Below are positions 1 to 33,734 of a DNA stretch of 33,734 nucleotides, piece after piece. This DNA is from Rhodospirillales bacterium (GTDB lineage Bacteria; Pseudomonadota; Alphaproteobacteria; Acetobacterales; Acetobacteraceae), in assembly GCA_025359905.1 (NCBI GenBank), contig JANYDF010000067.1, positions 1-33,734 of the forward strand, in the 5' to 3' direction. Position 1 is the first letter of the stretch. Each line of letters starts with the position of its first letter. Below the pieces are notes generated by a model that did not search any database, was not told where the DNA came from, and saw nothing but the letters and a program-made list of their open reading frames with translations. Made by a program: the position numbers and the translations under genes.

Positions 1-2
1 GC

Positions 3-743
3 TATCTGAGCGAAGTGACCGAGGAGAAGCGCAACCAGTTGCACCGTCAGCACGTCGCGACACTGCTGACGCTGGGCGAAATGGCCACCGGCATGGCGCA
101 TGAGCTGAACCAGCCGCTGACCAGCATCAGCTTTGCGGCACAGAACGTGGACTTTCTGCTTGGCCGCCAGCCGGCCGATGTGGCGAACGCGCAGGCCAAG
201 GTCCGCAAAATCATCAGCGAGGCGGGCCGCGCTTCCAAACTGGTCGAACACATGCGGGTGTTCGCCCGCAACGAACGCGGCGCGCTGGTCCGCGCGTCGT
301 GGCGCACCGCGCTGAATGCGGCAAGCGAAATCCTCAGCGCCAAGCTGCGCGGCTGTGTGCTGCACGATGAGGTTCCGGCCGGTCTGCCCGATGTGCTGGG
401 AGCGGCGATTCCGATGGAGCAGGTGCTGATCAACCTGATCGCCAACGCGGTGGACGCCTATGACGCTCAGCCGAACGCGGCGGTGCGCGATGTCACGGTC
501 AGTGCGTCGGTGCAGGGTGACGCGGTGCTGCTGCGCGTGTCCGACCACGCGGGCGGTATCCCCGAGGCGGCGCTGACGCGGGTGTTCGAGCCATTCTTCA
601 CCACCAAGGCGCCGGGCAAAGGTACCGGGCTGGGGCTGGCGCTGACCTTCGGCACGATCACCGAGATGGGCGGCACGATTACGGCATCCAACGCGAATGG
701 CGGAGCAGTGTTCGAAATCCAGCTGCCGATCGCCACGCAATGA
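3..743 (+). CDS. Sensor histidine kinase, C-terminal part (gene starts left of window)
   Basis: Kinase core of a two-component sensor. The reading frame is open to the left edge (codons from position 3 read YLSEVTEEKR, typical of the end of a PAS domain running into the dimerisation helix), so the gene is truncated by the window. Visible in order: H-box GEMATGMAHELNQPL with the phosphoacceptor His, N-box NLIANAVDAY, G1 box SDHAGGIP, F-box VFEPFFTTK, and G2 box GTGLGLAL. ATP binding and autophosphorylation should therefore be intact. The ELNQPL form of the H-box is common in DctB/FixL-like soluble or PAS-containing kinases. No receiver domain follows. An alcohol dehydrogenase gene begins 85 nt downstream on the same strand. 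The input signal cannot be judged because the sensor part is missing. Confidence 0.9.
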   Translation, partial: YLSEVTEEKRNQLHRQHVATLLTLGEMATGMAHELNQPLTSISFAAQNVDFLLGRQPADVANAQAKVRKIISEAGRASKLVEHMRVFARNERGALVRASWRTALNAASEILSAKLRGCVLHDEVPAGLPDVLGAAIPMEQVLINLIANAVDAYDAQPNAAVRDVTVSASVQGDAVLLRVSDHAGGIPEAALTRVFEPFFTTKAPGKGTGLGLALTFGTITEMGGTITASNANGGAVFEIQLPIATQ

Positions 744-828
744 CCGCGCGTGCGGCACTTGTGGGGCGGGGGCGAGCGGGGTAGGCCGCAATCCGCAGCG
801 AAGCAGCAGCATAGGGACTTTGATCGCC

Positions 829-1959
829 ATGAAAATCCGCGCCGCCGTTCTGGACCGCATGGGTGCGGCGATGCCGTATGCCGAGAGCAAGCCGCTGCGG
901 ATTGCCACCCTCGATCTGGCGCCGCCCGGACGCGGCGAGGTGCTGGTGAAGATCGCCGCCGCCGGGCTGTGCCATTCCGATCTGTCGGTGATCAACGGCG
1001 ACCGGCCGCGCCCGATGCCGATGGCGCTGGGCCACGAGGCGGCGGGCGTGATCGCCGAGGTCGGCGAGGACGTGCCCGATCTGGCGGTGGGCGATCATGT
1101 CATCATGGTATTCATGCCAAGCTGCGGCCATTGCGTGCCGTGTGCGGAGGGCCGCCCGGCGCTGTGCGAGCCGGGCGCTGCCGCCAATGGTGCCGGCACG
1201 CTGCTGTCTGGCCAGCGCCGGCTGACCTGCGAGGGCGTCACGGTGAACCATCATCTCGGCGTCTCGGCGTTCGCCGACTACGCGGTGATGTCGCGCCGCT
1301 CGGTGGTGAAGATCGACCGTGAATTGCCGCTGGCCGAAGCCGCCCTGTTCGGCTGCGCGGTGCTGACCGGGGTGGGGGCGGTGGTGAACACCGCGCGCTT
1401 GCAGCCGGGCCAGTCGGCTGCCGTGGTCGGGCTGGGCGGCGTCGGCCTCGCCTCGGTGCTGGGGGCCATCGCCTCGGGCGCGCGGCAGGTGGTGGCGGTG
1501 GATTTGTCGGACGACAAACTGGCGCTGGCGCGTGAGCTGGGCGCCAGCCACACGGTGAACGCCCGCGACCCGGACGCCGCCGAGCAGGTGCGCGCCGCGA
1601 CCGGCGGCGGGGTGGAGTTCGCTTTCGAGATGGCCGGGGCGGCGCGGGCCATGGAACTGGCGTTCAAGATCACCAAGCGCGGCGGCACCACCGTGACCGC
1701 CGGTCTGCCGCCGCCCACCGCCACGCTGGCGCTGCCGCTGGTGCAACTGGTGGCCGAAGAACGCAGCGTGAAGGGCAGCTACATCGGCACCTGCGTGCCC
1801 GCGCGCGACATTCCGCGCTACGTGGCGCTGTACCGCGCTGGGCGCTTGCCGGTGAACCGGCTGATGAGCGGCACGCTGGCGCTGGAGGACATCAACGCGG
1901 GCTTCGACCGGCTGCACGAAGGTAAGGCGGTGCGGCAGGTGATCGTGTTTCCGCAATAG
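829..1959 (+). CDS. Zinc-dependent alcohol dehydrogenase (MDR superfamily)
   Basis: Medium-chain NAD(P)-dependent dehydrogenase, 376 residues, the usual length for class I/III-like ADHs. Catalytic zinc ligands: C48 (GLCHSD), H69 with E70 (GHEAAG) and C176 (GCAVLTG). The structural zinc lobe is complete (C99, C102, C105, C113). Rossmann motif GLGGVG is at 201-206 and an acidic residue at the end of beta-2 (D225 in VVAVDLSDD) favours NAD over NADP. The ATG at 829 is chosen because homology starts there (MKIRAAVLDRMG); the frame stays open upstream but only as a shadow over the kinase gene. The ribosome site is weak (AGGGA about 12 nt upstream). Substrate unknown. Its position before an operon that shares an operator with a lactonase suggests oxidation of a hydroxy product, which is inference. 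Confidence 0.9.
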   Translation: MKIRAAVLDRMGAAMPYAESKPLRIATLDLAPPGRGEVLVKIAAAGLCHSDLSVINGDRPRPMPMALGHEAAGVIAEVGEDVPDLAVGDHVIMVFMPSCGHCVPCAEGRPALCEPGAAANGAGTLLSGQRRLTCEGVTVNHHLGVSAFADYAVMSRRSVVKIDRELPLAEAALFGCAVLTGVGAVVNTARLQPGQSAAVVGLGGVGLASVLGAIASGARQVVAVDLSDDKLALARELGASHTVNARDPDAAEQVRAATGGGVEFAFEMAGAARAMELAFKITKRGGTTVTAGLPPPTATLALPLVQLVAEERSVKGSYIGTCVPARDIPRYVALYRAGRLPVNRLMSGTLALEDINAGFDRLHEGKAVRQVIVFPQ

Positions 1960-2003
1960 GGCGGCGGTCCCCGCCCCTTGACGCCATACCGGGTGGGCGG
2001 CAA

Positions 2004-2040
2004 AGTTCAATCTGTCGATAGCTGTTCAGTCCGCTGAACA
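2004..2040 (+). promoter_or_regulatory. Two-part IclR-type operator upstream of the ABC operon
   Basis: Two inverted repeats lie 17 bp apart centre to centre: CAATC-TGTC-GATAG (2008-2021, one mismatch) and TGTTCAG-TCCG-CTGAACA (2023-2040, perfect 7-bp arms). The block begins with the 10-mer AGTTCAATCT (2004-2013). The same 10-mer, the same TTCAG-N4-CTGAAC palindrome and the same 11-nt distance between them recur, reversed, at 15785-15820 next to an IclR-family gene. It lies 115 nt before the ATG of the binding-protein gene, where a repressor or activator would be expected. Assignment to the IclR protein is inference. Confidence 0.75.
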
Positions 2041-2154
2041 TGCATGCGCGGCGGCAATAGACGGGTCTCACCACGGATCTGGTGTTGGTCATCGGCTGAC
2101 AAAGGCAATCAGGCTGCCGGCGCACTGCGTCCTGGGCAGCGAAAGGGGAGAAAC

Positions 2155-3327
2155 ATGAAGCTGTTCGGTAAAGCGGCAGTTCTGGCGGCCGTGCTCACCG
2201 CAGTGTGCGGCGGCGCGTTCGCGGCGGGCGTGGATGAGTTGCCGCCCGACGTGCAGCAGCGCCTGTACGACAAGGCGATGCTGGACCCGGCCCAGCCGGT
2301 CGCGGCCAGCGCGTACCGTGACTGGCACGCCAAGAAGTCCCCGCCGTGGACCATCGGCTACGCTAGTTCCTACGCCGGCAACACCTGGCGCGCGGCGGCC
2401 ATGGACCGGCTGCAGAACGAGATCATTCCCAAGTGGAAGAAGCTCGGCCTGATCAAGGACGTGGTGATCACCCAGTCCAACCTGAAGGATTCGACGCAGA
2501 TCCAACAGATGCGTCAGCTGGTCGATCAGGGCGTGGACGCCATCATCGTCTGCTGCTCGAACCCGACCGCGCTGAACCAGACGGTGAAATACGCCTATGA
2601 CAAGGGCGTGCCGACCTTCTCGTTCACCGGCTACCTGACCTCGCCGTACGCGGTGAACTCGTCGGTGAACTATCAGTTGGCGGGCTTCGACCTTGGCCAG
2701 TGGATTTCCAAGGAAATCGGCAACAAGGGCAACGTGCTGGTGGTCGAGGGCATCCCCGGCACCTCCGGCTCGGACAGCCAGGATCACGGCATCAAGGCGG
2801 GCATTGCCGCCAATAAGGACGTGAAGATCACCGGCGACGTGGCCGGCATGTGGACCGATCAGGTCGCCCAGGGCGAAGTGCAGAAGTGGCTTGCCACCCA
2901 CCCCGGCAAGCTCGACGGAATCGTTGTGCAGTCGGCCGCCGAACTGGGCGTGCTGCGCGCGCTGAAGCAGTCGGGCCGTGAGATGGTGCCGGTCACCATC
3001 GGCGGTGAGTTGGGCGCGCTGTGCTACTGGCGCAAGCACCCGAACTACGTCAGCGGCGCGTTCCATGTGTGGCCGCCGGGCGACGATATCGAGCTGACCT
3101 GGAACATCATGATGCGCACGCTGGAGGGCCAAGGCCCGAAGGTGCAGTCGGTCCTGGTTGACCCGATCAAGTTCGGCTTCGACGACGTGAAGAAGGCGCT
3201 GCCGGAAGATTGCAGCGAAGATTCGGACAAGTGGCTGAACGTTGGCCCGGCGAACTGGGGCAGCGATCCGGCTTATCTGAACAACTTCTTCCTGCATCCG
3301 GCCGATCCCGAAGCCTACAAGCCGTAA
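2155..3327 (+). CDS. Sugar-type ABC transporter periplasmic substrate-binding protein
   Basis: Exported ligand receptor, 390 residues, of the periplasmic binding protein type seen with ribose/monosaccharide importers (Peripla_BP_4-like). A Sec signal peptide spans about 1-23 (KLFGK, a hydrophobic stretch, then GGAFA). The mature part has the expected alternating pattern: IGYASSYAGNTWR, VDAIIVCCSNPTALNQ, VLVVEGIPGTSGSDSQDHG, LDGIVVQSAAELGVLRAL. The ATG at 2155 has a strong ribosome site (AGGGGAG, 4 nt upstream). It is first in a long operon behind the two-part operator at 2004-2040. The protein is somewhat longer than RbsB-like proteins (about 300), with an N-terminal segment (24-60) and a C-terminal tail containing two Cys. 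The ligand cannot be read from the sequence. Confidence 0.9.
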   Translation: MKLFGKAAVLAAVLTAVCGGAFAAGVDELPPDVQQRLYDKAMLDPAQPVAASAYRDWHAKKSPPWTIGYASSYAGNTWRAAAMDRLQNEIIPKWKKLGLIKDVVITQSNLKDSTQIQQMRQLVDQGVDAIIVCCSNPTALNQTVKYAYDKGVPTFSFTGYLTSPYAVNSSVNYQLAGFDLGQWISKEIGNKGNVLVVEGIPGTSGSDSQDHGIKAGIAANKDVKITGDVAGMWTDQVAQGEVQKWLATHPGKLDGIVVQSAAELGVLRALKQSGREMVPVTIGGELGALCYWRKHPNYVSGAFHVWPPGDDIELTWNIMMRTLEGQGPKVQSVLVDPIKFGFDDVKKALPEDCSEDSDKWLNVGPANWGSDPAYLNNFFLHPADPEAYKP

Positions 3328-3392
3328 CCGGCTCGCTGGCGGCGGCGGCGGGCGCAATGCCCGCCGCCGTTGCTGGCAAGGACATGCCGCGC

Positions 3393-5318
3393 ATGGCCAG
3401 CGACGCAATCATCACCGAACTGCCATCGCCGCCGGCGCATTCATCCGAAGCGCCGGCGGCGGCGGCTGGTGGCATCGCCGTGGTCGGCGCGCGCAAAGCC
3501 TTCGGCGTGACGCGTGCGCTGGACGGCTGCAATTTCAGCGCCTCATTGGGCGAAATCCACGCCATCGTCGGCGGCAACGGCTGCGGCAAGAGCACGCTGG
3601 CCAAAGTGCTGTCCGGCGTGCTGCCGCTGGATGCGGGTCAGGTTTCGGTGCTGGGCCACGCGCCGGGCACGCCATCCGAAGCCCGCGCCGCTGGCATCGC
3701 CACGGTGTTTCAGGAAGTTCTGGTCGCCGACGAATGCTCGGTCGCCGATAATCTATACTTGGGCGCCGATACCCTGTGGTCGCGCACACTGCCAGCCGCC
3801 GCCAAGGCCAAGGCGGCCGGGGCCCTGATGCGCGATCTGGCGGCGATGGACATCGACCCGGAGACGCTGGCGGGCACGCTGCCGCTCGGCGTCAAATCCT
3901 GGATCACCATTGGGCGCGCCTTGTTGCAAAATCCGCGCGTGCTGATCCTCGACGAATCCTCGGCAGCACTCGATCTGGACTCCACCGAACGGCTGTTCGC
4001 CAAGATGCGCGCCTTGCGCGACCGGGGTTCGGCGGTGCTGATCGTGACGCACCGTATCGCCGAACTGATCCGCATCAGCGACCGCGCCACCGTGCTGCGC
4101 GACGGGCGCGATGTCGGCGTGCTGGAAAAGCGCGACATCACCGAGCGCAACTTGCTGAGCTTGATGACCGGCAAGGCCGAGCCCGCGCATATCTCGATGG
4201 CCGCCGCCCAGGAAGTGCTGCACCACGACGTGCAGATGCGGGTGAAGGGCGTCACCATTTGGCCGCAGGCCAAGCCGGTGGACGCGGCGATCCACAAGGG
4301 CGAAATCCTCGGACTCGCCGGGCTGGACGGTCAGGGCCAGAGCGAATTCGCCCGCGTGCTGGCCGGCGTGATGCGCGCCGAGCAGGGCGCGCCGCAGATG
4401 CGTAACCGCGCCGGGCAGTTCGTGCCGGTGCGCACGCTGGAGGAAGCCACCGCCAACGGCATCGCCTACGTGTCCGGCGACCGCAAGCGCGAGGGCATCT
4501 TTGCCAATCTGAGCATTTTCGAAAACCTGCTGATGCCGCTGTACCGCCGCCGCTCGCGCGCCGGGGCGCTGGCGGTGATCGACTGGGCGGAATTGGCGAG
4601 CGTGTTCGACTGGGAAGTCGAAAAGCTCGCGGTGCGAATGGGCGAGCGGACCAACAAGATCACCTCGCTGTCCGGCGGCAATCAGCAAAAAGTGCTGATC
4701 GGCAGGGCGTTCGCGCTCAATCCCGATGTGCTGGTGCTGAACGACCCGGCGCGCGGCGTCGATGTCGGCGCGAAAGGCGAGTTGTACCGCCACCTGCGCG
4801 ACTTCGCCGCGCGCGGCAAGTCGGTGGTGTACATGTCCAGCGAAATCGAGGAATTCGTCGGCTTCTGCACCCGGGTGCTGGTGTTCCGCCACGGCAGCGT
4901 GTTCGCCGAAATGACCGGCCCGGCCATCGAGCCAGCGCGCATTCTGGAAGCCATGTTCGGCCAGACCCACGCTGCCGGCGTGTCCAAGCCGGTGGCAGCG
5001 GCGGCAACGGGCGCGCATGAGGCGGTGAAGATCGTCGAATTCGCCTTCCCCGATGAGCCGGACGGCGCTGCCGCCGATTTCGGCCGCAAGCCAAGCTGGG
5101 CGCCAGGACCGGAAATCGAGACGGCTTCGGAAGATGTGTTCGACCCGATGCCCGCCACCGCGCGGCTGCCGCAGCGCATCAAGGTGGTGGACTTCGACCC
5201 GCAGACGAACGCCGCCAGTCTGCGCGAGCGGATCGGCCCGATCAAAATCCGCGAATTCGGCAAGGACGGCGAGCCCGCCAAACCGGCGATCCGCATCGTC
5301 AAGTCGGACCGCGCATGA
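3393..5318 (+). CDS. Sugar ABC transporter ATP-binding protein (two ABC domains) with a motif-bearing C-terminal tail
   Basis: Tandem ATPase of an RbsA/MglA-like importer, 641 residues against about 500 for the family. Domain 1: Walker A GGNGCGKST (60-68), Walker B VLILDES with D187/E188, but a poor signature (LPLGVKSW). Domain 2: degenerate Walker A (GLDGQGQSE), good signature LSGGNQQ (about 426-432), and Walker B altered to VLVLNDPARGVD, so the usual Asp-Glu pair is Asn450-Asp451. After about residue 525 comes a 115-residue charged tail with repeated strands VKIVEF (545), IKVVDF (596), IKIREF (617) and IRIV near the end; similar motifs start the lactonase at 13200-14129. The start at 3393 is chosen for AAGGA 10 nt upstream; ATGs at 3357 and 3384 are alternatives. 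It overlaps the next gene by ATGA. Confidence 0.9.
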   Translation: MASDAIITELPSPPAHSSEAPAAAAGGIAVVGARKAFGVTRALDGCNFSASLGEIHAIVGGNGCGKSTLAKVLSGVLPLDAGQVSVLGHAPGTPSEARAAGIATVFQEVLVADECSVADNLYLGADTLWSRTLPAAAKAKAAGALMRDLAAMDIDPETLAGTLPLGVKSWITIGRALLQNPRVLILDESSAALDLDSTERLFAKMRALRDRGSAVLIVTHRIAELIRISDRATVLRDGRDVGVLEKRDITERNLLSLMTGKAEPAHISMAAAQEVLHHDVQMRVKGVTIWPQAKPVDAAIHKGEILGLAGLDGQGQSEFARVLAGVMRAEQGAPQMRNRAGQFVPVRTLEEATANGIAYVSGDRKREGIFANLSIFENLLMPLYRRRSRAGALAVIDWAELASVFDWEVEKLAVRMGERTNKITSLSGGNQQKVLIGRAFALNPDVLVLNDPARGVDVGAKGELYRHLRDFAARGKSVVYMSSEIEEFVGFCTRVLVFRHGSVFAEMTGPAIEPARILEAMFGQTHAAGVSKPVAAAATGAHEAVKIVEFAFPDEPDGAAADFGRKPSWAPGPEIETASEDVFDPMPATARLPQRIKVVDFDPQTNAASLRERIGPIKIREFGKDGEPAKPAIRIVKSDRA

Positions 5319-6667
5319 GCGGCACCGTCGCCGCCCCGCGCGCCTCGGCGTCCAGCGCCTATTTGCTGGTGCCGATTCTGCTGTTCTTCGTGCTGCTGAT
5401 CGTCGCCGTGCTGCGCAGCCCGCATCTGATCACCAGTGCCGGCATCGGCAGCGCGGTCATTGTCGCGGCCCCCTTGGTGTTGGCCACCTTCGCGCTGATG
5501 GCGATTGCCATTGCCGGGCGCGGCAGCGTGGATTTGTCGGTGGGCCCGCTGATCGGCTTCATCAACGTGGTGCTGGTGCAGTTGTTCGGCGCGGACGTGA
5601 TTTCCGCCCCGCTGGAATTCTTCGCCACCGCCATCGGCCTCGGCCTCGCCTACCAATTGGTGATGGGGCTGATCATCGTGTTTATCCGGGTGCAGCCGAT
5701 CATCGTGTCGCTGTCCGGCTATCTGGCGCTGTCCGGCATCAATCTGGTGATCATGCAGCGCCCTGGCGGCACCGCGCCCGATTGGATGCTGCCGTGGGGG
5801 GCGGGCACCTCGATCTGGTCGCCGGTGCTGGCGTTGCTGGTGATCGCCACCGGGGCGTGGCTGCTGTTCGCGCGCACCGCGTTCTTCGGCCATCTGCGGC
5901 TGATGGGGTCGGACGAGCGGGCGGCCTACACGGCGGGCGTGCATATCGGCATCGTGCGGATCGGCGCGCATCTGATCGCGGGGGTGTACGCGGCGCTGGC
6001 CGCCATCGCCTACACCGCGCTGATCAGTTCCGGCGACCCGACGCAGGGCACCACCTACACGCTGATCTCAGTGACGGCGCTGGTGCTGGGCGGCACCAGT
6101 CTGGCGGGCGGGCGCGGCGGGGCGATCGGCTCGCTGCTTGGCGCGCTAAACATCTATTTGATCACCTACGTGCTGGCGACGTTCAGCTTCGGCGACGTGC
6201 AGAGCTTCGTCACCGATCTGGCGTACGGCACCATTTTGGTGTGCTCGCTGCTGCTGACGGTGGCGCTGCCGCGTTTGCAAAGCACGCTGCGCCATGTCTC
6301 GCCGCTGCTGTTCTTCATCCTGCTGTTCATTGTGGCGTTCGGCGTGATCCTGCACGCCACCTACGACTACGGCGTGCCATCGGGTGCTGCCCAAGCGGTG
6401 GCGCCTGCCACGTTCCTGTTCGAGGACGCAGCGCCGCGCGCCGCCGCCGCCATGCCGATGCTGGCGCATCCGGTGGCATTGGCCACCGTACTGCTGGTGG
6501 CGTTGCTGGCGGTGCTGCGCTGGGCGATTGCGCAGGCGCGCACCCGCAGCCTGTCGCCGCTGGTCTATCTGGTGGTCGGCGCGGCGGCAGTGCTGGCGGT
6601 GTATCTGCTCGCGCGGCCCGCACAATCCGATGTCATGGCGCCGGCCGTCACGCAGGGGGTGAAGTGA
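5315..6667 (+). CDS. Sugar-type ABC transporter permease 1, extended at the C terminus
   Basis: Inner-membrane permease of the branched-chain/ribose type (BPD_transp_2). The core (about 1-325) carries the family landmarks: GRGSVDLSVGPLIGFINV near 65-85 and the loop LVLGGTSLAGGRGGAIGSLLGAL near 245-270 that contacts the ATPase. The protein has 450 residues where RbsC-like permeases have about 320-350. The surplus is a C-terminal block with three further hydrophobic segments (SPLLFFILLFIVAFGVIL; VALATVLLVALLAVL; PLVYLVVGAAAVLAVYLLA). The start overlaps the ATPase stop (ATGA) and its stop overlaps the next start (TGATG), so translation is probably coupled. It pairs with permease 2 to form a heterodimeric channel. 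Confidence 0.88.
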   Translation: MSGTVAAPRASASSAYLLVPILLFFVLLIVAVLRSPHLITSAGIGSAVIVAAPLVLATFALMAIAIAGRGSVDLSVGPLIGFINVVLVQLFGADVISAPLEFFATAIGLGLAYQLVMGLIIVFIRVQPIIVSLSGYLALSGINLVIMQRPGGTAPDWMLPWGAGTSIWSPVLALLVIATGAWLLFARTAFFGHLRLMGSDERAAYTAGVHIGIVRIGAHLIAGVYAALAAIAYTALISSGDPTQGTTYTLISVTALVLGGTSLAGGRGGAIGSLLGALNIYLITYVLATFSFGDVQSFVTDLAYGTILVCSLLLTVALPRLQSTLRHVSPLLFFILLFIVAFGVILHATYDYGVPSGAAQAVAPATFLFEDAAPRAAAAMPMLAHPVALATVLLVALLAVLRWAIAQARTRSLSPLVYLVVGAAAVLAVYLLARPAQSDVMAPAVTQGVK

Positions 6668-8019
6668 TGCGCACCCTGCCATTGCTGCGCTGGATCGGCC
6701 TTGGCGTGGCGCTGCTGATCGCCGCGATCAGTTTCGGGCTGGGGTTGTGGCAGAATCTGCCTGCACAGCAGGCCATGTTCTACGCCGCCGCCACCTTCGC
6801 CGCCGTTGCCTGGGGCTGGCACCACTACGCGGTGCGGCCGGGCGAGCATGCGGCGGCGAGCGGCGGCGAACCCAGCGGCCCGCGCGGTGAGGTCTGGCGG
6901 CGCTACCGGGCGGCGATTATTGCGGGCGGGTTGATCATCGCCGCCTTCCTGATCGCCTCGGCGGCGATGGACGGCTTCTTCACTTGGCTGAACATCATCG
7001 CATGCCTGGTATTGGTGGCGCTGATCTTCCTTTCGGTTGGGCTGAGCGGCCTGATCGTGGCCAACCGCAGCGCATTCATCGGGCTTATCGTGCTGGGCGG
7101 GCTGTTCTTGCTGGGTGCGTTGAAGGTCGATGGCTTTGCGTCCGGCGCCAACCTGAAATCCATGCTGGTGTTCGCGTCGTTTCTTGGGCTGGCTTGCGTC
7201 GGGCAGACCTTGGTGGCGCTGCTCGGCGGGCTGGACTTGTCGATCCCGTTCGTCATTGGCTCGGCCAATGTCGGGCTGCTTTATATCATTGGCCTTGGCG
7301 TGCCTCCGGTGATCGCCATCATCCTGATCCTGCTGCTCGGCGCACTGGTCGGGCTAATCAACGGCATCCTGAGCTTCCGCTTGCAAGGTCAGGCGCTGAT
7401 CCTGACGCTCGGTATCGGCTTCGCGGTATCCGGCGGCACCCAGATTCTCACCAGCATCGGCAGCAAGTTCGCTGGCAACGTGTTCGGGCAAGTGCCCGAC
7501 TGGCTGAAGAACCTTGCCGCGATGAACGGCAATACCTTCGGACTGAACGTGCCGCCGGTGATCCTGATCTGGGGCGCGGTGGCGATCCTGATGATCCTCG
7601 GGATGAAGAACACCGTGTACGGCCGCTACCTGTACGCGCTCGGCGGCAACCGCACCTCGGCGGCGCGGCTGTCGATTTCCGAGCGGCGCTACTGGATCGG
7701 CGTCTACACCATCAGCGGCGCGGTCTCGGCCCTCACCGGGGCGCTGCTGCTGGGCTGGAGCGGCGGCGGCTTCATCGGGGTCGGCCAGCCGTATCTGTTC
7801 ATGACGCTGGCTGCCGTGGTGATCGGCGGCACTTCATTGCTTGGCGGCAATGGCGGTTACGGCTTCACCGTGATCGGCGTGCTGGTGCTACAGGTGCTGA
7901 CCTCGTTCCTGGTCGGCATTGGGCTGACCTATGAGTGGCAGCAATTCATCTTTGGCCTGCTGATCCTGCCGATGGTGGCGCTGTACGCGCGCTCGCCGCA
8001 CATCCGAACCCAGATCTGA
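6667..8019 (+). CDS. Sugar-type ABC transporter permease 2, extended at the N terminus
   Basis: Second BPD_transp_2 permease, 450 residues. The N-terminal 120 residues add three hydrophobic segments (WIGLGVALLIAAISFGLGLW; MFYAAATFAAVAWGW; AAIIAGGLIIAAFLIASAA) before the conserved core, mirroring the C-terminal extension of permease 1. Core landmarks: TLVALLGGLDLSIPFVIGSANV, the loop GRYLYALGGNRTSAARLSI and VVIGGTSLLGGNGGYGFTVIGVLVLQVL. The ATG at 6667 overlaps the preceding TGA by one base, and in-frame homology begins here; the frame is open far upstream only as a shadow of permease 1. The two permeases and the double ATPase fit a complete importer. Confidence 0.88.
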   Translation: MRTLPLLRWIGLGVALLIAAISFGLGLWQNLPAQQAMFYAAATFAAVAWGWHHYAVRPGEHAAASGGEPSGPRGEVWRRYRAAIIAGGLIIAAFLIASAAMDGFFTWLNIIACLVLVALIFLSVGLSGLIVANRSAFIGLIVLGGLFLLGALKVDGFASGANLKSMLVFASFLGLACVGQTLVALLGGLDLSIPFVIGSANVGLLYIIGLGVPPVIAIILILLLGALVGLINGILSFRLQGQALILTLGIGFAVSGGTQILTSIGSKFAGNVFGQVPDWLKNLAAMNGNTFGLNVPPVILIWGAVAILMILGMKNTVYGRYLYALGGNRTSAARLSISERRYWIGVYTISGAVSALTGALLLGWSGGGFIGVGQPYLFMTLAAVVIGGTSLLGGNGGYGFTVIGVLVLQVLTSFLVGIGLTYEWQQFIFGLLILPMVALYARSPHIRTQI

Positions 8020-8062
8020 CCCATGGTAGCGACCGACATGACCCACGTAACGGAGGCGTCCG

Positions 8063-8770
8063 GTGGACGGTAAGTTCCTGCAAGCCACCGACATCGCGGG
8101 CGGCAGCTTTCTACTGCTGCTGGTGGCCTCCATCGGCGCCAGCGTGTTGCTGTTCCTCGGCACCGGCTGGGTGGACCGGCGCTGGAAGCTGCCGGTGGCG
8201 CTGGCCGGGCTGATCGCGCTGATCGCGGCATTGCATTACTACGAGGCGCGCGCGGTCTGGCAGGGCGCCGGGCAGATGCCGGTGATCTACCGCTACGCCG
8301 CGTGGCTGATCGGCGTGCCGGTGCAAGTCGCCACGGTGTATTTCTTCGCCGGCGCCCTGGCCCCGGTGCCGTCCGGCCTGTTCTGGCGGCTGATCGTGGT
8401 GGCGGTGGGCATGGTGCTGGCGCGCTACATGGGCGAGACCGGGGCGATGAACGCCACGCTCGGCTTCCTGATCGGCATCGTCGGCTGGCTGTATATCCTC
8501 GGCGAATTCTTCTTCGGCCGTCTGGGCGACATCACCGCCAAGAGCGAGCATGAGGCGGCGCAGACCGGCATGTTCTGGCTGCGGCTGATCGCCACCGTGG
8601 GCTGGGCGATCTATCCGCTGTGCTACTTCGTTGCGGCCTTCGCTGGCGGCGTGGACGTGGCCAAGCTGAACATCGTCTACAACCTCGCCGATATCGTCAA
8701 CGAACTGACCTTCGCGCTGGTGGTGCTGACGGCCGCTCTGCGCGACCAGCCGGCGGGGGCAAAGTCATGA
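8063..8770 (+). CDS. Proteorhodopsin-like seven-helix protein lacking the retinal-binding lysine
   Basis: Microbial rhodopsin-family membrane protein, 235 residues, seven hydrophobic segments. Recognition is by helices B-G: HYYEARAVW (58-66), YRYAAWLIGVPVQ (76-88), ARYMGETGAMNATLGFLIGIVGW, GWAIYPLCYF (180-189) and YNLADIVNELTFALVV (206-221). These line up with proteorhodopsin HYMYMR, FRYIDWLLTVPL, GYMGEAG, GWAIYPVGYF and YNLADFVNKILFGL. The Schiff-base lysine is Glu214 (codon GAA at 8702-8704), the proton acceptor Asp is Ala80, and the donor Glu is Thr91. Pocket residues H58, R77, W81, W181, Y184, P185 and D210 remain. GTG start at 8063 with GGAGG 6 nt upstream. It cannot form the normal retinal Schiff base, so light-driven pumping is unlikely; a sensor, scaffold or transporter-partner role is inference. 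Lysine-less opsin relatives are known in fungi. Confidence 0.88.
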   Translation: MDGKFLQATDIAGGSFLLLLVASIGASVLLFLGTGWVDRRWKLPVALAGLIALIAALHYYEARAVWQGAGQMPVIYRYAAWLIGVPVQVATVYFFAGALAPVPSGLFWRLIVVAVGMVLARYMGETGAMNATLGFLIGIVGWLYILGEFFFGRLGDITAKSEHEAAQTGMFWLRLIATVGWAIYPLCYFVAAFAGGVDVAKLNIVYNLADIVNELTFALVVLTAALRDQPAGAKS

Positions 8771-8816
8771 CAATCGCCGGATCTAAGATCACGCGGCAGG
8801 CTGGGAGGGTTTGGGC

Positions 8817-10493
8817 ATGAACGGCGCGGACATTATCGCGATCATTATCCTTGCCGCGATTGTCATCGCGGTCATCGTCTATCTGCTGCACTGGCTGTAC
8901 CGCCGCTCGTCGAAAGACATGAGCTTCGTGCGCACTGGTTTTGGCGGTGAAAAAGTTGTGATGGGCGGCGGCGCGATTGTTTTGCCGATTGTCCACGACG
9001 TGACCGAAGTCAGCATGAACACGCTGCGCCTCGAAGTGCGCCGCGCGCGGGAACGCTCGCTGATCACCAAGGACCGGATGCGCGTCGAGGTGACCGTGGA
9101 ATTTTTCGTCCGCGTGGTGCCGACCGCCGAAGCGGTGGCCGCCGCCGCGCGCACGCTGGGCAGCCGCACGCTGAACCCGGAGAAACTCAAGGAACTGGTC
9201 GAGGGCCGCTTCGTCGACGCCATGGGTATGGCTGCCGCCGAAATGACCATGGAAGAAATGCACGAAAAGCGCGGCAATTACATCAAGGCGGTCAAGGCGC
9301 AGGTCGCCGGTGCCCTGACCCATAACGGCCTGGAACTGGAAGCCGCCTCGCTGACCAGCCTCGACCAGACCGACATGAAGCTGTTCAACCCGGCCAACGC
9401 GTTCGATGCCGAGGGCATGACCAAGCTGACCGAGACCATCGAGAGCCGCCGGAAGAAGCGCAATGACATCGAGCAGGACACGATGATCGCGGTGCGCAAG
9501 AAGAACCTGGAAGCCGAGAAGCTGGCGCTGGATATCGACCGCGAGAGTGAATACTCGCGCTTGGCGCAGGAGCGCGAGGTGGCGATCCGCCGCGCCCAGC
9601 AAAAAGCCGAAGTCGCGCTGGAACGCACCGAGCGCGAGCGCGAGATCGAGGAAGCGCAGATCCGCGCCCGCGAGGACATCGAGAAGTCGCGCATCCGCCA
9701 GGAACGCGAGATCAACGCCGAGCGCATCCAGCGCGAACAGGAAACCGAAACCCAGGAAGTCCAGCGCCGCCGGATGCTGGAGATTGAGGAACAGGAACGC
9801 ATCATCGCGGTGTCGGTGAAGTCGAAGGAACAGTCCGAGGCGCAGGCCGCCGCCGAACACGCGCGCGGCGACGTGGTGCAGGCGCAGGAGCGCGTCACCA
9901 CGATCCGTGAGACGGAGGCGGCCGAGCGGCGCAAGGCGATCGAACTGATCGAAGCCTCGCAGCAGGCCGAGTCCGAAGCGTTGAAGTTGCAGATCGAGGC
10001 GCAGGCCGGCAAGGCCGCTGCTTCCGACCGCGCCGACGCCACCCGCTTGCTCGCGGCCGCCAGCAAGGTGCAGTACGAAACCGACGCCGAGGGCCAGCGC
10101 CTGCTCAACGAGGCCGAAAACATGCGCAGCGACGCCAACCGGCGCAGCAAGCTGCATGTCAAATTGGTGGAAAACCTGCCCGCGATCATCCGCGAGAGCG
10201 TCAAGCCGATGGAGAATATCGAGTCGATCCGCATCCTGCACGTCGATGGTGTGCCGGGGCTGAGCGGCCCGGTGACGGGTGGCGGCGGCGGCGATGGTTC
10301 GCCGCAGATGGATGGCGGGATCGGCGGCGGCAGCCTGTCGGAAAAAGTGGTCAACTCGGCGCTGCGCTACCGCGCCCAGGCGCCATTCGTCGATGCGCTG
10401 TTGCAGGAAATCGGCATGCAGCCGGGGGCGATGAGCACGCTGGTCAACCTGCCGGTGCCGGAACGCCCGAAGCCGCCGAAGGACGCGGGCTAG
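8817..10493 (+). CDS. Flotillin-like SPFH/Band 7 membrane protein
   Basis: Membrane-microdomain scaffold of the flotillin/YqiK type, 558 residues. One N-terminal transmembrane segment (about 5-27, IIAIIILAAIVIAVIVYLL) is followed by an SPFH domain (about 45-200, e.g. FVRTGFGGEKVVMGGGAIVLPIVHDV) and a very long Glu/Ala/Arg-rich coiled coil (about 215-450, repeats of the EREIEEAQIRAREDIE kind). The tail includes a Gly-rich linker (GGGGGDGSPQMDGGIGGGS) and a conserved-looking end (YRAQAPFVDALLQEIGMQPG). The ATG at 8817 is preferred: GGGAGGG lies 7 nt upstream; a TTG two codons earlier is in frame but worse placed. It follows the opsin-like gene by 46 nt and precedes a small membrane protein by 9 nt, so it is part of the same transport operon. 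Flotillins oligomerise and organise membrane protein complexes; a role in clustering these transporters is inference. Confidence 0.92.
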   Translation: MNGADIIAIIILAAIVIAVIVYLLHWLYRRSSKDMSFVRTGFGGEKVVMGGGAIVLPIVHDVTEVSMNTLRLEVRRARERSLITKDRMRVEVTVEFFVRVVPTAEAVAAAARTLGSRTLNPEKLKELVEGRFVDAMGMAAAEMTMEEMHEKRGNYIKAVKAQVAGALTHNGLELEAASLTSLDQTDMKLFNPANAFDAEGMTKLTETIESRRKKRNDIEQDTMIAVRKKNLEAEKLALDIDRESEYSRLAQEREVAIRRAQQKAEVALERTEREREIEEAQIRAREDIEKSRIRQEREINAERIQREQETETQEVQRRRMLEIEEQERIIAVSVKSKEQSEAQAAAEHARGDVVQAQERVTTIRETEAAERRKAIELIEASQQAESEALKLQIEAQAGKAAASDRADATRLLAAASKVQYETDAEGQRLLNEAENMRSDANRRSKLHVKLVENLPAIIRESVKPMENIESIRILHVDGVPGLSGPVTGGGGGDGSPQMDGGIGGGSLSEKVVNSALRYRAQAPFVDALLQEIGMQPGAMSTLVNLPVPERPKPPKDAG

Positions 10494-10502
10494 GTCTGAC
10501 CG

Positions 10503-10940
10503 GTGGCGGACACCTCACCCGCATTGACCGGCGAGAAGGCCACCGAGCATCTCCTCGCGGTGGTGACGCTGTGGGCGGTGTCCGGCGCGTTCGGGCTGGC
10601 GCTGATCCTCAGCGGCTTCCGCGACAGCGCCATCGTGCTCGGCTTGCTCGGCTTCGCCTGCATCATCGCCGGGTTCGTGGCGCATGTCATCGTCAACAAC
10701 GTGTTCGAGACGCGGTTCAGCCAGTTGCAGGTGGTGGCCGGCATGTCCGGCTTCTGCGTCGCGGTGCTGAGTTTCATGGCAAGCTGGCTGCTGGACCCGC
10801 ACTTCGACGTGGCCGGCATCACCATCGGGCTGGGTGGCTTTGCCGGGGTGATCCTGGCGTTCCTGGTCTATCTGGTGGCGATGCACGGGATGCGCGGCGC
10901 GTTTTCCATGTTCCATCGCCGGCGCGCGAGGCTGAGGTAG
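10503..10940 (+). CDS. Small four-helix membrane protein of unknown function
   Basis: Not recognised as a named family. 145 residues with four hydrophobic segments: HLLAVVTLWAVSGAFGLALIL (18-38), AIVLGLLGFACIIAGFVAHVIV (43-64), LQVVAGMSGFCVAVLSFMASWLL (74-96) and ITIGLGGFAGVILAFLVYLVAM (104-125). The C-terminal tail is basic (MFHRRRARLR), predicting a cytoplasmic end. GTG start at 10503, 9 nt after the flotillin stop; no strong ribosome site, so translation may be coupled. It ends 4 nt before the symporter start. Position suggests an accessory subunit of the flotillin/symporter group, but the sequence does not show this. Confidence 0.7.
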   Translation: MADTSPALTGEKATEHLLAVVTLWAVSGAFGLALILSGFRDSAIVLGLLGFACIIAGFVAHVIVNNVFETRFSQLQVVAGMSGFCVAVLSFMASWLLDPHFDVAGITIGLGGFAGVILAFLVYLVAMHGMRGAFSMFHRRRARLR

Positions 10941-10944
10941 TCCG

Positions 10945-12969
10945 GTGCCGAACACCACCATCTGGCTGTTCGCCGGCGTTGCCGCCTACTGGGTATATTG
11001 CCTGTACTGGGGCGTGCGCTCGGCGCAACTGGCCGATAGCTCCAGCCAATTCTTCCTGGCGGACCGGCAACTGCCCGCTTGGGTGTTTGTGCTGGCCGCC
11101 ACTGCCGCCAGTTTCGGCGGCTGGATGTTTCTCGGCCACGGTACGCTGATCTTTCGTGACGGGCTGGCAGCCTCCGAGTTGTCGCTGGGCGCGGTGGCGA
11201 TCCCGCTGACCGGCGTAGTGTTCCTCAAGCGGCAATGGATTCTGGGGCGGCGGTTCGGCTACGTGACGGCGGGCGATCTGTTCGCCGATTACTTCCAAAG
11301 CGAAGGCGCGCGGCTGTTGGTGCTGCTGATCGCCCTGGTGTTCGCGGTGCCGTTCATCGGCCTGCAACTGGCGGCGTCCGGCGACCTGATCGCAAACTTG
11401 TCCGGTGGCACCGTCAACGCCGATGTGGCGATGTGGGTGCTGAGCTTCGTGGTGTTCCTGTATGTCTGCCTCGGCGGCATGCGTGCGGTGGCCTATGTCG
11501 GCACCTTGCAGGCGCTGCTGCTGGCCGCCGGATTGGCCGCGATTGGGCTGCTGGCGTACGGGCGGCTCGGCGGTTTCGGGCCGCTCAATGACTTGCTGGC
11601 CAAACTCGGCGCCACCGCCATCGGGCCTTACGGCAATACCGCGCAGGGCTATAACGGCTGGTTCGTCATCCCGGGCGTGATCCAGTTCACTGCCGGTCTG
11701 GGCCGCGAGACGCCGGTGGGCGGCATCTGGACCGCCGCGATGATCGCCACCTATTGCTTCGCGCTGATGGGCATTCAGGCTGGGCCGGTGTTCACCACTT
11801 GGGCGTTCAGCGCCCGCTCGCCAAAGGGCTTCGCGCCGCAACAGGTCTGGGCCTCGGCGGCGGCGATGGGTTTGGCGCTGCTGTTCTTCGCCGCCGCCGC
11901 CGGACTGGCCGCCCCGTTCCTTGGCGCGTCCGAGGCCACTTCGGCGTTGGCGGTGGGCAACTCGCTAACGCCGGGTCGGTTGAGCGGCCTGATGGGCGGC
12001 TATATCGCCTCGCTCGGCACGGCAGCGCCTTGGTTCGCCGGCCTGCTCGCGGTGTGCGCGCTGGCGGCGATCCAGGCAGTCGCGGCGGGCTACGCGCTGA
12101 CAACTGGCACCATGCTGGCGCGCGACCTGTATGCCCGCCACATGGCCCCGGACGCCGATGACCGCCGCGCGCGCGGGTTCGGCCGCGTCGCGGTCGGCGC
12201 CGTGGTGCTGGCCGCCGTGCTGCTGGCCAGTTTCGCGCCGCTGTCGCAGGCGCAACTCGGCGCGCTGGCGTTGGGCTTCGGCGCGCAACTATGGCCCGCG
12301 TTGGTGGCAATCTGCTGGGTGCGCTGGTTTACGCGGGAGGCGGTGCTGCTCGGCCTGATCGCGGGGCTGGCCGCTGTGGTGCTGACCGAGCCGTTCGGCG
12401 GCGCCTTGGCGCAGTTCTTCGGCGTGGCTTTGCCCTGGGGCCGCTGGCCGTGGACCATCCACTCGGCGGGCTGGGGCATCGCCATTAATATCGCCGTGGT
12501 GCTGCTGGTCTCGGCGCTGACGCAGACCGAGGCTGGCCGCGCTCACCGCGCCCGCTTCCACGACTATCTGCGCGAGGTGGCCAGCCTGGGCGAGGCCAAG
12601 CGCGGCCTGCGTACGGTGGCCTGGACCTTGACGCTCGGCTGGCTGTTCTTCGCCATCGGGCCGGGCGCGCTGCTCGGCAACGACCTGTTCGGCGCGCCGA
12701 ATGCTGGGCTCGCGGGCTGGATTCTCGGCATCCCGTCGCTGTGGGCGTGGCAAATCCTGTGGTGGGCCCTGGGCGTGCTGCTGGTCTGGTTCCTGGCTTA
12801 TAAAATGGAACTGTCGACGACGCCGCGCGCCCGCATCGAGCCAGTGCCAGCCTCCGCCCGCCCGCGCTTGGCGGGCCGCGCGGTGGATGGTGCGGCGGCG
12901 CTGCGGGCGTTCTGGTACGTGGCAGCGTTTGCGGCGCTGCTGGCGGCGGCGAACTGGCTGTTCGGGTAG
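10945..12969 (+). CDS. Sodium:solute symporter (SSF family), long form
   Basis: Secondary transporter of the PutP/PanF/SGLT superfamily, 674 residues with roughly 13-15 hydrophobic segments. Diagnostic stretches: an N-terminal helix (TTIWLFAGVAAYWVYCLYWG), then FFLADRQLPAWVFVLAATAASFGGWMFLGHG (the unwound TM1 region of the fold), GRRFGYVTAGDLFADYF, and SGDLIANLSGGTVNADVAMWVLSFVVFLYVCLGGMRAVAYVGTLQ split over two helices. The core ends near 520. A C-terminal block of about 150 residues adds further membrane segments (LGWLFFAIGPGALLGNDLFG; PSLWAWQILWWALGVLLVWFLAYKMEL; AFWYVAAFAALLAAANWLFG). GTG start at 10945 with GAGG 7 nt upstream. It is last in the operon that begins at 2155. Its presence beside an ABC importer suggests two uptake routes for related substrates, or counter-transport of a product; the substrate is unknown. 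Confidence 0.88.
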   Translation: MPNTTIWLFAGVAAYWVYCLYWGVRSAQLADSSSQFFLADRQLPAWVFVLAATAASFGGWMFLGHGTLIFRDGLAASELSLGAVAIPLTGVVFLKRQWILGRRFGYVTAGDLFADYFQSEGARLLVLLIALVFAVPFIGLQLAASGDLIANLSGGTVNADVAMWVLSFVVFLYVCLGGMRAVAYVGTLQALLLAAGLAAIGLLAYGRLGGFGPLNDLLAKLGATAIGPYGNTAQGYNGWFVIPGVIQFTAGLGRETPVGGIWTAAMIATYCFALMGIQAGPVFTTWAFSARSPKGFAPQQVWASAAAMGLALLFFAAAAGLAAPFLGASEATSALAVGNSLTPGRLSGLMGGYIASLGTAAPWFAGLLAVCALAAIQAVAAGYALTTGTMLARDLYARHMAPDADDRRARGFGRVAVGAVVLAAVLLASFAPLSQAQLGALALGFGAQLWPALVAICWVRWFTREAVLLGLIAGLAAVVLTEPFGGALAQFFGVALPWGRWPWTIHSAGWGIAINIAVVLLVSALTQTEAGRAHRARFHDYLREVASLGEAKRGLRTVAWTLTLGWLFFAIGPGALLGNDLFGAPNAGLAGWILGIPSLWAWQILWWALGVLLVWFLAYKMELSTTPRARIEPVPASARPRLAGRAVDGAAALRAFWYVAAFAALLAAANWLFG

Positions 12970-13199
12970 CGCGGACAGTCGCCGCGAACGACCCACCCGG
13001 CACCGTGGCAGAAGGTCTCAACTGCCTGCACAATCGCCTCGAAATTATCGAAACCGATGTCGGTGTTGGCTTCCAGGCGCGCCGACAGCGCAACCCTAGG
13101 ACCCCGAGCGCAAATCTTGGGGAGATCGTGGAATACATCGATGCGCGTGTCAGCCAGCACGCGTGCGCTGGTGCGGTCGATTTTTCAGGCACCCGCCGC

Positions 13200-14129
13200 T
13201 CAATCGTAAAACCCGCCCGGCGCGTGCTGAAACGTAGCCCACAAATCGGGATCGTGCCCGGTCACGATCATCGCCCCGGTTCGCGCCGCCACGTCCTTCA
13301 GCTTGCGCACCGAGGCGACCGCGTCGACTGACGAGCACACCAAGCCGGGCAGTGCTTTTTCGTTCCAGTGGTCGATGGTGTAGGCGGCATCGACCGCCAG
13401 CAGCACCGGGCCGGTGTTGGGCAGCGTGATCAGGAACGAGGTGTGGCCGACCGAGTGGCCCGGCGTGAAGATCATCTTGATGACGCCGTCGCCGAACACG
13501 TCGAAGAAGTCGGTGTATTCGCCGCCAAGGAACTTCCAGTCGATGCCGCGCTTGTCGAAATCGGCGCGGATATAGGCGCCGGCGGCAAACCAATCCGGCG
13601 AGTAGGCGTATTCGTGCTCGATGCGCTGCACGATGGTGGTGGCGTTCGGGAACCGCCCGCAGGCGCCGGAGTGGTCAAGGTGCAGATGCGATTGCAGCAC
13701 GTATCGCACATCTTCCGGCCGCACGCCGACGCTGCGCGCCTGATCGACGCAATTCTCGCTCGGGTCCATCACCGGGTCGTAGGCGTCGATCACCGCACCC
13801 CAGTGGCCGCGCTTGTCGGTGGCTACTTCCACCGCATTGCCGCCGTCGATCACCACGTTGCCGCGCGGGTGCTTGATGAGGAACCACGGCACCGGGATTT
13901 CAAAATCCTGGCCGTCGCCCTGGTTCATCTTGATGTATTTCAGCTTGGTCTTCAGCGTGCCGGTCTGAAACATGTAGAGCTGCACATCGGAGGTGCGCCG
14001 TTCTGCCGCCGGGCCTTTCGCCACCGAACGCTTCGGCGCGCCGTCGTAGCCGAACTCGACAATCTTGATGCCGCTGGCCCGCTCGGGCCGCTGTTCGCGT
14101 TCCAGCTTGTCGAATTCAATGATTTTCAT
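13200..14129 (-). CDS. AttM/BlcC-like lactonase (metallo-beta-lactamase fold) with a motif-bearing N-terminal extension
   Basis: Zinc lactonase related to N-acyl-homoserine lactonase/gamma-butyrolactonase AttM (BlcC), 309 residues against about 260 for the family. Metal ligands: HLHLDH (148-153), H225 in TPGHSVGH, D247 in AVDAAYT and H292 in VTGHDPD. Family landmarks are also kept: LYMFQTGTLK, MNQGDGQDFEIPVP, VIDGGNAVEVATDKRGHWG and IDHWNEKALPG. Residues 1-47 precede the normal start of the family and contain two motifs, MKIIEF (1-6) and IKIVEFGYDG (21-30), closely resembling motifs in the tail of the ABC ATPase at 3393-5318. ATG at 14129; no strong ribosome site. It is last gene of the minus-strand operon, 135 nt behind the hydrolase. 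It hydrolyses a lactone ring; the true substrate could be a quorum signal, gamma-butyrolactone or a sugar lactone. Confidence 0.9.
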   Translation of the reverse strand: MKIIEFDKLEREQRPERASGIKIVEFGYDGAPKRSVAKGPAAERRTSDVQLYMFQTGTLKTKLKYIKMNQGDGQDFEIPVPWFLIKHPRGNVVIDGGNAVEVATDKRGHWGAVIDAYDPVMDPSENCVDQARSVGVRPEDVRYVLQSHLHLDHSGACGRFPNATTIVQRIEHEYAYSPDWFAAGAYIRADFDKRGIDWKFLGGEYTDFFDVFGDGVIKMIFTPGHSVGHTSFLITLPNTGPVLLAVDAAYTIDHWNEKALPGLVCSSVDAVASVRKLKDVAARTGAMIVTGHDPDLWATFQHAPGGFYD

Positions 14130-14156
14130 GCGTGGCCGTCCATCGAAGCAGCTTGG

Positions 14157-14250
14157 AACCGCAGATGGCGCAGATCGGCGCAGATAAGGGAAGCGCGTAG
14201 CGCCATGCGCCTGCCTCGTCTCATCTGCGCGATCTGCGCCATCTGCGGTT
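14157..14250. repeat. REP-like palindromic element between hydrolase and lactonase genes
   Basis: Two 30-nt arms, 14157-14186 and 14221-14250, are inverted copies differing by an indel and an end base. Each arm is built of three GCAGAT units (AACCGCAGATGGCGCAGATC and onward). The loop of 34 nt holds a small GCGC-N3-GCGC hairpin. It lies inside the 135-nt gap of the minus-strand operon and would form a large RNA hairpin there. There is no T-tract in the minus direction; the T-rich run (14254-14263) lies on the plus-strand side, so it is unlikely to terminate operon transcription. Confidence 0.75.
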
Positions 14251-14264
14251 GCCCTATTTTTCTA

Positions 14265-15119
14265 TTATCCGCCGGTCCGCTCACGGATAATCCGCAGCGC
14301 TTCCTTCAGGTAGATGCGGAATACCGGGTAGTTCTCGCTCATCGGGAAGTGGCCGATGTCGTTCATCTCGATGTACACGCCGCCCTTGATGCGCCGCGCG
14401 GTATTCTCGGTGACGTCCGGCGGCGTCAGGTAGTCGTAGGTGCCGGTCATCATCACCACCGGGCATTTGCGGCCGTCGATATGCTCCAGTTCCTCGCGCA
14501 GATCGTGCTCCACCGAGTAGAAATACAGGTCGCCTTTGAAGGCTTCCGAACCTTGCGTGTAGTAGAACCAGGTTAGCCAGCGGTCCATTTCCGGCGATTG
14601 CGGCGCCATCAAATCCCACACGCCGCTGGCGCACACTTGCGCCGCGTTGGCGTGCGGATGGCGCCACCAATCCAGGAAGAAGCCCGGCGCATGGTCCGCC
14701 GCCTCCACCGGGATCACCGCGCGGAAGCGGTCCGGGCGGCGCAGTGCGAGTTGCAGCGCCACGTTGCCGCCGAACGACGAGCCCATGAAAATCGGATCTT
14801 TCAAGCCCAGCGCATCGGCCAGCTTGACGATGAAGTTCACGTAGTGCTCGGCGGTGAGCTTGTACTCGGTCTTCCACCACTCGCTGTTGTGCGGCGGGTC
14901 GGACTTGCCGTGGCGCGGCAGGTCGTAGGCGATCACGTTGTAGTTCTTGGTGATCTCCTCGTCTTCCAGCAGGCCGCGCCATTGGTGGTTGTGGCAGCCG
15001 GCGGTGTGCTGGCACAGCAGCGGCGTGCCGCGGCCGTTGTGCAGGTAGAACACCTTGTATTCCATGCCGTCCACGTCGATCGTGACGTAGCGGCCGGTGA
15101 CAGGGGAGTGACGCGCCAT
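14265..15119 (-). CDS. Alpha/beta hydrolase
   Basis: Alpha/beta-hydrolase fold enzyme, 284 residues, typical length. The nucleophile elbow is GSSFG with Ser115; the acid is probably Asp229 (TGTYDYLTPPD) and the base His257 (NDIGHFPMSE). The oxyanion region is LLCQHTAGCHNHQW and the strand-4 motif is YDLPRHGKSDPP. Resembles C-C hydrolases, haloperoxidases and esterases of small-molecule catabolism; the cap is Trp-rich (FFLDWWRHPHANAAQ). The ATG at 15119 is chosen over longer in-frame extensions because AGGAG sits 6 nt upstream and extension would overlap the SCP2-like gene. It lies 20 nt behind that gene and before the lactonase, so the three are probably co-transcribed. The substrate may be the ester or lactone form of whatever the ABC system imports; that is inference. 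Confidence 0.88.
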   Translation of the reverse strand: MARHSPVTGRYVTIDVDGMEYKVFYLHNGRGTPLLCQHTAGCHNHQWRGLLEDEEITKNYNVIAYDLPRHGKSDPPHNSEWWKTEYKLTAEHYVNFIVKLADALGLKDPIFMGSSFGGNVALQLALRRPDRFRAVIPVEAADHAPGFFLDWWRHPHANAAQVCASGVWDLMAPQSPEMDRWLTWFYYTQGSEAFKGDLYFYSVEHDLREELEHIDGRKCPVVMMTGTYDYLTPPDVTENTARRIKGGVYIEMNDIGHFPMSENYPVFRIYLKEALRIIRERTGG

Positions 15120-15139
15120 GTCTGGCTCCTCGCGAATGA

Positions 15140-15529
15140 TTAGACGGGCACGCCGCTTTTGCGCAGCAACTCGAACTGCACGGTGAAATTCCGCAGATTC
15201 TGCATCAGCACCAGCAGATTGCCTTCCAGCTTCAGATCCTGGCGGAAACTGGCGGCCCAGATGCCGTGGAACATCGGGCGCGGCACCGGCTGGCCGAATT
15301 CGCGCCAGGTTTGCGCGCTGGCGCGCAGCGCGAAATCGTAGGCGTCCATCGGGGCCGGGTTGATGTTGATGTGCTTGACCTTGCCGTCGTGCATGTCGAT
15401 GATGACCTTGCGGTCGGTCATGTCCCACATGTAGGTGCAGGTGTAGTACTTGCCCATCGCGGCAATGGTCTGGTCATTGTCGGTCAGGCTCTTGAACTTG
15501 TTTGCCCAACTCTTGATCTCGACTGCCAT
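15140..15529 (-). CDS. SCP2-like (sterol carrier domain) small protein
   Basis: 129-residue soluble protein. The second half resembles the SCP-2 fold: VIIDMHDGKVKHININPAPMDAYDFALRAS, TWREFGQPVPRPMFHG and LKLEGNLLVLMQNLRNF, the position where SCP2 domains read GkLkieGD. SCP2 domains bind hydrophobic ligands such as acyl-CoAs or lipids. ATG at 15529 with GAGGA just upstream. It is the first gene of the minus-strand operon, followed 20 nt later by the alpha/beta hydrolase. The leader between it and the operator at 15785-15820 is about 255 nt. Role in the pathway (carrier for a hydrophobic lactone or ester) is inference; family assignment is from pattern only. Confidence 0.65.
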   Translation of the reverse strand: MAVEIKSWANKFKSLTDNDQTIAAMGKYYTCTYMWDMTDRKVIIDMHDGKVKHININPAPMDAYDFALRASAQTWREFGQPVPRPMFHGIWAASFRQDLKLEGNLLVLMQNLRNFTVQFELLRKSGVPV

Positions 15530-15864
15530 CGCGTCCTCTTTTCATGCCCCAATTCTTACGCCCGCGTTCTCACGCTCCGGGTGTTCGGGCGGCCGTGTGT
15601 AAGCCTTGCGAGCCGCGTCAAGGATTTCGGCGTTTCCCGCCGTGCCGTCCTTGGCTATCGTCTCCCCATCCTGTCTACCTATTCCGTCTGCCCCCGTCCC
15701 TTGGGGAACACTCCTCGTTTTGCGCGGCCAGCGCCACTTTGTGGCTTGCTGGAAGACCCGCCATCGGCAAATCTGCGGGCAAGCGTTCAGCATACTGAAA
15801 GCCAATCACTAGATTGAACTGTCGCATTCGGGCTTGAGACCCGTCAAGAGGGCAGGAGCCCGGC
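15530..15864. other. Divergent intergenic region between the lactonase operon and the IclR gene
   Basis: 335 nt without a convincing gene. It holds the two-part operator (15785-15820) at its right end and the IclR ribosome site (AGGAG, 15854-15858). Short frames exist on both strands across 15542-15805 but none has a ribosome site or recognisable product. The stretch 15530-15785 would be the long leader of the minus-strand operon if transcription starts at the operator; no clear promoter boxes were found. Confidence 0.5.
15785..15820 (-). promoter_or_regulatory. Two-part IclR-type operator, second copy
   Basis: On the plus strand: GTTCAG-CATA-CTGAA (15785-15799) followed by CAATC-ACTA-GATTG (15803-15816) and ending in AGATTGAACT (15811-15820). 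Both inverted repeats have 5-bp arms and 4-nt spacers, and their centres are 17 bp apart. Read on the minus strand it matches 2004-2039 exactly in the 10-mer AGTTCAATCT, in the TTCAG-N4-CTGAAC palindrome and in the 11-nt gap between them. It begins about 45 nt before the IclR start codon and 256 nt before the SCP2-like gene, so it suits both autoregulation and control of the hydrolase/lactonase operon. Confidence 0.75.
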
Positions 15865-16683
15865 ATGAATCCCGCTGATTTTGCCCAACCAGCCGCGGCC
15901 GGCGAAGCCTCCCGCGCTGTGCCCGCGCTGTTGCGTGGCTGCATGGTGCTCGATGCCGTCGTCGCTGCCGAGCAGCCGCTGACCGTGTCGGATTTGGCAC
16001 GGCGGCTGGACTTGCCAAAGAGCACGGTGCACGGGCTGTGCGCCACGCTGGTCGAACTCGGCCTGCTGTTGCGCCGCCCGGACAACGCGTTCCGCATCGG
16101 ACCGCACGTCATGCGCTGGGCTCATGCGTTCACGATGCAAACCGACCTCACCGCCGAATTCGCCGCATTGTGCGACGCAACCGGGCCGTCAGCCGATGAG
16201 ACGGTGACGCTGTCGGTCCTGGAAGGGCGCGATGTGGTCTACATCGCCTGCCGCAATAGCACCGCGCCGCTTGGGGTGACGTTTCGTATCGGTATGCGGC
16301 TGTCGGCGCCGTACACTGCCACTGGCAAGGCGCTGCTGAGCACAATGGACGATTCGAACGTGCGGGCGTTGTTCGAGGGCGCTTGGCCGCCGCCGTTGAC
16401 CGGGCGCAGCGTGCGCAACGTCGAGGCGTTGCTGGCGGAGTTGGCCGGCTGCCGGGCGCGTGGCTATTCGATCGATGACGGGCAGGTGCGCGAGGGGATG
16501 CACTGTTTCGGCATACCAGTGCGCGATTCCATCAATCGGGTGGTGGCGGGCATCGCGGTCAGCCTGCTCGCCGGGCGGGTCAGCGCCGTGTCCACCCGGC
16601 GCGGGGTGCATAGCATCACCACGATGGCGCATGCGTTGTCGGTCAGGCTGGGGGGCCAATCGCTCCCACCGGGCGGAAGCTAG
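15865..16683 (+). CDS. IclR-family transcriptional regulator
   Basis: 272-residue regulator, usual family length. An N-terminal winged helix-turn-helix (about 20-85) contains LTVSDLARRLDLPKSTVHGLCATLVELGLL. The C-terminal effector domain (about 95-265) has GVTFRIGMRLSAPYTATGKALLS, RARGYSIDDGQVREGMHCFGIPVRD and VVAGIAVSLLAGR, the usual ligand-pocket strands. ATG at 15865 with AGGAG 6 nt upstream. It is divergent from the SCP2-hydrolase-lactonase operon, and a two-part palindromic operator lies in between, with a twin at 2004-2040. IclR proteins bind as tetramers to paired sites, which fits the doubled inverted repeat. BlcR (AttJ), the repressor of the Agrobacterium lactonase operon, is also of this family. 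The effector is presumably the imported lactone or a breakdown product (inference). Confidence 0.93.
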   Translation: MNPADFAQPAAAGEASRAVPALLRGCMVLDAVVAAEQPLTVSDLARRLDLPKSTVHGLCATLVELGLLLRRPDNAFRIGPHVMRWAHAFTMQTDLTAEFAALCDATGPSADETVTLSVLEGRDVVYIACRNSTAPLGVTFRIGMRLSAPYTATGKALLSTMDDSNVRALFEGAWPPPLTGRSVRNVEALLAELAGCRARGYSIDDGQVREGMHCFGIPVRDSINRVVAGIAVSLLAGRVSAVSTRRGVHSITTMAHALSVRLGGQSLPPGGS

Positions 16684-16684
16684 T

Positions 16685-16963
16685 TTAGCGCGGCGATTTC
16701 CCGGCCGCCGCCCGCGGCCGATCCCAAGGGCCGGCGCCAGCGCCTGAACCGGAGCTGGAACCCGAGCCAGCGCCTGGGGCAAGCTGGCTTTCGCGCATAA
16801 TGCGCTCATGGCCGTCGCGGGTATTTTTCACCCGGTATTGCCGCTCGTTGGCTTCCACCGGCAATTGCCGCACGATGGTATAGGTGCCGCGCGGCACGTG
16901 CAAATCCATGCGGCCCGGTAGAAATTCGACTGCCTGACCGACCGCAAACTTGTGCTGGACCAT
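16685..16963 (-). CDS. Small conserved SH3-like protein with Gly/Ser tail
   Basis: 92-residue hypothetical protein. The first 60 residues (KFAVGQAVEFLPGRMDLHVPRG, then YTIVRQLPVEANERQYRVK and HERIMRESQL) match a small all-beta conserved hypothetical common in alphaproteobacteria. The tail is a low-complexity Gly-Ser-Ala stretch ending in Arg/Lys. The ATG at 16963 is preferred to the in-frame GTG at 17023: GGGAGG lies 5 nt upstream, and the longer version would translate the hairpin at 16983-17009. It follows the cold shock gene on the same strand. Function unknown. Confidence 0.8.
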   Translation of the reverse strand: MVQHKFAVGQAVEFLPGRMDLHVPRGTYTIVRQLPVEANERQYRVKNTRDGHERIMRESQLAPGAGSGSSSGSGAGAGPWDRPRAAAGKSPR

Positions 16964-16982
16964 TCCGGCCTCCCGCAAAGTG

Positions 16983-17009
16983 CCCGGCGCCACGGGCTGC
17001 GGCGCCGGG
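16983..17009 (-). other. GC-rich hairpin between cold shock gene and SH3-like gene
   Basis: Perfect 9-bp inverted repeat CCCGGCGCC (16983-16991) and GGCGCCGGG (17001-17009) around a 9-nt loop. It lies downstream of the cold shock stop and just before the ribosome site of the next gene. No T-run follows, so it is more likely a transcript-end stabiliser or attenuator than a simple Rho-independent terminator. Confidence 0.5.
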
Positions 17010-17045
17010 AAGTCCTTGGTCACGCTGTCGCGAAGTGCCGCAGGC

Positions 17046-17252
17046 CTATTCGGCTTGCAGGTTTTCCGCCGACATCTTGCCCTGCTGGCCGCGCTGGACT
17101 TCGTACTTGATCTTCTGGCCCTCGTTCAGGCGGCCCAGATTGGCGCGCTCAACGGCCGAAATATGGACAAATACGTCCTTCGAGCCGTCGTCCGGCTGAA
17201 TAAAACCAAAGCCCTTCTGGGCGTTGAACCACTTAACGGTACCTGATGCCAT
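17046..17252 (-). CDS. cspA: Cold shock protein (CspA family)
   Basis: 68-residue single cold-shock domain, the standard size. RNP1 KGFGFI (13-18) and RNP2 DVFVHI (26-31) are intact, preceded by GTVKWFN; the protein ends ENLQAE. It binds single-stranded RNA/DNA and acts as an RNA chaperone. The ATG at 17252 has GGAGG 7 nt upstream; the longer frame upstream is untranslated leader. The leader carries a hairpin at 17275-17293, as often found in csp mRNAs. The paralogue letter cannot be decided. Confidence 0.95.
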   Translation of the reverse strand: MASGTVKWFNAQKGFGFIQPDDGSKDVFVHISAVERANLGRLNEGQKIKYEVQRGQQGKMSAENLQAE

Positions 17253-17524
17253 AGCTGGCCTCCAACAAAATCGGTGGCCCGCACACCGCGGGCCAAGACA
17301 ACTCTTCAATTTTGGGAGGGCGTCGAATGCGAAAGCGACGCACGAAAACACGCTTGGCCCGGACCGAAAAGCGCCGATAACATCCCATATGCGCTTCGAG
17401 GGGCTGAATTACCAGGGTTAATTCTTGCTATGACCATGAACAGGGCTGCCGTGCGCTGCGGCGTCAGCTTGCTGGACGGCGCGGCCGAACCCGGCTAATC
17501 ACCGGTCAAGCGGGCCGCTGGGCC
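17253..17524. promoter_or_regulatory. Leader and promoter region between cspA (minus) and tRNA-Gly (plus)
   Basis: 272 nt with no gene. On the cspA side it contains a perfect 7-bp stem GGCCCGC (17275-17281) and GCGGGCC (17287-17293) with a 5-nt loop, which would sit in the 5' leader of the cspA mRNA just before its ribosome site. The rest should contain the cspA and tRNA promoters, but no convincing boxes were found. Confidence 0.45.
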
Positions 17525-17598
17525 GCGGGTGTAGCTCAATGGTAGAGTTCCAGCCTTCCAAGCTGGCTGTGCGGGTTCGATCCCCGTCACCCGCTCCA
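17525..17598 (+). tRNA. tRNA-Gly (anticodon TCC)
   Basis: 74 nt with encoded CCA. Acceptor GCGGGTG pairs with CACCCGC (17588-17594), followed by discriminator T and CCA. D-arm GCTC/GAGT, anticodon stem CCAGC/GCTGG with loop CTTCCAA giving anticodon TCC (reads GGA and GGG), T-arm CGGGTTCGATCCCCG. All stems pair, with one G-T in the D stem. Confidence 0.96.
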
Positions 17599-17677
17599 GT
17601 CCAGTGCCGTGGTGGGTTGCAGGGGGTTGCGCCGATCCGGCGATGCCCTTAAAAGACCGCCTCCGCGAACGGGACGT

Positions 17678-17752
17678 GGGCGCGTAGCTCAGCGGGAGAG
17701 CATCGCCTTCACACGGCGGGGGTCACAGGTTCAATCCCTGTCGCGCCCACCA
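17678..17752 (+). tRNA. tRNA-Val (anticodon CAC)
   Basis: 75 nt with encoded CCA. Acceptor GGGCGCG pairs with CGCGCCC (17742-17748), discriminator A, then CCA. D-arm GCTC/GAGC, anticodon stem TCGCC/GGCGG with loop TTCACAC giving anticodon CAC (reads GTG), T-arm ACAGG-TTCAATC-CCTGT. It lies 79 nt behind tRNA-Gly in the same direction; the two may be co-transcribed. Confidence 0.96.
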
Positions 17753-17868
17753 CGTCCTTCCGGCCGCAGGGCTGATCCGTTGGTTCCCCAAGCCGTGCGT
17801 TGATGCCGCTTCCCGGCGTTCGGGCTGGCGAGGGCGGCTGCGACGGCAAATCGTTCGAGGTTTCCGCC

Positions 17869-18696
17869 ATGACCCACCCTGCATTCGCCGCCGGCCATAC
17901 GGCGGTCATCACCGGTGCCGCCAGCGGCATCGGCCTCGCCGCCGCCAAGCGCTTTCTCGCCATGGGGCTGAACGTCTGCCTCGCCGACCGCAATGCCGAG
18001 GCGCTGCGCCATGCCGCCGCCGGGCTGGACACCAACCGCATGCTGACCGCAGTGATCGACGTGGCGCAGCTGGACAGCCTGACCCGCTTGCAGCAGCAGG
18101 TGGCCGCCACGTTCGGCGATGTGCATGTGCTGATGAACAATGCCGGTGCGCAGCCCAATCCGGGCAAGCCGTGGGAAAACCCGCAAGGCTGGCGCGACCT
18201 GCTCGACATCAATCTGTTTGGCGTCATCCACGGCACCCAGGCCTTCGTGCCCGCCATGCTGGCGCACACTGGCCCGGCGGTGGTGATCAACACCGGCTCC
18301 AAGCAAGGCATCACGCTGCCGCCGGGCAACAGCGCCTATAACGTGTCCAAGGCCGGGGTGAAGGCGTTCTCTGAATTGCTGGCGCACGAACTGCGCCAAG
18401 CCGCCCCCGGACGGCTCAGCGCGCATCTGCTGGTGCCGGGCTTCACCTATACCGGCCTGACCGAAAAGCCGGTCAAGCCTGATGCCGCCTGGACGGCGGA
18501 ACAGGTGGTCGAGGCGATGCTCGATGGCATCGCCAAGGGCGACTTCTATTTGTGGTGTCTGGACAACGAAACCACGCGCGCGATGGACGAGCGCCGCATG
18601 GCGTGGGCGATGGGCGACGTGATCGAGAACCGCCCGGCGCTGTCGCGCTGGCACCCGGCGCACGCTGCCGCATTCGCGGCTTATTTGAAGGGCTAG
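17869..18696 (+). CDS. Short-chain dehydrogenase/reductase (SDR)
   Basis: Classical SDR oxidoreductase, 275 residues. Cofactor motif TGAASGIG (15-22), NNAG (90-93), catalytic Ser144 (NTGSKQG) and YxxxK at Tyr157/Lys161 (SAYNVSKAG). The residue after beta-2 is Asp40 (CLADRN), suggesting NAD(H) preference. The ATG at 17869 is preferred, with CGAGG about 8 nt upstream and homology beginning here; an earlier ATG at 17803 is too close to the tRNA-Val end. Substrate unknown. Converges with the molybdenum hydroxylase genes, separated by a strong palindrome. Confidence 0.9.
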   Translation: MTHPAFAAGHTAVITGAASGIGLAAAKRFLAMGLNVCLADRNAEALRHAAAGLDTNRMLTAVIDVAQLDSLTRLQQQVAATFGDVHVLMNNAGAQPNPGKPWENPQGWRDLLDINLFGVIHGTQAFVPAMLAHTGPAVVINTGSKQGITLPPGNSAYNVSKAGVKAFSELLAHELRQAAPGRLSAHLLVPGFTYTGLTEKPVKPDAAWTAEQVVEAMLDGIAKGDFYLWCLDNETTRAMDERRMAWAMGDVIENRPALSRWHPAHAAAFAAYLKG

Positions 18697-18702
18697 CCGC
18701 CG

Positions 18703-18732
18703 CCGGCCCCCTCCTGCCAGGAAGGGGGCCGG
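18703..18732. terminator. Palindrome between convergent SDR and molybdenum hydroxylase genes
   Basis: Perfect 10-bp arms CCGGCCCCCT (18703-18712) and AGGGGGCCGG (18723-18732) around a 10-nt centre. It lies in the 50-nt gap between two converging stop codons, the usual site for a bidirectional terminator. No T-tract is present on either side, so Rho-independent function is not certain. Confidence 0.55.
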
Positions 18733-18746
18733 TCGACGCGCGGCAA

Positions 18747-20918
18747 TTAGTTGCCGCCGCCGTTGAACATTGGCAGGTCGCGCACCCGCAGGCCGGTCAG
18801 CGCCGCCCAGGCATTGGCAAGTGCTGGGGCAACGCAGGGCACGCCCACCTCGCCCACACCGCCGATCGGCCCGCCGGTATCGACCAGCGTCACGTCGATG
18901 CGCGGCATGTCGCGCATCCGCATCATCCGGTAATTGTCGAAGTTCTCCGGACTGGCCACGCCGCCGCTGAAGGTGGTACGCCCCCAAAGCGCCGCGTTCA
19001 GTCCATGCACCACGCCGCTCTGCACTTGCGCAATCACCGAGTCGGGATTGACCGCCGTGCCGCAGTCGATCGCAGCGCTGACCCGTACCAGCTTGATTTG
19101 GGCGGGTTGCGTCGCTGTCGCGGCGGTTTGCGTCACCTCGATCACCTGTGCGGCGATGCTGCCGAAGCTCTCGTGGTAGGCGATGCCGCGCGCGTGCCCG
19201 GCTGCCGGTGCGCTTCCCCAGCCGCTAAGCGTGGCGGCGGCGTTCAGCACGGCCAGCGCCCGGGTGTTGCCGGCCAGCAGCTTCCGCCGGTAGGCCAGCG
19301 GGTCCATTCCGGCCGCCTTGGCCAATTCATCAATGGCGCTTTCCACCACGAAGGCATTGTACGAATTGCCGACCGAGCGCCAGAAACCCACTGGCACCGG
19401 GCAGGGATGGGCGACGTAGTCCACCAAACGGGCGCCTAGAGCATAAGGCTGGCCGACTGCGCCATCCACCGCCTGTCCGTCCTCGCCGCCCGGCGGCACC
19501 CAGCCGCGCTGTCCGAGGATGGAGGGCGAAACGATGCGGTTGGCCCACGCCGCCACGCTCCCATCGGCGTTCAGCCCGGCTGTCACCCGGCAGAGCGCGA
19601 ATGGCCGGTATTGATCGTGGGTGAAATCCTGCTCGCGCGACCATGTCAGCTTGACCGGTTTGCCGAGCGCCTTGGCGACAGTGACTGCCTGGGCGATGAA
19701 GTCCTGTTCGAACTTACGCCCCAGCCCGCCGCCGAGGAACATGGTGTGAACTTTGATGGCTGCCGCCGGCAGCCCGGTGATTGCCGCCGCCGTCATTACC
19801 ACCAGCCCAGGCGCCTGGGTCGGCGCCCAAATCTCACAGCCGGCGGCGGTGATGGAAACCGTGCAGTTCAGCACTTCCATGCAGGCGTGCGGCAGATACG
19901 GCACGCTGTAGGTGAGCGTGAGCGTCTTGGCCGCTCCCGCCATGGCCTTGGCGATATCGCCGCTGCTTTCGCCCACCACGGCGGCACCGGTGGTCATCAG
20001 CGTCTTGGCGGTCGATAGGATGGCAGCCGAATTGATTGCCTGCGACGCCTTGGGGATCGACCATTTGACCGGCAAGGACCGGGCCGCCCGTATGGCCGTG
20101 TAGGTATCGTGCGCCACCACGGCGATGGCTGACTTGCCAACCGGCACCACGCCGAGCGTGCCGGCCGGGGCGGCGGGCAGCGCGGTGAAGGTGCCGCCGA
20201 CTGCTGGGCATTGCGCGATGGCGGCGTACACCATGCCGGGAACCACGACGTCGATGCCGTAGATGGCGCTGCCGTTGGTTTTGCCGGGAATATCCGGTCG
20301 CGCCACCGGCGTGCCGATCAGCCGGTAATGGCCGGGCGATGACAGGATCACCGGATTGGCGGGCACCGGCAGCAACGCTGCGGCGGCAGCCACTTGGCCG
20401 TAGCTGATCGACTTGCCGCCCGGCGCCGAGACGACGCCGCTCGCAGCAGTGCAAGACTCTGGCGTGACGCCCATCGCCGCAGCGGCGGCCTGCACCAGCA
20501 TGGTCCGCGCTGCAGCGCCTGCGGTCAGCATGGCGCTGAAATAGCCCCGCATCGAGTTGCTGCCGCCGGTAAGCTGCATGCCGCTGGAGGGATTGACGTA
20601 TGCCGCACCCGCCGGGGCATGCGCGGTCGTCACCTTGGCCCAATCGACCATCAATTCCTCGGCCAGCACCTGCGGCAGGCCGGAGATGATGCCTTGGCCC
20701 ATTTCAGACGATCCAACCAGGATCGATACCGACTCATCGGTGCCGATGCTGACCCAGGCGGTCACGGGCGAGACGGAGGCGGCGGGTACCCCGGCGCGGG
20801 CGCGGCCCGGAACGGTGATGCCGATCAGCAATCCGCCGGTCAAAGCAGCGGCGGCAGTGATAAAGCCGCGGCGGCCGAGTTTGGCGGGCGCTGCGATAGA
20901 CGTGTTGTCGAGCGGCAT
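18747..20918 (-). CDS. Molybdenum hydroxylase large subunit (isoquinoline 1-oxidoreductase beta type)
   Basis: Molybdopterin-binding catalytic subunit of the xanthine oxidase family, IorB/aldehyde-oxidoreductase type, 723 residues. The N terminus has a twin-arginine signal (KLGRRGFITAAAALTGGLLIG), so the folded complex is exported to the periplasm. Cofactor and active-site stretches: SSEMGQGIISGLPQVLAEEL, SGMQLTGGSNSMRG, YLPHACMEVLNCTV, FLGGGLGRKFEQDF and the C-terminal GGPIGGVGEVGVPCVAPALANA. The ATG at 20918 has AGGAG 7 nt upstream; the longer in-frame form would overlap the iron-sulfur subunit. It follows that subunit by 11 nt, forming a two-gene operon. Periplasmic members oxidise aldehydes or N-heterocycles and pass electrons to a cytochrome c; no cytochrome gene is adjacent. 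Substrate unknown. Confidence 0.92.
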   Translation of the reverse strand: MPLDNTSIAAPAKLGRRGFITAAAALTGGLLIGITVPGRARAGVPAASVSPVTAWVSIGTDESVSILVGSSEMGQGIISGLPQVLAEELMVDWAKVTTAHAPAGAAYVNPSSGMQLTGGSNSMRGYFSAMLTAGAAARTMLVQAAAAAMGVTPESCTAASGVVSAPGGKSISYGQVAAAAALLPVPANPVILSSPGHYRLIGTPVARPDIPGKTNGSAIYGIDVVVPGMVYAAIAQCPAVGGTFTALPAAPAGTLGVVPVGKSAIAVVAHDTYTAIRAARSLPVKWSIPKASQAINSAAILSTAKTLMTTGAAVVGESSGDIAKAMAGAAKTLTLTYSVPYLPHACMEVLNCTVSITAAGCEIWAPTQAPGLVVMTAAAITGLPAAAIKVHTMFLGGGLGRKFEQDFIAQAVTVAKALGKPVKLTWSREQDFTHDQYRPFALCRVTAGLNADGSVAAWANRIVSPSILGQRGWVPPGGEDGQAVDGAVGQPYALGARLVDYVAHPCPVPVGFWRSVGNSYNAFVVESAIDELAKAAGMDPLAYRRKLLAGNTRALAVLNAAATLSGWGSAPAAGHARGIAYHESFGSIAAQVIEVTQTAATATQPAQIKLVRVSAAIDCGTAVNPDSVIAQVQSGVVHGLNAALWGRTTFSGGVASPENFDNYRMMRMRDMPRIDVTLVDTGGPIGGVGEVGVPCVAPALANAWAALTGLRVRDLPMFNGGGN

Positions 20919-20929
20919 GGCGCGTCTCC

Positions 20930-21376
20930 TCAATTGCCGGCGGCGCGGTGGATGGCGGCGCGCACACGTTGATAGGTGCCGCAGACGCACAGATTGGTCA
21001 TCGCGGCGTCGATCTGCGCGTCGGTCGGTTTGGGGTGCTGCTTCAGCAGCGCCACGGCGGCCAGGATCATGCCCGACTGACAATAGCCGCATTGCGGCAC
21101 CTGCTCGGCGATCCAGGCCAGTTGCACCGGATGCGTGCCGTTGGGCGACAGCCCCTCGATGGTGGTGATGCTGGCGCCGGCCGCATCCGCCAGCGTCATG
21201 TCGCACGATTTTTCGACGCCGCCGTCCACCAGGACGGTGCAGGCGCCGCATTCCTCGATGCCGCAACCGTACTTGGTGCCAGTCAATCCTAGGAAGTCGC
21301 GGATCACCCACAGCAGCGGCGTGCCGGCCGGTGCGGTTACGGTGTGCTGTTTGCCGTTGATGGTCAACGTCGTCAT
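20930..21376 (-). CDS. Molybdenum hydroxylase [2Fe-2S] small subunit (IorA type)
   Basis: 148-residue two-cluster ferredoxin-like subunit. N-terminal plant-type cluster ligands C38, C43, C46 and C58 ([17 protein letters not shown], then KSCDM); second, helical cluster ligands C96, C99, C130 and C132 ([19 protein letters not shown]). It passes electrons from the molybdenum centre of the next gene. ATG at 21376 with GGAGA 7 nt upstream. No signal peptide; presumably carried across the membrane with the Tat-bearing large subunit. It diverges from the DUF4337 gene. Confidence 0.94.
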
Positions 21377-21429
21377 GCCGGGTCTCCGGTTAGTTGCAGA
21401 TGTGGCCGCGTTTCAGACGCCGCCAGCGT

Positions 21430-21447
21430 CGCGGTAATATGACCGCG
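21430..21447. promoter_or_regulatory. Inverted repeat in divergent promoter region
   Basis: Perfect palindrome CGCGGT-AATATG-ACCGCG in the 178-nt region between the molybdenum hydroxylase operon (minus) and the DUF4337 gene (plus). TAATAT (21435-21440) inside it resembles a -10 box, so a regulator binding here would block a promoter. The upstream -35 candidate TTCAGA (21412-21417) is poor. The binding protein is unknown. Confidence 0.35.
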
Positions 21448-21554
21448 TTTGTTGACAGGAAGCTGACGATGCACCGGTGGCGGGGCAGCCGCCGGGGATT
21501 TCTGCCGCCGCAGTATTCGTCTAAGTCAGCCATCTACCCGAAGGGAACAGCAGC

Positions 21555-22142
21555 ATGAGCGGCACAATCGAGCAGGCGCAGCAGGGGCTGGAGCACGCGC
21601 AGGAGGCCAATGAGGCGCATCCGGAGCACAACGACACCGGGGCGCGCAAGGTCGCCATTCTCATCTCGGTGCTGGCGGCGGCGCTGGCGCTGGCGGAAAT
21701 GAGCGAGAAGGCGTCGCAGAACGAGTACCTGACCCATCATATCGCGGCCAGCGACGCGTGGGCGTTCTATCAGGCGAAAACCATCCGCGCCGACATGCAT
21801 CGCGGCGTCGCCACCGTGCTGCAGAGCCTGCCCGATGCCGCGGCGCCCGAGATGCGCAAGCGCGCCGAGGCCGAGCAGGCCGAAGCCGCCCGCCTGGACG
21901 ACGACGAGAAGTCGCGCGGCCGCAAGCAACTCAGCGCCGAAGCGAAGGAGATCGAGCGCCTGCGCGATACGGCCTTCGAGGAATATCACAAGTTCGAGCG
22001 CGTGGTCGGCGCGCTGCAAATCAGCATCGTGCTGGCCTCGGTCTCGGTGGTGACCCGCATCAAGGCGCTGGCCTGGGTGGCGGGCGTGCTCGGCGGCGGT
22101 GCTGCGCTATACGGTCTCGGCGTGACGTACGCCGGGCTTTAG
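21555..22142 (+). CDS. DUF4337 family membrane protein
   Basis: 195 residues, matching the DUF4337 pattern: an acidic/His-rich N terminus (EQAQQGLEHAQEANEAHPEHN), a first membrane segment (VAILISVLAAALALAEM, 33-49), a long charged helical region (about 50-145) with QNEYLTHHIAASDAWAFYQAK, and a C-terminal pair of membrane segments (ALQISIVLASVSVVTRIKAL; WVAGVLGGGAALYGLGVTY). ATG at 21555 with AAGGGA upstream. Function of the family is unknown. Its stop is 11 nt from that of the convergent gph. Confidence 0.85.
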   Translation: MSGTIEQAQQGLEHAQEANEAHPEHNDTGARKVAILISVLAAALALAEMSEKASQNEYLTHHIAASDAWAFYQAKTIRADMHRGVATVLQSLPDAAAPEMRKRAEAEQAEAARLDDDEKSRGRKQLSAEAKEIERLRDTAFEEYHKFERVVGALQISIVLASVSVVTRIKALAWVAGVLGGGAALYGLGVTYAGL

Positions 22143-22153
22143 GCCGGCGGGAT

Positions 22154-22807
22154 CTAAGCAGGACGCAGCGCCTCGGCGAGCGCCAGGACTTCGCCCGCCG
22201 CCTGCGCCACGGCGGCGGCAGCGGCGCCCTCGCTGGCCGGGCTGTAACCCCAGGCGGCGAAGATGCACGGCATCCCGGCCCCGGCAGCGGACAGGATGTC
22301 GTTGCGATGATCGCCGAGCATGACCGCGTGTGCCGCATCGGCCCCGGCGGCGGCCAGCGTGGCCAGCATGTGCGCCGGGTCGGGCTTACGCACCGGAAAA
22401 CTATCGCCGCCGCCGACCGCGTCGAAATAGCCATCCAGCCCGGTGGCGCGCAGCACCGCGTGGGCCAGCGCCACCGGCTTGTTGGTGCACACTGCCATGC
22501 GCCATCCGCGCGCGCGCGCTTGCGCCAGCAGGTCGCCGATGCCGGGATACGGCACCGTGTCGTCGGCCACATGCGCCGCATACAGCGCACCGAATTCGGC
22601 CGCCGCTGCCGGGTCCGGCGTGGTGCCGCAGGCGGCAAAGGCGCGCGTTAGCAGCACATGCACGCCGTCGCCCACCATGGCCGCCACATCGCCCACCGCC
22701 AGCGGCGCGAAGCCGCGCGGCGCTAGCAGCCGGTTCAGGCTGCCGGCAATGTCCGGAACCGAATCGACCAGGGTGCCGTCGAGATCAAACACCAGACAGC
22801 GTTGCAT
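22154..22807 (-). CDS. gph: Phosphoglycolate phosphatase (HAD superfamily)
   Basis: 217-residue HAD hydrolase. Motif I DLDGTLVDS (8-16), motif II around VCTNKP, motif III Lys in KPDPAHML and motif IV GDHRNDILSA. The cap region (SVPDIAGSLNRLLAPRGFAPLAVGDVAAMVGDG) fits Gph, which dephosphorylates 2-phosphoglycolate produced during DNA repair and oxygenase side reactions. ATG at 22807 with AGAGG 5 nt upstream. Divergent from glmU. Other small HAD phosphatases cannot be fully excluded. Confidence 0.88.
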   Translation of the reverse strand: MQRCLVFDLDGTLVDSVPDIAGSLNRLLAPRGFAPLAVGDVAAMVGDGVHVLLTRAFAACGTTPDPAAAAEFGALYAAHVADDTVPYPGIGDLLAQARARGWRMAVCTNKPVALAHAVLRATGLDGYFDAVGGGDSFPVRKPDPAHMLATLAAAGADAAHAVMLGDHRNDILSAAGAGMPCIFAAWGYSPASEGAAAAAVAQAAGEVLALAEALRPA

Positions 22808-22853
22808 GATGGCCTCTTGTTGCCGGCTGAAATGAAGCGTGATTCGCTGGTCT

Positions 22854-22882
22854 TTGACACAGCACGCCCCGCGCCGCTACCG
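22854..22882 (+). promoter_or_regulatory. Possible sigma-70 promoter for glmUS
   Basis: A perfect -35 box TTGACA (22854-22859), then 17 nt, then CTACCG (22877-22882) at the -10 position. The -10 box is weak, as is common in GC-rich alphaproteobacteria. Transcription would begin about 18 nt before the glmU ATG, in the 99-nt gap between divergent gph and glmU. Confidence 0.35.
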
Positions 22883-22906
22883 GAAGGGGGCATCCGAGGG
22901 CATAAC

Positions 22907-24231
22907 ATGTCAGCCACCGCCATAATCCTCGCCGCCGGTCTGGGCACGCGCATGAAGTCGGCGCTGCCCAAAGCGTCCCACCCCATCGCGGGGCAGCCGA
23001 TGCTGCGCCACCTGATGGACAGCGTGTCGCAGGTGTTCGACCGCATCGTGGTGGTGATCGGCCCCGATATGCCGCTGCTGGAGCAGATCGCAGCACCGCA
23101 TCCGGTCGTTATACAGCATGACCGTCTCGGCACCGCACACGCGGCGCTGCTCGCCGCCGGGCATTTCGGCAACGACGAGGTGGCCATTCTCTACGCGGAC
23201 AATCCGCTGATCACCGTGGACACGCTGCGCGCGCTGACCGGGCGCCGGGCGCAGGGCGATGTGGGCCTCGCCCTGGTGGCGATGCGCCCGGACGATCCCG
23301 GCAAGTATGGCCGCGTGGTCGGCGCGGATGGCTTTGTCGAGCGCATCGTCGAGTGGGCTGACGCGACGCCGGAGCAGCGCGCCATTGCGTTGTGCAATGC
23401 GGGCGTGCTGTGCGGGCATGGGCCGTCGATGCATCGCTGGCTGACGGCGGTGAAGAACGACAACAACAAGGGCGAATACTATCTGACCGACTTGGTCGAA
23501 CTGGCCCGCGCCGAGGGCGAAAAAGTGGCCGCCGTCGAAGCGCCGTTCGCCGAACTGCGCGGCATCAACTCACGCGCCGAACTGGCCGAGGCGGAGGCAG
23601 TGGTGCAGCAGAAACTGCGCCGTGCGGCGATGGACGGCGGCGTCACGCTGACCGCGCCGGAGACGGTGTTCCTGTCCGCCGACACCAAGTTCGGCACTGA
23701 TGTGACGGTCGGCCCGCACGTGGTGTTCGGCGCTGGCGTCACGGTCGAGAGCGGTGCGGTGATCCATGCGTTCAGCCATCTAACCGGTGCGCATGTTGGC
23801 GCTGGCGCCATCGTCGGCCCGTATGCGCGGCTGCGGCCCGGCACCCAGGTCGGCGCAGGCGCGCATGTCGGCAATTTCGTCGAGTTGAAGAACACCACGC
23901 TCGGCGACGGGGCTAAGGCCAATCATCTGACCTATCTTGGCGATGCGGATGTCGGTGCCAAGACCAATGTCGGAGCAGGCACCATCACCTGCAACTACGA
24001 TGGCTACATAAAGCACCGCACCACCATCGGCGGCGGCGTGTTCATTGGCTCGGATGCCGTGCTGGTGGCCCCGTTGAGCATCGGCGACGGCGCGTTTGTC
24101 GCCGCCGGCAGCGTTATCACCGACGATGTGCCAGCCGACGCCATGGCGTTCGGCCGGGCGCGGCAGGATCTCAAACCCGGCCGGGCGGCGCAATTCCGTG
24201 CCGCCCAAGCGGCAGCAAAGGCAAAACGCTA

Positions 24232-24232
<1 letters not shown>
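22907..24232 (+). CDS. glmU: Bifunctional GlmU: GlcNAc-1-P uridyltransferase / GlcN-1-P acetyltransferase
   Basis: 441 residues (E. coli about 456). The N-terminal nucleotidyltransferase begins LAAGLGTRMKSALPK; the C-terminal left-handed beta-helix shows hexapeptide repeats from about residue 250 (VTLTAPETVFLSADTKFG onward) and the acetyltransferase active site (RLRPGTQVGAGAHVGNFVELKN; NHLTYLGDADVGAKTNVGAGTITCNYDG). It makes UDP-GlcNAc for peptidoglycan and lipid A. The ATG at 22907 is chosen for GAGGG 6 nt upstream and for homology; a longer frame from 22802 overlaps gph. Its TAA overlaps the glmS ATG by one base, so the two amino-sugar genes form an operon. Confidence 0.97.
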
Positions 24233-26055
<1,823 letters not shown>

Positions 26056-26174
26056 CGGCGGAGCCGAGACCGCACCTGATTTAGAGATCGTCGCGCTGCC
26101 GTCATTAATTCCGTCCCGGGTGCGCCGGACGAACTCAATCTTCGGTTCAGCGCCCCTCCAGTGGCCAGCCGCCG

Positions 26175-26498
26175 TCAGGGGCGTAGTTCCATTACCGCCG
26201 GGGTATGCCGGGGATGCACCTTCACCGTCACTTCGACCTCCTGCCCCAGTCCTGCCAGGATGGACATCAGGCGGTCGATGGTGAACCGGCCCAGGCTGGC
26301 GTTGCGGATGCGCGAGAAGTCGGCGGCAGCGACGCCGGTCAGATCGTGGGCGGCCCGCACGGTCAGTTTCCGTTCATCGAGCACGCCGATAATCTGTGCG
26401 GCCAGCAAAGCACGAAGCTGTTCGCGGCCGGCGTCAGGATGGCCGAGATCGCGGAATATGTTCCCGCTGCCACGGATGATGTCCATGTCGCCGCTCAT
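26175..26498 (-). CDS. XRE-type antitoxin of a HigBA/RelE-like pair
   Basis: 107-residue helix-turn-helix protein. The central HTH (about 45-85) reads LTVRAAHDLTGVAAADFSRIRNASLGRFTIDRLMSILAGLG, typical of HigA-like antitoxins, followed by a short basic beta tail (VEVTVKVHPRH). It should neutralise the toxin and repress the operon. ATG at 26498 overlaps the toxin stop by 4 nt (ATGA). Toxin-first order fits the HigBA arrangement. Confidence 0.85.
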   Translation of the reverse strand: MSGDMDIIRGSGNIFRDLGHPDAGREQLRALLAAQIIGVLDERKLTVRAAHDLTGVAAADFSRIRNASLGRFTIDRLMSILAGLGQEVEVTVKVHPRHTPAVMELRP

Positions 26499-26842
26499 CT
26501 TAGCCTCTCTTTCAGCCGCCGCAGCCGCTCGTGGACCAGGTCGATATCCGGCTTGGGGGTCTTGATCCCGGATTTCGATTTCTTCTGGAATGCGTGAATG
26601 ACCCAGATGTCGTCACCGATCCGCAACGCATACACAATCCGGTATGCGTCCCCCCGGTGCTTCAACGCCAGTTCCATCACGCCGTCGTCGAAACCGGTCA
26701 GATGCTTGGCGATGTCTGGCATCCGGCCCTCGGCCAGAATCGTGAGCGCCCGGGCCATCTCGATTTGTGCCCCTTGCGGGAAGTCCTCGAAATCTTTCCG
26801 GGCACCCTTGATCCAGCTTACCGGGCGCGAGTCTCTCAACAT
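26495..26842 (-). CDS. RelE/ParE-superfamily toxin (HigB/Gp49-like)
   Basis: 115 residues. Pattern of the phage Gp49-like branch of RelE toxins: VSWIKGARKDFEDFPQGAQIEMARAL, then HLTGFDDGVMELALKHRGDAYRIVYALRIGDDIWVIHAFQKKSKSGIKTPKPD interrupted by no gaps. The basic residues near HAFQKKSKSG correspond to the RNA-binding end. Family members cleave mRNA on the ribosome. ATG at 26842 with only a weak ribosome site, usual for toxins. The gap to the upstream glycosylase gene is 34 nt and would have to hold the promoter, unless it lies within that gene. Confidence 0.85.
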   Translation of the reverse strand: MLRDSRPVSWIKGARKDFEDFPQGAQIEMARALTILAEGRMPDIAKHLTGFDDGVMELALKHRGDAYRIVYALRIGDDIWVIHAFQKKSKSGIKTPKPDIDLVHERLRRLKERLR

Positions 26843-26876
26843 CCGCAGTCAACGTAGTCATGTTTGACAACACTGG

Positions 26877-27476
26877 TCAACCGCCTTGCCGGGGAGCGGA
26901 CTCGGCGCACCCCGCTGGCGACCCGATCCCCTCCCCCCACCGCCGCACTTTCTCCCCCGCTGGCATCGCCGCGAACGCCGGGCTGGTCGAGGGCAGCGTC
27001 ACCAGCCGCACACCTTCCGGCACCGCCACACGATGCCGCGCGAACAGCCGCGCCGCCGCAGCACCATTGAACGCGATCAGCCGCAACTGCGTATGGGCCG
27101 CGAAAAACCCGGCAAAATCGTTCACCACCACACTGCCCGCCACAATGGACGCATCCAGCGCGCCCGGCCGCACCGCCGCCGCACACACATCCCACAGCGC
27201 GATGCGCTGGCCGGTCAGCCCGGCCTGCCGTGCGGCATAGTCCGCCCCGGCCGCGACCCCGGTTAGCGGCGCCATCGCCTGCCAGAACGCGTTCCGCCTC
27301 TGCGCGTAGTACTGGCCCATCTGTAACGACACCGGCCCCGGCAGCGTGCCGAGGATCAGCACGCGCGCATCCGCAGCGCTGACCGGTGCGAAGCCCGCAG
27401 CGGGCGGCGTCTCGGCAGGCTGACATCCGTCCCCCCGCGTCCTATGGTTTGCCAACCGCGTCCGGAGCTCCACCAT
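26877..27476 (-). CDS. DNA-deoxyinosine glycosylase-like protein (uracil-DNA glycosylase superfamily)
   Basis: About 199 residues. Recognition rests on the hypoxanthine-DNA glycosylase pattern: GFAPVSAADARVLILGTLPGPVSLQMGQYY and RRNAFWQ, then ALWDVCAAAVRPGALDASI, VVVNDFAGFF, LIAFNGAAAARLF and TLPSTSPAFA. These proteins remove deaminated bases such as hypoxanthine from DNA. The start is uncertain: the ATG at 27476 would overlap the divergent gabD ATG by two bases; GTG 27473 and TTG 27455 are the only other candidates before the conserved part. No good ribosome site for any. Confidence 0.75.
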   Translation of the reverse strand: MVELRTRLANHRTRGDGCQPAETPPAAGFAPVSAADARVLILGTLPGPVSLQMGQYYAQRRNAFWQAMAPLTGVAAGADYAARQAGLTGQRIALWDVCAAAVRPGALDASIVAGSVVVNDFAGFFAAHTQLRLIAFNGAAAARLFARHRVAVPEGVRLVTLPSTSPAFAAMPAGEKVRRWGEGIGSPAGCAESAPRQGG

Positions 27477-28953
27477 GTTGAACCAAGTCGCCCCTTTGCC
27501 GTTGAAAGACCCCAGCCTGTTCCGGCAGGCCAATTTCGTCGCTGGCAAATGGGTGGAGGCGGCGAGCGGCAACACCATCACGGTGCGCAATCCGGCCACC
27601 GGGGCCGTTGTCGGCACCGTGCCGTCGCTGTCCGCCGCCGAGACGCGCGCGGCTATCGAGGCGGCGCATGCGGCGCAACCGGCGTGGCGGGCCCACACCG
27701 GCAAGGAGCGCGCGGCCATTCTGCGCCGCCTGAACGATCTGATGCTGGCCAATGCCGACGACCTGGCGATCATCATGACCGCCGAGCAGGGCAAGCCGCT
27801 GGCCGAAAGCAAGGGCGAGATCGCCTATGCCGCCAGCTTCATCGAGTGGTTCGCCGAGGAGGGCAAGCGGGTCTACGGCGACACCATTCCGCAGAACGTG
27901 CGCGGGCGGCGCATCATCGTGCAGAAGGAACCCATCGGCGTGTTCGCGGCGATCACGCCGTGGAATTTCCCGGCGGCGATGATCACTCGCAAGACCGGCC
28001 CCGGCTGGGCGGCGGGCTGCACCGGGGTGATCCGCCCGGCCAGCCAGACGCCGTTCTCGGCGCTGGCCATCGCGGTGCTGGCCGAGCGCGCCGGTTTCCC
28101 GGCCGGCGTGTGCAACGTGATCACCGGCCCGGCGGCCGAGACCGGCGGCGAACTGTCCAGCAATCCGCTGGTCCGCAAGCTTACCTTCACCGGCAGCACC
28201 GAGGTTGGTGCCAGGCTGCTGGCGCAGTGCGCGCCGACGGTGAAGAAGACCAGCATGGAACTGGGTGGCAACGCGCCGTTCATCGTGTTCGATGACGCCG
28301 ACCTGGACGCCGCCGTACAGGGTGCCATGGTCAGCAAGTACCGCAACACCGGGCAGACCTGCGTGTGCGCCAACCGCTTTCTGGTGCAGGACGGCGTGTA
28401 TGAGGCGTTCACCGAGAAACTGATCGCCGCCGTCGCCAAGCTGAAAGTCGGCAACGGCATGGATGCGGGCGTCACCCAGGGGCCGCTGATCAACCCGTCC
28501 GCCGTGGCCAAAGTGGAGGCGCATATCGCCGACGCCGTGGCCAAGGGGGCCCGGGTGGCCACCGGTGGCCAGCGTCACGCATTGGGCGGCAATTTCTTCC
28601 AGCCTACGGTCCTGACCGAGGTGAGCCGCGACGCCGAGATTTTCCGCGACGAGACCTTCGGCCCGGTGGCGCCGCTGTTCCGCTTCTCCACCGAGGCGGA
28701 GGCGATTCAGATGGCCAACGACACCGAATTCGGCCTCGCCGCGTATTTTTACGCCCGCGACATCGGCCGGGTGTTCCGCGTCGCCGAGGCATTGGAATAC
28801 GGCATGGTCGGCGCCAACGAAGGGCTGATTTCCACTGAGGTGGCGCCGTTCGGCGGCGTGAAGTCGTCCGGCCTGGGCCGCGAAGGCTCAAAATACGGCA
28901 TCGAGGACTATCTGGAGATCAAATACATCTGCCTCGGCGGAATCGGCGCGTGA
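27475..28953 (+). CDS. gabD: Succinate-semialdehyde dehydrogenase (GabD-like)
   Basis: NAD(P)-dependent aldehyde dehydrogenase, 492 residues. Very close to GabD along its length: TPWNFPAAMITRKTGPGWAAGC, LELGG-type general base Glu262 (SMELGGNAPFIVFDDADLD), nucleophile Cys296 in NTGQTCVCANRF, Asn164, and the ending GSKYGIEDYLEIKY. It oxidises succinic semialdehyde to succinate. One oddity: the conserved KPASQTPF reads RPASQTPF, so the lysine that contacts the cofactor ribose is Arg187 (CGC at 28033-28035); NTG near the C terminus reads NEG. ATG at 27475 with GGAG 7 nt upstream. GTGA overlap with the glutathione reductase gene indicates an operon. In Agrobacterium, SSADH is the last step after BlcC lactonase, which may be relevant to the lactonase here. 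Confidence 0.92.
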   Translation: MLNQVAPLPLKDPSLFRQANFVAGKWVEAASGNTITVRNPATGAVVGTVPSLSAAETRAAIEAAHAAQPAWRAHTGKERAAILRRLNDLMLANADDLAIIMTAEQGKPLAESKGEIAYAASFIEWFAEEGKRVYGDTIPQNVRGRRIIVQKEPIGVFAAITPWNFPAAMITRKTGPGWAAGCTGVIRPASQTPFSALAIAVLAERAGFPAGVCNVITGPAAETGGELSSNPLVRKLTFTGSTEVGARLLAQCAPTVKKTSMELGGNAPFIVFDDADLDAAVQGAMVSKYRNTGQTCVCANRFLVQDGVYEAFTEKLIAAVAKLKVGNGMDAGVTQGPLINPSAVAKVEAHIADAVAKGARVATGGQRHALGGNFFQPTVLTEVSRDAEIFRDETFGPVAPLFRFSTEAEAIQMANDTEFGLAAYFYARDIGRVFRVAEALEYGMVGANEGLISTEVAPFGGVKSSGLGREGSKYGIEDYLEIKYICLGGIGA

Positions 28954-30353
28954 GCTACGATTTCGATCTGTTCGTCATCGGGGGCGGCAGCGCCGGGGTG
29001 CGCTGCGCCCGCATCGCCGCCGGGTACGGCGCGCGGGTTGGCGTGGCGGAGGAGCGGTTCTGGGGCGGCACCTGCGTCAATGTCGGCTGCGTGCCGAAGA
29101 AGCTGATGGTGATGGCCGCCGAATATGGATCCAGTGCCGCCGACGCGCGCGGCTTCGGCTGGGACGGCGCGCAGGGCACGCATGACTGGGCGCGGCTGAT
29201 CGCCAACAAGGACGCCGAGATCGCGCGGCTGAACGGCATCTATGTGAAGCTGCTGAACGGCGCGGGCGCGAAAGTGTTCGAAAGCCGCGCCACGTTCCTG
29301 GACGCGCACACGCTGCAAGTGGGCGATCGGGTGGTTACCGCCGAACGCATCGTGATCGCCACCGGCGGGCGGCCGCATGTGCCGGGGTTTGCGGGCAGCG
29401 AGCACTGCATCATCTCCGACGCCGCGTTCTATCTGCCGGAGCGGCCGCAGCGGGTGGTAATGCTCGGCGGCGGCTATATCGCGCTGGAATTCGCCACGAT
29501 TTTCAACGGCCTGGGCAGCCACGTCGACGTGGTGATGCGCCAACCGCTGCCGCTGCGCGGTTTCGACGAGGATATCCGCGCCGCCACCGCCGAGGCGCTG
29601 ACTGCGGCGGGGATGACGCTGCACGCGGGCGTGACCCCGATGGGGGTCGAGGCGAACGGGGCCGCCAAGCGGCTGCACCTGAGCGACGGCCGCGTGCTGG
29701 ACGCCGATCTGGTGTTCGCCGCCATTGGCCGGGTGCCGAATACCGAGGGGCTGCGGCTGGACGCCGCCGGGGTGGCCACCGGGCGCGGCGGGGCGGTCGC
29801 GGTCGATGACCAGGGCCGCACCAGCGTTGCGCATATCTACGCCATCGGCGATGTCACCGACCGGCTGAACCTGACCCCGGTGGCCATCGCCGAGGGGCAT
29901 TCGCTGGCCGACCGGCTGTTCGGCCCCGGTCCGCGCCATTGGGATCTGCACCGTGTGGCGACGGCGGTATTTTGCAGCCCGCCGATTGCAACCGTCGGTC
30001 TGACCGAGGCCCAGGCGGCCAAGCGCGGCACGGTGGATGTGTATGTCTCGCGCTTCACCCCGATGCGCCACACACTCACCGGGCGGGCGCGCAAGACGCT
30101 GATGAAGCTGATCGTCGATCAGGCGACGCAGAAAGTGGTGGGCGCCCACATGCTGGGTGAGGACGCGCCGGAGATCATGCAGGGCCTGTCGATTGCGATC
30201 AATTGCGGCGCCACCAAGCAGGACTTCGACCGCACCGTGGGCATTCACCCGACGGCGGCCGAGGAATTCGTGACGCTGCGGACCCGCACGCGGGAGACGG
30301 CGATGCTGCCAGAGGGCGAGATGGGGGCGGCGGAGGCCGGGCTGGGCGGGTAG
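28950..30353 (+). CDS. gor: Glutathione-disulfide reductase
   Basis: FAD-dependent class I pyridine nucleotide disulfide oxidoreductase, 467 residues. FAD motif GGGSAG (11-16), redox pair Cys42/Cys47 (GGTCVNVGCVPKK), NADPH-binding GGGYIALEFA with downstream basic residue R in VVMRQPLPLRGF, second FAD motif YAIGDV, and the C-terminal His433-Glu438 pair (GIHPTAAEE). Reduces GSSG with NADPH. The plant/alphaproteobacterial type is suggested by the compact N terminus. GTG start overlaps the gabD stop (GTGA). Confidence 0.93.
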   Translation: MSYDFDLFVIGGGSAGVRCARIAAGYGARVGVAEERFWGGTCVNVGCVPKKLMVMAAEYGSSAADARGFGWDGAQGTHDWARLIANKDAEIARLNGIYVKLLNGAGAKVFESRATFLDAHTLQVGDRVVTAERIVIATGGRPHVPGFAGSEHCIISDAAFYLPERPQRVVMLGGGYIALEFATIFNGLGSHVDVVMRQPLPLRGFDEDIRAATAEALTAAGMTLHAGVTPMGVEANGAAKRLHLSDGRVLDADLVFAAIGRVPNTEGLRLDAAGVATGRGGAVAVDDQGRTSVAHIYAIGDVTDRLNLTPVAIAEGHSLADRLFGPGPRHWDLHRVATAVFCSPPIATVGLTEAQAAKRGTVDVYVSRFTPMRHTLTGRARKTLMKLIVDQATQKVVGAHMLGEDAPEIMQGLSIAINCGATKQDFDRTVGIHPTAAEEFVTLRTRTRETAMLPEGEMGAAEAGLGG

Positions 30354-30425
30354 CCTTGCGCGGAGCCGCGTACTGCCCCGCTTAATGGCGGGCTTGCGTG
30401 GCTGTAGCCATGGTCACGATTTCAG

Positions 30426-30447
30426 GGGATAACCGCGCGGTTTACCC
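30426..30447. promoter_or_regulatory. Imperfect palindrome upstream of DAHP synthase gene
   Basis: 22-nt symmetrical block GGGATAACCGCGCGGTTTACCC, 9 of 11 pairs matching around the 12-bp perfect core AACCGCGCGGTT (30431-30442). It lies 36 nt before the aroG ATG, in the position of a repressor operator. A weak hairpin CCCGC-N6-GCGGG (30377-30392) between gor and this site could end the upstream transcript. Which regulator binds is unknown. Confidence 0.4.
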
Positions 30448-30483
30448 GGCCGGCGTGCGCGGCCGGCCCTGGAGCCCGAAGCA

Positions 30484-31866
30484 ATGTCCACTTGGTCCCC
30501 CGATTCCTGGCGCAACCGTCCGATCAAGCAAGTTCCGGCTTATCCCAGCCTGGAGAAGCTTGCGGCGACCGAGGCGAAGCTGCGGCAGTATCCGCCCTTG
30601 GTGTTTGCCGGGGAGGCGCGGCGGCTGAAGGCGTCGCTGGCGCAGGTCGCCGAGGGTAAGGCGTTCGTGCTGCAAGGCGGCGATTGCGCCGAGAGCTTCA
30701 ACGATTTCACCGCCATCATCATCCGCGACACCTTCCGGGTGCTGCTGCAAATGGCCGTGGTGCTGACCTTCGGTGCCAGTGTACCGGTGGTCAAAATGGG
30801 CCGCATGGCCGGCCAGTTCGCCAAGCCGCGCAGCAGCGACACCGAGACGGTCGGCGGCGAGACCTTGCCGACCTATCGCGGCGACATCGTCAACGGCCCG
30901 GAATTCACCGCCGAGGCCCGCGTGCCCGACCCCGCGCGCATGGAAACCGGCTATTTCCAGTCGGCCGGCACGCTGAACCTGCTGCGCGCGTTTGCGACCG
31001 GCGGTTACGCCGACTTGCATGAAGTGCACCGCTGGAACCTCGGCTTCGTGGCGCGCTCGCCGCTGGTGGAGCGATACCGCGACCTGGCCGCGCGCATCGA
31101 CGAGACGCTGGGCTTCATGGCCGCCTGCGGCATCAACAGCGCCAGCACGCCGCAAATCCGCGAGACGGATTTTTTCACCAGTCATGAGGCGCTGCTGCTG
31201 CCGTACGAGCAGGCGCTGACCCGGGTGGATAGCACGACCGGCGACTGGTATGCGTGCTCGGCGCATTTCCTGTGGATTGGCGACCGCACGCGCCAGCCGG
31301 ACCACGCGCATGTCGAATTCCTGCGCGGGGTGAAGAACCCGCTGGGCCTGAAGGTCGGCCCGACCACGCCGATCGACGATTTGCTGCGGTTGATCGACAC
31401 GCTGAACCCGGCCAACGAGGCTGGGCGGCTGACGCTGATCAGCCGCATGGGCGCGGACAAGGTGGAAAAGATGCTGCCGCCGCTGGTGCGCGCGGTGCAG
31501 CGCGAGGGCCGCAAGGTGGTGTGGCTGTGCGACCCGATGCACGGCAACACCATCTCCACCGCCGCCAAGCTGAAGACGCGCAATTTCGACTCGATCCTGG
31601 CCGAAGTGCGCGGCTTCTTCGACGTGCACGCGGCGGAAGCCACCTGGGCTGGCGGCGTGCATGTGGAAATGACCGGCCGCGATGTCACCGAATGCATCGG
31701 CGGCGCGCATCTGCTGACCGAGGATGACCTGTCGCGCAGCTACGAGACGTTCTGCGATCCCCGGCTGAATGCCGAGCAGTCGCTGGAATTGGCCTTCCTG
31801 GTGGCCGAGGAGCTGAAAGCACGCCGCCAGCCACTTGCCGAACGCCCGGCCTTCGCGGCGCAGTAG
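30484..31866 (+). CDS. aroG: Class II 3-deoxy-7-phosphoheptulonate synthase (DAHP synthase)
   Basis: First enzyme of the shikimate pathway, joining PEP and erythrose-4-phosphate. 460 residues, as in the plant/mycobacterial class II type. Landmarks: [70 protein letters not shown] (metal-binding) and [19 protein letters not shown] at 30484 with GGAG about 10 nt upstream. Followed after 2 nt by the phosphoribosyltransferase gene. A perfect 12-bp palindrome precedes it. The aroG symbol follows the mycobacterial class II name; paralogue letter not certain. Confidence 0.95.
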
Positions 31867-31868
31867 CC

Positions 31869-33026
31869 ATGCCGGAGGGCGATTCAGCGGGCGGTCTGGA
31901 ACGCGATATCGCGGCGCGCACCGACGTCTATTTCAACCGCACCCGCAAAGTGGTGCAACGGTTCGGCGACAAGCGCGTAACCTACGCGGTGTTTCTGCGC
32001 CGCCCGGTGATCGCCGCGCCGCGCCTGATGCTGGACTGGCTGCGCCAGGTCGGCATCGCGCGCGGGTCGGTGTTCGATATCGACGTGGTGAACAAGGAAG
32101 GCAGTTGGACCGGAGCGGGCGAGCCGATTGTCTATATCGGCGGCAGCTTCGCCGATCTGTCCGATCTTGAGACGATCCTGCTGCAAAAGCTCGGCCCGGC
32201 CTGTGTGGCGGCGCACAACGCCTATCAAATGAGTTTGGCGCTGCCCAAGGTGAGCTTTCTGGCGATGGAAGCGCGGCACTGCGCCGGGGCCGAAATGCAG
32301 GAGATGATGGCCTACGCCGCCAGCGTCGGCAGCGAGGCGGCGCGGCGCGAGGGGGCGGTGGGGTTCATCGGCAACGCCAACGACGGCACCGCGCATTACT
32401 TTGGCGCCGATGCCGGGCGCGGCACCATGCCGCACGCGCTGATCGGCTACGCCGGATCGACGGTGCGCGCCGCCGAGATGTTCCACGAGACCTTCCCGCA
32501 TGAGGGTCTGACGGTGCTGGTGGACTATTTCGGCCGGGAGATCTCGGACGGCATCGCTGTCTGCCGGCGCTTCCCCGAACTGGCCGCCGCCGGGCAGCTG
32601 GCGGTGCGGCTGGACACCCATGGCGGGCGCTTCCTGGAAGGGTTGGACCCGGCCGAGAGCTACGCGGTGCTGGAGCGCCGCGCCCCCGGCGCCATCCGCC
32701 GCTACCGCAGCGAGACCGAGTTGCGCTACCTGGTCGGCACCGGCGTCTCGGCAGCGGCGATCTGGAAGATGCGCGAGGTGCTAGACAATGCCGGGTTCCC
32801 CCGCGTGCGCATCATCGCCAGTTCCGGCTTCAACGTCGATAAATGCCGGGTGATGGCCGATACCCGCGCGCCGATCGACACGGTCGGCACCGGTAGCTTC
32901 ATTCCCGATTTGTGGGGCGAGACCTACGCCACCGCCGACATCGTCGAATACGACGGCGTGCCGATGGTGAAGGTTGGCCGCGAGTTCCTGCTGCGCCGCA
33001 ACGGCGACCGCAAACGCGGCGGCTGA
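31869..33026 (+). CDS. Nicotinate phosphoribosyltransferase-like protein
   Basis: 385 residues. Fold and motifs of the NAPRTase family: RTDVYFNRTRKVV at the N terminus, VYIGGSFADLSDLETILLQKLG, FLAMEARHC, GFIGNANDGTAHYFG, GTMPHALIGYAG (substrate loop, with the His targeted by phosphorylation in the family), VLVDYFGREISDGI, VRLDTHGGRF and IIASSGFN. The product would be nicotinate mononucleotide, for NAD salvage. The family pattern is nearer to the archaeal/short form than to E. coli PncB. ATG at 31869, 2 nt after the DAHP synthase stop, so probably co-transcribed, although the two pathways are unrelated. Confidence 0.87.
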   Translation: MPEGDSAGGLERDIAARTDVYFNRTRKVVQRFGDKRVTYAVFLRRPVIAAPRLMLDWLRQVGIARGSVFDIDVVNKEGSWTGAGEPIVYIGGSFADLSDLETILLQKLGPACVAAHNAYQMSLALPKVSFLAMEARHCAGAEMQEMMAYAASVGSEAARREGAVGFIGNANDGTAHYFGADAGRGTMPHALIGYAGSTVRAAEMFHETFPHEGLTVLVDYFGREISDGIAVCRRFPELAAAGQLAVRLDTHGGRFLEGLDPAESYAVLERRAPGAIRRYRSETELRYLVGTGVSAAAIWKMREVLDNAGFPRVRIIASSGFNVDKCRVMADTRAPIDTVGTGSFIPDLWGETYATADIVEYDGVPMVKVGREFLLRRNGDRKRGG

Positions 33027-33061
33027 CGGTTTCATACCGAAGTGCGAAATCGGTGACTCAT

Positions 33062-33141
33062 CGTCATTCCGGCGCAGGCCGGAATCCAGGGCAGCAACGG
33101 CGGTGCTGTGGCCCTGGACCCCGGCCTGCACCGGGGTGACG
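33062..33141. repeat. Intergenic palindromic repeat element 1
   Basis: Arms of 31 nt (33062-33092 and 33111-33141) are inverted copies with a few mismatches. Left arm begins CGTCATTCCGGCGCAGGCCG; the right arm's complement begins CGTCACCCCGGTGCAGGCCG. Loop of 18 nt. This sequence type (CGTCATTCCGGC..GGAATCCAG) is a common short dispersed palindrome in alphaproteobacterial genomes. It sits 36 nt after the phosphoribosyltransferase stop. Confidence 0.85.
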
Positions 33142-33172
33142 CCGCATAGGGGCGGGTCATCCGCCATGGCAG

Positions 33173-33366
33173 TTGGTATCAGCCACCAAATCTCGCTGAC
33201 CAAGATTCACCGTCATTGCCGGGCTTGACCCGGCAATCCATGGCGCCGCACAGAGCATCTCGCGTCTAACACCGAGCGTTGGCATGGATCGCCGGGTCAA
33301 GCCCGGCGATGACGATCGAATGGATCATGGGTTCTCTCCCACGAGAATTGGTATCAGCCACCAAAT
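33173..33366. repeat. Nineteen-nt direct repeats flanking palindromic element 2
   Basis: TTGGTATCAGCCACCAAAT occurs identically at 33173-33191 and 33348-33366, enclosing palindromic element 2 and about 50 nt of other sequence. Each copy is itself a small hairpin (TTGGT-N7-ACCAA). Either a duplication made by insertion of the 156-nt block, or two copies of a small mobile or structural unit. Confidence 0.75.
33211..33314. repeat. Intergenic palindromic repeat element 2
   Basis: Arms of 32 nt (33211-33242 and 33283-33314) are inverted copies with two or three mismatches. Left arm begins CGTCATTGCCGGGCTTGACC; the right arm ends in the complement, GGCGATGACG. Loop of 40 nt. A second common alphaproteobacterial palindrome type, starting with the same CGTCATT as element 1. 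Confidence 0.85.
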
Positions 33367-33401
33367 AGAAAATCGCCGGGCGGCTGGGCCACCCGGCGAT
33401 T
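33361..33401 (-). terminator. Rho-independent terminator of the tandem-repeat gene
   Basis: Perfect 10-bp stem AATCGCCGGG (33371-33380) with CCCGGCGATT (33392-33401) and an inner GGC/GCC pairing. In the minus direction it is followed by TTCTATTT (33370-33363), a T-rich tract. It lies 27 nt after the TAA at 33428-33430, so it closes the minus-strand repeat protein gene. Confidence 0.85.
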
Positions 33402-33427
33402 GATCTCAAACGCGAACCGCGAACGGC

Positions 33428-33734
33428 TTATTGGCAGGTGGTCGCACCAGCCAATTGCGCGTTCGGCGCGGTCTCTTCCTTCACCGAAGCGGCAAGCTGG
33501 GCGTTCGGCGCGGTCTCTTCCTTCACCGAAGCTGCAAGCTGAGCGTTCGGAGCGGTGGTCTCCTTGACGCTGGCGGCAAGCTGAGCGTTCGGAGCGGTGG
33601 TCTCCTTAACGCTGGCGGCAAGCTGAGCGTTCGGCGCGGTGGTCTCTTTGACGCTGGCGGCAAGCTGGGCGTTCGGAGCGGCGGCCTCTTTGACGCTGGC
33701 GGCAAGCTGAGCGTTCGGCGCGTTGGTCTCTTTG
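33428..33734 (-). CDS. Tandem-repeat protein, C-terminal part (start lies right of window)
   Basis: The minus-strand frame from 33733 to the TAA at 33428-33430 is open and gives 101 residues. They form six full 14-residue repeats of consensus KETTAPNAQLAASV plus an eleven-residue partial, ending GATTCQ. Variants occur only at positions 3-4 (TN, AA, TT, ET). The start codon lies beyond the right edge. Codon choice varies between repeats (GTC/GTT/GTG for V, AAA/AAG for K) while the protein stays constant, which supports real coding. A Rho-independent terminator follows. No known family recognised; the composition (Ala, Thr, Asn, Gln, no aromatic residues) suggests an extended or helical spacer, perhaps secreted or surface-exposed, but no signal is visible here. 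Confidence 0.8.
   Translation of the reverse strand, partial: KETNAPNAQLAASVKEAAAPNAQLAASVKETTAPNAQLAASVKETTAPNAQLAASVKETTAPNAQLAASVKEETAPNAQLAASVKEETAPNAQLAGATTCQ
33449..33733 (-). repeat. 42-bp coding tandem repeat
   Basis: Six complete 42-bp units (33482-33733) and one 33-bp partial (33449-33481), continuing off the right edge. The units nearest the gene end differ most (GCTTCGGTGAAGGAAGAG in place of GCCAGCGTCAAGGAGACC). Copy number may vary between strains through slippage. Confidence 0.93.

Follow-up and report, generated by a model that had tools for sequence, protein, structure and literature searches.

The window analysed, a stretch of 33,734 nucleotides from a bacterium of the Acetobacteraceae, contains a flotillin-associated-rhodopsin (FAR) gene cluster, as recognized from Pfam domains and gene order. 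The forward strand encodes an importer consisting of a substrate-binding protein (positions 2155-3327; PF13407), a sugar-type (RbsA/YtfR-like) ABC ATPase with two nucleotide-binding domains and a C-terminal tail (3381-5318; PF00005, NF041861) and two permeases, the first (5315-6667) assigned from its open reading frame, position and conservation (protein cluster c8) and the second (6667-8019) from its C-terminus and position, as in cluster c9 of the relatives. The ATPase frame was read from 3381 and has 645 codons; the first ATG of the stretch is at 3384 and the start codon is putative. On the same strand follow a rhodopsin-like protein, putatively of the FArhodopsin type, with glutamate at the retinal-lysine position (8063-8770; PF01036), a flotillin (8811-10493; PF15975, PF01145), a small protein (c11, 10500-10940) present in 16/54 loci and a sodium:solute symporter (10945-12969; PF00474). 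The reverse strand encodes an AttM-family lactonase (13200-14129; NF045700) with an N-terminal extension (residues 1-47) that carries the tags described below, its constant neighbour, an alpha/beta hydrolase (14265-15119; PF00561; cluster c0 in 50/54 loci), and a frequent neighbour, an SCP2-like protein (c10, 15140-15529) with a weak match to PF02036 (E 0.02, below the cut-off). A cluster-conserved IclR-type regulator (15865-16683, forward strand; PF01614, PF09339) completes the set, and no shell protein was named among the cluster genes scanned or annotated.

The main text of Haro-Moreno et al. (2023; PMC10308929) describes FAR clusters from marine and freshwater bacteria, abundant marine lineages among them, in which flotillin lies beside a rhodopsin-like gene together with sterol-carrier-like, sodium symporter and alpha/beta hydrolase genes. 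According to the same text, the clusters of HIMB59 and Pelagibacterales also have biotin carboxylase and PxpA, lysine-less rhodopsin forms are reported from freshwater, and membrane scaffolding by flotillin microdomains is discussed. The window has the same combination of genes: the rhodopsin-like gene directly adjoins the flotillin gene on the same strand, and the SCP2-like gene (its Pfam match being below the cut-off), sodium symporter, membrane translocator and hydrolase are nearby. It differs from the published clusters in its tagged AttM lactonase and in its 4.6 Mb genome; neither lactonase nor ABC transporter is named anywhere in that main text, and no reference to shared terminal peptides was found. 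In the rhodopsin-like protein cluster (44 members including the window), the retinal-lysine position was occupied by arginine in 33 members and by glutamate, glutamine and leucine in one each, with 8 left unread by the script.

The C-terminus of the ATPase and the N-terminus of the lactonase were found to have a peptide pattern in common, [IM][KR]I[VI]EF-[DG]xxG. The best family model for the ATPase (NF041861, score below its cut-off) covers residues 34-525, and since it ends there, the tail comprises about 120 residues, in agreement with the earlier note, which had reported a tail of more than 100 residues with VKIVEF, IKVVDF and IRIV. These copies are located on the forward strand at 5025-5042 (VKIVEF), 5178-5195 (IKVVDF) and, as a partial copy near the C-terminus, 5289-5300 (IRIV), with a further copy, IKIREF, at 5241-5258, 19 residues from the C-terminus. 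The lactonase begins with MKIIEF (14112-14129, reverse strand) and has a second copy, IKIVEF (14052-14069, reverse strand), as the earlier note had observed. The reported spacing of 20-21 residues between copies (21 in the ATPase, 20 in the lactonase) and the G-x-DG-x-P following the motif (GKDGEP after IKIREF and GYDGAP after IKIVEF) were likewise found. The AttM model NF045700 matched the lactonase with 438.9 bits (cut-off 390) starting at residue 48, and therefore the extension of about 47 residues, said to be absent from AttM/BlcC, is real. The observation that no named domain has this pattern also held, as neither the tail, nor the extension, nor the free array of tags described below had a Pfam match up to E 1; the free array had no PDB match up to E 10, and no earlier report of the tag was found in the open-access papers searched with the peptide letters and the combination of cluster genes.

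When termini of the window proteins were compared with each other, the ATPase C-terminus and lactonase N-terminus ranked at the top of 312 comparisons, with a score of 61 as compared to 40 for the next pair and 45 for the best shuffle. The same test on a locus with one tag per protein (L033) gave a score of 32, below the best shuffle (35) and thus not significant; the support for the tag at this locus comes from conservation across loci and not from the single-genome score. With a matrix built from the tags, no score above 3.7 bits was obtained for proteins of the 54 loci that belong to neither the lactonase nor the ATPase cluster and none above 12.6 bits for shuffled proteins, and the lowest value listed for a tagged protein was 15.1 bits, except for the degenerate L063 with 8.6, a test that is partly circular since tagged proteins score high by construction.

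The conservation of the tags was determined by scanning genome contigs with six seed peptides, one of which was MKIIEFDK and none of which was the ATPase tag. This gave 53 loci, 45 of them with both the lactonase start and the ATPase end readable. Both proteins were tagged in 44/45 loci and neither in one (L063), which has FAR genes and, in place of a proper tag, a degenerate VKVFKF at the lactonase. The tag count includes three variants, MKIVQF on the L037 lactonase, MKILEF on the L066 lactonase and IRIVAF on the L022 ATPase, and for three loci absent from the protein clustering (L028, L067 and L073) the status was counted from reading the termini. The motif was neither confined to random tails nor unconserved in homologues of the two proteins. 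In the 39 relatives measured, the last ATPase tag ended 11-20 residues from the C-terminus in 37, the distance being 12 residues in 23/39 and 17 residues in 9/39. At L063 the frame of the FAR-type ABC ATPase runs into a C-terminal phosphatidylethanolamine-binding-protein domain (PF01161; 7064-9223, reverse strand), and at L184 (3029-5416) a permease frame beside unread bases has a stretch of GSG-IQSL repeats after its membrane part.

For the remaining 8 loci the ATPase was absent from the DNA of the locus (at L064 the lactonase start was also missing) and was sought genome-wide. A tagged ATPase was found in G084, a genome in which the L021 lactonase is present at identical coordinates on contig 182. 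Untagged ATPases were found in the genomes of L051, L057, L070, L071 and L072, and in those of L055 and L064 the search gave only distant ATPases (35 and 33% identity). An exact match to the MKIIEFDK seed by the N-terminus was present only at L021 and L070-L072; the AhlS-like loci were probably found via this tag seed and the other loci via other seeds. Twelve AttM homologues outside FAR clusters (L004-L014 and L019), with 57-67% identity, had no tag. Alcohol or aldehyde dehydrogenase homologues adjoined them in 8/12 loci, and no other cluster genes were found within about 3.8 kb, except for a weak ATPase match at L012. The window lactonase shares its catalytic domain with the AttM/BlcC N-acyl-homoserine or gamma-butyrolactone lactonases, above the curated cut-off, an assignment made here from sequence alone, and differs from them in the 47-residue tagged extension and in having a FAR cluster instead of the dehydrogenase neighbours seen in 8/12 of the untagged homologues.

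To what extent the tag is specific to FAR clusters was examined with patterns of different stringency. The strict pattern occurred in 27/385 genomes of the class, in four of which (the window genome, G508, G601 and G678) it formed conserved terminal tags or arrays, all with FAR c10. In the other 23 the opened matches were internal, many of them in an S1-like stretch presumably belonging to PNPase, or, in the case of G122 and G494, close to where unrelated frames begin; the first match of each of the 27 genomes was opened and the second G494 match was left unopened. Matches near frame starts were seen in unrelated frames at L205 and L226 and at a CoA-transferase-like start at L212. Orthologues of c10 above 160 bits were present in 7/385 genomes, namely the four tagged ones, G581 and G658 with variant tags, and G519, which had no strict-pattern match and of which an 8.8 kb contig was examined. 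In G519 and G990, c10 (58 and 53% identity) and the hydrolase (69 and 73%) were both found and no FAR core gene was present on the contigs of 8.8 and 18.9 kb, so these two genes alone do not imply the tag. A search for other proteins with the strict pattern in 25 genomes led to 20 opened regions, and in 17/20 (not L108, L117 and L122) an open frame of at least 60 amino acids contained the motif, either in an internal stretch, near the start of CoA-transferase-like or membrane proteins (L104, L106, L111), or in doubtful coding sequence; several INIMEF, VQIIEF and other matches were left unopened. With a relaxed pattern in four genomes there were 45 matches, and of 26 new loci opened (nine further were left unopened) 20 had the motif; apart from the known ATPase tag of the window (L284), nothing tag-like was found among the loci opened, and the motif with which L304 begins probably forms the initial strand of a different metallo-hydrolase-like protein. 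A variant pattern gave 8 matches in 8 genomes, two of them at the already fetched biotin carboxylase tails and the others unopened. In the genomes searched, the conserved terminal tag occurs only with FAR-type genes.

The tag was also found on other carriers. In three genomes (L070-L072) the start MKIIEFD is present on an AhlS-like lactonase that belongs to a corresponding cluster and is 27-28% identical to the lactonase of the window, and the ATPases of these genomes are without tag. The AhlS-like label is based on L072, the one of the three that was scanned, for which the AhlS model NF047976 was the best of the matched families with 357.7 bits, below its cut-off of 475 (AttM 114.7). In AhlS-type clusters (L125-L127, L238 and L239) the ATPase ends in a conserved LR[EQ]LR.LPPW[MI]RAARL instead of the tag. 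At L051 and L057 an AttM lactonase has four tag copies and adjoins its own SCP2-like (c10) and hydrolase genes, no flotillin, permease or ATPase was found within 13.5 and 9.4 kb, respectively, and the best FAR-type ATPase of each genome is untagged. A free open reading frame of about 110 residues with five tags was located between the ATPase and permease genes in 3/3 genomes of one genus with FAR c10 (G508, G601 and G678), where the ATPase ends in the variant tags IKIVET[DE]...VK[AV]V[FY]FDD and the lactonase has no tag. In G508 the comparison of ATPase tail and free array ranked first (57 versus 48 for the best shuffle), in G317 only membrane segments exceeded the shuffles, and in G319 nothing did.

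In family f30, which is probably HIMB59-like as judged from gene content among other things and in which the SCP2-like gene is present in 40/52 genomes, all of the complete fetched ATPases (14/14) end in [IV][KQ]VVDF...IK[IV]KYF and all of the complete fetched biotin carboxylases (16/16) carry IKI[VS][EDR]TD, with [IM]K[VI]V[FY]FD as their last residues. One two-part tail is found on the ATPase in one lineage and on the biotin carboxylase in a different one: the G508 ATPase tail scored better against the biotin carboxylase tails of L187 and L274 than 1998 and 2000 of 2000 shuffles, respectively. Within G658 the ATPase and biotin carboxylase tails scored 42, below the best shuffle of 45 and not significant, and the similarity of the two f30 tails therefore rests on conservation. 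These results show that the tag is modular between unrelated proteins. In the f30 rhodopsin-like proteins shown (L187, L188, L266, L269 and L274) the lysine is kept at the retinal position.

The f30 lactonase carries a different tag from that on the biotin carboxylase (tags B and A, respectively, tag A being the IKIVEF element). Tag B (YKxSDLDxFxxI) is a second N-terminal peptide, found in f30 clusters on the AttM-type lactonase, which starts YKKSDLDxF, and on a PxpB-like subunit, which starts YK[NTS][TS]D[LI][DN]LFx[KQ]I (carrier loci are, for example, L269:4430-5704 on the reverse and L187:16649-17593 on the forward strand). It was present in 15/15 f30 lactonases and 13/13 PxpB-like proteins found in the fetched loci; at L320 no lactonase was found. 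The termini of the G658 lactonase and PxpB-like protein ranked first of 544 comparisons (68 versus 45 for the best shuffle). It seems that the sharing of a terminal peptide between unrelated cluster proteins arose at least twice.

The selection acting on the tags was estimated from pN/pS. In 48 lactonases the six tag codons had a ratio of 0.124 and the next six one of 0.277, compared with 0.771 in the linker and 0.215 in the catalytic domain, and the set includes L187 and L188, which are without tag A, and the degenerate L063, all of which work against the contrast. For 39 ATPases, which were chosen for having the tag and in which the linker was aligned automatically, the tag had a value of 0.173, compared with 0.840 in the linker and 0.275 in the nucleotide-binding part. 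In each of two unrelated proteins, a peptide of six residues is thus under stricter constraint than the catalytic part, and the adjoining linker is close to neutral. Since the tag codons vary synonymously (pS 0.79 in the lactonase and 0.59 in the ATPase), the tag is not a DNA motif. In an AlphaFold2 prediction based on the 48 lactonases, residues 1-38 had a pLDDT of about 32 and are predicted to be disordered, and most ten-residue blocks of the catalytic domain had values of 83-98, with lower values in loops; packing of the tag on the lactonase's own domain was not seen in the model.

The interpretation that we favour, and consider fairly likely, is that the IKIVEF element serves as a short address tag at protein termini and gathers cytosolic proteins of the FAR cluster into one assembly. 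The tag would be formed by one strand ([IM][KR]I[VI]EF) and a DxxG turn, perhaps followed by a second short strand; it would be held on a disordered tether and act by binding. At the membrane, perhaps in the patch that flotillin has been proposed to organise in FAR clusters, it may bring together the importer ATPase and the enzyme with which the respective lineage processes the compound taken up (a lactonase of the AttM or AhlS-like type, or a biotin carboxylase); the purpose would be local hand-over of the imported substrate with enzymes kept near the importer. The docking or assembly tag suggested in the earlier note is well supported by purifying selection, the disordered placement on the lactonase, the unrelated carriers, the free array and the co-occurrence with FAR genes. 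The more specific proposal that it brings the lactonase to the importer is less certain: exclusive docking is contradicted by five genomes with a tagged lactonase and an untagged ATPase (three of the AhlS type and those of L051 and L057), by G508, G601 and G678, and by the f30 biotin carboxylase. Because of these five genomes direct docking of the lactonase to the importer is not required, and given that other genomes tag the ATPase and something else, an exclusive lactonase-ATPase pair is unlikely and as a general rule can be rejected. A common receptor or homotypic assembly fits better.

As reader of the tag, a common partner from the cluster core would be our first choice over homotypic pairing and is probably the correct one. 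The alpha/beta hydrolase and the SCP2-like neighbour are the first candidate receptors by association, because they are the most constant companions of the tag, even at loci where no flotillin was found near the tagged lactonase. A joint AlphaFold model of the L051 c10 protein, hydrolase and four-tag lactonase, read across the stops, was poor (mean pLDDT 52) and gave no sign of docking; of the four tags, a single one was in a weak strand pair (about 60 pLDDT) and the remainder had no structure, and a model of this quality neither supports nor excludes a receptor.

Homotypic binding, in which antiparallel IKIVEF strands pair with K2 facing E5 and lactonase, ATPase and free arrays assemble into a sticker-and-spacer network by beta pairing between tags, is a rather unlikely alternative. 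It would account for the self-complementary K/E layout apparent from the peptide, the occurrence of two tagged proteins in most clusters, the multiple copies at times present (2 and 3-4 in the window, 4 at L051 and L057, 5 in the free array) and the coexistence of the free array with tag-like ATPase tails, but in five genomes the tagged lactonase has no tagged ATPase to pair with and the four tags in the single chain modelled, poor as the model is, formed no sheet with each other, a single tag being in a strand pair of about 60 pLDDT. We regard it as very unlikely that the tag is a turnover signal by which an AAA+ protease such as ClpX removes the tagged proteins together. The terminal, disordered position would suit such a signal, and so would a presumed resemblance to the N-terminal ClpX signal of phage lambda O, but a free protein with five tags, copies in the middle of a tail and occurrence with a single kind of gene cluster would be odd for a general degron. 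Even less probable is that the tag belongs to the structure of each enzyme separately, for instance as its own oligomerisation strand, with the sharing due to coincidence or to ancestry without a common role; the lactonase tag can indeed occur without the ATPase tag, but the tag is predicted to be disordered on the lactonase, is found on several unrelated proteins and is missing from the 12 AttM homologues found outside FAR clusters (57-67% identity). A resemblance by chance or low complexity, or a translated DNA-level element, can practically be dismissed: the core comprises a mere six residues, other proteins contain the pattern internally, for example in PNPase-like S1 regions, and single-genome comparisons were not always significant, but the termini scores of the window, the tag B scores in G658, the paired occurrence in 44/45 loci and the strong purifying selection at the amino acid level rule out chance, and the high synonymous change in the tag codons rules out a DNA-level motif.

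An address tag would have counterparts in known systems. Encapsulation and microcompartment targeting peptides and the docking domains of polyketide synthases are short terminal peptides on disordered tethers that unite unrelated enzymes. The FAR tag is like these in being short, terminal, on a disordered tether and on unrelated enzymes of one cluster, and it is unlike them in that there is no shell or known receptor, it is strand-like, it is present on an ABC importer ATPase and a free array exists. The cluster also resembles flotillin-organised membrane microdomains, in that flotillin and transport proteins are encoded together and membrane scaffolding has been proposed; to our knowledge no peptide address tag is known for such microdomains. 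Taking both peptides together, FAR clusters might use a small tag code, a possibility that we put forward tentatively, in which tag A labels at least one enzyme together with the importer ATPase, tag B labels other f30 enzymes, and matching tags sort unrelated enzymes into a membrane metabolon around the flotillin and rhodopsin-like core, with tags moving between proteins in the course of evolution, including a free multi-tag scaffold. If this is correct, FAR-cluster bacteria would assemble importer and enzymes by transferable peptide labels, and the unexplained flotillin and rhodopsin-like proteins would gain a testable role as assembly site. The tag is short enough for a direct test and could serve as a laboratory recruitment tag.

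Automatic gene starts can hide such tags. In a Martelella plasmid record (L242) the annotated lactonase start (14169) is placed 56 codons past the first codon of the tag, and the tag-bearing codons at 14001-14168 are thereby omitted. The cluster continues in this record with an iron-containing alcohol dehydrogenase and a succinate-semialdehyde dehydrogenase (25860-28496), which hints at a gamma-butyrolactone or 4-hydroxybutyrate route.
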